From an uncultured Veillonellaceae bacterium (lineage in GTDB: Bacteria > Bacillota > Negativicutes > Selenomonadales > Selenomonadaceae): DNA of 64,000 nt. A program made the position numbers and the translations under genes. Where the stretch lies: NCBI GenBank assembly GCA_902785705.1, contig CACZZN010000004.1:1-64000 (forward strand), written 5' to 3'. Numbering within the stretch: the stretch's first letter is position 1; each line of letters begins with the position of its first letter. Of the stretch, positions 1 to 64,000 are shown piece by piece. The notes beneath the pieces were generated by a model that did no database searches, had not been told where the DNA came from, and saw nothing but the letters and a program-made list of their open reading frames with translations.

Positions 1-130
1 AATCCCAAAGGCTCCTCCAGGCAGTACCATATATACTTCGATGTGCGATCACAGTAACAGTTTGATGAAATCCCTATGTGGCATATGTATTCTTCATTTT
101 GTAATTTTAGGGAATTTTTTAGAGGTTCCC

Positions 131-1762
131 TTAGGCTTTGTAGACTTCTTCGCCGTCAATGATAGTGGCGATAATCTTTGCCTTTGCAACTTTATCCAAA
201 TCGTCGTGCAGGAAGTCGCAGTCAAACACCGTCATGTTGGCGATTTTTCCGAACTCGATGGAACCCAGGCGGCTTTCCTCACGCCATTGACGGGCAACAT
301 TTATTGTCATTGCACGAAGCGACTGTTCGCGGGTGATAGCTTCTTCCATATTGCGCGGCTGTGCTACCTTACCGATTCCTTTCGGGAAGTTGCGCGCTTC
401 GGCTGCGTAAAAGCTGTTTTTGATGTCAAACAGCGGCGACACGGGATAATCAGAATGAAATACCACGTTCGCGCCCGCATCATAGAAAGATTTTACCGGG
501 TAACCTTTCTCCGCCAATTCTTCGCCGACGTATCTGACTTCCTGCTCGTAAATGTTCGCTTCTTTGGGGCACCAAAGAGTGAACACCGCCGGTACGGAGC
601 CGGTCTTTGCCATACGCTGAAAATCTTCTTCCCGGACAAATTGCAAATGCGCCAAAATGTTGCGCTGATCCATATCGCCGGTAATTTTTTCCGCGTCCTC
701 AATGCAATCAAGCATAAATTTAGTTGCGCCGTTTCCTATGGAATGAACGTGTACCGATAGCCCTTCGGCATCTGCCGCAACAATAAGCTCAACCATTTTG
801 TCGTGGTCGTTGAAACGTTCCAAGCCGTGATAACCGGGCGTATCAAGATAATCATCAATTTGCCAGCCGGTATGCGCCTCGATTACGCCGTCCAAAAAAG
901 CCTTTACGCCTACTACGTGAAAATATTCGTTGCTGTATTTTGCGCGGTCTGCGGCAATACGGGCAACCTCCGCTTTGGGACTTTCGGGGTTCGGGGGAAC
1001 CATCATAAAGGCGTAAGTGCGCATTTTCAGCTTGCCTTCCTCTTCAAGCTCATGGTACGCCTGGGTAACGCTGGGGTGGAGAAGCTCGACTCCGGCATCC
1101 GCTACAGCCGTAAATCCGTTTTGTATGGCGATATCCTGCCACGCCAGCAAAAAGTTTTTGAAGTCGTCAAATGATCGGGGAAGCTTAGGCACAATTTCAT
1201 ATAATGGTCCTTCGCAAACATAACCGTCCGGCTCGCCGTTTTTATCCACGTGTACCTGGTCATAGCCGTATTTTTTCGCATATTCGGCGTCAATGCCCGC
1301 CCATTCCAACGCCTTTGTGTTAAACAACATAGAATGTCCGTCGATCGTGTTCATCATCAACGGCTTATCGGGACAAATTTCATCAAGATAGGCTTTGGTT
1401 TTATATTCCTCATTTTGAATCCAGCCTGCCGCCACATAAACTTCTTTATCGGGATTTTTCGCGATATAATCCTTGATAATTTCGCGGTATTTATCATAGT
1501 CGGTCACACGAACCTGCGAAAGATTGGCCTGCCCGATAGCGCGCTCCCCCGCAAGAGCGCCGTGAGCGTGGGCTTCAAGGAAACCGGGATAAATGAAATT
1601 TTCGCCGTAATCCAAGATTTTTGCGTCCGCGCCCGCAAGCTTTTTCGCTTCGCCAGCATCGCCGATATAGGCAAAAACGCCGTCTTTGACAAACGCCGCC
1701 TTGGCAAAGGGCCTCCTTTCGTCAACCGTGATGATGTTGCCGAGAATAACAGTCTTTTGCAC
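131..1762 (-). CDS. YtcJ-like amidohydrolase (Amidohydrolase_3 family)
   Basis: Predicted metal-dependent amidohydrolase of the YtcJ/Amidohydrolase_3 type, 543 aa, cytosolic with no signal peptide. An N-terminal beta-sandwich segment leads into the first metal-binding motif (EAHAHGAL, near residue 65). VHVHSIGNGA and LAHLQF follow in the barrel, and VVFHSDYPVSP gives the late Asp. A longer reading frame runs to 1828, but a GTG at 1762 is preceded by GGGAGG at a good distance and gives the usual N-terminus (QKTVILGN). It follows the esterase-like gene by about 20 bp, so the two are probably co-transcribed. The substrate is unknown; family members act on cyclic amides, N-acyl amino acids or formamides. 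The segment is AT-richer than the block beyond 6 kb. Confidence 0.85.
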   Translation of the reverse strand: MQKTVILGNIITVDERRPFAKAAFVKDGVFAYIGDAGEAKKLAGADAKILDYGENFIYPGFLEAHAHGALAGERAIGQANLSQVRVTDYDKYREIIKDYIAKNPDKEVYVAAGWIQNEEYKTKAYLDEICPDKPLMMNTIDGHSMLFNTKALEWAGIDAEYAKKYGYDQVHVDKNGEPDGYVCEGPLYEIVPKLPRSFDDFKNFLLAWQDIAIQNGFTAVADAGVELLHPSVTQAYHELEEEGKLKMRTYAFMMVPPNPESPKAEVARIAADRAKYSNEYFHVVGVKAFLDGVIEAHTGWQIDDYLDTPGYHGLERFNDHDKMVELIVAADAEGLSVHVHSIGNGATKFMLDCIEDAEKITGDMDQRNILAHLQFVREEDFQRMAKTGSVPAVFTLWCPKEANIYEQEVRYVGEELAEKGYPVKSFYDAGANVVFHSDYPVSPLFDIKNSFYAAEARNFPKGIGKVAQPRNMEEAITREQSLRAMTINVARQWREESRLGSIEFGKIANMTVFDCDFLHDDLDKVAKAKIIATIIDGEEVYKA

Positions 1763-1782
1763 TTGAAGTACCTCCCATAATT

Positions 1783-3786
1783 TTATTCTCGCGCGAAAGT
1801 CGCGCCATTCCTCTTCATAAATTCCCATAACCCGTCAATTTCATACAGCCTGTCTTCGATAGGCGCGCATTTAAAATTCTTATTTGAAACAATAAGCGCG
1901 CTGGGAAATTCTTTCCAGTCGATATCCTTAACGCCCTTGATTTCATTGTTGTAAAGGCTCATCGCTTCGCCGCCTATAAACTTCTTCAAGAACTGCTGAA
2001 GTATTTCGGAAATGGCAGGATCAAGGACATTGCCGTACATTTGCGAAATTCTGTTGTTGCCGAGCAAAGCCAAAACTACATCGACTGTGCCGGAGCCAAG
2101 ATTTTGAATCAGCGGCTTTACGTCCCAACACATCAGATGAACTTTATTTCCTCCCGTCGCCAGCTGCATAGCGCTGAGATACATTGACAAAGCGCTCCAT
2201 TGTTCAAAGAATTTTCCTTTTGCTTCAAGTGCGGTTGTATGCTTTGCCCGATTTTCAATGTAATTTCTTACGGATGCGGCAGTATCGGCGTCAAGGTACG
2301 ACGATAAAGTTTCTTCAATGTTTTCGGACACGATTTCCTCGAAATTTTCTTCGCCCATAAAAGATTTTAAGACAAGTCCCTCATTGCTTGGAATTCCGAC
2401 AATAAATTCTATGCCGTCAGCCGCACCGTTTTTATAAGCGTCAAAAACATTTGACGGAATAAGTTTTCCGTCGCAAGTCGGAGCCACTCTGTGCAAGCCG
2501 ATTTTTTGATTGACGTTTTTTAATTGTTCGCTTGAGAGCCGTTGAAGCTCGTCCATTGACTTTGCCCCGGTTTCTTCCAAAAGTTTTTTGGCAAACGTCC
2601 TTGCGGCGTCCGGCGTAAGGTAACAAAAGTCGGGACTGCCGAAAAATAGAAACGCCTTTTGGAACAAGCCTTTTGCGCGGTTGCAAGCCGCAAGCAGACT
2701 GACTGAAATTGCGCCGGATTCAAAGCCCATTACCGTAATATTGTCGGGGTCGCCGCCAAAAGCGGAAATATTTTCTTTCACCCATTCAAGCGCCGCAATT
2801 TGGTCCAGCAAGCCAAGATTTAAAGCATCGGGATAATTTTCGCCGCCGGGGACTTCGGAAAAATCAATGAAGCCGAAGATTCCAAGACGATAATTAAAAC
2901 TTACGCCAATGAAGTCAGCATACGCGTCAGCTATTTTTTCAACATACATCAGCGGATCGGCAGAACCGCCGTAAGAAAAATCGCCGTGATGAAAAAGCAC
3001 CACTACGGGCTTTTTATCATTGTTATCTTTTTTGCCGACGCAAACGTTTAGCGTCAAACAATCTTCGCTTTGCCGATGGATTTTCAGGATTGAGCCTTTG
3101 TGTTCAACCTGTATGGCAGACGCGCCAAAATATTTTGCCTCGAATACTTCATCAGATGCGGGCAACGGCTCGGGAGCTTTCCAGCGAAGCTTGCCCACCG
3201 GCGGCTTTGCGTAAGGGATTTCTCTATAAACGACGCCCTTTTTTTCCTTGTAGCCGACATATACGCCGGTTTTCGTTTTCACAGCCAATTTGGTATCATA
3301 TCCGCCTTGAATTTGCCGATTCTGCTTGTTAAATTCTTCAATCTCCTCCCTCGTGTACATATCGTCGTATAAAAATCCTTGGCTGCCGTCACCGTAACGA
3401 ACGCGAATTTTTCTGATTTTATACCAACGAGATACCATACTAAATACAAATCCCAAAACAGAAGGCAGAATCGAAGAAATATAATTTCCCACCAAATAAT
3501 CCTTAACGGATAACCCCCTTAATTGCAACGCGACATACTGTACTATAATAAAAATGACAAACAACGCAAAAAAGACCAACGCCTTATTCGTCGCGCTTTT
3601 TTGTACGGTTTTGTTGAAGACAATCCTCTTTGTCACCGCGTCAATCGCGCCGCCGATAATCAAGCAAAGTGGCAAAGCCGTCCATATTCCCCAACCGAGA
3701 AGCATGGGAATTTCAAAGCTCAAACCGTATACAAGCGCCGAAATAAAGGCGATGATAAAATCGTCAATCGTAAATAATTTTTTCAT
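1783..3786 (-). CDS. Membrane-anchored carboxylesterase-like protein with altered catalytic motifs
   Basis: A 667-aa protein. The first ~130 residues hold about four hydrophobic helices (around 8-28, 32-50, 68-90 and 100-122). From ~165 there is a type-B carboxylesterase domain (YREIPYAKPPVGKLRWKAP, EDCLTLNV, FNYRLGIFGF, GGDPDNIT). The nucleophile elbow, normally GESAG, reads GFESG, which puts Glu at the Ser position. The oxyanion motif HGGG reads HHGD. The segment that should carry the catalytic His (normally HGSE) reads GSGTVD. The acidic residue in SNEG is kept. The esterase fold is clear, but hydrolysis by the usual triad looks unlikely. It is divergent from the HTH-receiver regulator and upstream of the amidohydrolase. 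ATG start with AAAGGGGG upstream. Confidence 0.8.
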   Translation of the reverse strand: MKKLFTIDDFIIAFISALVYGLSFEIPMLLGWGIWTALPLCLIIGGAIDAVTKRIVFNKTVQKSATNKALVFFALFVIFIIVQYVALQLRGLSVKDYLVGNYISSILPSVLGFVFSMVSRWYKIRKIRVRYGDGSQGFLYDDMYTREEIEEFNKQNRQIQGGYDTKLAVKTKTGVYVGYKEKKGVVYREIPYAKPPVGKLRWKAPEPLPASDEVFEAKYFGASAIQVEHKGSILKIHRQSEDCLTLNVCVGKKDNNDKKPVVVLFHHGDFSYGGSADPLMYVEKIADAYADFIGVSFNYRLGIFGFIDFSEVPGGENYPDALNLGLLDQIAALEWVKENISAFGGDPDNITVMGFESGAISVSLLAACNRAKGLFQKAFLFFGSPDFCYLTPDAARTFAKKLLEETGAKSMDELQRLSSEQLKNVNQKIGLHRVAPTCDGKLIPSNVFDAYKNGAADGIEFIVGIPSNEGLVLKSFMGEENFEEIVSENIEETLSSYLDADTAASVRNYIENRAKHTTALEAKGKFFEQWSALSMYLSAMQLATGGNKVHLMCWDVKPLIQNLGSGTVDVVLALLGNNRISQMYGNVLDPAISEILQQFLKKFIGGEAMSLYNNEIKGVKDIDWKEFPSALIVSNKNFKCAPIEDRLYEIDGLWEFMKRNGATFARE

Positions 3787-3901
3787 TACTTCTGCCCCCT
3801 TTCTCTTTTCGCTAAAATGTTAAGTTCATTTTTGAGTTAGTTCTTGTCAGACACGAAAACTTTTGCATTTTTTATAATTTTCTCTACTATTCCACACTAC
3901 A

Positions 3902-3930
3902 CTTATACACTATGCATTAATTACTGTCAA
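3902..3930 (-). promoter_or_regulatory. Sigma-A-type promoter of the esterase/amidohydrolase operon
   Basis: On the minus strand TTGACA (3925-3930) and TATAAG (3902-3907) are separated by exactly 17 bp. This leaves a leader of about 110 nt before the ATG at 3786. The -35 box begins 4 bp downstream of the palindrome at 3935-3951. Confidence 0.65.
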
Positions 3931-3934
3931 TATG

Positions 3935-3951
3935 TGTTCCAAATTGGAACA
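3935..3951. promoter_or_regulatory. Perfect 17-bp palindromic operator candidate
   Basis: TGTTCCAA-A-TTGGAACA is a perfect inverted repeat with a single central base. It lies in the intergenic region between the divergent esterase and HTH-receiver genes, just upstream of the esterase -35 box. That position suits an activator site. The adjacent XRE-receiver protein is the obvious candidate to bind it, but this is inference. Confidence 0.55.
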
Positions 3952-4039
3952 TTTTATCATTTTATCAAAATAAAACTCTTGATTTTAGCGTACCTTGTAT
4001 GTAAACTAAAAAGGCTAAAAACTTTTTGAGGACTTTACA

Positions 4040-4639
4040 ATGAACAAAAAATTTGCGAATACTTTAAAAAATTTAAGAACTTCCAAGTCGATTTCCCAAG
4101 ATGAATTGGCGGAAAAAATTTTCGTTACGCGTTCAGCCATCGCTAAATGGGAAAACGGTTACAGTTTGCCGGATATGCTTATGATCAAAAGAATTTGCAA
4201 AGCACTTGAGTTTAACGAATACGATTTAATAAAAATTTTGCTTAACGGCGATGACGAATTAAACATAATTATTCTTGACGACAGAAAAATTGTTGTGCAA
4301 GGTTCACTCTCCGTTGTCGAAGAAGTTTTGCCAAACGCAAATATTTTTGGTTTTACCAAACCTTTCGAAGCAGTTGAATTTGCAAAAAAAAAGAAAATCT
4401 CTCTGATCTTCTTGGATATTGAAATGGGGAAAACCAATGGACTTGATATTTGTAAGAATTTTTTGGAGATAAACCCGCGAACAAATATAATTTTTCTGAC
4501 CGCTTATGTTGAATATTCCTTTGAGGCATGGAGCACCGGAGCGAGCGGTTATCTGCTAAAGCCTATTACGGCGGAAAATTTAAGGGCCCAATTAAAAAGA
4601 TTGCGTTATCCTTTGATAAATTCGGGTGAAATTCTATGA
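4040..4639 (+). CDS. XRE-type HTH fused to a response-regulator receiver domain
   Basis: A 199-aa regulator. Residues ~5-60 form a Cro/CI-type helix-turn-helix (ISQDELAEKIFVTRSAIAKWENG). Residues ~73-190 form a receiver domain with an acidic pair (ILDD), the phospho-acceptor Asp in FLDIEMG, the Thr in FLTAY and the Lys in LLKPIT. The usual order (receiver first, DNA-binding domain last) is reversed. ATG with GAGGA upstream. Its stop overlaps the start of the sensor-kinase gene (ATGA at 4636-4639), implying translational coupling. It probably controls the divergent esterase/amidohydrolase operon through the 17-bp palindrome. AT-rich, unlike the housekeeping block. Confidence 0.85.
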   Translation: MNKKFANTLKNLRTSKSISQDELAEKIFVTRSAIAKWENGYSLPDMLMIKRICKALEFNEYDLIKILLNGDDELNIIILDDRKIVVQGSLSVVEEVLPNANIFGFTKPFEAVEFAKKKKISLIFLDIEMGKTNGLDICKNFLEINPRTNIIFLTAYVEYSFEAWSTGASGYLLKPITAENLRAQLKRLRYPLINSGEIL

Positions 4640-5873
4640 CGATTATGTATGCGGCAAATTTTTTTCTTTGCGGCATAATGATGTCGCTGATGATTGCGGG
4701 AATTATCATATCCGCAATAACGCCTGACATGGAAAAATGGAAGAGAAAATTTTTTATCGCGCTTTTCACGATTTTAACGCTATTGGTAATTACATATTTG
4801 ATCGATTCGTTTACGTTATTATGTTCAAATGCGGCGATTGTGGAAAGAATAGCGGTTTTCTTTGAATATTTCTTTATTCCCCTCAATATATTTATGGTCA
4901 CATTGTTTTTGTTGCATTGTTGCGGGGACAGTTGGCACAAGAGCAAATTTTTTTATTCGGAGCTTATCGTATATGTTGTATTTTTAATTTTGCTTGCAAC
5001 AACTCAATTTACAGGGATTTTTTATTATATAACGGATGAAAATATTTTTTATCGAAACGAACTGCACACAATCTTAATAGGTCAAATGGTAATAATGGCG
5101 TTTATAAATTTAATCGCGGTCATAAAACGCAGAAAAATGTTGTCGAAAAAATACTACGCAGCATTTATAGTCAATACTTTGTCGATGATGTTTGCGATAC
5201 TTTTTCATACGATAATTTTTAATCCGTTGGTGGTTGCGATTGGAATAATTCTTTCGGCGCTTGGAATGTTTGTCATAATTTTGATTGATCATATAGAAAA
5301 TTTTTTACGACAACAACATGAAATTTTGGGTCAGCAAGCGAACATTTTGGTCTTGCAAATGCGTCCGCACTTCATATACAACACTATGACGAGTATTTAT
5401 TATCTTTGTTCGCAAAATCCAAAACAAGCGCAGAAAGTCATGTTGGATTTTACAAATTACCTGCGAAAAAATTTTATGGCGATTACTCACAAAGGGACGA
5501 TTTTATTTTCTATCTTGCCATAGAGCAGGCGCAGTTTGAAGAAAATTTATTTATTGAATACGACACGCCGTATGTAAATTTTAAGATTCCGCCGCTGACA
5601 TTGCAACCGATTGTAGAAAATTGCGTTAAGCATGGACTTGATCTTGATTCTGATCCTTTAAACATTTTAATTTTGACGCGCGAAACAAAATCGGGCAATG
5701 AAATTATTGTTGAGGACAATGGAGCAGAGTTTGAACTTGACGACGGCAGAGAAAATTTTGCATTGAAAAATATTCAAAAACGATTGGAAATGTTCTGCGA
5801 AGGGAATTTAAAGATTTATCCGCGCGATGGCGGCGGAACGATGGTAAAGATTTTTATACCGTTTTTAAACTAG
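4636..5873 (+). pseudogene. LytS-type sensor histidine kinase, disrupted by a small deletion/frameshift
   Basis: The first frame (4636-5523) encodes six or seven membrane helices and then the His_kinase segment of the LytS/YehU type, with the phospho-acceptor His in MRPHFIYN. It ends prematurely after HKGTILF. A second frame continues from about 5520 to 5873 with YLAIEQAQFEENLFIEYD, the N box LQPIVENCVKHG, VEDNGAEF and a C-terminal GGTMVKIFIP. In intact relatives the link between HKGTI and YLAIEQ has about ten more residues, so a deletion of roughly 30 bp that is not a multiple of three best explains the break. Start overlaps the regulator gene. As read it cannot make a full kinase; a sequencing error alone would not restore the missing linker. 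Confidence 0.8.
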
Positions 5874-6013
5874 GGCGTGTTGATTAATTCACTCAGCCCA
5901 TCTTCGCGGGTCTTGACTGCCCCTGCTGCGTTGACAAATCCTCAGCATAGCACCACTATGCCTGCGGTAATCCCCACAAATCTGGACTAAGCTCATTTAA
6001 TCAACACGCCCTA
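5871..6013. repeat. MITE-like palindromic element with 17-bp perfect terminal inverted repeats
   Basis: The ends are TAGGGCGTGTTGATTAA (5871-5887) and its exact reverse complement (5997-6013), so the 143-bp element is bounded by TA on both sides. The first three bases are the TAG stop codon of the kinase frame. The inner sequence CTCATTTAATCA is shared with the right end of the element at 11982-12171. There is no coding potential. TA-bounded short inverted-repeat elements are typical of MITEs mobilised by IS630/Tc1-type transposases; no transposase is in the window. Confidence 0.65.
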
Positions 6014-6091
6014 AACACCCACCGCTAAAAGCCCGACTGCCTGTGGCCCATCTCAGGAACTGTTCATAAATAGCCTTTACATTACAGTTCC

Positions 6092-6943
6092 TTATTGCAG
6101 CGTGGGATCCCCGATCAAGAACAAGTACCCCAGCACGATGATGCCGAGGGCGATGCGGTACCAGCCAAAGGGCTTGAAATCATTCTTCTTGATATACTGC
6201 AGCAGGAATTTGATGGAAAGGATCGAGACGATGAATGCCGTCACCATTCCCACCGCCAAGATCAAAAGCTCCGTCCCGGTATAATGCAGGCCGAATTTCA
6301 CCATTTTCAGAAGACTGGCCCCGAACATGACGGGAATCGCCAAAAAGAACGTGAACTCCGCCGCCACATACCGCGAAGCGCCGAACAGGATGCCGCCCAG
6401 GATCGTGGCGCCGGAACGCGAAGTGCCCGGGACCAGGGAAAGCACCTGGAACATGCCAATGATGAATGCCGTGCGGTAATCCAATTTCGCCAGATCCGTA
6501 ATGGACGGTCGGCGGTTCTTGTTGTAGTTCTCCACCCAGATGAACATCGCGCCGTAAAAGATCAAGGTCGATGCCACCACAGGAGCCGTCATGAAATGCT
6601 CCTCCATATAGTCGTTGAACATCAAGCCGATCACAGCCGCGGGGATGCAGGCAAGAATCACCTTCATCCAAAGCTGTACCGTGTCCTTTTTCTCGCGCTT
6701 CGTCTTCCACGAAGAAAAGGGATTCAGTTTTTCAAAGTTCAGCGCCACCACCGCCAAAATGGCACCCAACTGGATCACCACCAGGAACATATCCATAAAT
6801 CCCTTGCTCACATCCAGCCGGATGAATTCATCCACCAGGATCATATGCCCTGTGCTGCTGACCGGAAGCCATTCCGTAAGGCCCTCGACCACACCGAGCA
6901 GGATTACCTTCAAAAGTTCAGCCAGACTCAGATCCACGCTCAT
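6092..6943 (-). CDS. uppP: Undecaprenyl-diphosphatase UppP (BacA)
   Basis: Integral-membrane phosphatase that recycles undecaprenyl pyrophosphate to the monophosphate carrier used for peptidoglycan and surface glycans. At 283 aa it has the usual family length. Both signature motifs are present: [14 protein letters not shown] near the N-terminus and [10 protein letters not shown] in the middle. About eight hydrophobic helices are visible. It is the last gene of a minus-strand run from cysE. A structured stretch at 6050-6085 (AGGAACTG...CAGTTCCT) lies just downstream. Confidence 0.95.
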
Positions 6944-6959
6944 ATCCTCCTATCATGCA

Positions 6960-7145
6960 TCAATTCCCGTAACTTTCATCCACGGCCTTCTCAATCGCGC
7001 GCTCGATTTCATAACTGGATTTGCCAAGCTCCTGCCCCAGCACGACACAGGTCTGATACAGCCTTTCCTTCTCCTCCGGCGTTGCCTGAAAATCCGTACG
7101 CGCTTTTCCGCATGCCCTGCAGGCTTCCAAGAAATCTTTCTCCAT
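6960..7145 (-). CDS. Small conserved-looking hypothetical protein
   Basis: A 61-aa acidic, helical protein with two Cys in the first ten residues (EACRACGKA) and a C-terminal amphipathic helix (SSYEIERAIEKAV). I do not recognise a family. The frame opens at 7241, but the ATG at 7145 has AAAGGATGA upstream at correct spacing. It starts 5 bp after the nucleosidase stop codon and ends 16 bp before uppP, so it is probably co-translated with both. Confidence 0.6.
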   Translation of the reverse strand: MEKDFLEACRACGKARTDFQATPEEKERLYQTCVVLGQELGKSSYEIERAIEKAVDESYGN

Positions 7146-7150
7146 TCCGC

Positions 7151-7924
7151 TCATCCTTTCGTCTGCTCCATCCTTTGAACATAGTTCTGAATCGTGCGCA
7201 ATACATAATCCTGGCATGCAATGCCGACTTTTCTGTCCCAATCCCGATCTCCCTCGAATACCGTGTTGGAAATCACGCGGATGGAGAGAAAGGGCACGTC
7301 ATAGGTCTGACAGATCTGCGCAACGGCATCTCCCTCCATCTCTTCCACGGCTGTGCCATAGAATTCATGCAGGAACAGGATCCGGTCGATCTGGCAGTTC
7401 CAACTGTCACTGGTTCCCATGATGCCTTCCACAGCCTTTCCAAAGGAATAGGTGTCCCGCAGGCTCATGGCCGCCTCGAAAAGCAGCGCATCGCAGTCAT
7501 GGTACACCTCCTGCGTAAAGGCCCGTTTTTCCTTGTCATAGGCAAAGACACCCAGCTTCTCCATCGTGCTTTCGTCTACGCCCTCGCCGCGCGCCCTGTA
7601 CCGGGTCTTCCAAGCCGAGACATTGACCGTCTGCCGCCCGATGACCAGATCGTAGGTATGGAGCCTCGGATCATGTCCTCCTGCCGTTCCCTGGCTGATG
7701 ACCGCGCACGGATGAAAGCGCTCCATCGCCAATGCCGTTGTGGCTGCCGCGTTTGCCATGCCCCACTGGGTCTCGCTGACCACCAGCGGAATTCCCTCAT
7801 AGGAACCTTCCGCGAAATACCACTTCCCGATTTCCATCTCCCGGACGTCCTGCATCAATTCCACGATATGCCGGCATTCGACATCCATCGCACCCTGGAT
7901 CAGGAACGCTGACCTGTTTCCCAT
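7151..7924 (-). CDS. MTA/SAH nucleosidase-like protein (PNP/UDP phosphorylase family)
   Basis: A 257-aa protein of the nucleoside phosphorylase superfamily, nearest in form to 5'-methylthioadenosine/S-adenosylhomocysteine nucleosidase. SQGTAGG and the ribose-binding EMEGDAVAQIC motif (family EMExxAxxQ) are visible. At the position where MTA/SAH nucleosidases have the catalytic Asp (RAISD), this protein reads RVISN. Asn at this site is typical of trimeric purine nucleoside phosphorylases, so the substrate or mechanism may differ. It sits 4 bp after thyX and 5 bp before the small hypothetical gene. Confidence 0.75.
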   Translation of the reverse strand: MGNRSAFLIQGAMDVECRHIVELMQDVREMEIGKWYFAEGSYEGIPLVVSETQWGMANAAATTALAMERFHPCAVISQGTAGGHDPRLHTYDLVIGRQTVNVSAWKTRYRARGEGVDESTMEKLGVFAYDKEKRAFTQEVYHDCDALLFEAAMSLRDTYSFGKAVEGIMGTSDSWNCQIDRILFLHEFYGTAVEEMEGDAVAQICQTYDVPFLSIRVISNTVFEGDRDWDRKVGIACQDYVLRTIQNYVQRMEQTKG

Positions 7925-7928
7925 AGAA

Positions 7929-8615
7929 TCACACCCGTTTCTTGATCATCTCCGAAAAATGCCCGCAGGTCATTTCGCCTTCGGGACATCTGCCCATATT
8001 GACACAGGAGGCCCCTGCGTTCTTGAAGAGAACGGGAGCGACCTTCTGCACCTCTTCGAGCATCTTGTACGCCATCTCGCGGATTTCCCATTGCGCCCGG
8101 TAACAGCAGCGCAGGTTGAAGAAGTGCAAAAGCGATCGCGCATTCATCGTCACGAGGATCTTCGTTTCCGTTGCGTTTGCCAGCACATAGCGGGCATCCT
8201 CCTTCGGCACCCCCATCTCCACCAGCTCATCGTAGCTTTCACGGATCTTGGCAAGCAGCGCATCGAACTTCGCCTTGGTCTCCGGCTTCTCCGCAATCGT
8301 GGGCGGCGTGATGTATTCAAAATGATGCGCCGCCACATAGCGCTGGGACTGTTGGTCGTAGGAAGCAATGCGGTGCCGGACCAGCTGATGGGTGAGCACC
8401 CGGGAAACTCCTTCAATGCCAAAGGTAAAGGATACATGCTCAATGGTGGAAGCATGCCCAAGCTTCACCATCTTCTCCACCATTTCCCGCACTTTTTCAT
8501 CGCTCATGCGTTCCGAAAGCTCCTCCGCGCCGCAAGCGGAATAACAGAGCCTTGCCGCCATGGCCACCACGCGCTCCGGCTCCGGCGTATAGTCCAGCAG
8601 CTTTACCTTGATCAT
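7929..8615 (-). CDS. thyX: Flavin-dependent thymidylate synthase ThyX
   Basis: Makes dTMP from dUMP using FAD, NADPH and methylenetetrahydrofolate, independently of ThyA. The 228-aa protein has the ThyX motif [13 protein letters not shown] (RHRxxSxxxxSxR) near residue 80, HASTIEH before it, and the C-terminal [12 protein letters not shown] and R-x-QWEIR region. Start ATG overlaps the mrnC stop (ATGA at 8612-8615). The thyX-mrnC-cysS order is common in Firmicutes. Confidence 0.96.
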
Positions 8616-9127
8616 AACTTCTTATCCCCGTTTCTCTTTCTGATCTCTTCCATCATCTGCTTGGAAATCACCTGGAAGGAAGCCTCCGCGATCTCGTAGA
8701 GCCGATCATGCTTTTCTTCCAGATAAAGGCTTCCCAGAAGCGCCTCAAAACCGGTGCTGATATGATACTCCGCCACGGACGCGCTGCGCGGCGCATGGCT
8801 TTTCGCATTCCGTCCGCGCCGGAAGATGGCTTTTTCTTCCTCGGTCAGCATCTCCTCAATGCCGTGCCATGCCCTTGCCTGCCAGACAGCCGACACAATC
8901 TGCGCACTGAATTCATGCAATGCCTGCACCTTGGCCTGCTCGTAGGAAAGCAAACGTCCCCGCACAAACAGATGAAAGTACGCATCCCCGATATACGCGA
9001 GCACCAGCGGGTGAAGCTGTTTCACATCCACTGCGCTGTATCGCTGCTGCACGCCGCCCGCCCCGTCCGGAACGAACATCATGTCCACCAGCATCTTGAA
9101 ATGATCAAATTTCATGCTTTTTTCCAC
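8612..9127 (-). CDS. mrnC: Mini-ribonuclease III (MrnC)
   Basis: A 171-aa RNase III-like nuclease lacking the dsRNA-binding domain; in Bacillus this family matures 23S rRNA ends. [16 protein letters not shown] (about residues 35-50) is the catalytic signature with the conserved Asp. [11 protein letters not shown] and the acidic [12 protein letters not shown] motif follow. Start GTG at 9127 has GGGAG upstream and overlaps the end of cysS by 16 bp. An in-frame ATG at 9115 is the alternative. Confidence 0.93.
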
Positions 9128-10542
9128 CGCACTCCCTGAGGTGTATCCTCCAGCATAATTCCTGCCGTCTTCAGCTCGTCACGAATCCTGTCCGCCACGG
9201 CCCAATTCTTCTCCTTGCGCGCATCCTGACGGATTCCGATGATAATGTCCATCAGCTTGTCCGCAAGCCCGTCCTCTTTTGCCGTGTCCTGCGCTTCCAA
9301 TATGCCGGTGACCTCTGCCATTTCCATGTAAATATCCTTTACACGCTCCAGATGCTTCGCATCCGGCTCCGTCTTGCCCGCAACCACGTCCTGATAATAG
9401 ATATTGATTTCCTTCGACAGCGCAAACATCTGGCTGATGGCAAGCGCCGTATTGAAATCATCCTCCATGGCTTCGTAAAATTCCGCCAGCAGGGTCTCCG
9501 CCTTCCCGCAAAGCTCCGCAGCAGTCTCCGCGGTGCCTTCCTTGGCGGAAAGTTCCTCCAGACATGCCTTGGTATTCTGCAGCCGCGCAAGGCTCGTCTG
9601 CGCCTCCTGCAAGCGCTCGTCGCTGAAATCCAGCGGGCTGCGGTAATGCGTCTGCAGAATAAAGAAACGGATAACCTCACCGGGGAATTCCTGCAGGATA
9701 TCCTTCACCGTAAAGAAATTGTTCCTCGACTTGCTCATCTTTTCGCTCTTGATGGTAATGAAGCCATTGTGGAGCCAATACCGGGCGAAAGCGTGAGCAT
9801 CCCCGATGCATGCCTGGGACTGGGCAATCTCATTCTCATGATGCGGGAAGATCAGATCGCTTCCGCCCCCATGGAAATCGAATTTCTCCCCCAGATACTT
9901 CAAGGACATGGCAGAGCACTCGATATGCCAGCCCGGCCGCCCTTTCCCCCAAGGGCTGTCCCAAGACGGCTCACCGGGCTTCGCGGCTTTCCAGAGCGCA
10001 AAATCCATCGGATGATGCTTGCGCCGGTCCACATCGATCCGCGCCCCTGCCTGCATATCCTCCAGCTTGCGCCCGCTGAGCTTCCCATACTCCTCGAACT
10101 TCTCCACACGGTAGAACACATCGCCATTTTCAAGCACATAGGCATAGCCCTTTTCCACGAGAGTCTCCACCATGCGGATGATATCCTCCATCGTCTCCGA
10201 CACCCGGGGATAAAGATCCGCGCGCCGTATGTTCAGCGCATCCATCGAGCGGAAATAGGACTCGATATAGCGTCCCGAAATATCGCTCCAGGAACAGCCT
10301 TCCGCATTTGCCGCGTTGATGATCTTATCGTCCACGTCCGTAAAATTTTGGATGTAGCGCACCTCATAGCCGCGCTTCGCGAAATAGCGCCGGATCACAT
10401 CCCAGGTCACAAACGGACGCGCATTGCCAATGTGCGGATGATTGTACGGCGTCACGCCGCAACAGTAAATACTGACTTTTCCTGCCTCCAAGGGATGGAA
10501 TTCTTCTTTTGCGCGTGTCATCGTATTATATACTTTCAGCAT
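9112..10542 (-). CDS. cysS: Cysteinyl-tRNA synthetase
   Basis: Class I synthetase charging tRNA-Cys, 476 aa from the chosen start. The HIGH motif appears as PHIGN, the zinc-site Cys in CCGVT and HIECSAM, the zinc His in FPHHENE, and KMSKS as EKMSKSRN. The frame is open to 10725, but [10 protein letters not shown] at 10542 has AAGGGG just upstream and matches the family's N-terminus. The start lies inside the 3' end of cysE (17-bp overlap), which couples cysteine synthesis and charging. Confidence 0.96.
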
Positions 10543-11431
10543 GTTCCCCTTCATCCTCCGTTTTTCGTTTGCCGGACCTGACCTGCTTACCGTTTCCTGT
10601 CCGACGCTGTCTGTCCGGTTTTCGCGGCTTTTTCGTTGATTTCTTAGTGGCATGAGCGGCACCGGAAGCTTTTTCCTGCGCCGCAAGCTTCTTTTCCATC
10701 TCGTATAGCTTTTGCTCCAGTCCATAGATCTGCCGGGACAGTGTCTGGATAATCTCGCTTTCGGGATCCGGCAGCAAATTATGATCCAGATCCACGTCGA
10801 TTTCCTCGCTGAGTTCCTTTAAGATCATGGGGTTCTCCACATCGAACCCTTGCTCTGCAAATGCCTGCAGCCTTGCGTTGCGGATATCCTCCTCATTGTG
10901 CACCCTTTGGCCATGCAGGACCACAATGCGGCCCGGGATGCCCACCACCGTCGCATAGGGCGGAACCTCGCACAGCACGACGGAACCTGCGCCGATTTTC
11001 GCATGATCGCCCACCTTGAAGGAGCCCAGCACCTTTGCGCCGGTGGCAACCACCACATTATTTCCGATGGTCGGATGGCGCTTTCCCTTTTCCTTTCCTG
11101 TGCCGCCCAAGGTCACCCCCTGGTACAGCGTCACATTCTTTCCGATCTCCGCCGTCTCGCCGATGACGATCCCCGTCCCATGGTCAATGAACAGCCCGTC
11201 CCCAATGGTCGCTCCGGGGTGAATCTCAATCCCCGTCAAAAAGCGCCCCAAGTTGGAAATCAAACGCGGCACCAGAACCCATCCTCGCAGGTAAAGCGCA
11301 TGGGAAAGGCGATGCAGCCAGATGGCATGGAGACCCGAATAGCAGAACAGCACCTCCAGCACATTCCGCGCTGCAGGATCGCGTTCGAATATGACGCGGA
11401 TGTCCTTGCGGATCCGCGAAAAAAATCTCAT
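10526..11431 (-). CDS. cysE: Serine O-acetyltransferase (CysE/EpsC) with basic C-terminal tail
   Basis: Forms O-acetylserine from serine and acetyl-CoA, the first step of cysteine synthesis. Left-handed beta-helix hexapeptides are obvious ([36 protein letters not shown]). The catalytic domain takes about 225 residues; beyond it a ~75-residue tail has a coiled-coil part ([20 protein letters not shown]) and a Lys/Arg-rich end, which is longer than the usual EpsC-type enzyme. Start ATG at 11431 follows GGGGGAGA, although the frame is open to 11497. Overlaps cysS by 17 bp. Confidence 0.93.
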
Positions 11432-11456
11432 ACCGTCTCCCCCCGCGCACGTTATC

Positions 11457-11488
11457 GAAAAGGACTTCCAAAGCGGCTCGGAAGTCCT
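11457..11488 (-). terminator. Intrinsic terminator after ispF
   Basis: AGGACTTCC and GGAAGTCCT form a 9-bp stem on the minus strand, followed by TTTT, directly after the ispF stop codon and before cysE. It could end the ispDF transcript or partly attenuate read-through into cysE-cysS. Confidence 0.65.
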
Positions 11489-11493
11489 ATTTC

Positions 11494-11970
11494 TCAAATC
11501 TTCTCAATGCCGGCAACCGCATAGGCAGAAATCCCCTGCTCCGCGCCGGTGAATCCCAATCTCTCCTCTGTGGTCGCTTTCACACTGACCTGATCCGGCT
11601 CCACCTCCAACACCTCCGCGATGCGATTTCGCATTGCCTCGATATAGGGTGCCAGCTTCGGCTTCTGCGCCACGATGGTCGCATCCACGTTGCCTACAGA
11701 ATAGCCTTTCTCTCTCAGCAGCTTCACCACATGCGCCAGCAGCTTGGCACTGTCCGCACCCGCAAAGCGCGGATCCGTATCGGGGAAATGCTTCCCGATA
11801 TCCCCCAGCGCCGCCGCTCCCAAAAGCGCATCCGCAACCGCATGCAAGAGCACGTCTGCATCCGAATGCCCCAGAAGTCCCAGCGTATGGGGCACTTCCA
11901 CCCCGCCAAGAATCAGCTTCCTCCCCTCGACCAGCCGGTGCACATCGTATCCCATCCCAAACCGTGTCAT
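11494..11970 (-). CDS. ispF: 2-C-methyl-D-erythritol 2,4-cyclodiphosphate synthase
   Basis: MEP-pathway enzyme for isoprenoid precursors; makes MEcPP. The 158-aa protein begins with the metal-binding GMGYDVHRL and has the second His in [31 protein letters not shown] and the C-terminal [15 protein letters not shown] are also typical. It lies downstream of ispD but is separated from it by a 190-bp palindromic element instead of the usual tight linkage. Confidence 0.96.
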
Positions 11971-11981
11971 GACAATCTCCT

Positions 11982-12171
11982 TACGGAACCACTGATCAAT
12001 TCCCTTTTGCCCTTGCCGAGTCTTTTTCTGTCATGCTGCGTCAGATGCCGTTCGACGTAGCTCTGCCCTAAAGGACTAGCTGCGCGTCGCTACGACTTCA
12101 CGGCCTCTTTCTTGCCTGACAGAAAAATCCTTCGACAATGACAAAAACTCATTTAATCAGTGGTTCCTTAA
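11982..12171. repeat. MITE-like element between ispD and ispF; supplies the ispD stop codon
   Basis: The left end TACGGAACCACTGATCAAT (11982-12000) is an imperfect inverted copy of the right end, TTTAATCAGTGGTTCCTTA (12152-12170). The outer bases are TA on both sides. The core contains GACGTAGCTCTGC, the reverse complement of GCAGAGCTACGTC, which recurs in the elements at 15682 and 32356. A second inner palindrome pairs TTTTTCTGTCA with TGACAGAAAAA. The last five codons and the stop of ispD lie inside the right end. Confidence 0.7.
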
Positions 12172-12873
12172 TTTCTTCCGAAATTTCCCTTTCAGCTCTT
12201 CTTTTAGGAAAGCCTCCGCCACGATCATATCCTCCGGCGTCGTCACCTTGATATTCCTCCCGTCGCTCTCCACGACCTTCACCGGAACGCCAAGGCGCTC
12301 CACCAAACCGGAATCGTCTGTCCCCAGAAATCCATCCCGTTCTGCCTGTTCATAGGCACGCAGCAGAATCTCCCGCCTGAACCCTTGGGGTGTCTGCACC
12401 TCCCAAAGCTCAGAACGCGCGGGGGTCCTGACGACCGTCCCCTCCGCATCCACGAACTTGATGGTATTCTTTGCGGGAACCGCGGCAATCGCGCCGCCGT
12501 CCCTCCGCGCTGTCTCAATCACACCCTCAATCGTCTTCAGGCTGACAAAGGGACGCGCCGCGTCATGCACCAGAATCACATCCGAGGCCTCCGGCACAAC
12601 CTTCAGTCCGTTGGCAATGGAATACTGGCGCTCGGAACCGCCTGCCACCACACGATAGGGCTTCAAACCGGAAACCAGTTTCAGCATGGCGGAAATATCA
12701 GCGACCTCATCCGCACCAACCACGACAACGAGGAAGTCCACCTGTGGGGACTTGGAAAAGCGCCGCATGGTATGCACCAGCATCGGCACCTTTCCGATCT
12801 CCAGCAGGACCTTGTTCTTCCTCGCGCCCATGCGCCTTCCCTTCCCTGCGGCGGGAAATACAACACTCACCAT
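12157..12873 (-). CDS. ispD: 2-C-methyl-D-erythritol 4-phosphate cytidylyltransferase
   Basis: MEP-pathway enzyme forming CDP-methylerythritol. The 238-aa protein has the nucleotide-binding start VVFPAAGKGRRMGARKNK, the conserved VHDAARPF near residue 110 and TDDSGLVE. The terminal KLRNH and the TGA stop are encoded by the terminal inverted repeat of the adjacent palindromic element, so the native C-terminus was probably replaced. This end is not catalytic in the family. It starts 12 bp after the PIN/TRAM gene. Confidence 0.95.
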   Translation of the reverse strand: MVSVVFPAAGKGRRMGARKNKVLLEIGKVPMLVHTMRRFSKSPQVDFLVVVVGADEVADISAMLKLVSGLKPYRVVAGGSERQYSIANGLKVVPEASDVILVHDAARPFVSLKTIEGVIETARRDGGAIAAVPAKNTIKFVDAEGTVVRTPARSELWEVQTPQGFRREILLRAYEQAERDGFLGTDDSGLVERLGVPVKVVESDGRNIKVTTPEDMIVAEAFLKEELKGKFRKKLRNH

Positions 12874-12885
12874 CTCGGCTCATCC

Positions 12886-14076
12886 TTACTGCTTTGTACT
12901 TACCGTACTAGGCTTTGCAAAAATCATGCGGCCCGCAGCCGTCTGCAGGGCAGACGTGACCTCTACGGAAATCTCATGGTTCAAATGGCGTCTGCCATTC
13001 TCCACCACGATCATCGTGCCGTCATCCAGATAGGCAACACCTTGCCCGGGTTCCTTGCCATCTTTCACCACCATGACCTTCATCGTCTCACCCGGAATCA
13101 CCACCGGCTTCACTGCATTGGAAAGCGCATTGATATTGAGCACCTCCACGCCGCGAAGCTGCGCGACCTTGTTGAGATTGAAATCATTCGTGATGATCTT
13201 CCCATGCACCTTCTGGCCAAGGCGCACGAGCTTGGAGTCCACCTCCGCAATATCATCGAAATTCTCGTTCGTGATCTCGACCTTCATGCGCTCACTGTTC
13301 CGGATGCGCTGCAGGATATCCAGCCCGCGGCGCCCGCGCACACGCTTCAACGCATCCGCCGAGTCCGCGATATGCTGGAGTTCCTCCAGCACAAAGACCG
13401 GTATCAAAAGCGTTCCTTCCAAGAATCCCGTATCGCAGATATCCGCAATGCGTCCGTCGATAATGACGCTTGTGTCCAGCAGCTTGTACTGCCGATCCGT
13501 TTTTTCGGCGGGGGCAGCGAGCATCGGCTGCTGCCCCGCAGATGCCGGGACAGCGCCTTGCCCCTTGTCACGGCTGCGCACCACATCCTTCATCACACGC
13601 GGAATAAAATCAAAAATACCGATAAGCTCCGTGCGCTTCTTGATGGTAATATGGATTCCCAAATAACCAAGCACAATACTGAAAATAACAGGGATATAAT
13701 CTCCTACCACAGGGATCTTTGCAAAAGAGTAACTTAAAAGATTCGCAATTATAAGTCCAATCGCCAGTCCCACGGCGCCCGCAATCACATCGTGAATCGG
13801 CATCTTGCTGAGCTGTTTTTCCACAAACACGGAAAACTTCTTGAGCCTGCCAATGAAAAAGCCGGAAGAAAGCCACCCGGCCAAGCCTCCTGCGACAGCT
13901 CCCGCCAGAATGCAAATCAGGTTCATCAGGGTAATCTTGAAAATCCCCATATCCATGTTCATCATTTCTGCCGTAATCACAGCAGCCAGCAACGGCGTCG
14001 CAAGATTTAGGACAGCGCCTCCGGCAAATGCAAAAAACAGGGTAATCAAAAAACGAAGCACTCGATCCATCATCAT
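12886..14076 (-). CDS. PIN/TRAM-domain membrane protein (YacL-like)
   Basis: A 396-aa protein with four N-terminal membrane helices (about residues 5-30, 40-65, 85-110 and 115-135). A PIN nuclease-like domain follows, with DTSVIIDGRIADI and acidic residues in VLEELQHIAD. A C-terminal TRAM-like domain contains VKPVVIPGETMKVMVVKDG. This architecture is conserved beside carD and ispD in Firmicutes; its function is poorly known. ATG at 14076 follows AAAGGAGGTGA; the apparent earlier GTG lies inside that ribosome-binding site. Confidence 0.9.
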   Translation of the reverse strand: MMMDRVLRFLITLFFAFAGGAVLNLATPLLAAVITAEMMNMDMGIFKITLMNLICILAGAVAGGLAGWLSSGFFIGRLKKFSVFVEKQLSKMPIHDVIAGAVGLAIGLIIANLLSYSFAKIPVVGDYIPVIFSIVLGYLGIHITIKKRTELIGIFDFIPRVMKDVVRSRDKGQGAVPASAGQQPMLAAPAEKTDRQYKLLDTSVIIDGRIADICDTGFLEGTLLIPVFVLEELQHIADSADALKRVRGRRGLDILQRIRNSERMKVEITNENFDDIAEVDSKLVRLGQKVHGKIITNDFNLNKVAQLRGVEVLNINALSNAVKPVVIPGETMKVMVVKDGKEPGQGVAYLDDGTMIVVENGRRHLNHEISVEVTSALQTAAGRMIFAKPSTVSTKQ

Positions 14077-14174
14077 TCTTCTCACCTCCTTTCAAAAGCC
14101 TCTCCTTTCGATCCGTCCGCAGGAAGCGAACTGTGACCAAAAGGAAAGGCCCCATCATACATCTCCATAGCAGA

Positions 14175-14666
14175 TCATGTGACGCTATGCTTGCTCAATA
14201 TCTCATCCACCCATGCCATCATCTCTTCCGGGGTGCTTTCGCACACAAAGGTGAGCTCGCTGACCAGAATCTGGCGGGACAAATCCATCAGGCGGCGTTC
14301 TCCGCTGGAAATCCTGCGTTTGCGATCCTGCAGGGTAAGATTCCTTGCCACTGCCGCCACATCCAGAATATCGCCGGACTTCATGCGTTCCAGATTCGCG
14401 TGGAACCGCTTGTTCCAGCTGCCCTGCATGCGGTCAGGACGATCTGCCAGCACCTGACGGATTTCTTCCACCTTTTCCTTGGGGATGATATCCCGCAGCC
14501 CGATCTTGTCCATATGATCCACCGGAAGCATCACTTTCAGGCTGCCCATCGGCATATGCAGCACATAATAAGACTTCGTCACGCCATTGACTTCATTCTC
14601 CTCAATGCCCGAAATCACTCCGGCACCATGCATCGGATAAAACACCTTGTCTCCAACATTCAGCAA
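14175..14666 (-). CDS. CarD/CdnL-family transcription regulator
   Basis: About 163 aa. The N-terminal CarD/TRCF RNA-polymerase-interaction domain shows VGDKVFYPMHGAGVI and YYVLHMPMGSLKVMLPVD. The C-terminal half is helical (RMKSGDILDVAAVARNL, RLMDLSRQILVSEL). In this family the protein stabilises open promoter complexes. I prefer the TTG at 14666, which has GGGGGGTGA just upstream. An in-frame ATG at 14681 lacks a clear ribosome-binding site. It lies upstream of the PIN/TRAM gene, as in many Firmicutes. Confidence 0.9.
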   Translation of the reverse strand: MLNVGDKVFYPMHGAGVISGIEENEVNGVTKSYYVLHMPMGSLKVMLPVDHMDKIGLRDIIPKEKVEEIRQVLADRPDRMQGSWNKRFHANLERMKSGDILDVAAVARNLTLQDRKRRISSGERRLMDLSRQILVSELTFVCESTPEEMMAWVDEILSKHSVT

Positions 14667-14705
14667 ACGCTCACCCCCCATTGTCCAACATGTTCCTGCC
14701 AGTTC

Positions 14706-15665
14706 CTACTCTGCCTTGGTAGCCCGTAAAAACAGCTGTGTCAGCTGTTCCCTGGGCTCCTTATGATGGCAGACGATTTCATAAACCGTCCGGCAAATCG
14801 GAAGCTCTACTTGATACTGCTCCGAAAGCGCCATCAAAGCCTCTGCCGTGTATACGCCCTCCGCCAACTTCGTAAAAGACCTTCCCGCAATCAAATCCTC
14901 TCCGAATCTGCGGTTGTTGCTGTGCGGCGAGAAGAGCGTCGCCTCATAGTCCCCCAAGTGGGACAGCCCGTACACCGTCATCGCATCGCCGCCCATCGCC
15001 GCGACCAGCCGCGAAAGCTCACTGGCGCCGCGTGCCATGAGCGCGCCCTTGAGGCTTCCATAGCGCAGCCCGTCCAGCATGCCTGCGGCAAGCCCGATGA
15101 CATTCTTCGCAGCCGCGCCGATTTCCGTCCCCAAAAGATCCTTCCCGTAGTAAAAGCGGATCAGGGAGCTGGAAAATGCCTCCACCAGTTCCCGTGTAAG
15201 CTCCATATCCTCGGAGGAAATCACCATACAGTTCGGGATTCCCCGCAGGAAATCCTGTACATGCCCGGGGCCGACCCAGACCGCCACGGGCATGTCGCCG
15301 CCCATGACTTCACGGAACACGGTCGACAGGCGCTTTCCCGTGCCGATTTCCAGCCCCTTCATGCAAAGCAGGATTTTTTTCTTTCTGCCCGCCAGCGCAG
15401 TTTTCAGCGACGGCAGAAAAGCCCTCAGCTGCTGCGCGCTGACGGAAATCACCATGAGTTCCGCGAAGTCTGCCGTCTGCTGCAGATTCTGAGACAAATG
15501 AATGCTTTCGGAAAGCTCCAGATATTCATTTTTCCGTGTCTCCATCAGCTCCTGCATATGACCGGAGCCCTCTCGCCCCCACAGCACCACCTCATGGCCG
15601 ACATGATCCGCATACCACGCATGGAACGAGCCCCAACGCCCGCAGCCCATGACCGCAACCCTCAC
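14706..15665 (-). CDS. gpsA: NAD(P)-dependent glycerol-3-phosphate dehydrogenase
   Basis: Makes sn-glycerol-3-phosphate for phospholipid synthesis. The dinucleotide fold begins with VAVMGCGRWGSFHA. The catalytic region contains GTEIGAAAKNVIGLAAGMLDGL and the Lys in that helix. About 319 aa, the usual size. The frame is open to 15698, but the ATG there lies within a palindromic element. The GTG at 15665 has GGAGGG seven bases upstream and gives a normal N-terminus. Confidence 0.92.
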   Translation of the reverse strand: MRVAVMGCGRWGSFHAWYADHVGHEVVLWGREGSGHMQELMETRKNEYLELSESIHLSQNLQQTADFAELMVISVSAQQLRAFLPSLKTALAGRKKKILLCMKGLEIGTGKRLSTVFREVMGGDMPVAVWVGPGHVQDFLRGIPNCMVISSEDMELTRELVEAFSSSLIRFYYGKDLLGTEIGAAAKNVIGLAAGMLDGLRYGSLKGALMARGASELSRLVAAMGGDAMTVYGLSHLGDYEATLFSPHSNNRRFGEDLIAGRSFTKLAEGVYTAEALMALSEQYQVELPICRTVYEIVCHHKEPREQLTQLFLRATKAE

Positions 15666-15681
15666 GCAGCATCCCTCCAAG

Positions 15682-15847
15682 CTAGTGTACTGACACATTG
15701 ATAATTGGACAAATATGTGCTGGATATGTCGCCAGATGCGAGGCAGAGGAGCGCAGTAGTAGCAGAGCTACGTCAAGCGACGATAACGAAGCAGGTGGCG
15801 TCATAGACAGTGCAGATTGTTCAAATATCAATGTGCCAGTGCACTAG
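15682..15847. repeat. MITE-like long imperfect hairpin between gpsA and tcdA
   Basis: A 166-bp element with 22-bp arms (CTAGTGTACTGACACATTGA at 15682 onward, and the near-complement ending at 15847). The imperfect complementarity continues inward for about 60 bp. TA follows the first base at each end. The core CGCAGTAGTAGCAGAGCTAC, continuing GTCAAGCGA, is nearly identical to the element at 32356. It lies 17 bp from the gpsA start, so it could affect gpsA or tcdA expression. Confidence 0.7.
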
Positions 15848-15855
15848 TTCCTATG

Positions 15856-16563
15856 CTATGCTATCAAATCCCGCACGATCTCACCCGCCATGATCAGGCC
15901 TGCCACCGACGGAACAAAGGAAATACTGCCCGGCACGGCGCGTGTCCCTGCCGGATCGCCGCTCCCGGCTGCTATCGGCTTTTCCCTTGAATATACCACC
16001 TTCAGATGCGGGATGCGGTGTTCCTTCAGCTTTTTCCGCATGATACGGGCAATCGGATCCACACTCGTATCATAGATATCCGCTACCTCGAACCGTGCCG
16101 GCTCCAGCTTATTGCCGGCTCCCATGCTGCAAATGATGGGAATGCCCCGTTCATGGCACTGGAGCACTAAGTGGATCTTGCCCGTGATCGTATCAATCGC
16201 ATCCGCCACATAGTCATAATCCTGCCGAAAAAATTTCTCCCCGTTCTCCGGCAGGTAAAAATCATCGATCCTGTCCACGACCGCCTCGGGATTGATTCCC
16301 AGAATGCGCTCTCGCATTGCCTCGGTCTTGCGTCTCCCCACCGTATCCGCAGTCGCATGGATCTGCCGATTGATATTCGACAGGCAGATCACATCATTGT
16401 CAATGAGCACCAAATGCCCCACGCCGGCGCGTGCAAGCCCTTCTGCCACAAAGGAGCCCACGCCTCCGATTCCGAAAATCGCGACGGTGCTCGCCGCAAG
16501 CCGCTCCATGCCCTCTTGTCCCAAGAGCATCTCTGTACGGGAAAAACGCTCTGAACCTGCCAA
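15856..16563 (-). CDS. tcdA: tRNA threonylcarbamoyladenosine dehydratase (TcdA/CsdL)
   Basis: E1-like enzyme that converts t6A37 in tRNA to its cyclic form using ATP. The 235-aa protein has the Rossmann motif FGIGGVGSFVAEGLARAG, LIDNDVICLSNINRQ (adenylation site), DAIDTITGK and RMKKKL-type basic residues before a C-terminal membrane-seeking helix. It is 32 bp downstream of the ftsZ-like gene. Confidence 0.92.
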   Translation of the reverse strand: MAGSERFSRTEMLLGQEGMERLAASTVAIFGIGGVGSFVAEGLARAGVGHLVLIDNDVICLSNINRQIHATADTVGRRKTEAMRERILGINPEAVVDRIDDFYLPENGEKFFRQDYDYVADAIDTITGKIHLVLQCHERGIPIICSMGAGNKLEPARFEVADIYDTSVDPIARIMRKKLKEHRIPHLKVVYSREKPIAAGSGDPAGTRAVPGSISFVPSVAGLIMAGEIVRDLIA

Positions 16564-16594
16564 CAGAATCCTCCTCTATCCGATGATTTCCCCA

Positions 16595-17743
16595 TCAATC
16601 CTTCGGAGGTTCCTCTTGCGTCAGCCGAAAAGCAGGAATCGCAAAGGCCCCGTTGCCAGCTTTCGGCTCATCTCCGGTTTTCTGCATAAAACTCGGTGCC
16701 TCCAAGCTCAAATCCGAATTCGCTGCCACGGCCACCTTATTTTGCGGCACCTCCACGGCCGGAGCCTTCAACGCCAGACTGTCCGCAAAATCCGTCGCAA
16801 TGATGGTCGCCTGGATCACGCCGTCCATGGCTTGATTGATGACCGTGCCGAATATGATGTTCACATCATCATCGGTCTGCTTGTAGATATAGCTCGTTGC
16901 CTCGTTCACATCATACAGGCTCAGGCTGTCATCCCCTGTGATGTTCAGGATAATGCCCCTAGCCCCTTTCAGCGACTTGTCGATCAGCGGGCTCTCGATG
17001 GCCTGCTGCACCGCCGCGACCGCACTGACCTTGCTGCGCCCGATGCCCAGAAGCGCATCGCTGCTGTCACTCTGGCGGAAAATCGTCGTGACATCCGCAA
17101 AGTCCACATTCACGACACCCGTCGTCAGTATCAGCTCTGCCACGCAGCGTATCGCCTGCTTCAGCACCTCATCCGCCGCATGGAATGCCTCCACCAGAGA
17201 CATCGTACGATTTTCCGGCAGCTTCATGAGATTGTCATTCTGCACCACGATCAAAGCATCCATGTAGGCCTGCAGCCGCACAATCCCTTCTTCTGCCATT
17301 CGTTTTTTGCGCGCACCTTCAAATGCGAAGGGCACCGTGACGACGCCGACCGTCAAGATTCCCATTTCCTTTGCCAGACGCGCCACGACCGGAGCCGCGC
17401 CGGTTCCCGTGCCGCCGCCCATGCCCGCTGTCACGAAAATCATATCGGCGCCCTGCATCCTGGCCTTCAATTTCGCTTCTTCCATCTTTGCGGCCTTCGC
17501 GCCAAACTCTTGATTGCCGCCCGTACCGCGCCCTTTGGTCAGAGCCTCGCCGATCTGCACCGATTTGATTTTCGAAGCATCCATCCTTGCCAGCTGCTTC
17601 ACTTCCGTGTTGATCGCAACCAGTTCAATATCCAAAAAATCGCTTTCCGCCATGCGCTGCAAAACACTATTTCCGCCGCCGCCAATACCAAGCACCTTGA
17701 TATTGATGTTCGCGCCCTTGATTGCCATATCTTCCGATGCCAT
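16595..17743 (-). CDS. Divergent FtsZ-family GTPase
   Basis: A 382-aa tubulin/FtsZ-like protein. The N-terminal GIGGGGNSVLQRM, the tubulin signature MGGGTGTGAAPVVA and a T7-loop region NVDFADVTTIFRQSDSSDA are present. The T7 region has extra residues compared with the usual NLDFADVRTVM..AGSALMGIG. Elsewhere it differs (GRGTGGNQEFG where FtsZ usually has GLGAGANPEIG). The C-terminus retains an FtsZ-like tail peptide, IPAFRLTQ. It is isolated from any division and cell-wall cluster, with neighbours tcdA and a DMT transporter, which suggests a second FtsZ paralogue. ATG with GAGGAG. Confidence 0.85.
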   Translation of the reverse strand: MASEDMAIKGANINIKVLGIGGGGNSVLQRMAESDFLDIELVAINTEVKQLARMDASKIKSVQIGEALTKGRGTGGNQEFGAKAAKMEEAKLKARMQGADMIFVTAGMGGGTGTGAAPVVARLAKEMGILTVGVVTVPFAFEGARKKRMAEEGIVRLQAYMDALIVVQNDNLMKLPENRTMSLVEAFHAADEVLKQAIRCVAELILTTGVVNVDFADVTTIFRQSDSSDALLGIGRSKVSAVAAVQQAIESPLIDKSLKGARGIILNITGDDSLSLYDVNEATSYIYKQTDDDVNIIFGTVINQAMDGVIQATIIATDFADSLALKAPAVEVPQNKVAVAANSDLSLEAPSFMQKTGDEPKAGNGAFAIPAFRLTQEEPPKD

Positions 17744-17825
17744 AGACCAGGCTCCTCTCGCTTAGGATATCTGTATACCTATTCGACACAAAGCGCGTTT
17801 TTCCTTCTCAAGAATCCAAAGTTCC

Positions 17826-17858
17826 AAAAAAGAAAAGCAGAGCCACCAAAGGCTCTGC
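17826..17858 (-). terminator. Intrinsic terminator upstream of the ftsZ-like gene
   Basis: On the minus strand GCAGAGCC and GGCTCTGC form an 8-bp stem with a short loop, followed by TTTTCTTTTTT. It ends whatever is transcribed leftward from the DMT gene or from the small frame at 17892-17951, and insulates the ftsZ-like gene. Confidence 0.75.
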
Positions 17859-17891
17859 CTATCACTTCTCCGGCTTCTGTCATCCACAGCA

Positions 17892-17951
17892 TCAACTGAG
17901 GAATGCCACCGTCAAGCAAGCAAGAAGGATTTTCAAACCATCCAGCCTCAC
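17892..17951 (-). CDS. Possible 19-residue hydrophobic peptide
   Basis: A GTG start with AAGGAAG eight bases upstream opens a 20-codon frame (MRLDGLKILLACLTVAFLS). It has a basic N-terminus and a hydrophobic core like a signal sequence or small membrane peptide. It lies alone in the ~360-bp gap between the DMT and ftsZ-like genes, about 35 bp before a strong terminator. It could be chance; the only support is the ribosome-binding site, the hydrophobicity and the terminator. Confidence 0.25.
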   Translation of the reverse strand: MRLDGLKILLACLTVAFLS

Positions 17952-18102
17952 GAAAAACACTTCCTTAAAAGATTTCGGAACTTCTCATGAATCAATCTGC
18001 CAACCCTTGGATGCCGCCACCGTCTGTCGGCATCACACCGCGATTCCGCAAGCAGATCTTCGTTGCCTTCACGTTTGATTATACTCTGCTTAAAGCAAAA
18101 AT

Positions 18103-19017
18103 TCAAGAGACATATGGACTAATTTCTGCCATCTCCTTTTTTCTCAGGATACCGCCAAGCTGCGTCACGATCATGCCGGCTGCCATGAGGACGCAGCCAA
18201 AGATCTCGCGTCCTGACATGACCTCACCCAAAATTGCCCACCCTGCCAATGCGCCAAAAATTGCCTCAAAGCTCATGAGAATAGCCGCGTGCGCGGGGTC
18301 CGCGTATTTCTGCCCTACGATCTGCAGGGTAAACGCAACGCCGGCCGACATCACGCCGCCATACAGAATCGCAACGTAAGAATCCAGCATCGGCTGCCAT
18401 GCGATTTCCTCCAGGGCCAGTGCCGCAAAAGAGCTGAACAGCGCGCATATGCCGATCTGACCGACAGACAGCTCTACCACATCCGCTCTGCCGGCAAAGT
18501 GGTCAATGAACAGGATATGAAATGTCCAAAAGACCGCCGACACCAGGACGATGGCATCCCCCATGGAGAGCGAAAGGTCGCCGTGCACGGCCAGAAAAAA
18601 CAGCCCTGTCACCGCCATGACCGCTCCCAGCCAGTTTTCCGCATGGACGGTCCGGTGCAGGAACACAGCAAAAAGCGGCACCAGGATGATATAAAGACAT
18701 GTGATGAATGCCGTCTTTCCCGCTGTCGTATAAAGCATCGCTACCTGCTGCAGCGAACTGGCAACGAACATGATACAGCCGGCCCCAAGCCCGGCTTTCC
18801 AGCCGCTGTGATAGGCTCCCTCCGCCCTTGCCTGTTCGCGCTTCCGATGCAGGAACCCCCACAGCACGAGCAAGGACAAGAAGCCAAGCGCAAAGCGCGC
18901 TGCCGCATAGGTGAACGGCCCCAGCTCATCCATACCCGCCATCTGGGCCACGAATGTCGTCCCCCAGATAAACGCCGCCATAAGCAGCATCAAAGTCCCC
19001 TTGAATCGTTGCAACAT
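18103..19017 (-). CDS. EamA-family (DMT) transporter
   Basis: A 304-aa inner-membrane protein with ten predicted helices in two EamA repeats. The first begins LMLLMAAFIWGTTFVAQ and the second starts after the loop near residue 150. The typical C-terminal ILGEVMSGREIFGCVLMAAGM is present. Drug/metabolite exporters of this type carry amino acids or other small metabolites; the substrate cannot be told from sequence. Divergent from the LRAT-type gene. Confidence 0.88.
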   Translation of the reverse strand: MLQRFKGTLMLLMAAFIWGTTFVAQMAGMDELGPFTYAAARFALGFLSLLVLWGFLHRKREQARAEGAYHSGWKAGLGAGCIMFVASSLQQVAMLYTTAGKTAFITCLYIILVPLFAVFLHRTVHAENWLGAVMAVTGLFFLAVHGDLSLSMGDAIVLVSAVFWTFHILFIDHFAGRADVVELSVGQIGICALFSSFAALALEEIAWQPMLDSYVAILYGGVMSAGVAFTLQIVGQKYADPAHAAILMSFEAIFGALAGWAILGEVMSGREIFGCVLMAAGMIVTQLGGILRKKEMAEISPYVS

Positions 19018-19185
19018 AGCCTGACCATCCTCACGTCAAAAATCATCTGGATTGGATTATATCACGAGCGTACATGGTCAGCAAGGAAAGAAAGCATCGC
19101 AACGGTAGGATTTTTCAACTCCACGTCGAATAAGAACGGTATGTAAGCAAAAGTCCATCCCTATTCACAGAAAGCGGTGTAAAAA

Positions 19186-19761
19186 GTGGAACTACGCATG
19201 GGGGATATCATATATGTCGATCGCGGAGCATACAAGCACTACGGAATCTATGCAGGCGAGGGAAACGTGATCCACTATACCAAGAACGGAACGAATGACT
19301 ATCGCAACGGCGAAATCCGCGAAACTCCCTTGGAGATGTTTGCGCAGAAAGATGTCCTGTACCGGATACCCTTTCCTGATACAACAGACGCTGCCGTCCC
19401 GCAGCAGAAAACAGACCTGGTAGGAACGGCAATCGCAGAGGGCTCTGCGGAATCCGCAGAGCCGACACCGGAAGAAATGGAATTCTTTGAACTCCTGCAC
19501 GAGGCATGGGGACAGGCGATGCTGCCGAGGGGAAAAATGCCGAAAATATACTCTCCTCAGGAGACAGTAGCCCGAGCAAGAAGCAAAATCGGAACCAAAG
19601 GCTACCACCTCATGTTTTCCAACTGCGAGCATTTCGCCATCTGGTGCAAGACCGGCATCTTTGAATCGACACAGATGCATGGGCCTTGGAATATTCTGGC
19701 ATCTGCCTCTGTATTCCTGAAGTGGAATCTGTCGAAAAAATTATCGCGTATCAGACGCTAA
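19186..19761 (+). CDS. LRAT/NC-domain protein (NlpC/P60-like circular permutant)
   Basis: A 191-aa protein of the lecithin:retinol acyltransferase (NC/H-box) fold. The first catalytic His is in YKHYGIYAGEGNVIHY (about residues 17-32). The catalytic Cys is in NCEHFAIWCKTG near residue 150. A variable Glu-rich linker of about 60 residues separates them. The likely activity is a thiol acyltransferase or hydrolase on lipids or peptides; the substrate is unknown. A GTG at 19186 or an ATG at 19198 could start it. Its 3' end overlaps the convergent NUDIX gene by 21 bp. Confidence 0.8.
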   Translation: MELRMGDIIYVDRGAYKHYGIYAGEGNVIHYTKNGTNDYRNGEIRETPLEMFAQKDVLYRIPFPDTTDAAVPQQKTDLVGTAIAEGSAESAEPTPEEMEFFELLHEAWGQAMLPRGKMPKIYSPQETVARARSKIGTKGYHLMFSNCEHFAIWCKTGIFESTQMHGPWNILASASVFLKWNLSKKLSRIRR

Positions 19762-20253
19762 CAGCTCCATGTCTGCCTCGGACAAAGCTCTGCCATCCAG
19801 CGCCGCCTCCGCAAGCTCCTCCCCTGCATACCTGAGTTTCAGGGAAAAATAAGGCCGCCCCTCCTCCAGCAGATGAAAGAATATCTTGTCCCCCTCCCAC
19901 ACCGGCAGGTCATAAACAGCAGCCTTGTCCAACCATTCCAGCGTGCCCTCACTGCAGTCGGCCATGGCCCCCTCAAATCCGGATGCGGTGTAGAGGAACA
20001 TATACTCCGTCTGCCACCTATCAGAAATAAAGGTGATGATGCCCCGCTGCCTGTAACCGGTCAGCGTCAGCCCCGTCTCCTCCTTCACCTCCCGCAGCAG
20101 GCACTCCTCCGGGCTTTCATCCGCCTCAAAGTGTCCCCCTACGCCCACCCACTTGTCCTTATTGATATCATGTTCTTTCTTCACCCTATGCATCATGAGA
20201 TACTTGCCGTCCTTCTCAATGTAGCAAAGAGTGGTCAGATTGCTCTTGGGCAT
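19741..20253 (-). CDS. NUDIX hydrolase (MutT-like, 8-oxo-dGTP diphosphatase type)
   Basis: A 170-aa pyrophosphohydrolase. The Nudix box is intact: GHFEADESPEECLLREVKEE, then TGL. The N-terminus LTTLCYIEKDGKYLMMHR resembles the MutT/YvcI group acting on oxidised or non-canonical nucleotides. The frame opens at 20373, but the ATG at 20253 has AGGAGGA seven bases upstream. The final 21 bp overlap the end of the convergent LRAT-type gene. Confidence 0.88.
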   Translation of the reverse strand: MPKSNLTTLCYIEKDGKYLMMHRVKKEHDINKDKWVGVGGHFEADESPEECLLREVKEETGLTLTGYRQRGIITFISDRWQTEYMFLYTASGFEGAMADCSEGTLEWLDKAAVYDLPVWEGDKIFFHLLEEGRPYFSLKLRYAGEELAEAALDGRALSEADMELLASDTR

Positions 20254-20415
20254 GGACCTATCCTCCTGATAAAAAAACTTTTTCTTCAGTTCCGGCACAC
20301 GATACGGATGTCGCAGAGATAAAACTCTGACAGCCGTTTGCCGCGCATATCCCCTCTTCCCAAAATTCTGCACCGAAGGCGGAAATCCTGCCGCAGAATG
20401 TGATTAGCTGACCAT

Positions 20416-20458
20416 AAAACAAGCCTGCCGGCGCACAGGAGCCGGCAGGCTTGTTTTT
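20416..20458. terminator. Strong bidirectional intrinsic terminator
   Basis: CAAGCCTGCCGGC and its perfect complement form a 13-bp stem around an 8-base loop. TTTTT follows on the plus strand and TTTT on the minus strand. It ends the glutamine synthetase transcript. Confidence 0.85.
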
Positions 20459-20504
20459 CAAAGGGCGATGACTTCAAAGCCCCGTAAATTTTCATCAAAG
20501 AGCA

Positions 20505-22388
20505 TCAGATCATATTCTTCTGATAGGCATCGTAAAGTGCCTTGAGCTCCTCGATGCGGTCATACATCTCCACCTGCAGGCCGGATGCCGTGGCATAATC
20601 GCCGGAATTCAACGCTTGGATCAGCAGCGTGAACAGGGATTTCTCATCAATGCTGTCCTTCGCAAGGTAAGTACGGATGCCGTTGATTTTGTTCCAGTTG
20701 TAGGAATCCTGGTCCGTCACGAAGGAAGACTTGATCTCCTTCGCCTTGCGCACGATATCCCGATTTTCCGGGATGATGCGGCTGATCAGCTCCGTCTTCC
20801 AGCGGATCAACGCGCCGTCACGGAACGCGTGGATAATCTGGTCACGCATGGCGCCGCCTACCGTGAGGACCGCCTTCTTCTCAGGATATCTCTCAAAATT
20901 CTCCATATTTTCCCAGACAGTCGCGGGGGGCGCACCGAACAGACGATTGCGTTCCTCCTCCGTATAGTCCTCGAACACATCTTCCTCGCTGCGATAGGCA
21001 CGATCTTTTTCCAGATAGAAGCCATCCTCACCCGCCTGCTTGGAAAGCTCCGCCAGCAGCTCATCCGTCGTATGCGTAACGGTTCCCTTGATGCCGTCCA
21101 GCACTGCCGAATAGATGGCGGCCAGTACCAGATAGGTATTCGTATACGGATTGCAGGCGCGCAGCTCGAAACGGGTCGCGAAGGGATTGTTGATGTCGCG
21201 GATCAAGCCCGCCAGAATCGTACGGTTGCGGGACGGAATCTTCGGCGAATGTCCCAGGGACGTCACGATGCAGACAGGTGCCTCGAAGCCGGGCTTCAAG
21301 CGGTTCAAGGAATCATTGGTCGCAGAGACAAAGGGATTGATGACCTCATAATTCTTTAAGAGGCCCATGATGGCGCCATACCCCAAGGCGCTCATGAAGT
21401 CCTTCGTAGGCTCCTTCGCCGCAAATACATTGTGCAGTTTGCCATCCTTCGTGCGGACCGCCATGCCGATATGCGTATGCTCGCCGTTGCCCGCCAGCCC
21501 GATCATCGGCTTTGCCTTGAAGCTGACCTCCAGACCGTTGCCGCGGAAAATCTCGCGCACGATCGTGCGCACGAAGATCTCATTATCCGCCGCCTGCACT
21601 GCGTCTGCAAAGCGCCAGTCGATTTCCAGCTGCTCGCAGACATGGGTCATGCGCCCGCTTTCGTCGATCTGCGCCTTGAGCCCGCCTACCTCCTTGTGTC
21701 CCATCTCCACACCGAAACCGTATTTGTCAAGCTCCAGCACGCACTGCTCCAGCGCGCAGCGCACGGCGCCGTGCGTACGCTCCCAATACTGCTCCTGCAT
21801 GACCTGGGACGCGCTCATTTCCTCGATTTCCGCTTCCTCCAACGGTGTCTTCACCCAGAATTCCAGCTCCGTTGCGGAAGTGAACTCCACATCCGTTACA
21901 TCCGCGCCGTTCACGTCCAGCCCCGAGATGCTCGGATGCGCATGGAAGATATCCAGCAATTCCTTTTTGACATAGGCAAGCGTATCCGTCAACACCGAGC
22001 GGGAATCCACACGCTTTCCCTCATGAATCAGGAAAGACGGGATCCGCAAGGTACCAATCGGACGATTTGTCTCCTCGTCGTAATGCTCGAAATTATAGTC
22101 CACAAACCAGTTGACGTTGGGATCGATCGGCATATCCACCTTCGCATTGTTCAGCGTCGCAATTCCTGACAACACCACGGAAGAGCCGTCTGTCTGAACC
22201 GCACGGCCTGCGTAGAAATCATCCATGTCCTTCAGGAAGAGCCGCACGGGGATCTTTTCATCCGTATCATTCCCCGCCATGTCGATGCCGACCAGTGAAA
22301 CGAACTTGATCTCAGGATGCTCCCGGAGCATCTTCGCAATGTCTTCCTTTGATGAATTTGCGGGAATCACATACAGTAAATCTGCCAT
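20505..22388 (-). CDS. Large glutamine synthetase-family protein
   Basis: A 627-aa ATP-dependent ammonia-assimilating enzyme. Glutamine synthetase catalytic features are visible: the Glu-rich metal site in TSATELEFWVKT, NGEHTHIGM (usual GSGMHxH), NRLKPGFEAPV, and FATRFELRACNPYTNTYLVLAAI. A C-terminal extension of about 180 residues beyond the usual ~445-residue core is rich in helix. It is larger than GSI and smaller than a typical GSIII; comparable long forms occur in anaerobic Firmicutes. ATG at 22388 has AAAGGGTGG upstream; the earlier in-frame GTG lies in that site. A promoter about 130 bp upstream and a strong terminator make it monocistronic. Confidence 0.85.
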   Translation of the reverse strand: MADLLYVIPANSSKEDIAKMLREHPEIKFVSLVGIDMAGNDTDEKIPVRLFLKDMDDFYAGRAVQTDGSSVVLSGIATLNNAKVDMPIDPNVNWFVDYNFEHYDEETNRPIGTLRIPSFLIHEGKRVDSRSVLTDTLAYVKKELLDIFHAHPSISGLDVNGADVTDVEFTSATELEFWVKTPLEEAEIEEMSASQVMQEQYWERTHGAVRCALEQCVLELDKYGFGVEMGHKEVGGLKAQIDESGRMTHVCEQLEIDWRFADAVQAADNEIFVRTIVREIFRGNGLEVSFKAKPMIGLAGNGEHTHIGMAVRTKDGKLHNVFAAKEPTKDFMSALGYGAIMGLLKNYEVINPFVSATNDSLNRLKPGFEAPVCIVTSLGHSPKIPSRNRTILAGLIRDINNPFATRFELRACNPYTNTYLVLAAIYSAVLDGIKGTVTHTTDELLAELSKQAGEDGFYLEKDRAYRSEEDVFEDYTEEERNRLFGAPPATVWENMENFERYPEKKAVLTVGGAMRDQIIHAFRDGALIRWKTELISRIIPENRDIVRKAKEIKSSFVTDQDSYNWNKINGIRTYLAKDSIDEKSLFTLLIQALNSGDYATASGLQVEMYDRIEELKALYDAYQKNMI

Positions 22389-22515
22389 TTCAACCACCCT
22401 TTTCTCAAATAACTACAAAAAAACCACACAAAAATGTCCGACAGAATCCTCCTCCATTCGGTCATCTTCGCATGGCTCCGTTGCCAAAAATATATGCCTT
22501 TCTTCAACGGAACCT

Positions 22516-22544
22516 ATCATAACACATCTCCCCTGCAAAGTCCA
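22516..22544 (-). promoter_or_regulatory. Promoter and structured leader of the glutamine synthetase gene
   Basis: TGGACT (22539-22544) and TATGAT (22516-22521) are spaced 17 bp on the minus strand. The resulting leader of about 120 nt contains a stem (GTTCCGTTG with CAACGGAGC). I could not match the leader to a known glutamine riboswitch or ANTAR-target pair. Confidence 0.55.
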
Positions 22545-22687
22545 GTCTTTTGGTCATGTATACATGGATTCTCTTTCACCTCATGGATTCCCTCTCTTGC
22601 GGAATGAAAAAATACGAGATACCTTCTGCGAGCCTGCGCGAAAGAGCTTTTGAAAGATATTCGAGAACTTTAACGAAGTTCTGACAT

Positions 22688-22715
22688 TTCAACTTTCAAA
22701 CTCTTCCGTTATAAT
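22688..22715 (+). promoter_or_regulatory. Promoter of the reverse rubrerythrin gene
   Basis: TTCAAC (22688-22693) and a perfect TATAAT (22710-22715) are separated by 16 bp. The start of transcription would be near 22722, giving a leader of about 128 nt. Confidence 0.6.
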
Positions 22716-22721
22716 GGATGT

Positions 22722-22849
22722 GATATGGTGGGCGTGAGGTCTACGCCCCTGGCTGCCATCTCTGAGCAAGGAACCTGACATCTATTTGTGAGCATTTCCT
22801 GACGATGGCAGTGCCGGTTCCGGTTCTCTATATTTTAGGAGGTCATCAT
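22722..22849 (+). promoter_or_regulatory. Structured 5' leader of unknown class
   Basis: GGGCGT/ACGCCC (22730-22735 with 22743-22748) makes a first hairpin. CTGCCATC (22753-22760) pairs with GATGGCAG (22804-22811) across 43 nt, and inside it AGGAA can pair with TTCCT. The ribosome-binding site AGGAGG follows about 30 nt later. The layout resembles a cis-regulatory RNA, but I recognise no riboswitch signature. Confidence 0.4.
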
Positions 22850-23395
22850 ATGAAAAAGTTTGTTTGCACCGTTTGCGGCTATGTATTTGAAGGAGAGGCC
22901 CCGCCCGAAGCGTGCCCCATTTGCAAGGCTCCTGCCTCAAAGTTCAAGGAGCAGAGCGGGGAGCTCGTCTTTGCCGATGAGCATGTGGTCGGCGTGGCAA
23001 AGGGCGTAGATGAAAGAATCATCGAGGGGCTGCGCCAGAACTTCACGGGCGAATGCTCGGAGGTCGGCATGTACCTTGCGATGAGCCGCGTCGCGGACCG
23101 CGAAGGGTATCCCGAGATTGCCGAAGCCTTCAGGCGCTACGCGTTCGAGGAAGCGGATCATGCCGCAAAGTTCGCGGAGCTGCTTGGGGAAGTGCTCACC
23201 GATTCCACCAAGAAGAATCTGGAGATGCGCATCGACGCGGAGCATGGCGCCTGCGCCGGCAAGAAAGAGCTTGCCGTCCTTGCAAAGAAGCTGGATCTGG
23301 ATGCCATCCATGACACCGTACATGAGATGGCGAAGGACGAGGCCCGCCACGGCTGCGGATTCAAGGGTCTCCATGACCGTTATTTCGGAAAATAA
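22850..23395 (+). CDS. Reverse rubrerythrin (rubredoxin-like domain followed by diiron domain)
   Basis: A 181-aa oxidative-stress protein. Residues 1-35 are a rubredoxin-type Fe(Cys)4 domain ([12 protein letters not shown] and CPICKAP). The rest is a ferritin-like four-helix domain with metal ligands in [22 protein letters not shown] and [11 protein letters not shown]. This order, with rubredoxin first, defines reverse rubrerythrins, which reduce peroxide and oxygen with NADH-linked partners in anaerobes. The ATG at 22850 has AGGAGG upstream; the frame is open from 22805. Its own promoter, a structured leader and a terminator flank it. Confidence 0.92.
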
Positions 23396-23418
23396 TCCAA
23401 GAATCAACACTGGAAAAA

Positions 23419-23456
23419 GCAACGCCGGACAACATCACCGTCTGGCGTTGCTTTTC
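23419..23456 (+). terminator. Intrinsic terminator after the reverse rubrerythrin gene
   Basis: GCAACGCCGGAC (23419-23430) pairs with GTCTGGCGTTGC (23440-23451), followed by TTTTCTTTC. Confidence 0.85.
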
Positions 23457-23552
23457 TTTCATTTATGATGGTTCACGAAGGAGGAATCAAGCCCCCTGTT
23501 GTCGAATTAGCTACGCGGAGGATGTCGTGTATTTCAAGGAGGAGGCTCTATC

Positions 23553-25277
23553 ATGCAGTGGATCAGAAATCTCAAAGTGGCATACAAGCTGCTCATCCTG
23601 TGCGCCATCGCCGCCATCGGCATGGCTTTCATGGGACGGTCCGGCTATAATGCACTGCAAACCGCCAATCAGGAAATGAATACCCTATTCACCCAGAATC
23701 TCAAATCCGTTTACTATGTGGGCAATTGCCGCCATGCCATGCGCTACATGCAGGGCATGATGCTCATTGCCACCAGTTCCCACGATCCCAAGCGCATCCA
23801 GAGCGTCACCGAGAAGTACGGGGACGGAGTGAAGGAGATGGAAACCAATCTGGATCTTCTCCGCCCCATAGCGGAACGGAATCCCCATATCCAGGAGGCC
23901 TACGACAACATCCTGAAGGATTGGAACTCCTATCACAAGGTGCTGGACGAGGCTCTGCAGCTCGCCAATGCCGGCCGGCCCGAAGAAGGACGCGCGCTGT
24001 ATGATAAATCCGGCGCTGCCTATGCGACCGGAATGGGCAAGCATTTTGTCCAGCTTGCGACCGTCGCCGACGAGGAAGCCGATGCCATCGAAAAGGCAAG
24101 CAATGAGGAAGCTTCCGCTACCTCTCGCAACATGCTCATTCAGAGCATCCTCACCCTCATCATCCTCATTGTGTCCAGCCTTTGGATCACCAAGGAAATC
24201 ACCAAGCCGTTGCATCGCATGATGGATGTCTGCGCAAGGCTGCGAGACGGCGACTTCCGTGATGAGGCACGCTCCGAAGCCACCATGCGAGGGGACGAAT
24301 TCGGGAAGATGGGAGACATCGTGGTGGCAATGCGAACCACCATCAACAAGCTGATGCACACAACCAGCCATAGCGCGGAACAGTTGGCAGCAGCAGCCGA
24401 GGAACTCACCGCCAGCGCAACCCAATCCGCCCAAGCCTCCGAGCAGGTAGCCCAGTCCGTCACCGGTGCCGCCGGTGCCGTTGTGGAACAGCAGCAGCAT
24501 GTCGGCGCCACGATGGAATCCGTGGACAACACCATTATAGCCATCGACAACCTCACCGGAAGCGCCAACGATGTGGCAAATCAGGCCAGCAATTCGCAGC
24601 AGATGGCGGAAGCGGGCAGCGCCTCCATTGAGACTGCTGTCAACAAGATCCTTGGCGTTGAAAAGATCGTCAATCATTCTGCCGCCACGGTGGACAAGTT
24701 GGGGCAAAGCTCCCACGAAATCGGACAGATTGTGGAAACCATCTCCGCCATCGCCGAACAGACAAACCTTCTCGCTCTCAATGCCGCGATCGAGGCAGCA
24801 CGAGCCGGCGAGCACGGACGCGGCTTTGCCGTCGTTGCGGATGAAGTCCGCAAACTGGCAGAGGAATCCCAGAATGCTGCCCAGCGCATTACGGGACTCA
24901 TCGGCGGCATCCAGAACGATACCAATGAAGCCGTGTCTTCCATGAAGGAGGGCAGTTCTGCCGTCAAGGAAGGGACTTTCTCCGTGGAACAGCTCCGCGA
25001 GGTGTTCGACCAGATTCGCAACGCCTCCGGCGATGTCGCCCAGCGGGTGAACGGCATGACGCAGGATCTCCGCCATGTGGCATCCGAAGCCGACAATATC
25101 AAGACGATGTCCGAGCAGATTTCCTCCAATGGCCGCAAGGTAGCCACGGAAATGGAAACCGTTTCTGCCGCCTCCGAGGAACAGTCCGCTTCCTCCAGTG
25201 AAATCGCCACAGCCAGCGCTTCCCTGGCAGAGCTGGCGCAGGAACTCCAAGGTTCCCTGCGGAGGTTCCGATTCTAG
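23553..25277 (+). CDS. Methyl-accepting chemotaxis protein
   Basis: A 574-aa transmembrane chemoreceptor. Helix 1 spans about residues 10-30, a periplasmic four-helix-bundle sensor (4HB_MCP type) spans ~31-190, and helix 2 spans ~193-213. HAMP follows ([19 protein letters not shown]), then the cytoplasmic coiled coil with the CheA/CheW-binding hairpin tip [20 protein letters not shown]. Methylation-type Glu/Gln pairs flank it. Start ATG follows AGGAGGAGG. It points to a motile cell; HD-GYP and PilZ genes lie next door. Confidence 0.95.
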
Positions 25278-25306
25278 AGAATAGGCTGAAAAACAGAACA
25301 TCCTGC

Positions 25307-25359
25307 AAAAAAGAGAATCCCATCCGAAGCTGACATGCTCCGAATGGGATTCTCTTTTT
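25307..25359. terminator. Bidirectional intrinsic terminator between convergent MCP and HD-GYP genes
   Basis: AGAGAATCCCAT (25312-25323) pairs with ATGGGATTCTCT (25344-25355). A-runs before and T-runs after the stem serve both strands. Confidence 0.85.
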
Positions 25360-25367
25360 GATTTATC

Positions 25368-26510
25368 TTATAAATTCTCGCCTTCACTCAGCAGATCCGC
25401 CGGATCGAAATGAATCTGGTGAATAAAGTGGAACAGTTCCGTATCACTGATCACATTCTCGATCTTCGTTTCCTGATCCGCCGAGAGGTCAATATCATAG
25501 ACATTGGGGAGCAGCGTCGGCGTCTTGTTCGCAAACACACGGATGACAGGACGCTCGGTCTTGCCGAACTCCACCTTGCTGACAATCGCATAGCCCCGAT
25601 TGGTCAAAAGCACGGTCCCGACCGGATAAATCGCGACGTTGCTGAAGAATATCCTGAGCAATTCCTCATCGAAATGCCCCGGCGAACAGCGTGCCATGAT
25701 ATTATACGCCACAGACGGGCTGTATGCCTTCTTGTAAGGGCGCGTGCTGGTCAAGGCATCATAGACATCGGCAATGGCGCCGATGCGTCCATAGATATGA
25801 ATACTGGGCCCTTTCCGGTGATCCGGATATCCCGTCCCATCCATCTTTTCATGATGCTGACGCGCAACCACGGACAACAATTCCCCATTGGGAAGATTCA
25901 TGCGCTGGATATGCTCGTAACCGGCGAGGGGATGATTCTTGATGACAGCAAACTCCTCATCCGTCAGCCGCCCCTGCTTATTCAGGACTTCCAGCGGAAT
26001 CGAGATTTTCCCAAGATCGTGCAACAAAGCGCTCAAGGTAAGCTCCGAGAGCTTATCGTGCTCAAAACCGCAAAGCACGCCCATGATGGTGGAAAGCATC
26101 GCCACATTCACGCAATGCGCAAAGGTATACATATCATGCGAGCGGATATCCGTCAACTGCACCAGATTGTTCCGCCGTTCCATGATATCGTTCACAATCG
26201 ACGCAGACGCCTTCGCCATGGGATTGATGTCAAAGGTACCGCGGGACCGCACCTGCTGGAACACGTCATAGACACGCTTGACCGCCATCGCCCGTGTCTT
26301 CTCCTCCAGCACATCCTCCGGCGGAAGGAAGGAGCGGTTCGTTGAAGTCGACAGGACATGGATATTCTGTATGCCAAGCTGCCGCAGTTTTTCAATATAG
26401 TTGCTTGTCAGTGGCATGCCCCTGGTCAAATAATTCGCACCACTGGAATTATAGACACTTTGCGCGATCGTCATGCCCGGTTTCAATCGTCTCAATGGTA
26501 AGTCGATCAT
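25368..26510 (-). CDS. HD-GYP domain protein (likely c-di-GMP phosphodiesterase)
   Basis: A 380-aa protein. The HD motif is in LLHDLGKISIP, and the GYP motif is in HHEKMDGTGYPDHRKG, with further ligands in HPLAGYEHI and DVYDALTSTRPYK. The N-terminal ~100 residues resemble the DUF3391-like region of some HD-GYP proteins. The expected role is hydrolysis of cyclic di-GMP. Start overlaps the stop of the PilZ gene (ATGA), so both act in one operon on c-di-GMP signalling. Confidence 0.92.
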   Translation of the reverse strand: MIDLPLRRLKPGMTIAQSVYNSSGANYLTRGMPLTSNYIEKLRQLGIQNIHVLSTSTNRSFLPPEDVLEEKTRAMAVKRVYDVFQQVRSRGTFDINPMAKASASIVNDIMERRNNLVQLTDIRSHDMYTFAHCVNVAMLSTIMGVLCGFEHDKLSELTLSALLHDLGKISIPLEVLNKQGRLTDEEFAVIKNHPLAGYEHIQRMNLPNGELLSVVARQHHEKMDGTGYPDHRKGPSIHIYGRIGAIADVYDALTSTRPYKKAYSPSVAYNIMARCSPGHFDEELLRIFFSNVAIYPVGTVLLTNRGYAIVSKVEFGKTERPVIRVFANKTPTLLPNVYDIDLSADQETKIENVISDTELFHFIHQIHFDPADLLSEGENL

Positions 26511-27190
26511 ACGCCAATCCCTTTTTTCAAATATTGTTGCTGCAGCTGGAACAAGGCACGAACCAGCTTGTCCTGCTGCTTCTCCGAAATATCGTCTGCC
26601 ATATGCGCGCCAATGTGATAGACATAGTGATTCAGAAAACGGATCGGCGTGCAGCGCCGGACTTCCGCAACGGTACTCAGCTTGCCGTATCCCGGCAGGT
26701 CGTCGATCTGCAGGGATACCCTGCTGCCTACAGCCGCTTCATGATCCGAGGCAAAGCAGATGCCGTTTCCGCTGATGTCGCAAAGCGTCATTTCCTTGGA
26801 ACTGTGGAACGTCCCCAGCCCATTCGGCAGCTTCACCTGTATCCCCATTTCCAAGGGCACAGGCACCCGGACAAAGTGGCGCTTCTGCTGACGTTCCACG
26901 ATCTCCGGAAAATCCAGGAACCATCTCTTCTCCGGCAGCGCCGATGTCCCGCGAAGCCTTGTCGCAAAGCGATATACACAATTATCCCCCTGCGCCGCGG
27001 CAGACAATTCCGTTCCCTGCTGCGGCGCATTCACAAAGTCCCGATCCGAGACATCCAGGCTCACGCCGAAAAAATCCTCCGAGATCTCATCCACCATACC
27101 TACTACCTGCATCTCCCATTCCTCTGAGTGCAGATATATTCCCTGCTCAAGCGCCAGCACATCCGTCCCTGTCATCTGTTCGCTGGTCAC
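26507..27190 (-). CDS. PilZ-domain flagellar brake-type protein (YcgR-like)
   Basis: A 227-aa c-di-GMP receptor. An N-terminal YcgR-like domain (about residues 1-100) precedes the PilZ domain. The two ligand motifs are RQQKRHFVRV (RxxxR type) near 105-114 and DISGNGICF (D/NxSxxG) near 140. A C-terminal helix (KQQDKLVRALFQLQQQ) follows. In the family the bound protein slows flagellar rotation. Translationally coupled to the HD-GYP gene. Confidence 0.9.
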   Translation of the reverse strand: MTSEQMTGTDVLALEQGIYLHSEEWEMQVVGMVDEISEDFFGVSLDVSDRDFVNAPQQGTELSAAAQGDNCVYRFATRLRGTSALPEKRWFLDFPEIVERQQKRHFVRVPVPLEMGIQVKLPNGLGTFHSSKEMTLCDISGNGICFASDHEAAVGSRVSLQIDDLPGYGKLSTVAEVRRCTPIRFLNHYVYHIGAHMADDISEKQQDKLVRALFQLQQQYLKKGIGV

Positions 27191-27300
27191 TCATCATACC
27201 TTCTTTCTCCGAAAAAGAAATCCGAAAACGCATAACGTGCACAACACTACGAAACTATGTCATTATTTTACCGCAAACACCGTCAAATATCAATCCTTTG

Positions 27301-27343
27301 AAAAAATATCAGAGCCTCTCATCTGCAAAAGATGAGAGGCTCT
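27301..27343 (-). terminator. Terminator of the tRNA-Pro transcript
   Basis: AGAGCCTCTCATCT (27311-27324) pairs perfectly with AGATGAGAGGCTCT (27330-27343). On the minus strand the stem is followed by GATATTTTTT. Confidence 0.8.
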
Positions 27344-27357
27344 TCACTTCATATGAA

Positions 27358-27434
27358 TGGTCGGAACGACGGGATTTGAACCCACGACCTCTTCCACCCC
27401 AAGAAAGCGCTCTACCAAACTGAGCTACGTCCCG
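27358..27434 (-). tRNA. tRNA-Pro (anticodon GGG)
   Basis: A full cloverleaf of 77 nt on the minus strand including encoded CCA. The acceptor stem is CGGGACG/CGTTCCG, the D-arm is GCTC...GAGC, the anticodon loop is TTGGGGT (anticodon GGG) on stem CTTTC/GGAAG, and the T-arm is GTGGG TTCAAAT CCCGT. Confidence 0.95.
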
Positions 27435-27519
27435 ATGCACTACATCATACCACAGATTTCCGTGCTCGTCAAATTTTTTGTCATTTTTCACCGGTTCACA
27501 AGAAAAAAGAACCACTGTG

Positions 27520-27548
27520 TTTCCACAATAATTCCAATATGCTATAAT
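27520..27548 (+). promoter_or_regulatory. Promoter candidate for the small-toxin mRNA
   Basis: TTTCCA (27520-27525) and a perfect TATAAT (27543-27548) are spaced 17 bp on the plus strand. Transcription from ~27555 would give a long structured 5' leader. It contains a perfect 14-bp inverted repeat (27564-27577 with 27593-27606) and a second hairpin with 16-bp arms (27642-27657 with 27661-27676). Confidence 0.5.
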
Positions 27549-27683
27549 GCTCTCATACTTATCTTTGATAAAAATTTTAAATGAATGATCGGAAATTTTT
27601 ATCAAAGCCAGTCGTGCATACGCACGCCTGAAGTCTCATGCACTCTCAGTAAGAAATAAAATTTCTAACTGAGAGTAGTATCA

Positions 27684-27904
27684 GTGCTACCATAGAGATA
27701 GGCGGTTAGCCCTCCGCGAAAGGAGGGATGTCTATGGGTGTAATCTCGTTGCTGACTGTGCTGAGCTTTACTGCTACGGTGTTCAGCCTTGGATTCACCC
27801 TCGGACTTTACTTCGGTAAACAAAAATAACCGCCACGGCTCTGCAAACTGTGCGGTTATCTTTGTAACCCATTGAATCTAGGGCTAACCGTCTATCGGTA
27901 GCAC
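27684..27904. repeat. Long inverted repeat enclosing the small-toxin gene
   Basis: GTGCTACC-ATAGA-GATAGGCGGTTAGCCCT (27684-27713) is repeated in inverted form at 27880-27904 (AGGGCTAACCGTCTATCGGT and AGCAC). The left arm is in the toxin leader and touches the ribosome-binding-site hairpin. The right arm is at the 5' end of the predicted antisense RNA. Confidence 0.65.
27734..27829 (+). CDS. Candidate type I toxin: small hydrophobic membrane peptide
   Basis: A 31-aa peptide (MGVISLLTVLSFTATVFS, then LGFTLGLYFGKQK) with one hydrophobic helix and a charged C-terminal tail, the form of Fst/TxpA-type toxins. The start ATG at 27734 has AAAGGAGGG upstream. That site is buried in a hairpin, CCCTCC-GCGAAA-GGAGGG (27710-27727). 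An ATG at 27728 would add two residues but is too close to the site. The stop codon lies in a terminator stem shared with a convergent antisense transcript. No family match could be tested. Confidence 0.6.
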   Translation: MGVISLLTVLSFTATVFSLGFTLGLYFGKQK

Positions 27905-27912
27905 TTTCATCT
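27826..27912 (-). ncRNA. Candidate antisense RNA (antitoxin)
   Basis: A consensus-like promoter on the minus strand at 27919-27947 would start an RNA near 27912. It would end at the stem ATAACCGC/GCGGTTAT (27826-27833 with 27852-27859) followed by TTTTTG, giving about 85-90 nt. Its 3' end is antisense to the end of the toxin frame. Its 5' part repeats the sequence of the toxin leader arm. Existence of the RNA is inferred. Confidence 0.45.
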
Positions 27913-27918
27913 GCTCAC

Positions 27919-27947
27919 ATTATATCAAAAACTCTCTCTGATTTCAA
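27919..27947 (-). promoter_or_regulatory. Near-consensus promoter for the antisense RNA
   Basis: TTGAAA (27942-27947) and TATAAT (27919-27924) are spaced exactly 17 bp on the minus strand, right after the DUF445 stop codon. There is no coding frame on the minus strand downstream before the tRNA gene. Confidence 0.65.
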
Positions 27948-27953
27948 CGTCTT

Positions 27954-29255
27954 TTATACCATCTGCAGGCACAGGAACAGCACAAATCCGATGGCTGAGC
28001 CGACGATGGAGCCGTTCATTCGGATCCACAGCAGATCCGGCTCCACCTTGTCATAGACCAGATGATTGAGCTGCTCATCTGTCAGCCGATCCAGCACATT
28101 CGTGACAACAACGCCCACAAGACTTTGCGCGTGAAGTGCCGAGCGTGCCAGCAGATCATACAGGAAATGCTCCACGCTTTTGCGGAGCGTTTCGTCCTCC
28201 TGCAGCAGCCTCAAAGCACGATAGTATTCCGAAGCGAACACCTCCAGCAAGCGCGAACGCACAACCGGCAGGTTCTCCATGGCTTTCTCCGCACCCTTCG
28301 TCCCAAGGAAATCCGCCTGTACATGCTCCAGCGCGCGTGACACCGCCTCTTCCAACGGCAGTTCCTCCACCAGAGCATCACGCAGATCCCCTGCCAGCCG
28401 CTGGAATTCCTGCGACTTCCCCAGTTCCTCCGTCTTTTCATAGAACAGCTGCAATATCTCTGCCTGCAGCTCCGAGTCCCTTGTCCCAAGCGCATCGATC
28501 ATTGCGAGAAGCTGCTGCTGCATGAGCGCAGCGGCCTCTTCAAAATTCACCAGATCCAATGCCTGCGCAAAACCTGCCATGAGCATCGCCATCGGGCTTT
28601 TGACCTTCTCTTCCTCGTATGCTTCCAGCATCGACTGCAGGCTCTTCCTGATCTCGGGACGCTCGGCATAGGTATGCGCTGCGGCAGCCAGACGCTCCAG
28701 AATATCCTTGTCGCGCCCGCTTGCCTTCATCCATGCACCGCAGGCCTGCAGCATACTCGTAGCCGGAGTCTCCCGGAGCGCATGCCGCAGTTGCTCCGAC
28801 AGGAATTTTGCCTGCCGTCCGCGATCCTGCTGCAGCAAGAGGTCTCTGGTATAGTGCAGCAGACGGCGCAGCATCTGTTCCCTTGTTTCCCTCTGATCCA
28901 GCCATTCCATGAGCATGGGCATCAAATGGAGCCGCCCCAGATGACGGAAAATCTTCCTGCGGGAAAAGAATTCCTTCTGCACCATCGTAACCGATGCCTG
29001 AACGAATTCCTTGCGCCGATTCGGCAGAATCGCCGTATGGTAGGGAAAACCGAGCGGCTTCCGGAAAAGCGCAGTCACGGCGAACCAATCCGCTATCCCT
29101 CCCACAAGCGCCGCCTCGGAGATGAACAGGAACCCATCCGCAACGACGCGATCCGGATAGGACAGGTGCAGACAGAGCGAGAGCAAGAACACAGCCGCCG
29201 CAAACAAGAGAGTCTTATCGGCCTTGTTCCACCCCGACCAGATCACAGCCCCCAC
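27954..29255 (-). CDS. DUF445 membrane protein (second of a tandem pair)
   Basis: A 433-aa DUF445 (YheB/YjiN-like) protein. N-terminal hydrophobic segments (about residues 15-35 and 45-55) carry the signature GGIADWFAVTALFRKPLGFP. A long helical middle follows, and a C-terminal membrane helix ends the protein (IGFVLFLCLQMV). The second signature, LLWIRMNGSIVGS, is near the end. Function unknown; such proteins are envelope-associated. The start overlaps the 3' end of its paralogue by 13 bp. Confidence 0.88.
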   Translation of the reverse strand: MGAVIWSGWNKADKTLLFAAAVFLLSLCLHLSYPDRVVADGFLFISEAALVGGIADWFAVTALFRKPLGFPYHTAILPNRRKEFVQASVTMVQKEFFSRRKIFRHLGRLHLMPMLMEWLDQRETREQMLRRLLHYTRDLLLQQDRGRQAKFLSEQLRHALRETPATSMLQACGAWMKASGRDKDILERLAAAAHTYAERPEIRKSLQSMLEAYEEEKVKSPMAMLMAGFAQALDLVNFEEAAALMQQQLLAMIDALGTRDSELQAEILQLFYEKTEELGKSQEFQRLAGDLRDALVEELPLEEAVSRALEHVQADFLGTKGAEKAMENLPVVRSRLLEVFASEYYRALRLLQEDETLRKSVEHFLYDLLARSALHAQSLVGVVVTNVLDRLTDEQLNHLVYDKVEPDLLWIRMNGSIVGSAIGFVLFLCLQMV

Positions 29256-30502
29256 ATCCTTTCCAATCCCCAGACAATCAAATAAAGTCCCATGCCGACA
29301 AATGCACCCACCACGGATCCATTGATCCGGATCATTTGCAAGTCGTCCGCTACTTTTCCCTCCACGAAATCCGTCAAGGCATCATCATCCATCTCATCCA
29401 GCCGTTCACGTATCAGGCCCGGAATCAGATTATGGTGTTTTCGCAGCTCTTCCTCCAGAAAATCCTTCACAAAGCGGTCAAACTGCGCCTGCATTTCCGC
29501 GCTTTCCACGAATGCATCGATATGCCGTTTCAGAAACAGATGGATCTGCGAAAGCCAAAAGGGATGTTTCCCTTTCACCTTATGCTCCAGCCAATCCGCC
29601 AGATATCCGCCGATATCCATTTTCTGCAGATAATGCTCCTGCCATCCGTGGAACAGCTCGGCGATCTCAGGTTCCTGAGCCAGCCTTTTCATCAGGGACG
29701 CAAAGCCGGCTTCCAGGGAAGTATATGCCTCCGTGTCCCCGGCGCGCAGCTCTTCCAGATAAGCAGTCAGCCGTTCATTGAAAATATCCCGTATCCTTTC
29801 ATCCGAAAGATCCAGCGCGGCCAGCACAAAAGCCCGTCCTGCGGATTCGCCCTCATAGGCGCTCCGCAGGATGCGGATATTCTCCAAAAGCGCCTTTTGG
29901 ATGGCCGATGCATCCAATACCTGCCGCCCAATGTCCAAAAGCGTCATGAGCACCTGACGACCGTGTTTTTCCTCGGCCAAAAGAGACAGGATATCTGTCA
30001 CGACACGCTCCAGCGCAACCCCCGACAAAGCCTCGCGCACGGCAGGTGTCAGGGATTCCGCCATACGGCGGCTGTCCATGCTGTTCACCGTCTGCAGCAG
30101 TACGGTATCCACAAGCTCCTGCACCCGCTCGCGCCCGCCCCGATGCTCCAAATAATCCACCAGCAGCTCTGCGGAGTTTTCCCTTCTCACGACCTGCATA
30201 ATATTTTCCACGCTCAAGAGATCCTCGCTGGAAAATTCCACGATGGAATCCATGATACGCGCACGATTGCGACGCAGAATCTCCGTCCGATAGCCGATGC
30301 CAAGCGGCTTTCGGAACAGTGCCGTGACAGCGAACCAGTCCGCAAGCCCGCCGATGACAGCCGCCAAAAAGCCGTGATGCACCAGCCCCCACCCAAAGCC
30401 TCCCGCCGCAGCCGCAGGCAGCGTGCCCGTAAATCCTAAGGCGCTGATCAGCAATGCAAGCGTCGCCTTGTTTTTCTTCTGCAATCCACACAGCCCCTTC
30501 AA
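29243..30502 (-). CDS. DUF445 membrane protein (first of a tandem pair)
   Basis: A 419-aa paralogue of the downstream gene. It shares GGLADWFAVTALFRKPLGIG near residue 50, a helical middle, and the C-terminal signature LQMIRINGSVVGAFVG with a final hydrophobic helix. Two overlapping DUF445 genes suggest an obligate pair or hetero-oligomer, which is inference. It is preceded by about 110 bp without other genes. Confidence 0.88.
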   Translation of the reverse strand: MKGLCGLQKKNKATLALLISALGFTGTLPAAAAGGFGWGLVHHGFLAAVIGGLADWFAVTALFRKPLGIGYRTEILRRNRARIMDSIVEFSSEDLLSVENIMQVVRRENSAELLVDYLEHRGGRERVQELVDTVLLQTVNSMDSRRMAESLTPAVREALSGVALERVVTDILSLLAEEKHGRQVLMTLLDIGRQVLDASAIQKALLENIRILRSAYEGESAGRAFVLAALDLSDERIRDIFNERLTAYLEELRAGDTEAYTSLEAGFASLMKRLAQEPEIAELFHGWQEHYLQKMDIGGYLADWLEHKVKGKHPFWLSQIHLFLKRHIDAFVESAEMQAQFDRFVKDFLEEELRKHHNLIPGLIRERLDEMDDDALTDFVEGKVADDLQMIRINGSVVGAFVGMGLYLIVWGLERMWGL

Positions 30503-30609
30503 AATCTTTTACATTGACATCTTCACACCAATTATAATGCAACGGATTCTTTTTTTCCAGTACATTACCCCCAAAACAAAAAGGAAGGCATAAGCCCTCC
30601 CCTGTGTTC

Positions 30610-32025
30610 TCAATATGCGCCGCGCTGGGCGAAAACCGCCTTGACGGTCTTGAACAGATACATCAGATCGATCCAGACCGACCAATTCCGCACATACCAC
30701 GTATCCATCGCCACACGCTCCTCGTAGGTCGTGTCACTTCGCCCGCTGACCTGCCACATGCCTGTGATGCCGGGCAGAACCATGTAGTATTCACGGATAT
30801 TTTCCTTATAGCGGGGGATCTCCTCTGTCACGATGGGGCGTGGCCCCACAAGGCTCATATCCCCCCGAAGCACATTCCAGAGCTGCGGGAGCTCATCCAG
30901 GCTGGTCCTTCGCAAAAAGGCTCCCAAGCGCGTCACACGCGGATCATGGGTCAGCTTGAAGCTTTCCTCCCATTCCTTTCGCGCCTCCGGATTCTTTTTC
31001 AGATGTTCTTTCAGCAATTCCTGCGCATTCGGCAGCATGGTCTGGAATTTATAGCAGGGAAACAGCTTCCCATTCTTCCCCACACGCTGATGGGCAAAAA
31101 TCACATGTCCCCCATTGTCAATGGCCACCCAAAGAGTCAGAAGCAGCAGAATGGGTGAAATCAAAAGACCGCCCAAAATGGTGCAGACCAGATCAAAGAT
31201 TCGCTTGAACACCCGATTGTACCAGCGTGCCAGATTATTTCGGAGATTCAGCATCAGAATCTTCTCGCTGAACAGTACGCTGGCATCCACGCCGGCCATC
31301 GGCGTACCGATCAGATCAGGCACAAAGGAAATATCCCTCACATAGGGCTGTATCCCTGCAATCATCTCCTGCAAGGCCTCCTTGGAAAGTCCCGGAGCCG
31401 CAATAATGACACGTTGGATATCCGTCATCCTGACAATGCGTACCGCTTGGTCGAACCCACCAAGCATACGAAGCTCCTTCGGCAGTTTTTCGGAAACCGG
31501 ATGATCGTCCACAACACCTACGACATCATAGCGATACCCCAAATCGCCGTCCCAGAAATGAATCAGGCACTCTGCCGTCCTCCCGGCGCCGATCAGAAGC
31601 ACCGGCTCATAGAAGAGATGATAACGCTTCATGCACTTCAGGACAACATAGCGCGTAAGATAAATACTGCATAAGATAGACAAGCCAAAGAGCACCACAA
31701 ACAACCGGGATGCCTGATCTCCCGCTTTCAAGAAGTAAATCAGGATAATCGAAGCTCCCCATCCCGCCATCACAGACGTAAAGATATCACGCATGGTATC
31801 CGCGATGGGCTGCGCCCGCCGGTACGTACGGGAATGATTCAGGAATATCAGGAAGAGAAGCGGCACCCACCCATAGATGTACGCATTATCATACATATAT
31901 GTCGCATGCCGCCAAACATCCATCGTATCCCGCAGGAAAAAGGCGAGATATTCAGCTGCTACAACGGCAATGTAATCCATGAAAACAAACAACACCGGAA
32001 AGTACCCTTGAAAAACTTTTTTCAT
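30610..32025 (-). CDS. Polyprenyl glycosylphosphotransferase (WbaP-like)
   Basis: A 471-aa initiating enzyme that transfers sugar-1-phosphate (probably galactose- or glucose-1-P) from a UDP-sugar to undecaprenyl phosphate. Four or five N-terminal helices (about residues 10-120) precede a Rossmann-like CoA-binding_3 region ([13 protein letters not shown]). The C-terminal bacterial sugar transferase domain shows [17 protein letters not shown]-type [29 protein letters not shown] and SLVGPRPI. It marks one end of the surface-glycan locus, with transcription toward DUF445. Start ATG at 32025. Confidence 0.92.
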
Positions 32026-32074
32026 AAATACAGCACTCTCCTCTTTTCATCACTGCATACATGGTTTACTCATA

Positions 32075-32293
32075 TCATATTACTCCAGGCATTATAGTGG
32101 ACGCAAAAAGAATTACACAGGATACTCCCCACTGGGGTGGCAGATAACTGATATTCCAATACCCGTAGAAAAACAGGCTGGCAACCACGAAACAGCAATT
32201 GGAAGCTTTCATATTCCAGTTAGCCACAACAAAATAGCCGATGACAGACACCGGCAAAAACAGGAATATATACGCATATGAATTAAAATACAT
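32075..32293 (-). pseudogene. N-terminal fragment of an MBOAT O-acyltransferase gene
   Basis: A 72-aa frame whose first ~48 residues match the start of AlgI/DltB-type MBOAT proteins (FNSYAYIFLFLPVSVIGYF, ASLFFYGYWNISYL) and which then ends in unrelated sequence. Intact relatives have ~470 residues including a catalytic His that is missing here. It follows the AMP-ligase/ACP/KAS III genes in the same direction, so it is probably the remnant of that operon's O-acyltransferase. Confidence 0.6.
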
Positions 32294-32355
32294 TCTTAGT
32301 CCTTTCAGAGATACCTAATCAAACTCACGCCGAATAGGCGTCGTCCACGAGAACC

Positions 32356-32477
32356 CTAGTATAACACGTTTTAAATAGCTTGCTGTTTCACGCAGGATAA
32401 ATTTTCATGAACAAGGATGAGGAGCGCAGTCGTAGCAGAGCTACGTCAAGCGAGTTATTTGGAATGGGTTATACTAG
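32356..32477. repeat. MITE-like element downstream of the KAS III gene
   Basis: A 122-bp element with ends CTAGTATAAC and GTTATACTAG (TA inside the first base on both sides). It contains GAGGAGCGCAGTCGTAGCAG, continuing AGCTACGTCAAGCGA, almost identical to the core of the element at 15682. It separates the KAS III gene from the truncated MBOAT gene, so its insertion may have accompanied that truncation. Confidence 0.65.
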
Positions 32478-32495
32478 TCGTAAACATGTTATCAA

Positions 32496-33518
32496 TTATC
32501 TGTCTGTCGGCAACATCCGGGATAAATCTGCCAAACAGCCAGCCCAGGACAGTCCTACACCAAAGCCTGCCAAGAGTACGCGAGAAAGCGTTTTTTCATT
32601 TTTCCCAATGATGCTCTCAAGACCGAGTGGAATTGAAGCCGAAACAGTGTTGCCAGTTTTCCTCACATCATTGAAGAAAGGCACATCCTGCAGCTTGCAT
32701 TTCCGCTGCACATAGTCCAGCATGAATCGGTTTGGCTGGTGAAATACAGCATAGCTGAGTTCTTCCCTGGAAAGTCCAGCTTTTTTTAAGATTTCTTCCA
32801 CCATGAGAGGCACCTCTCGCAGCGTAAAGAGCATAACTTCCTGTCCGTCCATGAAAATATCGGCCTTGGTATGGCTGCCATGATCGTCCTCTATCCGCTC
32901 CAGTGGAGTGCTTCCTATCGGCAGACGGCTGCCGCCTGCCTCCTGAATGATGGACTTTGCCCCCTTGCCATCGGTGCCGAACACAAAGGCATCCAGCAAG
33001 GGTTTTTCAACATCTACTGATTCAATCAACGTGGCAGAAGCACCATCCCCAAAGACGGGAGCTGTCGCCTTGTCCTCGGAGCTTATACTCCTGCTATACA
33101 GAGAGGATGTAAGAAGCAACAATCGCCTGGACAGCCCCGCTTCCACCAGTCCTTTGGCCAGTGCCAGGCCATATACATATCCAGAACACCCAAGACTGTA
33201 ATCAAGAGCCCCTGCTGACTTTGGCAAGCCCAACCTTTCCACCACAACGCATGAAGTGGAGGGCAGAGGGTAGTCCGGCTGCTGCGTACAAAGGAGCACG
33301 AAATCTATTCCCTCTCTGGCCTGTGGATATTTATGAAAAAGATTCTCTGCCGCCAACACAGCCAGGTCAGAGGCCGCCTGCCCCGAAGATGCCACATGCC
33401 GCTCCTCAATGCCCAGAGCCTGAGCCGCCCTGTCAGTCATATCATTTCTCTCTATCTGCGGTGGCAGATATCCCGCCACCGCCCGAATGGCCGCAAAGCC
33501 CACACAACTCCTCCTCAC
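32496..33518 (-). CDS. 3-oxoacyl-ACP synthase III-like (KAS III) enzyme
   Basis: A 340-aa FabH-like condensing enzyme. The catalytic Cys is in DYSLGCSGYVYGLALAKG, the His in FHQPNRFMLDYV and the Asn in TGNTVSASIPLGLE, so the Cys-His-Asn triad is complete. It is not the housekeeping FabH by context: its start overlaps the stop of a dedicated acyl carrier protein gene (ATGA at 33515-33518), and an AMP-ligase lies upstream. The likely role is to extend or transfer a short acyl group for a surface glycan; the precise substrate is not visible. Confidence 0.88.
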   Translation of the reverse strand: MRRSCVGFAAIRAVAGYLPPQIERNDMTDRAAQALGIEERHVASSGQAASDLAVLAAENLFHKYPQAREGIDFVLLCTQQPDYPLPSTSCVVVERLGLPKSAGALDYSLGCSGYVYGLALAKGLVEAGLSRRLLLLTSSLYSRSISSEDKATAPVFGDGASATLIESVDVEKPLLDAFVFGTDGKGAKSIIQEAGGSRLPIGSTPLERIEDDHGSHTKADIFMDGQEVMLFTLREVPLMVEEILKKAGLSREELSYAVFHQPNRFMLDYVQRKCKLQDVPFFNDVRKTGNTVSASIPLGLESIIGKNEKTLSRVLLAGFGVGLSWAGCLADLSRMLPTDR

Positions 33519-33739
33519 TTCACGCCATGGCGCAGGAGCAAACCCTGCAGAGCGTCCAAGTTCTTGAAATTCTCTGCATTAAGCTCCGTCCCGTCGATGG
33601 AAAGATCAAACTCCTCCTCCAAAGCAGCTATGAGCCGCGTGAGATCAAAGGAATCAATCAGACCGTCGGCAAAGAAGTCCTGACTTGTCTCATAGTCAAA
33701 CTGAGGGTGAATTTCTTGAAGGATCTCTAAAAGTTTCAT
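33515..33739 (-). CDS. Acyl carrier protein
   Basis: A 74-aa carrier protein. The phosphopantetheine-accepting Ser is in FADGLIDSFDLTRLIAALEE (DSF in place of the usual DSL). ATG at 33739 has GGGGAGA upstream; the open frame from 33844 is an artefact of overlap with the ligase gene. Placed between AMP-ligase and KAS III, it is a dedicated carrier and not the housekeeping AcpP. Confidence 0.88.
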   Translation of the reverse strand: MKLLEILQEIHPQFDYETSQDFFADGLIDSFDLTRLIAALEEEFDLSIDGTELNAENFKNLDALQGLLLRHGVK

Positions 33740-33756
33740 AACGACATTCTCCCCTG

Positions 33757-35268
33757 TCAAAACATTTCCTTTAGGGCCCGACGGTCGATTTTGCCTCCCT
33801 CTGTCTGAGGCATTGCTTCTAGCTTCTTCAGTCTGGCAGGCCACATGTACCTAGGCAAGCTATCCGAGAGCTGCCTCAGTATATCCTTGCCGCGCAAGGC
33901 ATCATCTGCTACATAGAAAAGCACCAGTTCATCCTTTTCCTTATCAAATAGGCATACCCCAGCAGAAAGACCCTCTATGGTAAGTGCCGCCGATTCTATT
34001 TCCCCCAGTTCTATGCGGTAGCCCATATGCTTCACTTGTGCATCACTGCGGGAAACATAGACCATGTCACCATTCTCGTCAATTCTGGCCAAGTCGCCGG
34101 TATGAAAGAATCGCTTCCCTGTCCGTTCTTCAACACCAAAAGCTTCCTCCGTGCGTTCCCTGTCCCCCAGATATCCTACGGCAACAGGTCCCCTCACCAA
34201 GATTTCCCCCACTTCTCCGGGAGCAGCCTGGCTACCGTCCTCCGTGACGATAACAAGTTCTTTCTCCCCGCAGGGTTTACCCATCGATAAAACGGTATCC
34301 CTGTCCAGTTCCTGCCATGCTGCAATGGTGACCTCCGTGGAACCGTAGTGATTAGAAAATGTTGCCCGAGGAAAGGCCTTGAACCACTCCGCTAAAATCT
34401 GGGGCGGCATAGGCTCTCCGCAAAATGCTATGGTTCGCAGGGGAGGAAGTTCTTCTAATGCTAGGGCTTTTGATTCCACTATAGATCGCATGACGGAGGG
34501 TACCCAGAAAATAAGATTAATCTTCCGTCTAGCCAACTCACTGATCAATTTTCTCTTGAAGAGGAAAAGAGATTTTGGCAAGAGATGCAGTTCCCCACCC
34601 GCCGCTATGGTTGCATAAACATCCAGATAAGCTCCCATAGCAAAGTACAGGGGAGACTGTGCAGCCCTCACCGTAGTTTCATCCATGTGCAGAGCCTTCA
34701 CCTGCCACTGGGTACAGGCTGTCAGCATGCGATGAGAAGAGATAACCCCCTTAGGGCTACCAGTGGAACCGGAGGTAAATATAATGGAAAGGGCATCATC
34801 TTCCGTGCGGACAGACTCCACTCTGTCCAGTATTGCCAACTCCGCCCCACTTGGCTTTACCTCCGTCATGTCTTCGTAAGTATATACCTCTGGTACTTGG
34901 GGTAAAGTGGCTGCAAACTTTTTCACATCTTCCGAGCAAACTCTGTTCGTGATGATGGCAGAGGCTTCTAAGGTACCGAATATCTTAGCCAGTCTCTTTT
35001 TGGGCATGGATATATCCAAAGGTGCATAAGGCAGCCCCGCCAATACTATCCCCTGCGAAGCTGCTATGCTGCGCCCTTCCAAACCGAACCACAGAGCTAC
35101 GGGAGCTTTCTTCTCCATTCGGCTGGCGAGAAAGGCTCCGATACGTTCCGCCTCCCGCCAGAGCTCTCCATATGTCATCTGACGTACTTCATCCACCACG
35201 GCAATCTTACCAGGCCACTTCTCTGCCGCCGCCGCAAGGTAATCAGTCACCAAACGCAATATGATCAA
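33757..35268 (-). CDS. ANL-superfamily AMP-ligase (DltA-like, acyl/aminoacyl-ACP loading)
   Basis: A 503-aa adenylate-forming enzyme. Core motifs are FTSGSTGSPKGV (A3), YGSTE (A5), GELVRG-type GEILVRGP, FHTGDLARI (A7), GYRIELGEIES (A8) and the C-terminal Lys in GGKIDRRAL (A10). It should activate a carboxylic or amino acid with ATP and load it onto the adjacent carrier protein, as DltA loads DltC. The substrate pocket cannot be read reliably. The start is uncertain: TTG at 35268 or a nearby GTG, with no strong ribosome-binding site. Confidence 0.85.
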   Translation of the reverse strand: MIILRLVTDYLAAAAEKWPGKIAVVDEVRQMTYGELWREAERIGAFLASRMEKKAPVALWFGLEGRSIAASQGIVLAGLPYAPLDISMPKKRLAKIFGTLEASAIITNRVCSEDVKKFAATLPQVPEVYTYEDMTEVKPSGAELAILDRVESVRTEDDALSIIFTSGSTGSPKGVISSHRMLTACTQWQVKALHMDETTVRAAQSPLYFAMGAYLDVYATIAAGGELHLLPKSLFLFKRKLISELARRKINLIFWVPSVMRSIVESKALALEELPPLRTIAFCGEPMPPQILAEWFKAFPRATFSNHYGSTEVTIAAWQELDRDTVLSMGKPCGEKELVIVTEDGSQAAPGEVGEILVRGPVAVGYLGDRERTEEAFGVEERTGKRFFHTGDLARIDENGDMVYVSRSDAQVKHMGYRIELGEIESAALTIEGLSAGVCLFDKEKDELVLFYVADDALRGKDILRQLSDSLPRYMWPARLKKLEAMPQTEGGKIDRRALKEMF

Positions 35269-35348
35269 CCCATTCCACTAAAATCAATTTCATCGTCAGC
35301 ATCAATTCTACTTGCTGCCCATAAGATTGTCAAGCACTGCCTCCAAAC

Positions 35349-36151
35349 TCAAACATCTCGCTCTGTCAGGATTTTCTCCTGCCAGTCCGTGATATTCCTG
35401 ACGCCTGCCTCATAGGAGAAATTGATGCCCAGCGCGTGGACCGTCTGCCCCTTTGCCTGAGCCGGACGGAGGTACTTTTCCGCGTATTTCTGCATGTCAA
35501 TCTGCCGCACGGCCTCCATCGCTGTCTTGTCCAGCTTGAACTCGATGATATAAAGATGCTGCTCCGTGTCGCCAGACATGGCGGCCTTGACCAGCTTGAA
35601 AGCACAGGTATCAGGCTCGGCGAGCCGCTCGTAGGTCGTAAGCAATCCGACCTCGAAAGAAGACCGCACCTCCGCATTGGGAAAGCGCAAGGCAAAGCTG
35701 CGCAAACTGCCATTTCCAACAAACTGTCCAATGTCAAGTAGCCGGTCTGAAAGAGCAGCTGCACCACACGCTCCGAAGAAACTTCCCTGCCCGCCAAATC
35801 TGCCAAGTTGAACGCGGCCAAGGAATCGGCAGACATGCCGGCCTCCACCATGTCCGTCGGAAACATCCTCTTGCGGGTCAAGAGCTTCGGCAGAAAGGCC
35901 GGCGTTCCCGTCTCGAACCAGTAGTTCGCGAACTCCCCTTTATTGTAAAAGAATTGTCCAATGGACACGGGATTGTAGACCGTCCCGGCACCTGCCGAAA
36001 AGCAAAAGCCATCGTACCACAGCTTCAACTGCGGGATGAGACCCTGCAGATCCATGACCCTGCCCCATCTGTCTCGTCTGCCCCCTCGCACCACTGCCTC
36101 CATGTACTCGGCAAAATTCTCCTCCAGTTCCGCCTGCATGTAGCCGAACAT
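35349..36151 (-). pseudogene. AAA-ATPase-like / PD-(D/E)XK (DUF1703-type) gene, truncated and frameshifted
   Basis: Two frames together give the C-terminal part of a DUF1703/AAA-ATPase_like protein: LKLWYDGFCF, YNPVSIGQFFYNKGEF and NYWFETGTPAFLPKL, then after a frame change near 35,715, SFALRFPNAEVRSSFEVGLL and the nuclease-like LYIIEFKLDKTAMEAVRQI. The N-terminal ATPase part is missing upstream of ~36,170. Such genes are multicopy in many anaerobes; this copy is decayed. Confidence 0.75.
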
Positions 36152-36194
36152 CGTCGCGTAATCCTAAACTCAGAATCTTCATCTGCATGCTGGG

Positions 36195-37130
36195 TTATCT
36201 ATCATTGCCGAACCATAGATAGACATAATACATAAAATTCCTGATCCGTCCCTGTTTTCTGATTCCCATATTATGTATCTTCCTCACATCGCCTTGTTCC
36301 AACGCCAGAAGATACTCCCGTAAGAATTCCGATTCGATGTGATGCTCATCCAGCCTTTTCTTCAATTCCCTCGCCTGATCGGTCACACGCAGGATCATGT
36401 CCCGGTTTTTCCTGAACCGAAACGCCTTGCAGACAGATTGCAGCGAGAAATATCGCTTTGCTCCGACATTGTTGTCTCCATGCTGACGGTAACCAATCGT
36501 CGGCTCTGCCACATATCCGATATATCCGCAGGAAGCCGCCAAAAGCGCCAGCCACCAATCGTGCATGACGATCTTATCGGGAAAGGGACAGGCAAGCTGT
36601 TTCAGGGATTGGTTCATCAACACCGTACATCCCGTCACATAGTTCTGCACCAATAGTACCTTCAGTGCCTCGGCCATATCCTCTTCGTTCGCAATGCCTT
36701 GAGATTTCATCATGGACGACGACAGCGGATGCCCTTCGCCGTCCACCGTCATCAAATCCGAGTGGATCAGGATAGGCGTTTCCTTTCCCAATCGTCGTTC
36801 CATTCCTTTCATACATTCCATGGACACAGCCAATTTATGAGACATCCATATATCGTCCTGATCGCAAAGGGCAATATAATCCCCTTCGCACTGCTCCACC
36901 GCCAGCGAGAAATTCCGCACGATTCCCCGAGGAGCCGACGCTGCAGGAAGGATACGAACCGGGAAGGATGCCTGCTCCGCAAATCCTTCCAACAACTTCC
37001 GTGTCTCAAGATCACGCGAATCGTCCGCCGCGACCAGCTCATCGGGCAGTAAAGATTGTAACGCCAGACTGTTCAGTTGCGCTCCTATATACTTTTCTCC
37101 ATGATAGGTACAGAGGGCAACGGATAACAT
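36195..37130 (-). CDS. Family 2 glycosyltransferase
   Basis: A 311-aa GT-A enzyme. SVALCTYHGEKYIGAQLNSL begins the nucleotide-sugar fold. DQDDIW is the metal-binding region, and the acceptor-side motif HDWWLALLA resembles rhamnosyltransferases of the RgpA/RgpB-like GT2 group. ATG at 37130 follows GGAGGAGTGAG. It is 18 bp downstream of the RgpF-HAD gene and part of the same glycan operon. Confidence 0.88.
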   Translation of the reverse strand: MLSVALCTYHGEKYIGAQLNSLALQSLLPDELVAADDSRDLETRKLLEGFAEQASFPVRILPAASAPRGIVRNFSLAVEQCEGDYIALCDQDDIWMSHKLAVSMECMKGMERRLGKETPILIHSDLMTVDGEGHPLSSSMMKSQGIANEEDMAEALKVLLVQNYVTGCTVLMNQSLKQLACPFPDKIVMHDWWLALLAASCGYIGYVAEPTIGYRQHGDNNVGAKRYFSLQSVCKAFRFRKNRDMILRVTDQARELKKRLDEHHIESEFLREYLLALEQGDVRKIHNMGIRKQGRIRNFMYYVYLWFGNDR

Positions 37131-37148
37131 CTCACTCCTCCGCACCAT

Positions 37149-39983
37149 TCAGCCGTTTCTCCCATGCCGATAGAAATCCAGCACGTTGTTCACTGCAAGA
37201 TTACAAAAAGAATCATCTATAACGTAAAATGCTTTCAAACCATCATCTAACATCCCTTCATCCAGCACAAAACACGTCATCCAATCATCTAAAAAACTCG
37301 TATCCATAGGTATATCCAATACGGATGTGCCATATGTATCCAAAACATCCTTGCAGTAGTCTAGAATTCCCACATGAATATTCTGTAGAGAGTCAATATT
37401 CTTCTGCGCGAATTCCTTTTCTCCATATATTGGAACTATTTTCTCTTTCTGACGTTCAAAATAATTCAACTGTCCCTCCGGCGATGTTAATACAGCCTCC
37501 ATCAAAAGATGATACTTATAGACACCCTCGCTAATGGTTGTAGAATCTTCATTGAAGGCAAAGCAACCTCGCATACGCTCATTAGCCAAGTTACCAAAAC
37601 GAGTCTCGCGATTCGTCGCAAAATAGTAACCGATAAAATCCTCATTATTCACAAAAAGGGATAGATAATATTGAATAGTCCCAGCATAGCCCATATCCAC
37701 CAGTGCTATTTTTTTAGAAAAATCTAAATTCAATGAATCAATATATGCTTCATATGCGTCTCTTTCTCCTTTCGCTCTATCCAAAATAGCATCCTGATAA
37801 CGGCAAACCATATCTCGAAGCAATTGTTTGTCGTACCGTCCGGGCAGTACTATGTCTTGCTGTCCATCATCGATCTCAATGCCAAACCGTACTTTAAAGA
37901 AATTCTGTATGGTACCCTCATAATGTGTTTCCAACAAAACAAATATGTCTTCTAAAGTTCGCACAGATGCCATAGTAATACTACGACGCGACGTCAGAAA
38001 GTATACAGAAGGTAACGCCGTAATATTCAGCCGCTGCACAAACATCTCATAAAGTGGTTTTAAAAAATACCCATCACGTGCCATAAAGAGAATTGCCTGC
38101 CGCTGATCACGTCGTGTTTCCTGGAACAGCCAACAAATATACGTCAACAAAATTGGACCGTAGATAACATATCCCAATTCGTAAAAACTTTTTAACTTTT
38201 TCTGTCCCTTATTTTCATGAAAGAGGAATGGATTGTCAAAATGTTTCCAGAGTATGGTTCCCAATAGTATTGATCCCCAAAGACTCATATTTCTTCCACG
38301 ACGATGCAATAAATAACTGCCGAATCGTGTCAACGAAAAAAGATTCATTGATGACATGATATGATAAGAGTCCAATCCGTAATCCACAGGTCTTTGCCAA
38401 TCGGAAACCTCGTTATCTCCAATGTGAATCATCCTTTTTTTCATGCCATCATCGACAAATTTTTTCCATATAGCGCCTGTGTCTTTTCGTAATCCTGTTT
38501 CCGATGAAAGGTATAACTCATCATACCCTTGAATGCCGTATTTGGTGAGGACTCTCTCCATCTCTTTTTTTGTCAAATACATATCCGACGTGAGGATTAC
38601 CCTTTTGCCCGAATTGCAACATGTTTTAAACCATTGCAACATCTGAAGACGAGGTGTCATTTGCTCCAACTCGGTTTCCACCTCTAGCCCACGTATTTTT
38701 TCACAAATATCGCTTGACAATCCGGTGACTTTTGCAAATTCTTTATAGATTTCATTCAAAGAACAATCCTGATTTTCTGAAAGTTTCTGTCTAGCCGCAA
38801 GTTCTGCCTCTAATCGACATCTCGAAAAGTCTATATGGATACCTAATTTTTTTTCGACATTCAACCCAATGAGATCATTCACAAAAGAAGGAGAGGAAAT
38901 TTTTCTCATGATTAACGTATCAAATATATCAAAAGAAATCACATCGAAACTTAAAACAAAGTCGATATCTCTTGCTGAACGGGAAAAATACTGCCCCATA
39001 TTTTTTGTTCCGCAGTTCATCGTATACGTGCCTGTAGCAACATCAGCCTCGTAATAATCCATTCCTTCATCCATCGTCAACAAAACCAAGGTACGTTCTA
39101 CAGCATGAGCCAATGTTCCGTCTGTCTGTCCCTGCTCTTCAGGGAAATCATCAATACTAATGCCTGACGAAAAAAGACGCCGTATGGCCTTTGAACGAAC
39201 CCAAAACATAGTCCCAGCAGAAAAGTCAAAATATTCTGTTGTGTTTGGAGCCACGTTTAACCTTACCAAAAGTTCCATGCCAATGGGATAATTTGACATC
39301 CATGTGAACGCTACATATGGCATGCTGGCAACCGGACGTGGGTAAATCAGTCCTAAATTCTCGTTTTCCATGAATTCACCGAATATTTCCCGGAGCCACT
39401 CCTCACTCCCGAACAGTCCCTCCAACAGATAATTTCTCCATTCTTCCTGTTCCGTTCCCGTGTAATAAGATTTTTTCGAGTGAATATGAGCTATAAAATC
39501 GTACTGACTCAGTAAATCAGCAAATCCTACGATGAAAGGGGCAACATCGCGTCCTCTGTTGGGAACAACACGAACGATGCAACGCTGTAAGTGTGGGATA
39601 CGAGAAAAATATTCTTCTACAAAAGTCTTCTTTTTTTCATCGACAATAGAAACCAATAAATCAAAGTCAAATGGCATATTTTTTAAATATGTGAAAAACT
39701 CTTCCGCCAAGTCTATATAAAAAAGATGCAATTGGACTCCGATCCTACCTGGCTGTTCTATTTGCTTATGTGAAAATCTTCCACGCTTCTGTACAAGAGT
39801 TCCCGCCGTAAACCCCTCAAGTCCATATTTGGTATTGTACCAAATATGATACATTTGCGTGTCTTTTAATGCAAATGAAAAAATAGAATAAAACTTATCC
39901 TTCATATAAGTACGTGTCGGGGCTCCCACAGGCAGATAGCGATAGCAAGTTTTCAATGCATACAAGATCTGTTGTTTCAGCAT
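37149..39983 (-). CDS. RgpF (rhamnan synthesis) - HAD fusion protein
   Basis: A 944-aa multidomain protein. Residues ~50-330 match rhamnan synthesis protein F (RVVPNRGRDVAPFIVGF, FIAHIHSKKSYYTG, FSAGTMFWVRSKA). Residues ~355-570 form a HAD-like phosphatase domain (SFDIFDTLIMRK, LTSDMYLTKKEM, HIGDNEVSDWQ). The last ~350 residues are the extra region often following such HAD domains (FMARDGYFLKPLYEMF). The likely job is glycosyl transfer onto a rhamnan-like glycan with a phosphatase or phosphotransfer step. ATG at 39983 has GGGGGG upstream and overlaps the preceding gene. Clearly AT-richer than flanking genes. Confidence 0.85.
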   Translation of the reverse strand: MLKQQILYALKTCYRYLPVGAPTRTYMKDKFYSIFSFALKDTQMYHIWYNTKYGLEGFTAGTLVQKRGRFSHKQIEQPGRIGVQLHLFYIDLAEEFFTYLKNMPFDFDLLVSIVDEKKKTFVEEYFSRIPHLQRCIVRVVPNRGRDVAPFIVGFADLLSQYDFIAHIHSKKSYYTGTEQEEWRNYLLEGLFGSEEWLREIFGEFMENENLGLIYPRPVASMPYVAFTWMSNYPIGMELLVRLNVAPNTTEYFDFSAGTMFWVRSKAIRRLFSSGISIDDFPEEQGQTDGTLAHAVERTLVLLTMDEGMDYYEADVATGTYTMNCGTKNMGQYFSRSARDIDFVLSFDVISFDIFDTLIMRKISSPSFVNDLIGLNVEKKLGIHIDFSRCRLEAELAARQKLSENQDCSLNEIYKEFAKVTGLSSDICEKIRGLEVETELEQMTPRLQMLQWFKTCCNSGKRVILTSDMYLTKKEMERVLTKYGIQGYDELYLSSETGLRKDTGAIWKKFVDDGMKKRMIHIGDNEVSDWQRPVDYGLDSYHIMSSMNLFSLTRFGSYLLHRRGRNMSLWGSILLGTILWKHFDNPFLFHENKGQKKLKSFYELGYVIYGPILLTYICWLFQETRRDQRQAILFMARDGYFLKPLYEMFVQRLNITALPSVYFLTSRRSITMASVRTLEDIFVLLETHYEGTIQNFFKVRFGIEIDDGQQDIVLPGRYDKQLLRDMVCRYQDAILDRAKGERDAYEAYIDSLNLDFSKKIALVDMGYAGTIQYYLSLFVNNEDFIGYYFATNRETRFGNLANERMRGCFAFNEDSTTISEGVYKYHLLMEAVLTSPEGQLNYFERQKEKIVPIYGEKEFAQKNIDSLQNIHVGILDYCKDVLDTYGTSVLDIPMDTSFLDDWMTCFVLDEGMLDDGLKAFYVIDDSFCNLAVNNVLDFYRHGRNG

Positions 39984-39993
39984 GTTCATCCCC

Positions 39994-41568
39994 CTATTTC
40001 TTCCAACGTCGAACCATCTGACCAATCTGACGTAAAGGTTTTGTACAACGCCAACTTGTTGATTGTCTCATGACCTGAACCTCGTTCTCCATCATTTCAA
40101 GTTGACATGTTGTTTCTTCTAACTGGCGGTTTTTTTCTTCTAACTGGCGGTTTTTTTCTTCTAACTGGCGTTGGATATCTTCCTTTTGACGGTAGACTTC
40201 CGTTGCAAATATCATTCCGTCAGGATAGCTCATTTCTCCCGATATCCTTATATCCAAATCACCTGAAAAAATCCCACGTACTTCATACATGGGATTTCCA
40301 TGATAAAAGAAATCTTTGCCACCTTCTTCATGCAATCCATTGTTTGTGCACGTCATTTCCTTTCCATTGACCAGAAAAGAATTTATCCAAACCTCAACCA
40401 TGTGTCCTTTCTCGGGAGCAAAACCTAGTGCCACTGTCCCATCAGGTACCTGCAATGCAAATGAAATAAGAAAAGTATGGTTTTCATAAATATAGCATTC
40501 TCGCTGAACACTCAACTGCCCCTGGTATCCTTGTCCTATATCATAAAAAAGAGCCATATGAGCCACATGCATATTTTTTCGCATTCCAAAACAATCCACT
40601 GCCCCGGCATCTGTCCAAAAATCCTGACAAGTATATGATTTCTGACTACATGAGTTGCAATCGGCAGAAACGTTCAATATGTTTTCCAAGAGATGCAAAC
40701 CGTAAAAGCGAAATACGGGGATATCCGATTCTAGAAATCTTTTCCCCAGAGCCAATCTGATATCATTTCCTACAATATATTTTTCATAATCAGGAAACAC
40801 CTGACAGAACATGCCTTTTGAAAGATTTGCATAAATTCGTGCAATATGCACATATTCATATTGACGTCGCAAAGTATTTTCCATACTTTCCGCACTCACA
40901 TTCTCATCTTTTTGGTTTTGGCGTAACCGAAATCGGATCAGTGTTTCCGGCATAATGTAAAGTTCTTCTTTCCCCGCCAAAAGGCTCACCCACATAAAAA
41001 AATCAGGAAGCTGCCTCATGCTTTCCGGTGGTATCATTTGGTGTTTTACATACATCTCCCTCCGTATCAGGAGACTTGGATGGCAGAAACAGTTGGGATG
41101 GTCAAAAAAATATCTTAACCATTCTATGCAGCTTCGATTGCCTTGACGGAACACTTCTTTATAGAAATTTCCATCCTCCAACTCGTGTACGCAACTATTC
41201 TCATCAATGAAACTCGCCCAAGCAAAACAAGCCGCATATTCCTTATGCTCATCTAGGAACACAACCTGCTTCTCCAACTTATCCAATTCCCACACATCAT
41301 CTGAATGGTGTATCGCCACATATTCTCCTTGAGCAGCGTAAAACGCCTCTTTTGCCGCTTCCGCCGGCCCCCTGTTCTCCTCATAGAGAAACGCCTTAAT
41401 CCTCTCATCTCGAAATGACCGTATGATATCCGCGCTCCCATCCGTGGAACCGTCATCGAAAATCAGCAATTCGAAATCCCGGAAGGTCTGATTCAGGACG
41501 CTTTCTATCGCCTCCGCCACGTAGGGCGCATGATTATAGGAAGATAAGATAACGCTCACCTTCGGCAT
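39994..41568 (-). CDS. Family 2 glycosyltransferase with C-terminal coiled coil
   Basis: A 524-aa protein. The GT2 domain covers about residues 1-230 (VSVILSSYNHAPYVAEAIES, FDDGSTDGSADII, HHSDDVW). A middle region of ~230 residues is unassigned beta-rich sequence, possibly a carbohydrate-binding domain. A coiled coil follows, made of three heptads RQLEEKN encoded by a 21-bp tandem repeat. The end is basic (RRWKK). ATG at 41568 follows GGAGTG. Overlaps the RgpF-HAD gene. Confidence 0.85.
   Translation of the reverse strand: MPKVSVILSSYNHAPYVAEAIESVLNQTFRDFELLIFDDGSTDGSADIIRSFRDERIKAFLYEENRGPAEAAKEAFYAAQGEYVAIHHSDDVWELDKLEKQVVFLDEHKEYAACFAWASFIDENSCVHELEDGNFYKEVFRQGNRSCIEWLRYFFDHPNCFCHPSLLIRREMYVKHQMIPPESMRQLPDFFMWVSLLAGKEELYIMPETLIRFRLRQNQKDENVSAESMENTLRRQYEYVHIARIYANLSKGMFCQVFPDYEKYIVGNDIRLALGKRFLESDIPVFRFYGLHLLENILNVSADCNSCSQKSYTCQDFWTDAGAVDCFGMRKNMHVAHMALFYDIGQGYQGQLSVQRECYIYENHTFLISFALQVPDGTVALGFAPEKGHMVEVWINSFLVNGKEMTCTNNGLHEEGGKDFFYHGNPMYEVRGIFSGDLDIRISGEMSYPDGMIFATEVYRQKEDIQRQLEEKNRQLEEKNRQLEETTCQLEMMENEVQVMRQSTSWRCTKPLRQIGQMVRRWKK
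40113..40172. repeat. 21-bp tandem repeat encoding coiled-coil heptads
   Basis: TTTCTTCTAACTGGCGGTTT recurs with a 21-bp period starting at 40113, 40134 and 40155; the third copy diverges at its end. Each unit is one heptad of the glycosyltransferase coiled coil, so copy-number change would keep the frame. Confidence 0.85.
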
Positions 41569-41590
41569 TTGTATCACTCCATATTTCTAT

Positions 41591-42386
41591 CTATTCGTAC
41601 TTATTCCTATCGGCAATAAACAAAATGTCAGGACGCCTTCCGCTCCATCCGTGCATGCTTCCCATATGGAAGGCATCTACAACTCTCTCCCTTGAGATCA
41701 TTTTGCTCAGAGCCGCAATGCATCCTGCCCACGCCAAACCCTGCCAACAGGACATTCCGAAGCATTTGTGAGGCCTGCTTTCGCAAAACATCTTCTAACC
41801 CGAAAGGAACAGTGTCAGACACCGTATTTCCGATTTTTTCTATATCATTGTGGAAGGGCGCGTCCATAAGTCCGCATTTTTTGCGCACGTACTCCAACAT
41901 GAATTCATTTGCTTGATGGAAAACGCAATAATCCAAATCCTTTCGTTCCAGTCCTCCCCTGTCCAGCACCCAATCCACCACTGTCGGTACCTCCCGTAAG
42001 GTGAAATAGGTGATGGCTGTCCCATCCATGTAGACTCATATTTCGACCGCGTATTTCCCCGTTCATCCATCTCAAACACTTCCGGATTCTCTCGCGGCAT
42101 ATTGCGGCTGCCACCCACGGGGATATACGGTTTATCGTACTGAGCACCGTCTGTTCCGAACACAAAAGAATGCAAGAAAGGAGTCTCTGTCTCCTCCCCC
42201 GCAATATAAGTTGCCGTCGCTCCATCTCCGAACAAAGGATGTATGCTGTGATTCTGTGGGTTGATCTTCTCATAAACACTGGATATCAACAGCAGCACAT
42301 GCTGTGCCATGCCTGTCCCGATCAAGCCCTTGGCCAACGACAGTCCATAGCAATACCCTAAGCAGCCGAGACTGTAATAGAGCTAC
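41591..42386 (-). pseudogene. Decayed second KAS III gene
   Basis: Three frames joined give a FabH-like enzyme closely similar in layout to the one at 32496: YYSLGCLGYCYGLSLAKGLI, PLFGDGATATYI, then after a shift near 42,030 YFTLREVPTVVDWVL, FHQANEFMLEYVRKKCGL and IGNTVSDTVPFGLEDVL, then after a second shift near 41,740 WAGCIAALSKMI. The N-terminal ~110 residues are missing; the sequence upstream of ~42,386 is unrelated and carries a repeat relic. At least two frameshifts and a 5' truncation make it non-functional. Confidence 0.85.
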
Positions 42387-42480
42387 ATCAAGTTTTCGCT
42401 GACGCAGTCAGGCGGGATTTGGGCAAGCCAAATGGCTAAGTCATTTTTCGACAGTTCCTTAATCGTTATGCAGCATGTTC
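42376..42480. repeat. Relic of the MITE-like family
   Basis: TAGAGCTACATCAAGTTTTC and then GCTGACGCAGTCAGG resembles the GAGCTACGTC...CTGACGCAGCATGACAG core of the element at 11982. TCATTTTTCGACAGTTCCTT, continuing AA, resembles its ends. The terminal repeats are no longer clear. It sits at the broken 5' end of the KAS III pseudogene. Confidence 0.4.
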
Positions 42481-42550
42481 AGAGTGGGACTCATACCGTC
42501 AATCCCTTTAATGCATGGGACTCCTTCCTAAAATAGACTTTGCAACATTT

Positions 42551-42733
42551 TTATACTGCTCCCGGATTTATGAAGCCATTACTGTTTTCTTTGATTTCGG
42601 CAATATAGTTGCTTTTGCCGGAATTATTCGATCCGATCAAAACATTAACGGGTGAAAACTTCATCCCGCTGACATCAATGTTCCTGAAATTATAACATGT
42701 GAATTTTTTGTTCACGATTCTATCACCAGCCAC
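42551..42733 (-). pseudogene. N-terminal fragment of an AAA/SMC-like ATPase gene
   Basis: A 60-aa frame with the start of an OLD/RecF-like ATPase: FRNIDVSGMKFSPVNVLIG followed by the Walker A GSNNSGKSN. It stops after NGFINPGAV, where several hundred residues should follow. A relic of an accessory gene. Confidence 0.65.
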
Positions 42734-42754
42734 TGTGACAGCTTCTATTTCATT

Positions 42755-43480
42755 TTACGCCAGATATCCGCCATCTATGATGAAGTTTGCACCCGTTATC
42801 CATCTTGCACGATCACTCAAAAGGTAAAGTATCATACCGACAGCATCCTCCGTACGTCCGCTGCCCAAAGGCGATGGCGGCACATCATTCTCCGTGTCAC
42901 GCGTCATCCCCGTCTCGATCCATCCCAAACAGACACTGTTGACCCGCTGCCCCTTCACTGCCAATTCCTGGGCTGCCGTCCTGACCAACGACTCAACTGC
43001 AGCCTTGCTTGCCGCATAGATGCTGAGCCCCTTCTGGCCTTTTTGGGCACTGACGGAGGAAATAAAGACATGCGAAAATCCCACTTCATGATATTTGCGT
43101 TTCCAGAGGAGTTTCAAAAGCGCCTCCCCCGCCCAGAGATTCACATCCATGACCCTTTTCGCCTGCTCGTGATCCCAGACATTCACGGGAAGAAGGACTG
43201 CCATCCCTGCCGAATGCACACATCCGGAGAGTTTTCCGTGTTTTGCCACAAACGCCGTCACAACCTCTTCCACGGTAGCAAGATCCGTCACATCTGCCTT
43301 CATGGGAACCCAACGCCCCGGATACTCCTCTGTCAACTCGTCAGATTCCGGGAAATGGCGTGCGATCCCCATCACTGTAGCACCAGCCTCCAAAAGTTCT
43401 CTGGCTGTTTCCCTGCCGATTCCGGAGGATGCGCCTGTCACCAGTAAGTTCTGTCCGCTGAAATCAAAAGTTACGTTCAT
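42755..43480 (-). CDS. SDR-family reductase (FabG-like)
   Basis: A 241-aa short-chain dehydrogenase. The cofactor motif is TGASSGIGRETARELLEAGA, the Ser is in FISSVSAQKG, and the catalytic Tyr/Lys are in IYAASKAAVE; SGANFIIDGGYLA closes the fold. The usual NNAG reads HSAG. Start ATG overlaps the stop of the KAS III gene (ATGA at 43477-43480). With KAS III and a carrier protein it would reduce a 3-oxoacyl-ACP to 3-hydroxyacyl-ACP; this is inferred from context. Confidence 0.88.
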   Translation of the reverse strand: MNVTFDFSGQNLLVTGASSGIGRETARELLEAGATVMGIARHFPESDELTEEYPGRWVPMKADVTDLATVEEVVTAFVAKHGKLSGCVHSAGMAVLLPVNVWDHEQAKRVMDVNLWAGEALLKLLWKRKYHEVGFSHVFISSVSAQKGQKGLSIYAASKAAVESLVRTAAQELAVKGQRVNSVCLGWIETGMTRDTENDVPPSPLGSGRTEDAVGMILYLLSDRARWITGANFIIDGGYLA

Positions 43481-44511
43481 GTCTCCACATACCTCATGAT
43501 TTCCGTATCGCGTAACGATACATATGCCGTTGCAGCCGTGAGCCCCACACCGAATCCACAAAGAATAACATTATTTCGCTTTGTTCTCTGATGATCTCCA
43601 TACAACGCAGAAAGAAGCAATGGTATGGAAGCGACACTCGTATTACCAAACAGCGCGGCTCCAAATGGCATTTTAGAAGAAGATAACCCCATTCTTTGTG
43701 CAATCGTCTCAATTATGAGTTTGTTGGCCTGATGAAGGGCAAAAATGTCAATTTCTTCCTTTGTTAGACCCAATTCCTGTAGGATGTTCTCTAACATAGG
43801 AGGAACAACCTCTAAAGAAAACGTCATAATCTCGGCACCATCCATATGCAGCTTGGAATTACATGTAGCATCCTTTTTACTTGGCACAAAATCCTCTGCC
43901 TTTAATCCGATTCCGATAGCGGCTGGAATCCAAAGTGTCTGATATCGGCTTCCGTCTGCATAAAACGAAAATGCCCATTTGTCTGCCCCGTTTTCAATCA
44001 ATGAAACCGCTGCCCCATCACCAAAAACATACCTTGTAGATCGGTCATTCGGATCCGCATATCTTGTTGCCGTATCACCCGTGCAAAGCAATATCCTATT
44101 TAATCCCGCACCTATCAATAATGCTGACTGAAATAAGCCATAAACAAATCCTGGACAGCCATGATTGATATCAAATACCAGAACATCATCTCTTAACCCT
44201 AAGCGCGACTGCAAAACAACGCTAGTTGACGGCACTATATAGTCCGGTGTTTGTGATACAAACACGATAGCATCAATGCTGTCTACTGAAACGCTCAATC
44301 GTCGCATCAACGCACTTGCCGCCACTGCACAATAATCCGCCGTTGTTTTTCCATCTTCAGCAACACGAAATTGTTCGAACCCTGTACTTCTGATCATTCG
44401 CTTGAGATCATGATCTGAAATATTCCCCATATCCTCTGCACGCACCACTTTCCGTGGAACTGCCGCGCAGATTCCTCGCACACTCACGCCACTCACTGCC
44501 AGCAAGAACAT
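43477..44511 (-). CDS. KAS III-like condensing enzyme (third copy in the locus)
   Basis: About 344 aa. The triad is complete: Cys in NHGCPGFVYGLFQ, His in LHQANKLIIET, Asn in FGNTSVASIPLLL. QTPDYIVPSTS and GDGAAVSLIE are typical FabH-like segments. The start is ambiguous (ATG 44511 close to GAGGTG, or TTG 44505 better spaced). It lies 2-5 bp after an acyl carrier protein gene and overlaps the SDR gene, so the three are co-translated. More distant from the copy at 32496 than the decayed copy is. AT-rich. Confidence 0.87.
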   Translation of the reverse strand: MFLLAVSGVSVRGICAAVPRKVVRAEDMGNISDHDLKRMIRSTGFEQFRVAEDGKTTADYCAVAASALMRRLSVSVDSIDAIVFVSQTPDYIVPSTSVVLQSRLGLRDDVLVFDINHGCPGFVYGLFQSALLIGAGLNRILLCTGDTATRYADPNDRSTRYVFGDGAAVSLIENGADKWAFSFYADGSRYQTLWIPAAIGIGLKAEDFVPSKKDATCNSKLHMDGAEIMTFSLEVVPPMLENILQELGLTKEEIDIFALHQANKLIIETIAQRMGLSSSKMPFGAALFGNTSVASIPLLLSALYGDHQRTKRNNVILCGFGVGLTAATAYVSLRDTEIMRYVET

Positions 44512-44515
44512 CACC

Positions 44516-44731
44516 TCACTTCTTGTTTATGATGTCATACAAATCTTGAAATGTCACAGCTTCCTTGAAATCAGACATTTTCATAATTTTTCCGTATTCC
44601 ACATTCACCATCGCTAACGTACTTACGACACTCAGCGAATCCCATTCTTCAATAGAGTCCAAACGTGTTTCCGGCTTGAGTTCCTGTTCCGTATCTAAAA
44701 TATTTCTTATATTTTTCAAAAAATTTTCCAT
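44516..44731 (-). CDS. Acyl carrier protein (second in the locus)
   Basis: A 71-aa carrier with the phosphopantetheine Ser in IEEWDSLSVVSTLAMV. Acidic helices on both sides are typical. It is the first gene of the ACP-KAS III-SDR trio and lies 17 bp after the NeuD-like gene. Confidence 0.88.
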   Translation of the reverse strand: MENFLKNIRNILDTEQELKPETRLDSIEEWDSLSVVSTLAMVNVEYGKIMKMSDFKEAVTFQDLYDIINKK

Positions 44732-44748
44732 TGTACTCTCCTAATCAA

Positions 44749-45390
44749 TTATTTCTGGTAGCTTTTCGCTGGGACACCTGTAACAAAAGAGTTTTCCAAT
44801 ACATTACGTGCCACAAAAGAGTTTGCAGAAACACAGCTTTTATTTCCAACAAGTAGCCTTGGTGCGATAGTTGCATGCGTACTAATAAAACATTCTTCTC
44901 CTATTTTTGCATATCCCCCGATTGCAGCAAACGGACAAATCACTGTATAATCCCTTATTTCAGCATCATGCCCAATCGTCGCCATTGCGTTTATGAGACA
45001 AAAATCCCCTACTTTAGCATTTGCACTGAGACCTGCAAACCTATACAAAATAAGTCCTTCTCCCCATACAGCACTACGAAAGCATACTGCTTGCGGATGA
45101 ATTAAAGAAATAAATTTTGCTTTTCTGCGTTTAAGTATCTCAGCCACTTTTTTCCTTCCATCAACATCCCCTATTGCAAGCAAAAATCGATCATTTTCTT
45201 GAACATCATAGTCCCGAATCGTTCCAACAATATCTGCATCTCGTCGTATCTCAGGATATGCGTCCAAATCCGTCGGTATGTCTGACAAGAAACCTTTGAT
45301 TCTATACTCTTCCGGCGAATATGTCTCCAATGCCATCTCATAGACTTCACGACCACATCCACCTGCACCTACGATCACAACGTCAAACAT
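44749..45390 (-). CDS. NeuD/PglD-type sugar acyltransferase
   Basis: A 213-aa enzyme. An N-terminal Rossmann-like domain (VVIVGAGGCGREVYEMAL) precedes a left-handed beta-helix (INAMATIGHDAEI, ICPFAAIGGYAKIG, STHATIAPRLLVGNKS) with the catalytic His in IGHDAEI. Relatives N-acylate 4-amino-4,6-dideoxy-sugar nucleotides (PglD, VioB-like) or O-acetylate sialic acid (NeuD). With DegT, ACP, KAS III and SDR around it, N-acylation of an amino sugar is the better guess. Clear ribosome-binding site GAGAGGGAACG. Confidence 0.85.
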   Translation of the reverse strand: MFDVVIVGAGGCGREVYEMALETYSPEEYRIKGFLSDIPTDLDAYPEIRRDADIVGTIRDYDVQENDRFLLAIGDVDGRKKVAEILKRRKAKFISLIHPQAVCFRSAVWGEGLILYRFAGLSANAKVGDFCLINAMATIGHDAEIRDYTVICPFAAIGGYAKIGEECFISTHATIAPRLLVGNKSCVSANSFVARNVLENSFVTGVPAKSYQK

Positions 45391-45448
45391 ATCGTTCCCT
45401 CTCCATTGAACAAACTAAATTTATAACACATGGTATAACTTCAAATAA

Positions 45449-46549
45449 TTACACAGCGTATAAAACCGTTTCTAAAAAATGTTTTGGATCATAATGTCTG
45501 AGATAGAATTTATAGTCCATGTTCCACTCTTGTATCTTCCTTTGGATGGCAAAGATATCTTCCGGCCTGTGATAAACACAAATAGCCAAAACAGGACGAT
45601 CGCGATGAATGATTCCTTTTGCCCCATCCAAAGCCTTCATCTCTGCTCCCTCTATATCCATTTTAATCATGGTGACTTTTCGCGGATCCGTCAGCAACTC
45701 CTCATCGATTGATGTACATAACAGCTTTTTCGTACCTCCCCCGCTAACCTCGATTAAACTGCTGGGACCATGCCCGGATGAAAAGGATAATTCCTCCCTC
45801 CTGTCCCACACTCCACGTTCAACATATCGAACACGATTATCATATTCTTTTAAATTCTTTTTTGTAAGTGCCATATTATCCGCATCTGCCTCAAAAATCA
45901 CAGACGCAGACTTCTCACTTGTCAGCATGAAAAATCGCTTCGTGTCCATTCCATCATATCCGCCACAGTCTATAAAAAGTTTTTGTTCGTCAAAATCAAC
46001 CAGTTCTTTTTCAAAATATTGACCTTCCTGCGAAAGGCCTTCAAAGAAACGCCTATCCCCACTGATTCTGGTGTTCAAGTATGCCAGAAAGATCTGCTTA
46101 GAAAGATCATCCTGCAATGCCTCGTATGCTATTGTAAGCTCTGCCGCATACTCTTCATAATAATGTCGTGGTACATAAGACAGTTCTCCCAAATGCACAG
46201 CACCAAAGAAAATCTCATAATCCAAAACACGATCTACTACTTGCTCATACGGCTTCAGTCTTTCTGCATCAAAAAAACCAAACGCAACAATAACGTCGAC
46301 TTTTCCTCGCACATTGTCTAAAACATCTTCCAAAGGCTTCACTTCATAGGGACCGAGTTTCATTCCTTCTTTATAGAATTCGCGATCCACCACGACATAT
46401 GCCGGTGAGATACGTTGTGTTTTCAAGTATTCAGTCACCCGTTCTGCCCCGAGAGCTGCGCCGTATACCACAATGCTTTGCCCATGATAATTCTTTATGT
46501 AATTCAAAAACTCGCAGTCTTTGGCTTCCACCAGTTGCATCACATTCAC
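45449..46549 (-). CDS. FkbM-family methyltransferase
   Basis: A 366-aa SAM-dependent methyltransferase. An N-terminal ~150-residue region has a nucleotide-fold look (SIVVYGAALGAERVTEYL). The C-terminal FkbM domain carries LFIDCGGYDGMDTKRFF, FEADADNMALTKKNL and TMIKMDIEGAEMKAL. It probably O-methylates a sugar of the surface glycan. AT-rich; 59 bp upstream of the NeuD-like gene in the same direction. Confidence 0.87.
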   Translation of the reverse strand: MNVMQLVEAKDCEFLNYIKNYHGQSIVVYGAALGAERVTEYLKTQRISPAYVVVDREFYKEGMKLGPYEVKPLEDVLDNVRGKVDVIVAFGFFDAERLKPYEQVVDRVLDYEIFFGAVHLGELSYVPRHYYEEYAAELTIAYEALQDDLSKQIFLAYLNTRISGDRRFFEGLSQEGQYFEKELVDFDEQKLFIDCGGYDGMDTKRFFMLTSEKSASVIFEADADNMALTKKNLKEYDNRVRYVERGVWDRREELSFSSGHGPSSLIEVSGGGTKKLLCTSIDEELLTDPRKVTMIKMDIEGAEMKALDGAKGIIHRDRPVLAICVYHRPEDIFAIQRKIQEWNMDYKFYLRHYDPKHFLETVLYAV

Positions 46550-46662
46550 AAGAAATCCTCCCTACTTCCGCAAATCTTCCTCGCATCACCCTCTGACAGT
46601 CATTCCGTAGTGCAAAGGGTCGTTTCTCAACGAATTTATTGCACCAATTTCCATTTTCTTGC

Positions 46663-46899
46663 CTACGCCTCAGTCAGAACATACACCTCCGCATTCCAAA
46701 CTTTCATGGTCGCATTCTCTCTGTCAAAACATCTTGCATAAGAGGGCACCATTCCGGCTGGTATTCCTTCACAATCGGAAGGCAGATTATCTTGGGGCAA
46801 TTGTGAAGTATATTCGCCAGATCGCTTCAAAATTTCTTCGACAAACTGATTATCATTTCCACGTCGGTGCAACTCCAATGTCTTAAGCACTGCATACAT
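46663..46899 (-). CDS. Unrecognised short reading frame in a 490-bp gap
   Basis: A 78-aa frame (starts MYAVLKTLELHRRGNDNQ, includes CFDRENATMKVWNAEVYV) with a weak GGGAAG ribosome-binding site. The sequence has normal protein character but no family I know. It could be the remnant of a larger gene, since the flanks 46,550-46,662 and 46,900-47,042 contain nothing recognisable. Confidence 0.3.
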   Translation of the reverse strand: MYAVLKTLELHRRGNDNQFVEEILKRSGEYTSQLPQDNLPSDCEGIPAGMVPSYARCFDRENATMKVWNAEVYVLTEA

Positions 46900-47042
46900 T
46901 GCTTCCCGCTGTTATTGTTGCTGATTAGCAAATTGATAGCACCCATTTGATTCTACTCAACATCTCTATGCATGCCGAAATACTGCATATGTACCTTTTC
47001 TAACACGCTACTCCTGTCCTTCCTCCTGCAATTTACACATTC

Positions 47043-48212
47043 TCAGTTCCGAAAGCTCTTCAATATCCCGCAAATCTTCCTCGCATCATCCTCCGTCAAA
47101 CCTCCGTACATGGGCATGGAAAGCACCTCTCTTCCTACTTTGACCGCAACGGGAAGCTTTTCCGGCGCCGCGGAAGAAAGCTGTCGATAGCAGGTAAATT
47201 CACTGCAAAGAGGATGAAAATATTTTCTGGTAAAGACATTGTATTCCTTGAAATGGTCATAAACATAGTCACGAGAGCGACCAAATTTCGTTTCATCGAT
47301 ACGAATAACGTAATATTGATGATTGAGACGAATATTGTCCTCCACCTTCGGCATCAATGTAATTCCGGGAACATCTCCCAGTTCTTCATCGTAAATCTTT
47401 CCCAAGGCGATCCGTTTTTCCCGCTCCTCTGCCATATAGCCCAACATAATGCGTCCGATGGCAGCCTGCACTTCATTGAGTTTCCCGTTGATACCCGGCA
47501 TGACCACTTCTTCTTCATTCTTGATACCAAAGTTTTTCAAAAGGTCAATGCGTTCCTTGAGATGCTTGTCCTTGTGCATCAACGCTCCGCCTTCCACCGT
47601 ATGGTAGAGCTTCGTCGCATGGAAGCTCATCATGGAAATGTCGCCGAAGGTTCCAATGCCTTTTCCGTCGACCTCCACCCCGAAGGCATGGGCTGCATCA
47701 TACACCACACGCAGACCGTATTTGTCCGCCACGGCTTGGATCTTCTCCACATCGCAGGGCGTACCAAATACATGGACGGCAAGGATGGCCGTGGTCTGAG
47801 GCGTAATCATGAATTCTATTTGGTCGGCATTGATATTCATCGTCACCGGATCGATATCGCAGAAAATCGGTCGGATATTGTTCCATGAAAGCACATGAGG
47901 CGTCGCCGCAAAGGTAAAGGGCGTCGTGATGACGTCCCCTGTCAGCCGAAGGCTCTGACAGGCCACCATGAGAGCGATGGTCCCATTGTTGAACAGGGAG
48001 AGGTAGGGCACCTTGAGATACTCCGTCAATTCCTCTTCCAGCTTGTGATGCTGAGGGCCATTGTTCGTCAGCCACTGCGCCCGCCAAATATCCTCCAGCT
48101 TCGCCGTCACTTCCTCGATCTTCGGAAAAACGGGGCGTGTGACATAGATAGGGGCGGGAAAAGGTTCCACGTTTTGTTTAATCCGTACACATTGTTTCAC
48201 AGTGTCAATCAC
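47043..48212 (-). CDS. DegT/DnrJ/EryC1 sugar aminotransferase (VioA-like)
   Basis: A 389-aa PLP enzyme. PIYVTRPVFPKIEEV, WLTNNGPQHHKLEEEL, LFNNGTIALMVACQSL and ITTPFTFAATPHVL match aminotransferases acting on dTDP-4-keto-6-deoxyhexoses. The PLP Lys is in SFHATKLYHTVEGGAL, with the Asp in YDAAHAFGV. Likely product: dTDP-4-amino-4,6-dideoxyhexose, from the keto sugar that RmlA/RmlB in this locus can provide. GTG at 48212 has AGGAGG eight bases upstream. Confidence 0.87.
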   Translation of the reverse strand: MIDTVKQCVRIKQNVEPFPAPIYVTRPVFPKIEEVTAKLEDIWRAQWLTNNGPQHHKLEEELTEYLKVPYLSLFNNGTIALMVACQSLRLTGDVITTPFTFAATPHVLSWNNIRPIFCDIDPVTMNINADQIEFMITPQTTAILAVHVFGTPCDVEKIQAVADKYGLRVVYDAAHAFGVEVDGKGIGTFGDISMMSFHATKLYHTVEGGALMHKDKHLKERIDLLKNFGIKNEEEVVMPGINGKLNEVQAAIGRIMLGYMAEEREKRIALGKIYDEELGDVPGITLMPKVEDNIRLNHQYYVIRIDETKFGRSRDYVYDHFKEYNVFTRKYFHPLCSEFTCYRQLSSAAPEKLPVAVKVGREVLSMPMYGGLTEDDARKICGILKSFRN

Positions 48213-48280
48213 ACAAAATGCCTCCTAATCTCTATTGTCATCATAGTCTTCATACGTCTATACATGTGAAATATCTTTTG

Positions 48281-49600
48281 TCAGTGACATCTCATTATAG
48301 AAACATCGTTATGCCAATGCACATAACCATACAAATGCCGCATTGGATCTGTAATCACAGAAAATTGAACTGCACATGGAACAAAATCACAGAAGTCCAC
48401 CTTTCCAATAGTTATATCTAAAGGAATCGATGCGACTGCTGCAACATTATAATTCCCTTCCTGCAAGTCTACATGAAACTTCCAGTCAAGAGCATAGCAT
48501 CCCCCTGCCTCTGCTGAAAAAATGGGCAATCGATCCAGTCCCGTATCAGAGTACACAACCTCTACCCCGCTCGCACTGCGGATATGATAGGCAAATCCCA
48601 ATATCGGAATATCCTCATAAACCTGAAATGCATACCTCAAACATACCTTTTGTCCGCACTCCACCTGAGATATTTCTTTCCCCTGTTCATTCAGCAACTG
48701 CACATTAAGAAACTCAACTTTACCATTTTGGGTTCTATCATAGGTTGCTTTTTCCAAAAAGGCGGCATTATCACCATACCATATCCCATCTCTCTGCTCG
48801 GTTGCTTCACTTTGCAAATCGACGTGAACTTCTTGCACCGAAGGATTATCTATCACCTTTTGCTCCGAACGAACTTTTGCCGCAAAATATTTTTCAATCG
48901 TTTCCTTGCTAGCTCCATCGAAGCTTACCTTCCCCTGCTCCATGAAGATCCCTCTTTGACATAGGCTGCGCACTGCGCCGGTATCGTGACTGACAAACAG
49001 AACCGTCACGCCGTCATCCAGCATGTGTTTCATTCGATCCATGCACTTCGCTTGAAAGAACGCATCCCCCACGGAAAGTGCTTCATCCACGATCAGGATA
49101 TCTGGTTCCACGAAAGCATTGACAGCGAAGGCCACACGAGCGAACATGCCGCTGGAGTACATCTTCACCGGCTGATGGATGAATTCCCCGATATCAGCAA
49201 AGGCGATGATGTCATCCACCCTCGCATCCATCTCTTCCTTGCTGAGTCCCATCACCACGCCGTTCATGTAGATATTCTCCACGCCCGTCATCTCGGGATT
49301 GAAGCCGGCTCCCAACTCCAGCAGAGACGCAATCCGCCCGTGTACCTCCACCGTCCCGGCCGTCGGTGTCAAGACCCCTGTAATGACCTTCAGAAGCGTG
49401 GATTTCCCGGCGCCGTTCTGGCCGATGAATCCTACGGTCTCCCCTTTCTTGATGGAAAGGTTGATATCCCGCAACGCGTAAAAATCCCTACTGTATCGCT
49501 TGTGAAAGGGCAGAAGCGCCTCCTTCAACCGATCCACGGGGCGGTCATACAGCCGATATACCTTGGAAAGATCCCTGATCTCGATTGCTAGTTCTTCCAT
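48281..49600 (-). CDS. Polysaccharide ABC-exporter ATPase with Wzt C-terminal domain
   Basis: A 439-aa protein. The ATPase domain (about 1-240) has Walker A GQNGAGKST, the Wzt-type signature YSSGMFARVAFA, Walker B ILIVDEALS and the switch His in FVSHDTG. The C-terminal ~180 residues are a Wzt-type beta-sandwich that in relatives binds the modified non-reducing end of the glycan and so sets chain length. This fits a locus that makes acyl or methyl decorations. It lies 15 bp after the permease gene. Confidence 0.93.
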   Translation of the reverse strand: MEELAIEIRDLSKVYRLYDRPVDRLKEALLPFHKRYSRDFYALRDINLSIKKGETVGFIGQNGAGKSTLLKVITGVLTPTAGTVEVHGRIASLLELGAGFNPEMTGVENIYMNGVVMGLSKEEMDARVDDIIAFADIGEFIHQPVKMYSSGMFARVAFAVNAFVEPDILIVDEALSVGDAFFQAKCMDRMKHMLDDGVTVLFVSHDTGAVRSLCQRGIFMEQGKVSFDGASKETIEKYFAAKVRSEQKVIDNPSVQEVHVDLQSEATEQRDGIWYGDNAAFLEKATYDRTQNGKVEFLNVQLLNEQGKEISQVECGQKVCLRYAFQVYEDIPILGFAYHIRSASGVEVVYSDTGLDRLPIFSAEAGGCYALDWKFHVDLQEGNYNVAAVASIPLDITIGKVDFCDFVPCAVQFSVITDPMRHLYGYVHWHNDVSIMRCH

Positions 49601-49615
49601 TCATTCTCCACCTAT

Positions 49616-50425
49616 TTACAACATATCCGCAAAATGAGGCCGCATGCGCTTGAACACAAAGGCACCCACGAAAAGTATCGCGGCGGTGATTCCCCAGAAG
49701 TATATCGTCATATACAGGTGCTGCCAGAACCACTCATGGTAAATGAAGCTCTGGCGATAGCCCTCGATAATGTAGTAGGCAGGATTTAGTTTCAAGATTA
49801 TCTGATATTGAATCGGTATCATGTTTAAACTCCAAAAGATGGGCGTTCCCCAAAAGGCCAACTGCAGAATCAGCGACACGAACTGACCCACATCCCGCAG
49901 GAACACCGTCAGGGCCGAGGTGAGCCAAGAAATTCCCAAACACAGGCAGAACATCGCTCCCGCATAGTACAGGAATTGAACATTGTAGATGGACACCGTA
50001 TACCCATACACGGCGAACATCAGGAAAATGACCCCCACGAAAAAACCATGTACAATAAACGCGGACATGAGCTTCACCATGGGCAGGAGTTCCACCCGGA
50101 ATACGACCTTCTTCACCAGGAAGCTGCTTTCAAGGATGGCATGAGTCGCTCCCATCAGACTGTCCGAAATGAAGAACCACGGCACCATGCCGCAAATCAG
50201 CCAGAGGATGAAGGGAAAGTTATCCACGGGCTGGGACTTGAAGCCCACCTGGAACACGAACCAAAAGACTAGGACCGTCACCGTCGGCTGGATGAATGCC
50301 CACAGGATTCCGAGATAAGAACCCACGTATCTTTGCCGAAAATCCCTCTTGGTCATCTGCCAGAGCAGCATACGATTCTTGAAAATTTCCCGTATCAGTG
50401 ATACGAGGGCACGAATATAATGCAT
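49616..50425 (-). CDS. Polysaccharide ABC-exporter permease (Wzm-like)
   Basis: A 269-aa ABC-2 type membrane protein with six helices. It includes WQMTKRDFRQRYVGSYLGIL before helix 1, and ILESSFLVKKVVFRVELLP in the first cytoplasmic stretch. Partner of the downstream Wzt-like ATPase; exports undecaprenyl-linked glycan. ATG follows GGGAGGG. First gene of the minus-strand glycan operon, with its own promoter. Confidence 0.93.
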   Translation of the reverse strand: MHYIRALVSLIREIFKNRMLLWQMTKRDFRQRYVGSYLGILWAFIQPTVTVLVFWFVFQVGFKSQPVDNFPFILWLICGMVPWFFISDSLMGATHAILESSFLVKKVVFRVELLPMVKLMSAFIVHGFFVGVIFLMFAVYGYTVSIYNVQFLYYAGAMFCLCLGISWLTSALTVFLRDVGQFVSLILQLAFWGTPIFWSLNMIPIQYQIILKLNPAYYIIEGYRQSFIYHEWFWQHLYMTIYFWGITAAILFVGAFVFKRMRPHFADML

Positions 50426-50463
50426 ACTCGCCCTCCCGATAAATTTCTATACTCCTTCGGACC

Positions 50464-50492
50464 ATTATACATGAAACATGGCAAAAAGACAA
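50464..50492 (-). promoter_or_regulatory. Promoter of the Wzm/Wzt glycan operon
   Basis: TTGTCT (50487-50492) and a perfect TATAAT (50464-50469) are spaced 17 bp on the minus strand, about 40 bp before the permease start. Confidence 0.65.
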
Positions 50493-50515
50493 TACAAAAA
50501 AGACTCCATTCTTGC

Positions 50516-50544
50516 TTGAACTAAGGACACAGATAGGATAAAAT
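50516..50544 (+). promoter_or_regulatory. Divergent promoter for the plus-strand glycosyltransferase
   Basis: TTGAAC (50516-50521) and TAAAAT (50539-50544) are spaced 17 bp on the plus strand, about 30 bp before the ATG at 50580. Confidence 0.6.
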
Positions 50545-50579
50545 GGAGCAAATACTCTCCATTGGAAAGGAACGTAAGC

Positions 50580-51443
50580 ATGACCCATGGCCTCATCATC
50601 CCCACGCGAAACGCCGGGGAGCAATTCAAGAAACTGTTGGAGCAGATCGATCGTCAAAATCTTTCCATCTCCCGGAAGCTTCTGATTGATTCCGCCTCCG
50701 CAGACGATACAAAAATTCATGCAGCAGCGCATGGGTTCGAAACCTTAGAGATCCGCCGAGAAGAGTTCAATCACGGCACCACACGGCAGAAGGGTTTCCT
50801 GCATATAGCCGAAAGCGTGGATACCGTCATATTTCTGACGCAGGATGTACTCCTGCCTGACAAATATAGTCTGCAAAGACTCGTTGAGCCGTTTGCGGAT
50901 GAGAAAGTTGGCGCCACTTACGGGCGCCAACTTCCCCATGAAAATGCCTCTTTCGGAGCAGCGCTGCAACGGCAGTTCAGCTATCCTGCCGAAAGCCGTC
51001 GGAAACGTTTGTCTGACCGCAAAGAACTGGGCATTCGTACGGCCTTCCTTTCCGACTCCTTTGCCGCCTATCGCGTAAAAGCACTGAATGCAGCGGGAGG
51101 CTTTCCCGAGACCAACGTCAGCGAAGACATGTATGTGGCGGCCAAGATGTTGCTTGCCGGCTGGGAGATCCAATATACTGCCGAAGCAAAGGCACATCAC
51201 TCCCATGAACTTTCCCTTCGGCAAAGTTTTCGCCGTTATTACGATACCGGCCTTTTCCACCACGATAATCCCTGGCTGTTGGAGGGCTTCGGCAAAAGCG
51301 AAGGCACAGGATTGGAACTTCTAAAGGCGCAAATGAATGCGGCCAGAGAGCGGAATGCTCCCTTCACCGCGCTCCGATTCATCCTGGACGATACCGTGAA
51401 ATACATCTCCTATCGTCTTGGCAAGATGGCTTTTTTTGAATGA
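50580..51443 (+). CDS. Family 2 glycosyltransferase (rhamnosyltransferase-like)
   Basis: A 287-aa GT2 protein resembling rhamnosyltransferases of the RfbN type. It has GLIIPTRNAGEQFKKLLEQI, the DSASADDT region, NHGTTRQKGF, FLTQDVLLPD (donor/metal site), and the acceptor-side SEDMYVAAKMLLAGW with HHSHELSL. ATG at 50580 has AAAGGAA upstream; the open frame from 50562 lacks a site. It is divergent from the Wzm/Wzt operon. Confidence 0.87.
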   Translation: MTHGLIIPTRNAGEQFKKLLEQIDRQNLSISRKLLIDSASADDTKIHAAAHGFETLEIRREEFNHGTTRQKGFLHIAESVDTVIFLTQDVLLPDKYSLQRLVEPFADEKVGATYGRQLPHENASFGAALQRQFSYPAESRRKRLSDRKELGIRTAFLSDSFAAYRVKALNAAGGFPETNVSEDMYVAAKMLLAGWEIQYTAEAKAHHSHELSLRQSFRRYYDTGLFHHDNPWLLEGFGKSEGTGLELLKAQMNAARERNAPFTALRFILDDTVKYISYRLGKMAFFE

Positions 51444-51503
51444 TATCGATACGTTCGACCCCGAATCACATCCACAACAAAAACCCTCTTACTTTATATC
51501 CCT

Positions 51504-51531
51504 TTACAACTACATTCGAATCGTCTAAAAT
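51504..51531 (+). promoter_or_regulatory. Promoter candidate for rmlA-rmlC-rmlB
   Basis: TTACAA (51504-51509) and TAAAAT (51526-51531) are spaced 16 bp, about 35 bp before the rmlA start. The upstream 60 bp are AT-rich. Confidence 0.45.
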
Positions 51532-51567
51532 TATTGTATGCAAAATTTCTATGCGGAGGTGCTTTTC

Positions 51568-52446
51568 TTGGTAAAAAAAGGTATCATACTGGCCGGCGGC
51601 TCCGGGACGCGCCTTTACCCGTTGACCATGGTCGTTTCCAAGCAGCTCATGCCGGTCTACGACAAGCCGATGATCTACTACCCTTTGAGCGCGCTCATGC
51701 TTGCGGGGATCCGCGATATTCTGGTCATCACGACGCCGCAGGATCAGGAACTCTATCGCACGCTCCTGCAGGACGGTCATCAGCTGGGGCTGAACATCTC
51801 ATATACGGTTCAGCCGAGCCCGGACGGGCTGGCGCAGGCCTTTTTGCTGGGAGAGGATTTCATTGCCGGTGACAGCTGCGCTCTGGTGCTGGGCGATAAT
51901 ATCTTCTATGGCTCGGATTTCGCCAAGGCAGTCCAGCAGGCTGCCGCACATGACGAGGGGGCCACGGTCTTTGCCTACTATGTGAGCGATCCGCAGCGTT
52001 ACGGCGTGGTGGAGTTCGACAAAGAAGGAAATGCCTTGAGCCTGGAGGAAAAACCGAAGGAGCCGCGCTCCAATTATGCGGTCACGGGATTGTATTTTTA
52101 CGACCATGATATTGTGGATGTGGCAAAATCCATCCGTCCGTCCGCGCGGGGGGAATTGGAAATCACGGATGTGAACCGTGTCTATCTGGAGCAGCACAAG
52201 CTCCGCGTACAGAAGATGCGCCGCGGCTATGCGTGGCTGGATACAGGGACCCATGAATCCCTGCTGCAGGCTGCCTCCTTTGTGCAGACCATCCAGGCAA
52301 GGCAGGGGCTCAAGATCTCCTGTATTGAGGAGATTGCCTTTCGCATGAAATACATTGACGCAGAGCAGCTTCTGCGCTTGGCTGAACCCCTTGCAAAAAA
52401 CGAATACGGACAGTATCTGCAGCGGCTGGCCAAAGAACACGGCTGA
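51568..52446 (+). CDS. rfbA: Glucose-1-phosphate thymidylyltransferase RmlA
   Basis: Makes dTDP-glucose from dTTP and glucose-1-phosphate. The 292-aa protein has [34 protein letters not shown] and [13 protein letters not shown] at 51568 has GGAGGTG upstream and gives the family's N-terminus ([10 protein letters not shown]); the ATG at 51538 lacks a site. First of three linked dTDP-sugar genes. Confidence 0.95.
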
Positions 52447-52463
52447 AGAAAGGAACGATACGA

Positions 52464-53030
52464 TTGAAAGCAACAGAAACCAATCTGAAAGATGTCTACG
52501 TACTGGAGCCGCAAGTATTCGGCGATGCCCGCGGCTGGTTCATGGAGAGCTGGTCCCTGCGGAAAATGGAAGAGGCCGGAATCCATGTGGACTTCGTGCA
52601 GGATAACCAGTCCTTCTCCGCAACAAAGGGAACGCTCCGCGGGTTGCATTACCAGCTCAATCCCATGTGCCAGGCAAAGCTCCTGCGCTGCACGAAGGGC
52701 AGCATCCTGGATGTGGCGGTAGACATTCGCAAGGGTTCTCCGCAGTATGCCCAATGGACAGCAGTGGAGCTTTCCGCCGAAAACAAGAAGCAGCTTTTCA
52801 TCCCGCGTGGCTTCGCCCACGGGTTCCTGACCCTCACGGACGACGTGGAAGTTCAGTACAAGGCGGATAATTACTATGCGCCGGAATGCGATGGCAACAT
52901 CCGCTGGAACGACCCTGAAATCGGCGTGAAATGGCCCTTCGATCCTGTCATTTTGTCGGAAAAGGACGAGAAGGCGCCGCTTTTGTCGGAGCGTACCAAT
53001 CTGAATTTTATCTATGAGGAGATGCGGTAA
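52464..53030 (+). CDS. rfbC: dTDP-4-dehydrorhamnose 3,5-epimerase RmlC
   Basis: A 188-aa cupin-fold epimerase. The catalytic His/Tyr region LRGLHYQLNPMCQAKLLRC, then VDIRKGSPQYAQW, and FIPRGFAHGFLTL are intact. Start TTG at 52464 has AAGGAACG upstream. Its stop overlaps the rmlB start (TAATG). RmlD, the last rhamnose enzyme, is not in this window. Confidence 0.94.
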   Translation: MKATETNLKDVYVLEPQVFGDARGWFMESWSLRKMEEAGIHVDFVQDNQSFSATKGTLRGLHYQLNPMCQAKLLRCTKGSILDVAVDIRKGSPQYAQWTAVELSAENKKQLFIPRGFAHGFLTLTDDVEVQYKADNYYAPECDGNIRWNDPEIGVKWPFDPVILSEKDEKAPLLSERTNLNFIYEEMR

Positions 53031-54073
53031 TGAATATTGTCGTAACAGGCGGCGCCGGATTTATCGGCGCGAATTTCGTATACTATATGCTCAAGCAGCG
53101 TCCGGCAGACAAGATCATCTGCTTTGACAAGCTGACCTATGCCGGAAACATGGCGACTCTGGATAAGGCGATGACCAAGGAGAAATTCAAGTTCATCCGG
53201 GGGGATATCGCAGATCGCCAGGCCGTAGACAAACTGTTCCGTGATGAAAAGCCGGATATCATCGTAAATTTTGCCGCAGAAAGCCACGTGGACCGCTCCA
53301 TTGAGGAGCCTGAGCTGTTCCTGCGCACCAATATCCTGGGCACCAGCGTGCTGCTGGATGCCTGCCGCAAATACGGCATTGACCGATATCATCAGGTCTC
53401 GACGGATGAAGTCTACGGGGATCTCCCCTTGGATCGTCCCGACCTCTTCTTCACGGAGACAACGCCCCTTCACACCTCCAGCCCCTACTCCGCTTCAAAG
53501 GCATCGGCAGATCTCTTGGTGCAGGCTTACAGCCGCACCTACAAGATTCCCGTGACCATCTCCCGCTGCTCGAACAACTACGGACCGTTCCACTTCCCGG
53601 AAAAGCTCATCCCCCTCATGATCATCAATGCACTCCATGACAAGAAGCTTCCGGTCTATGGAAAGGGAGAGAACGTGCGCGACTGGCTCTATGTAAAAGA
53701 TCACTGCTCGGCAATCAACCTTGTGCTCACCAAGGGGAAAGCCGGCGAGGTCTACAACATCGGCGGGCACAATGAGCGCCGCAACATCGATGTGGTAAAA
53801 ATCATTCTGAAGGAGCTGGGAAAGCCTGAAAGCCTCATCGAGCATGTGGAGGACCGCAAGGGCCATGACCGCCGCTATGCCATCGATCCCACAAAGATCA
53901 AGAACAATCTTGGCTGGGAGCCTGAGACAAAGTTCGAGGACGGCATCAAGCAGACCATTCAATGGTATCTGGAGCACAAAGATTGGTGGGAAAATATCAT
54001 CAACGGAGATTATCAGAATTATTACGATAAAATGTACGGCAACCGTCAGACCTTTGAATATGCTTCGATTTGA
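53030..54073 (+). CDS. rfbB: dTDP-glucose 4,6-dehydratase RmlB
   Basis: A 347-aa extended SDR producing dTDP-4-keto-6-deoxyglucose. The NAD motif is VTGGAGFIGANFVYYML, with STDEVYGDL and the catalytic Tyr/Lys in PYSASKASADLLV. The product feeds rhamnose synthesis and could also be the substrate of the DegT aminotransferase at 47043. Confidence 0.95.
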   Translation: MNIVVTGGAGFIGANFVYYMLKQRPADKIICFDKLTYAGNMATLDKAMTKEKFKFIRGDIADRQAVDKLFRDEKPDIIVNFAAESHVDRSIEEPELFLRTNILGTSVLLDACRKYGIDRYHQVSTDEVYGDLPLDRPDLFFTETTPLHTSSPYSASKASADLLVQAYSRTYKIPVTISRCSNNYGPFHFPEKLIPLMIINALHDKKLPVYGKGENVRDWLYVKDHCSAINLVLTKGKAGEVYNIGGHNERRNIDVVKIILKELGKPESLIEHVEDRKGHDRRYAIDPTKIKNNLGWEPETKFEDGIKQTIQWYLEHKDWWENIINGDYQNYYDKMYGNRQTFEYASI

Positions 54074-54081
54074 CGAGGCGC

Positions 54082-54120
54082 AAAAAGAGCGGATTTGGAA
54101 CTGCAGTTCCGAATCCGCTC
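54082..54120 (-). terminator. Intrinsic terminator of glf
   Basis: GAGCGGATT (54087-54095) pairs with AATCCGCTC (54112-54120), and GGAAC/GTTCC extends the stem inward. TTTTT follows on the minus strand only. It also lies 3' of rmlB, where the plus strand has no T-run. Confidence 0.7.
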
Positions 54121-54123
54121 ATG

Positions 54124-55260
54124 TTATCTCTCTGCTGCCTTTTCCAGCGCCGCCTTCACGATATCGTCCATATCATAGTAGCGATACTCCGCCAAGCGTC
54201 CCAGCAGCGTCAGGTTCGGCACATTCTTTGCCTTCTCTTGGTACTCTGCATACATCGCACGCTTTTCCTCCGTAAAAATCGGATAGTACGGGGTATTCTC
54301 CCCCTTGACATAGGGCTGGGGGTACTCCTTCAAGATTGTCGTACAGCGCGCATCCGCCGGATGGATTTTCTTGAATTCCGTAATCCGCGTAAAGGCATAG
54401 TTATTTGGATAGTTGACCACCGCAGCCTCCTGATAGCTCTCCTGCTCCACCGTCTCGAAGCTCATCCGCAGGCTGCGATACGGAAGCTCCCCCAGCTCAT
54501 AATCGAACAGTTCATCGATCATGCCTGTGTAGATGACGGTTCCATGGAACGGCTGATCCAGGAAGAATATCCGGTTCTCCCTGATGCTCATGATATCATG
54601 GAAGGAGGTATTCAGCATCAGCTTGATGCTCGGATGGTTCAGCATTTTCCGGAAAAGCTTCGTATAGCCGCGCTTCGGCACCCCTTGGAACCTATCGTGG
54701 AAATATCGCGTGTCCCTGCCGACAAACACGGGAACACGGGCGGTAACTGCGCCATCGATTTCCTCCGGCTTCATGCCCCACTGTTTTTCCGTATAATGCA
54801 GAAAGATTTTCTCGTATACAAAATCCGCCAGATACTGCAGATCCTTGTTTTCCGACTGCTTCAGCTGCAAAATGGGAACCTTTGCGTTATAGGCATAGCT
54901 TTCCAGCAGGGCCTTTTCCATGCGCTGCGCCATGGATTCCGGGAAAACCTCATGCAATGTGTCTAAGTTGAAGGGAATCGGAACCTTTTTCCCATCAATG
55001 ACTGCCAGCACACGATGCTGATAGATGTCCCACTCCGTGAAGCGTGACAGATATTCCCATACATCCGCATCATCCGTATGGAAAAGATGGGGACCGTAGG
55101 TATGAATCAGAATGCCGTTCTCATCCCGCATATCATGGCAGTTCCCCCCGATATGGCTGCGCCGCTCTACGACCAGTACCTGCCTGCCCTGCTCCGAAGC
55201 CAGCCGCTCTGCCATGACCGCTCCCGCAAAGCCTGCGCCGATTATGATTACATCAAACAT
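54124..55260 (-). CDS. glf: UDP-galactopyranose mutase
   Basis: A 378-aa flavoenzyme that converts UDP-galactopyranose to the furanose form. The FAD motif FDVIIIGAGFAGAVMAERLA starts the protein. ERRSHIGGNCHD, HTYGPHLFHTDD and NYPNNYAFTRITEFK follow, all conserved in the family. The glycan therefore probably contains galactofuranose. Monocistronic between two terminators. Confidence 0.95.
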   Translation of the reverse strand: MFDVIIIGAGFAGAVMAERLASEQGRQVLVVERRSHIGGNCHDMRDENGILIHTYGPHLFHTDDADVWEYLSRFTEWDIYQHRVLAVIDGKKVPIPFNLDTLHEVFPESMAQRMEKALLESYAYNAKVPILQLKQSENKDLQYLADFVYEKIFLHYTEKQWGMKPEEIDGAVTARVPVFVGRDTRYFHDRFQGVPKRGYTKLFRKMLNHPSIKLMLNTSFHDIMSIRENRIFFLDQPFHGTVIYTGMIDELFDYELGELPYRSLRMSFETVEQESYQEAAVVNYPNNYAFTRITEFKKIHPADARCTTILKEYPQPYVKGENTPYYPIFTEEKRAMYAEYQEKAKNVPNLTLLGRLAEYRYYDMDDIVKAALEKAAER

Positions 55261-55290
55261 CCTTCCGCCTCCGACTCAAACTCCGGCTCA

Positions 55291-55317
55291 GAAAAGCTGT
55301 CCTGCGGACAGCTTTTC
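55291..55317 (-). terminator. Intrinsic terminator of the purine operon
   Basis: AAAAGCTGTCC (55292-55302) and GGACAGCTTTT (55306-55316) form an 11-bp stem with a 3-base loop; the stem ends in a T-run on both strands. It lies 18 bp after purD. Confidence 0.8.
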
Positions 55318-55334
55318 TTTTCATATTCACAAAT

Positions 55335-56609
55335 TCACAAACGCTCCAGCGCACGATGGGCGATATCCTTCCGATAGTGCATATCCTGAAAGCTTACTTC
55401 CCCTACGCCCTTATATGCCTTGTCCACGGCCTCGCGCACATCTCCGCCTGTCGCGACGATTCCCAGCACCCGTCCGCCTGCCGTCAGGATTTTCCCGTCC
55501 TTCTCGCCGGTGCCCGCATGGAATACCAGCGTGTTCAAGGCCTTTGCCTTGCCAAGCCCCGTGATTTCATAGCCTTTCCGATAGCTGCCCGGATAGCCGC
55601 CAGAAGCCAATACGACGCAGACTGCGCTTCCCTTGCTCCATTTTATTTCCTGCTCCGCGAGCGTTCCATCCGCGCATGCGCACATGATGCCTACCAGATC
55701 GCTTTCCAGCAGCGGCAGAACCACCTGCGTCTCGGGATCCCCGAAACGCGCATTGAACTCCACCACCTTCGGGCCTTCCGAGGTAATCATCAGGCCCGCG
55801 TAGAGACAGCCCTGATAGGGATGCCCCTCCTGCTGCATGGCCGCAATGACGGGCTTCAAAATGTTTTCCGTTGCCAGACGGAGATTCTCCTCCGTCATCA
55901 CAGGTGCAGGAGCATACGTCCCCATACCGCCTGTATTCGGTCCCTCATCCCCGTCATAGGCACGCTTGTGATCCTGAGACGAAATCATGGGGCAGATGGT
56001 CTTTCCGTCCGTAAAGGCCAAAAGGGACGCCTCTTCCCCCTCCATAAACTCCTCGATGACCACACGGCTGCCGGCACTGCCAAAGGCCTGATCCTCCATG
56101 ATATCGTCAATGGCATGAAGCGCCTGTTCTTTTGTCATCGCCACAATGACCCCCTTGCCTGCCGCAAGCCCGTCCGCCTTGATGACAATGGGCGCCCCCT
56201 CCTGCTCCACATAGGCGCGCGCGGCGGCTGCATCCGTGAAGACCTCATATTTCGCCGTAGGGATGCCGTATTTCTTCATGAGTTCCTTGGAAAAAGACTT
56301 CGAGCCTTCCAGCTTCGCGGCAGCCCGCTTCGGGCCAAAAGCGCGGATGCCTGCTTCGTTCAGCGCATCCACGATGCCATTCATCAATGGGACTTCCGGA
56401 CCTACCACGACGAGATCGATGCCGTGCTCCTTCGCAAAGGAAACGACTGCACCGTTATCCTCGATGGAAATGCCCGCGACACATTCGGCCAGCTCCGCAA
56501 TGCCCGGATTTCCCGGAATCGCAAAGATCTTCTCCGCCTTCGGGCTCTGCGCAAGTTTCCAGACCAACGCATGCTCCCGTCCGCCGCTGCCGATGACCAG
56601 TACTTTCAT
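55335..56609 (-). CDS. purD: Phosphoribosylamine-glycine ligase
   Basis: ATP-grasp ligase of the second purine step, 424 aa. KVLVIGSGGREHALVWKL, GVEVPL-type GPEVPLMNGIVD, SKSFSKELMKKYGIPT, the ATP-grasp loop and EFNARFGDPETQVVLPL are intact. The frame is open to 56771, but ATG at 56609 follows GGAGAGCAGGA. Last gene of the purine operon. Confidence 0.96.
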   Translation of the reverse strand: MKVLVIGSGGREHALVWKLAQSPKAEKIFAIPGNPGIAELAECVAGISIEDNGAVVSFAKEHGIDLVVVGPEVPLMNGIVDALNEAGIRAFGPKRAAAKLEGSKSFSKELMKKYGIPTAKYEVFTDAAAARAYVEQEGAPIVIKADGLAAGKGVIVAMTKEQALHAIDDIMEDQAFGSAGSRVVIEEFMEGEEASLLAFTDGKTICPMISSQDHKRAYDGDEGPNTGGMGTYAPAPVMTEENLRLATENILKPVIAAMQQEGHPYQGCLYAGLMITSEGPKVVEFNARFGDPETQVVLPLLESDLVGIMCACADGTLAEQEIKWSKGSAVCVVLASGGYPGSYRKGYEITGLGKAKALNTLVFHAGTGEKDGKILTAGGRVLGIVATGGDVREAVDKAYKGVGEVSFQDMHYRKDIAHRALERL

Positions 56610-56631
56610 TCCTGCTCTCCTTTCGGAACCG

Positions 56632-57225
56632 TTACTTTGCCGCCTGCTCCGCCAGATAGTTCTGGATTGCGTTGTCATAATCCGCCGTATGCGCAAATGC
56701 TTCCTGGGCAAGCTGCATGCGCAGCATGCCGTTGACGCAGCCGTCCTTCGCCACCATCTCGGCCACTTCATCGTAACGGGAGGGATTCGTCACCACCGTG
56801 ACGAACTTGAAATTCTTGGCCGCCGCCCGAATCATGGCAGGCCCGCCGATATCAATGTTTTCAATGGCTTCCGCCAAAGTCACCTTCGGCTTCGCAATGG
56901 TCTCCTTGAAAGGATAGAGATTCACCACCACCATGTCAATCGGCGTGATCTTATGCTCCTGCATCTCCCGTACATGCTTCTGGTTATCGCGCACCGCCAA
57001 AATCCCGCCGTGGATATAGGGGTTCAGCGTCTTCACACGCCCATCCATGATCTCGGGGAAGCCCGTCACATCGCTCACATAGGTCACAGGCACGCCCGCA
57101 TCCTTGAGTGTCTTCATCGTACCGCCCGTCGATACGATCTCCACCCCCGCATCCTTGAGTTTCCTCGCAAACTCCACAATGCCCGTCTTGTCCGAAACAC
57201 TGATCAATGCACGTTTGATTGCCAT
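56632..57225 (-). CDS. IMP cyclohydrolase (PurH N-terminal domain only)
   Basis: A 197-aa protein equal to the MGS-like IMP cyclohydrolase half of Pur[53 protein letters not shown] and [17 protein letters not shown]. It ends after the linker helix with a normal stop; the AICAR transformylase half (~310 residues of a usual ~510) is absent, and the next gene follows within 25 bp. It is a stand-alone domain and not a visible frameshift. ATG at 57225 has GGAGCG upstream. Confidence 0.9.
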
Positions 57226-57226
57226 T

Positions 57227-57850
57227 TCACATACGCTCCTCATTCAAAATTATGACCTTTCGGCCCTCTACCTTCAGCCTTCCTTCCACATAAAGCTGGA
57301 TGGCCTTGGGATAAATCACATGCTCCTGCTCCAATACGCGAGCGCCTAGGCTTTCCTCCGTGTCATCATCATAGACAGGCACAGCGGCCTGCAAAATGAT
57401 GGGACCCGAGTCCATGCCCTCGTCCACGAAGTGTACCGTGCAGCCCGATACTTTCACCCCGTAGGCCAGTGCATCCCGATGGGCATGCGCCCCGCCAAAG
57501 GACGGCAGCAGCGCCGGATGGATATTCATGATCCGGCCGCTGTACAGATGGACGAAATAAGGGCTCAGAATCCGCATGAAGCCCGCCAGAATCACCAGTG
57601 TGACCCCTGCCGCCTGAAGTTCCTTCACAAGCGCCTCTTCAAAGGGCTGACGGTCGCCGTATTCTTTCCGGTTCACGCAGACATTTCGGATGCCTGCCTT
57701 TGCCGCACGCTCCAATGCCATCACATCCGGCTTGTCCGTCAGCACCACAGCGATCTCCGCATCCAGCTTTCCCCCCGCAATGGCATCGATGATGGATTGC
57801 AGATCCGTCCCTCTCCCCGAGCAGAGGACTCCCAACTTTTCCTTAGCCAT
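57227..57850 (-). CDS. purN: Phosphoribosylglycinamide formyltransferase
   Basis: Third purine step using 10-formyl-THF. The 207-aa protein has [32 protein letters not shown], the catalytic His region [21 protein letters not shown], and the Asp in [13 protein letters not shown]. Start overlaps the 3' end of purM by 8 bp. Confidence 0.95.
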
Positions 57851-58898
57851 GGAACACGCCGCCTTTGATGGTCACATCATGACTGCCCTTCGTGACCTTT
57901 CCGATTTCATAGCAGACCTCACCCGCATCTTCCAGGAACTTTCGGATGGCCCCTGCCTGTTCCTCCGCTGCGATCAGCACCATGCCGATGCCCATATTGA
58001 AGGTCCGGTACATCTCATGCCAGTCCACATTTCCCCATTCCTGCAGCAAACGGAAAATCTTCGGCATCTCCCACGCTCCGCCGTCGATCTCCGCCGCCAG
58101 CCCATCGGGCAATGCACGCGGAATATTCTCGTAGAAGCCGCCTCCCGTAATATGCACCATGCCATGCAGCGCCTCATCAAATCTTTGGATGATCGGCAGG
58201 CACGCCTTCGGGTACAGCCGTGTCGGCGTCAGCAATTCCTCGCCGATGGTCTTTCCCAGGGATTCGATATACTCATCGCCCTTCATGCCCTGCTTCTCGA
58301 ACACGATCTTTCGCACCAGAGAATAGCCATTGGAATGTACACCACTGGAGGGAAGCGCCAAAAGCACATCCCCCTCCTTTACCCGCGCACTCGTGATGAC
58401 CTTGGATTTCTCCACCACGCCGACCGCAAAGCCCGCGATATCATACTCTCCGACAGGATAAAATCCTGCCATTTCAGCCGTCTCGCCGCCAATCAGTGCG
58501 CAGCCTGATTCCTTGCAGGCCTGTGCGACACCCTTGACCACATCCGCCACCTGCTTCGGATCCAACTTGCCCACCGCAAGGTAATCCAGAAAGAACAGAG
58601 GCTCCGCACCCTGCACCAGAATATCGTTCACGCACATCGCCACGGCATCCTGCCCAATGGTATCGTGCCGATCCAGAAGAAACGCCAGCCGAAGCTTTGT
58701 GCCCACGCCATCCGTCCCGGACACCAGCACGGGCTCCTGATACTTCGCAGAAAGCGCAAAAAGCCCTCCAAAGCCGCCCAGATCCCCGAGTACCTCCGGC
58801 CGATAGGTAGCCTTCACACAGTCCTTGATGAGCCGCACCGACTCATTCCCCGCATCGATATCCACCCCGGCATCCCGGTATGTCAGTTTCTCTTCCAT
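57843..58898 (-). CDS. purM: Phosphoribosylformylglycinamidine cyclo-ligase
   Basis: AIR synthetase, 351 aa. [63 protein letters not shown] and [15 protein letters not shown] are typical. It starts 264 bp after purE, where purF would be expected in many Firmicutes; that gap holds a palindromic element. Confidence 0.96.
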
Positions 58899-58954
58899 TC
58901 CCTATCCTTTCCGCCAACTTTATGCGGCACAAAGCCACTAAAAAAGTACCTTCG

Positions 58955-59145
58955 AGAGGAACTGTCCTGTCCATAATCAAAGCGTTGATATTTTGCGTGA
59001 AGAAAAAATTTTTAGCCCACGACGAACCTTTCAAAAACAGTTTCGTTCAACCGAAGGGCGTTTAACTGTTTTTGAATGCTGAGTTTATGGCTAAAAATTT
59101 TTTTAGCAAAATATCTCCGCGGAGAGTTGGACAGGTCAGTCCGAA
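58955..59145. repeat. Large palindromic element in the purE-purM gap
   Basis: The two halves are inverted copies. Outer arms are AACTGTCCTGTCCA (58960 onward) with TTGGACAGGTCAGT. Then GATATTTTGC with GCAAAATATC, AAAAAATTTTTAGCC with GGCTAAAAATTTTTT, and TTCAAAAACAGTT with AACTGTTTTTGAA. It is much AT-richer than the pur genes. On the pur mRNA it would fold into a long hairpin. It may be another mobile palindromic element or a processing/attenuation structure. Confidence 0.6.
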
Positions 59146-59161
59146 CGGCCGCTCACTATCT

Positions 59162-59653
59162 TCAAAGCTGCGCCGCCACTCTCGCTGCTTTCTTCTCCAC
59201 GTCCTGCACCATCTTCTCGCGGTAGGCCGCCAATTTCTTCCGAAGCTCCTCATCCGAGACCGCGAAAATCTCGGCCGCGAACACCGCAGCATTCTTCGCG
59301 CCGTTCACCGCCATCGTAGCCACGGGAATCCCGGATGGCATCTGCACCGTACTCAAAAGCGCATCCATCCCATTCAAGGGTGTCGCATTGATCGGCACCC
59401 CGATCACCGGCAAGGTCGTGTAGCTCGCCACGACTCCCGCCAAATGCGCCGCTGCGCCCGCTGCCACAATGAACGCGCCAATGCCCTTCTCACCGGCGGA
59501 CTCCACGAATTCCCGCACCTTCGCCGGCGTACGATGCGCCGAAGCCACCGTCACCTCCGTCTCGATCCCGAACTGTTTCAAAAGCTCCGCCGCCGGCTTC
59601 AAAATCGGCCAATCCGAATCGCTTCCCATCAGAACTGCAACCTTCATCGCCAA
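59162..59653 (-). CDS. purE: N5-carboxyaminoimidazole ribonucleotide mutase
   Basis: A 163-aa class I Pur[46 protein letters not shown] and [10 protein letters not shown] are the family motifs. It starts 13 bp after purC. No purK is in the window. Confidence 0.96.
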
Positions 59654-59666
59654 CCTCTCCTCTCAC

Positions 59667-60539
59667 TCAATGGAATTCCTTCCCCGTCAACAGCAAAAAA
59701 GCCTCCCGGTACTTTTCGATGGTCTTGTCGATCACATCCTGCGGCAGCATGTAATCACTGTCCGGATGCGCCTTCAGCCAATCCCGCACAAACTGCTTGT
59801 CATAGGACGGCTGCGGCTTTCCCGCCGCATAGCCCTCCAGTGGCCAGAACCTGGAACTGTCCGGCGTCAGTACCTCATCCCCCAGGACGATGTTCCCATC
59901 CTCGTCCAGACCGAACTCGAACTTCGTATCTGCAATGATGATGCCGCGCTTCAGCGCGTAATCCGCACATTTCTTATAAATCGCAAGCGTATAATCCCGC
60001 ACCTTCTCCGCGTACTCGCGCCCATGCCCCGGAAACTCTTTCTCCAGGACCTCCGCGCCCTGTTCCAGAGAAACATTTTCATCGTGATCCCCAAGCTCTG
60101 CCTTCGTGCTCGGCGTAAAGATCGGCTCCGGCAGTTTCTCGGACTCTTTGAGGCCCGCAGGCAGGTTGATACCGCAGATCGTGCCGTCCTTTTGATAACT
60201 CTCCCAGCCGCTGCCCGTGATGTAGCCTCGTACGATGCACTCCATGGGAATCATCCTGAGTTTCCTGCACTTCATGCTGTTCCCGACAAACTGTTCCTGC
60301 CGGAAGTATTCGGGCATATCCGCGTTGTCCACAGAAATCAGATGATTCGGCAGGATATCCTGCGTGAAATCAAACCAGAACTTCGACATCTGCGTCAGAA
60401 TCGCGCCTTTTTTCGTGATCCTGTTCTTCAGAATATGATCAAAAGCGGAAATGCGATCCGTTGCCACCATGATGATGCTGTCCTCGACCTCATACACTTC
60501 GCGGACCTTCCCGGACTTGAACGGCTTGTATTCTTTCAT
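59667..60539 (-). CDS. purC: Phosphoribosylaminoimidazole-succinocarboxamide synthase
   Basis: SAICAR synthetase, 290 aa, of the longer eukaryote-like type. SGKVREVYEVEDSIIMVATD, ISAFDHILKNRI, ECIVRGYITGSGWESY and DTKFEFGLDEDGNIVLGDEV are conserved. First gene of the purine operon; ATG follows AGGAGGACG. Confidence 0.95.
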   Translation of the reverse strand: MKEYKPFKSGKVREVYEVEDSIIMVATDRISAFDHILKNRITKKGAILTQMSKFWFDFTQDILPNHLISVDNADMPEYFRQEQFVGNSMKCRKLRMIPMECIVRGYITGSGWESYQKDGTICGINLPAGLKESEKLPEPIFTPSTKAELGDHDENVSLEQGAEVLEKEFPGHGREYAEKVRDYTLAIYKKCADYALKRGIIIADTKFEFGLDEDGNIVLGDEVLTPDSSRFWPLEGYAAGKPQPSYDKQFVRDWLKAHPDSDYMLPQDVIDKTIEKYREAFLLLTGKEFH

Positions 60540-60617
60540 GAAATCATCGTCCTCCTGTTCTACGGAACTACCGCATAAAATCAGCGGTTCCTAACAAAAT
60601 ACAGGTCTTACCCTTCC

Positions 60618-60646
60618 ATGATAATTGGAAAAGCAAGACCTGTCAA
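60618..60646 (-). promoter_or_regulatory. Promoter of the purine operon with an overlapping inverted repeat
   Basis: A consensus TTGACA (60641-60646) and TATCAT (60618-60623) are spaced 17 bp on the minus strand, about 80 bp before purC. ACAGGTCTT (60601-60609) and AAGACCTGT (60635-60643) form a 9-bp inverted repeat that brackets the -10 box and overlaps the -35 box, a possible operator or, as RNA, part of the gdhA terminator. A leader hairpin (GGAACCGC/GCGGTAGTTCC) follows. Confidence 0.6.
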
Positions 60647-60687
60647 CCCAGGGAAGCACGGATTAATTCAGCGCTTCCCTAAAACTC

Positions 60688-62049
<1,362 letters not shown>

Positions 62050-62111
62050 TTACCCATACATGTAACTCTTTTCGAAAATGATCTGTCGCATCGATTCCTG
62101 CAACGGCTATC

Positions 62112-62140
62112 ATTATACTACAGCATGGTTCGTCTGTCCA
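62112..62140 (-). promoter_or_regulatory. Promoter of gdhA
   Basis: TGGACA (62135-62140) and a perfect TATAAT (62112-62117) are spaced 17 bp on the minus strand, about 75 bp before the gdhA start. Confidence 0.7.
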
Positions 62141-62182
62141 TTCCCATCGCACAGAAATACTGTATACATAACCGCAGCTCTG

Positions 62183-62458
62183 CTATTTCTCATCCAAAAG
62201 TTCCAGAAGCTCATCGTAGTCCTTTTTCAGCTGGCAGTATTCATCCGCAAGCTCCAAGGCCGCGAGCACGCCGATCCGGCTTCCCGTAAAGGTGCGCGTC
62301 TTCCGCGCAATGCCCTGCATATGGTCATCTACCATCTTCGCAAGCTTCTTGATGTACTCCGGATCGCTGTCCGTACGGAGTTTATAAGTATCGCCAAAAA
62401 TATCTATTTCCATGCGCCTGGACTTGTCCTTTGGCGCAATCGATCCCAACTGTGCCAT
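62183..62458 (-). CDS. zapA: Cell division protein ZapA
   Basis: A 91-aa FtsZ-bundling protein. The N-terminal MEIDIFGDTYKLRTDSDPEY and the coiled-coil helix (VLAALELADEYCQLKKDYDE) fit the family. It follows pheT by 12 bp, an arrangement common in Firmicutes. Confidence 0.92.
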   Translation of the reverse strand: MAQLGSIAPKDKSRRMEIDIFGDTYKLRTDSDPEYIKKLAKMVDDHMQGIARKTRTFTGSRIGVLAALELADEYCQLKKDYDELLELLDEK

Positions 62459-62470
62459 CTCATCACCGCC

Positions 62471-64000
62471 TTATGCGCGAAGCTCGGCATGGAACTTCGA
62501 CTCAACTGCCGAAAGAATATTCCGGAACGACGCGTCCGCTTCCTCATCGGTCAAGGTGCGATCTCCTGACTGGAACTTAATGGCAAATGCAAGGCTCTTC
62601 TTCCCCTCCGCGATCTGCTTGCCGGTATAGACATCGAAGAGCGTCACCTCACGCAGGAATTTTCCGCCATTCTTCACGATCGTCTGTTCGATCTCCCCCG
62701 CCGCAACATCCGTATCCACGAGCATGGCAAGGTCACGGGAAATCGCGGGATACTTCGGCAGCAGATCGCAATGGAACCCCTTGGCCGTATATTTCATCAG
62801 CGTCTTGACATCCATCTCAAAGATGAACATCTTCTTCGGAATCCCAAAGGCCACCGCGACGGCGGGATGCACCTCGCCCACAGCTGCGATAACTTCGCGC
62901 CCCTTCTTAAAGAGCGCGGTTTTTCCCGGATGCATCGCATGATGCTCCCCCGCCTCGACCGTATAATTCGCAATCGAAAGCTGTGCCAGAAGCTCCTCCA
63001 CGATGCCTTTCATATCGTAGAAGTCCACCTCTTCCTTTCCTTGGTTCCAGCCGAGCGCATTGCGGCGGCCCATGATGAGCCCCGCAAGCTTCAGCACTTC
63101 CCTTGGCTGCTCCGCAATGGGCAGGGCTTTCGGATAGAACACAGGCGCCACCTCGAAGAGCCGGATATCCTCATTTTTTCGACTGAAATTGCGGACCGTA
63201 TTCTCGAAGATACTGGAAAGCAGCGTCGTGCGCACCAAAGGATACTCATCCGTCAGCGGATTCATAATGGGAACAGCCTGCCGAAGCGGACTGTCCGCAG
63301 GAATCTGCAATTTGTCGAACATGGAGGGATGGGTAAAGCTGAAGGACAGTTCCTCGTTCATGCCCAATCCCGCAAGCACCGATTTGATTTTGTCCGTGAA
63401 ATTCTGCACATCGCTCTGGCGTCCCTGCATGACGCGCCCGTGAGGGAGCGAGGACGGAATATTTTCAAAACCGTAGATGCGCGCGACTTCCTCGGAAAGA
63501 TCCTCCATGCAGCTCACATCGTTGCGCCAGGACGGAACGGATACCTGATAGCCACCGCCTTGGGACTGCACCCCGAAGCCGAGGCTGGCAAGGATTGCCG
63601 TCATTTTGTCCGCAGGGATCTCCGTACCCAGACGCTGATTGATCTGCTCTGCCGTGAAAGCGACGGACGCCTCTTCCTTCTTCACGGGGTACACATCCAC
63701 AACGCCCTGCGTGACCGTGCATGCCCCCATATCCTGTAAAAGCTGCGCCGCACGATCCAGCGCGCGCACTGTCTTCGTCACATCCACGCCGCGCTCAAAG
63801 CGTCCCGATGCCTCCGAATGGAGTCCGCAGGCGCGTGCGGTGCGGCGGATGCTTGCCCCGTTGAAGGAAGCCGCCTCCAGCACGACCGTCGTGGTCTTCT
63901 CCGTGATTTCCGTTTCCAGTCCGCCCATGATACCCGCCAGTCCGGCAGCCTTCTCCGCATCGGCGATCACCAGCTCGTCCCCTTTCGCCAGCCGCGAGGA
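62471..64000 (-). CDS. pheT: Phenylalanine-tRNA ligase beta subunit, 5' part beyond the window
   Basis: The last ~509 codons of pheT; the frame runs open through the right edge, so the N-terminal ~300 residues are outside. The B3/4 domain end (VIADAEKAAGLAGIMGG), the B5 domain, the class II-like core region (ARIYGFENIPSSLPHG, NPLTDEYPLVRTTLL) and the C-terminal FDX-ACB domain (KYPAISRDLAMLVD, DVYTGKQIAEGKKSLAF) are visible. Confidence 0.95.
   Translation of the reverse strand, partial: SSRLAKGDELVIADAEKAAGLAGIMGGLETEITEKTTTVVLEAASFNGASIRRTARACGLHSEASGRFERGVDVTKTVRALDRAAQLLQDMGACTVTQGVVDVYPVKKEEASVAFTAEQINQRLGTEIPADKMTAILASLGFGVQSQGGGYQVSVPSWRNDVSCMEDLSEEVARIYGFENIPSSLPHGRVMQGRQSDVQNFTDKIKSVLAGLGMNEELSFSFTHPSMFDKLQIPADSPLRQAVPIMNPLTDEYPLVRTTLLSSIFENTVRNFSRKNEDIRLFEVAPVFYPKALPIAEQPREVLKLAGLIMGRRNALGWNQGKEEVDFYDMKGIVEELLAQLSIANYTVEAGEHHAMHPGKTALFKKGREVIAAVGEVHPAVAVAFGIPKKMFIFEMDVKTLMKYTAKGFHCDLLPKYPAISRDLAMLVDTDVAAGEIEQTIVKNGGKFLREVTLFDVYTGKQIAEGKKSLAFAIKFQSGDRTLTDEEADASFRNILSAVESKFHAELRA

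Follow-up and report, generated by a model that had tools for sequence, protein, structure and literature searches.

The locus described here raises the question of what a miniature fatty-acid pathway does among glycan genes, and where its product goes. It lies within the window, the whole 64-kb stretch of DNA that was analyzed. Its gene content points to a glycan-modification cassette in which an acylated, viosamine-type sugar would cap a rhamnose-containing chain exported by Wzm/Wzt, a reading considered reasonably likely. The original prediction retains its core, an acyl module with a NeuD/VioB enzyme and a viosamine-type aminotransferase next to it and a link to export; its O-methyl group and its exact acyl group have become less secure.

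Organization of the Cassette

Behind the genes for the exporter proteins Wzm and Wzt, intact genes for DegT, FkbM, NeuD/VioB, an acyl carrier protein (ACP), KAS III and SDR form a single run on the minus strand. Wzm (49616..50425, minus strand; PF01061) is an ABC-2 permease of a polysaccharide exporter, syntenic and 82% identical in the related locus L029, and Wzt (48281..49600, minus strand; PF00005 and PF14524) comprises an ATPase and a C-terminal sugar-binding domain. The run itself encodes a DegT sugar 4-aminotransferase of the DesI/VioA type (47043..48212; PF01041), an FkbM-family methyltransferase (45449..46549; PF05050, TIGR01444), a NeuD/VioB-type left-handed beta-helix N-acyltransferase (NeuD/PglD; 44749..45390; TIGR03570), the ACP (44516..44731; PF00550), a KAS III assigned by tree to module clade A (43477..44514; PF08541/PF08545), and an SDR that is a putative 3-oxoacyl reductase (42755..43480; PF13561). 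A gap of 17 nt separates the end of NeuD from the ACP gene, KAS III starts 1 nt past the ACP stop, and the KAS III and SDR genes overlap by 4 nt (ATGA). These open reading frames and spacings bear out the predicted linkage of ACP, KAS III and SDR beside NeuD, FkbM and DegT. Genes in the order Wzm-Wzt-DegT-NeuD-ACP-KAS III-SDR, 55-85% identical to those of the window, are also present in a second genus, represented by RUG11858 (G049, uncultured Veillonellaceae, CACYDT010000018.1, L029/L063), and the cassette is therefore not a chance grouping. The RUG11858 cassette differs from that of the window in having no FkbM and an intact second KAS III.

The components of the acyl module carry the catalytic residues and motifs of their families. 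KAS III has a Cys-His-Asn triad and both KAS III domains, which places it among the FabH-like condensing enzymes, and its score against the FabH model TIGR00747 (186 bits, cut-off 292) places it outside the housekeeping FabH proteins. At the column corresponding to the CoA-stacking residue of E. coli FabH, tryptophan is present in all five housekeeping FabH proteins and is not among the residues found in module KAS III enzymes. The ACP has its serine within a DSL motif, and the SDR has YxxxK and glycine-rich motifs while falling below the FabG equivalog cut-offs. The module as such is not new but widespread, across many phyla: ACP and SDR genes lie within 3 kb in 57 of 79 named KAS III relatives, and 36 of these 57 also have a NeuD gene within 6 kb. 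Acyl-amido sugars made by dedicated modules of this kind have so far been known as single cases. Searched against plasmids, the KAS III had distant matches alone (best 36-37%), most of them from Azospirillum.

Amino Sugar and N-Acyltransferase

RmlA (51538..52446) and RmlB (53030..54073), both on the plus strand and predicted for the locus from the outset, are confirmed by scores above their equivalog cut-offs. RmlC (52464..53030, plus strand), which the original prediction did not include, lies between them; the three were called with TIGR01207, TIGR01221 and TIGR01181, all above cut-offs. RmlD is encoded elsewhere in the genome, outside the locus, and with RmlC here rhamnose is therefore probably also made from the RmlA/RmlB precursor. 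The description of DegT as VioA-like holds at the family level only. Its best NCBIfam model is DesI, at 315 bits against an equivalog cut-off of 650, and its best PDB match is DesI 2po3 (247 bits, with the next match at 170); because the score falls below the DesI cut-off, the sugar is not fixed by the sequence.

NeuD scores 167.2 bits against the TIGR03570 cut-off of 160.8, which assigns it to the NeuD/PglB/VioB sugar N-acyltransferases; it has a GHD active-site motif, retains the catalytic His141 and has VioB 7txp as its best PDB match. Its solved near relatives VioB, PerB and PglD are all acetyltransferases by name, as would be expected if NeuD were an ordinary N-acetyltransferase and ACP, KAS III and SDR served some other acylation. 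The ACP gene following NeuD so closely speaks against this reading, as do the repeated linkage of NeuD to the module across phyla and an active-site glycine that sets module-linked enzymes apart from most unlinked ones, and it is judged improbable. The glycine directly precedes the catalytic histidine in 43 of 44 module-adjacent NeuD enzymes vs. 16 of 35 others, and D or E is usual there in the non-module enzymes. In this respect module-linked NeuD enzymes resemble LpxD: at the same active-site position the LpxD of the same genome carries IGHN, and its LpxA VAHN. In two other relatives, G050 and G028, DegT and a GHD-type NeuD are retained with no linked ACP, KAS III or SDR, so the acyl module is not obligatory there.

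Predicted Product and Known Counterparts

In the pathway inferred here, from all substrates and the acyl length to the order of steps and the terminal position of the sugar, RmlA and RmlB would supply dTDP-4-keto-6-deoxyglucose, which DegT would aminate at C4 to give a viosamine-type dTDP-sugar. With malonyl carried by the dedicated ACP, KAS III would extend an acetyl starter, and the SDR would reduce the resulting 3-keto group. NeuD would then acylate the sugar amine with the ACP-borne 3-hydroxyacyl group, 3-hydroxybutanoyl (C4) being the most likely. FkbM could possibly add an O-methyl group. A glycosyltransferase would cap a rhamnose-containing chain with the acylated sugar at its non-reducing end; recognition of this sugar by the C-terminal domain of Wzt would lead to export of the finished chain by Wzm/Wzt.

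The predicted product, an N-(3-hydroxyacyl)-4-amino-4,6-dideoxyhexose, is well supported, because the gene set matches an island of Pseudomonas syringae and resembles the O-polysaccharide acyl genes of Flavobacterium psychrophilum. In P. syringae the rhamnosyl glycans lose the modified viosamine of their non-reducing end when vioA, vioB, vioR or vioT is deleted; in a vioM deletion they lack the methyl alone (PMC3927599). The viosamine island of that species comprises vioA, vioM, vioT, vioS, vioB, vioR and acp. Matched by function, the aminotransferase, methyltransferase, KAS III, NeuD/VioB, 3-oxoacyl reductase and ACP correspond gene for gene (vioA/M/B/acp/S/R), so that the predicted parallel is sound; the combination that marks such an island (linked aminotransferase, NeuD/VioB, ACP, KAS III and 3-oxoacyl reductase) is present in the window. 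Rhamnose, found in the P. syringae glycan, is also expected in that of the window. The P. syringae product is a flagellin trisaccharide with no linked Wzm/Wzt, whereas the cassette of the window adjoins these genes. Islands of the P. syringae type are characterized by a product bearing a 3-hydroxybutanoyl amide and a 2-O-methyl group. In F. psychrophilum a PglD homologue, an ACP, a reductase and two synthases accompany an O-polysaccharide with an NMR-defined 3,5-dihydroxyhexanoyl amide (PMC6519341). Its genes wfpC, wfpD, wfpE, wfpF and wfpG resemble those of the window in providing ACP, KAS, reductase and a PglD-type acyltransferase for an O-polysaccharide hydroxyacyl amide; they differ in having two synthases, a C6 dihydroxy acyl group and UDP-linked Qui2NAc4N, against one intact cassette KAS III and a presumed dTDP-linked Qui4N here. 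A literature search for 3-hydroxybutyryl together with Qui4N found nothing on point.

Length of the Acyl Group

The 3-hydroxybutanoyl group of the original prediction remains the most likely acyl, but its exact identity is weaker than stated, because a related cassette has two KAS III enzymes and the acyl made by F. psychrophilum, which likewise has two synthases, is C6. Next to the cassette lies a clade B KAS III pseudogene (about 41685..42382, minus strand), 66-73% identical to its orthologue in RUG11858 (L029), which is intact. The pseudogene has lost its 5' end and contains a stop codon and two frameshifts; with at least three kinds of lesion, a plain sequencing error was rejected. About 10 kb away is a second acyl module on the minus strand: an intact KAS III assigned by tree to clade B (32496..33518), an ACP (about 33512..33739) and an AMP-ligase (33757..35268). 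Neither the pseudogene nor this second module is mentioned in the original prediction.

The intact clade B enzyme might act in trans after the clade A enzyme to give an acyl longer than C4, e.g., 3,5-dihydroxyhexanoyl. One clade A KAS III is paired with one clade B KAS III in 29 loci, and the F. psychrophilum system, likened by synthase number, reaches C6; yet the clade B gene belonging to the cassette has been destroyed, and the intact copy, though within the same locus, comes with its own ACP and AMP-ligase. A longer acyl is thus an unlikely outcome, and a C4 group remains preferred. The number of KAS III genes alone was not adopted as the main determinant of acyl length, an intact clade B gene being present elsewhere in the locus. 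The glycine before histidine and the two KAS III clades may serve as sequence rules for predicting, in glycan loci yet to be explored, whether acyl-ACP is used and how long the acyl is.

Possible O-Methylation

FkbM is present and may methylate the sugar, as predicted, but the case is weaker than stated. O-methylation is the weakest part of the reading because FkbM is missing from three relatives' cassettes and adjoins a recombination scar. In RUG11858, G050 and G028, DegT and NeuD are adjacent, with no FkbM between them. In the window about 470 nt of degraded DNA separates DegT from FkbM, within a scar (46568..47098) bounded by a 31-nt direct repeat derived from the DegT 3' end, the copies of which (46568-46598 and 47068-47098) are 90% identical. 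The degraded DNA (46599-47045) has no similarity to any of the relatives' loci compared. Judged from this sequence, FkbM is a local insertion, a late addition beside a duplicated DegT 3' end.

Export and Proposed Position of the Acylated Sugar

The Wzt_C domain (PF14524, E 1.3e-20), beside Wzm, identifies a CBD-type Wzm/Wzt O-antigen exporter, in agreement with the predicted C-terminal domain. In Aquifex aeolicus a Wzt domain reads a modified chain end (PMC9445017). The Aquifex WzmWzt resembles that of the window in this C-terminal domain, which there reads the modified end of a rhamnose-rich O antigen; the Aquifex cap is 3-O-methyl mannose or rhamnose, whereas the cap proposed here is an acyl-amido sugar. 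A literature search for Bordetella end-cap precedents found nothing on point.

The link to export gains from the Wzm/Wzt synteny in a second genus and from NeuD having diverged together with the C-terminal domain of Wzt. In RUG11858, with the acyl module, identities to the window are 82% for Wzm, 85% for the Wzt NBD, 74% for the Wzt CBD, 84% for DegT and 74% for NeuD; in G050, without ACP, KAS III or SDR, they are 77, 78, 47, 82 and 49%. Wzt CBD and NeuD thus shift together (74/74 vs. 47/49%) while their neighbors stay at 77-85%, in what is essentially one contrast, G050 and G028 being close relatives. This suggests that the acylated sugar is a chain-end cap and an export signal read by Wzt. 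The fuller proposal, that the domain reads the N-(3-hydroxyacyl) amino sugar itself, that the mini fatty-acid pathway times export, and that NeuD, as its writer, co-evolves with the Wzt domain, as its reader, is tentative and held at somewhat below even confidence. If it is true, G049-type and G050-type cassettes offer a testable writer/reader pair.

The acylated sugar could instead be a regular repeat-unit sugar or side branch, with the Wzt domain recognizing something else. The acylated Qui2N4N of F. psychrophilum does sit in-chain, in the repeat unit, and no VioT-like capping transferase was found within the 64-kb window, but Wzt domain and NeuD diverge jointly between genera when flanking genes do not, and the nearest functional analogue bears its sugar at the non-reducing end; this placement is rather unlikely. 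Less probable still is a flagellin or S-layer target. In P. syringae the analogous glycan is carried by flagellin, and this genome encodes several flagellin-domain proteins; their genes, however, are on other contigs, the cassette shares its locus with Wzm/Wzt and with a WbaP-type priming sugar-phosphate transferase (30610..32025, minus strand; TIGR03022, above cut-off), and the RUG11858 locus also holds an O-antigen ligase-family gene. An exported, capped chain is accordingly preferred. Further flanking genes encode an RgpF-like rhamnan synthesis protein with a HAD-like region (37149..40025, minus strand; PF05045, TIGR01549), a GT2 glycosyltransferase (39994..41577, minus strand; PF00535) and a UDP-galactopyranose mutase (54124..55260).

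Organization of the Cassette

The minus-strand cassette comprises genes for Wzm (49616-50425), Wzt with a Wzt_C domain (48281-49600), DegT (47043-48212), FkbM (45449-46549), NeuD (44749-45390, catalytic His141 kept), ACP (44516-44731, DSL motif kept), KAS III (43477-44514, Cys-His-Asn kept), and SDR (42755-43480, YxxxK kept). ACP and KAS III are separated by 1 nt and KAS III overlaps SDR by 4 nt; re-examination of the window bore out the original prediction in its gene calls and their positions. The top solved relative of DegT is DesI (2po3; 247 bits, runner-up 170), which is also its top NCBIfam model (315 bits vs. 650 required). DesI produces dTDP-4-amino-4,6-dideoxy-D-glucose (dTDP-viosamine). 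NeuD scores above the TIGR03570 cut-off with VioB as its nearest solved relative, and the cassette KAS III is of the glycan type, scoring below the FabH cut-off.

Similar gene sets are known elsewhere. The viosamine island of P. syringae contains vioA, vioM, vioT, vioS (KAS III), vioB, vioR (3-oxoacyl reductase), and acp (PMC3927599); like the window, it groups an aminotransferase, KAS III, NeuD/VioB-type acyltransferase, reductase, and ACP. Mutants in vioA, vioB, vioR, or vioT no longer carry modified viosamine at the non-reducing end of their rhamnosyl flagellin glycans, and vioM mutants lose the methyl alone (PMC3927599). In F. psychrophilum, strains whose 3,5-dihydroxyhexanoyl amide was defined by NMR share with the window an ACP, reductase, and PglD-type acyltransferase, their synthases being two different ones (PMC6519341). 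These parallels make the chemistry originally proposed, a 4-amino-4,6-dideoxyhexose carrying a 3-hydroxybutanoyl amide, the best reading, with its O-methyl part depending on FkbM alone. The cassette is a real, well-formed acyl-amido sugar island of a type already known; its new feature is the linkage to a Wzm/Wzt exporter in which reader domain and acyltransferase vary in step.

RmlA, RmlC, and RmlB, each above its equivalog cut-off, are encoded on the plus strand upstream of the cassette, and RmlD has a strong match on another contig of the genome, an arrangement in which the proposed amino sugar would share its precursor with dTDP-rhamnose. Genes for a UDP-galactopyranose mutase (54124-55260) and an RgpF-type rhamnan protein (37149-40025) also lie in the window.

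Related Loci and Variable Positions

Among 150 related genomes searched, the nearest KAS III is that of the uncultured Veillonellaceae bacterium RUG11858, with a locus ordered Wzm-Wzt-DegT-NeuD-ACP-KAS III-SDR followed by another KAS III, also intact, and a GT2 (identities to the window: Wzm 82%, Wzt 78%, DegT 84-85%, NeuD 74%, ACP 62%, KAS III 55%, SDR 69%). NeuD-ACP-KAS III-SDR directly adjoin Wzm/Wzt in two further genomes (G012 and G078). FkbM is absent from the RUG11858 locus and from the DegT-NeuD interval of two others (G050 and G028), and beside it in the window the 3′ end of DegT is duplicated (31 nt, 90% identical, 500 nt from the first copy), which together mark it as a recent insertion. 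DegT and FkbM are separated by about 470 nt of degraded DNA, which at 46599-47045 resembles none of the loci compared. FkbM genes recur close to other acyl modules of the family, so FkbM may have a role. Between Wzt and DegT, G050 encodes a protein of 542 aa (L197 2705-4333, minus strand) in which a radical-SAM-like CxxxCxxC motif was recognized by eye, and the window's Wzt-DegT interval contains no counterpart; the cassette's modification slots appear to be variable.

Proposed Wzt Reader Domain and Acyltransferase

RUG11858, which has the acyl module, is 82, 85, 74, 84, and 74% identical to the window for Wzm, the Wzt ATPase domain, the Wzt C-terminal domain, DegT, and NeuD, respectively. For G050, whose locus has no ACP, KAS III, or SDR, the values are 77, 78, 47, 82, and 49%, both against the window and against RUG11858. 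The Wzt reader domain and NeuD change together, in one evolutionary contrast. Conserved stretches flank the C-terminal domain on both sides, so its lower identity does not mark the margin of a single exchanged block. Recognition of a modified chain end by a Wzt domain has a precedent in A. aeolicus (PMC9445017), and the window's Wzt likewise has a C-terminal domain. Given this precedent, the joint change in that one contrast, and the end position of modified viosamine in P. syringae, the data are best read as a chain that the acylated sugar would cap, with the Wzt C-terminal domain reading the cap.

Glycine precedes the catalytic His in 43 of 44 NeuD-type proteins encoded no more than 1.5 kb from an ACP or KAS III gene vs. 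16 of 35 others, the remaining 19 having Asp, Glu, Asn, or Ser. The association (Fisher p about 7e-8, 79 proteins) is only a guide, because kinship is ignored and some of the proteins were collected using a profile seeded by the window's NeuD. Solved acetyltransferases have Ser (VioB), Asp (PerB), or Glu (PglD) at this position, and the same genome's acyl-ACP-dependent enzymes have Gly (LpxD) or Ala (LpxA).

Distribution and Copies of KAS III

Related KAS III genes were collected at 79 named loci from Bacillota, Bacteroidota, Chlorobiota, several Pseudomonadota groups, and others. ACP and SDR lie within 3 kb in 57 of these, and a second KAS III (41), NeuD (37), or DegT (28) is nearby; because housekeeping FabH also has ACP and SDR genes close by, the neighbors that carry information are NeuD and DegT. 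In a tree of 141 module KAS III proteins and five housekeeping FabH, the module enzymes fall into two deep clades, A and B, at about 0.95 support; one of each occurs in 29 loci, two A in 18, and one A in 43. Cys and His are kept in all module proteins and Asn in all but one. The column whose Trp stacks against CoA in the FabH of E. coli holds Trp in all five housekeeping FabH and in no module KAS III; the starter may be bound differently in module enzymes.

The cassette KAS III belongs to clade A. A KAS III pseudogene at about 41685-42382 (minus strand), which has lost its 5′ third and carries one stop codon and two frameshifts, matches in position the second, clade B KAS III of RUG11858 (66-73% identical). 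Part of the junk sequence at its 5′ end (42340-42430) recurs elsewhere on the contig (L048 5221-5295). On a simple reading, in which clade A would begin the acyl chain and clade B lengthen it, the product would be C4 in the window and C6 in RUG11858; the prediction is made tentative by an intact clade B KAS III, with its own ACP and AMP-ligase, that lies nearby at 32496-33518. That trio (32496-35268, minus strand; ligase DltA/NRPS adenylation-like) adjoins a WbaP-type priming enzyme and also occurs in L044 (14047-15272 plus the ligase) at 47-68% identity. An ORF at 35366-36151 (minus strand), with no Pfam match and an apparent frameshift close to its end, is probably a decayed gene. A KAS III search of the genome (E ≤ 1e-25) found the two window genes only and no separate housekeeping FabH, which may simply be missing from the 82% complete assembly. 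Glycan loci of related genomes (L033, L045, L046, L030, and L031) each contain two or three KAS III with several ACP/SDR and AMP-ligases, arrays that suggest several different acyl groups.
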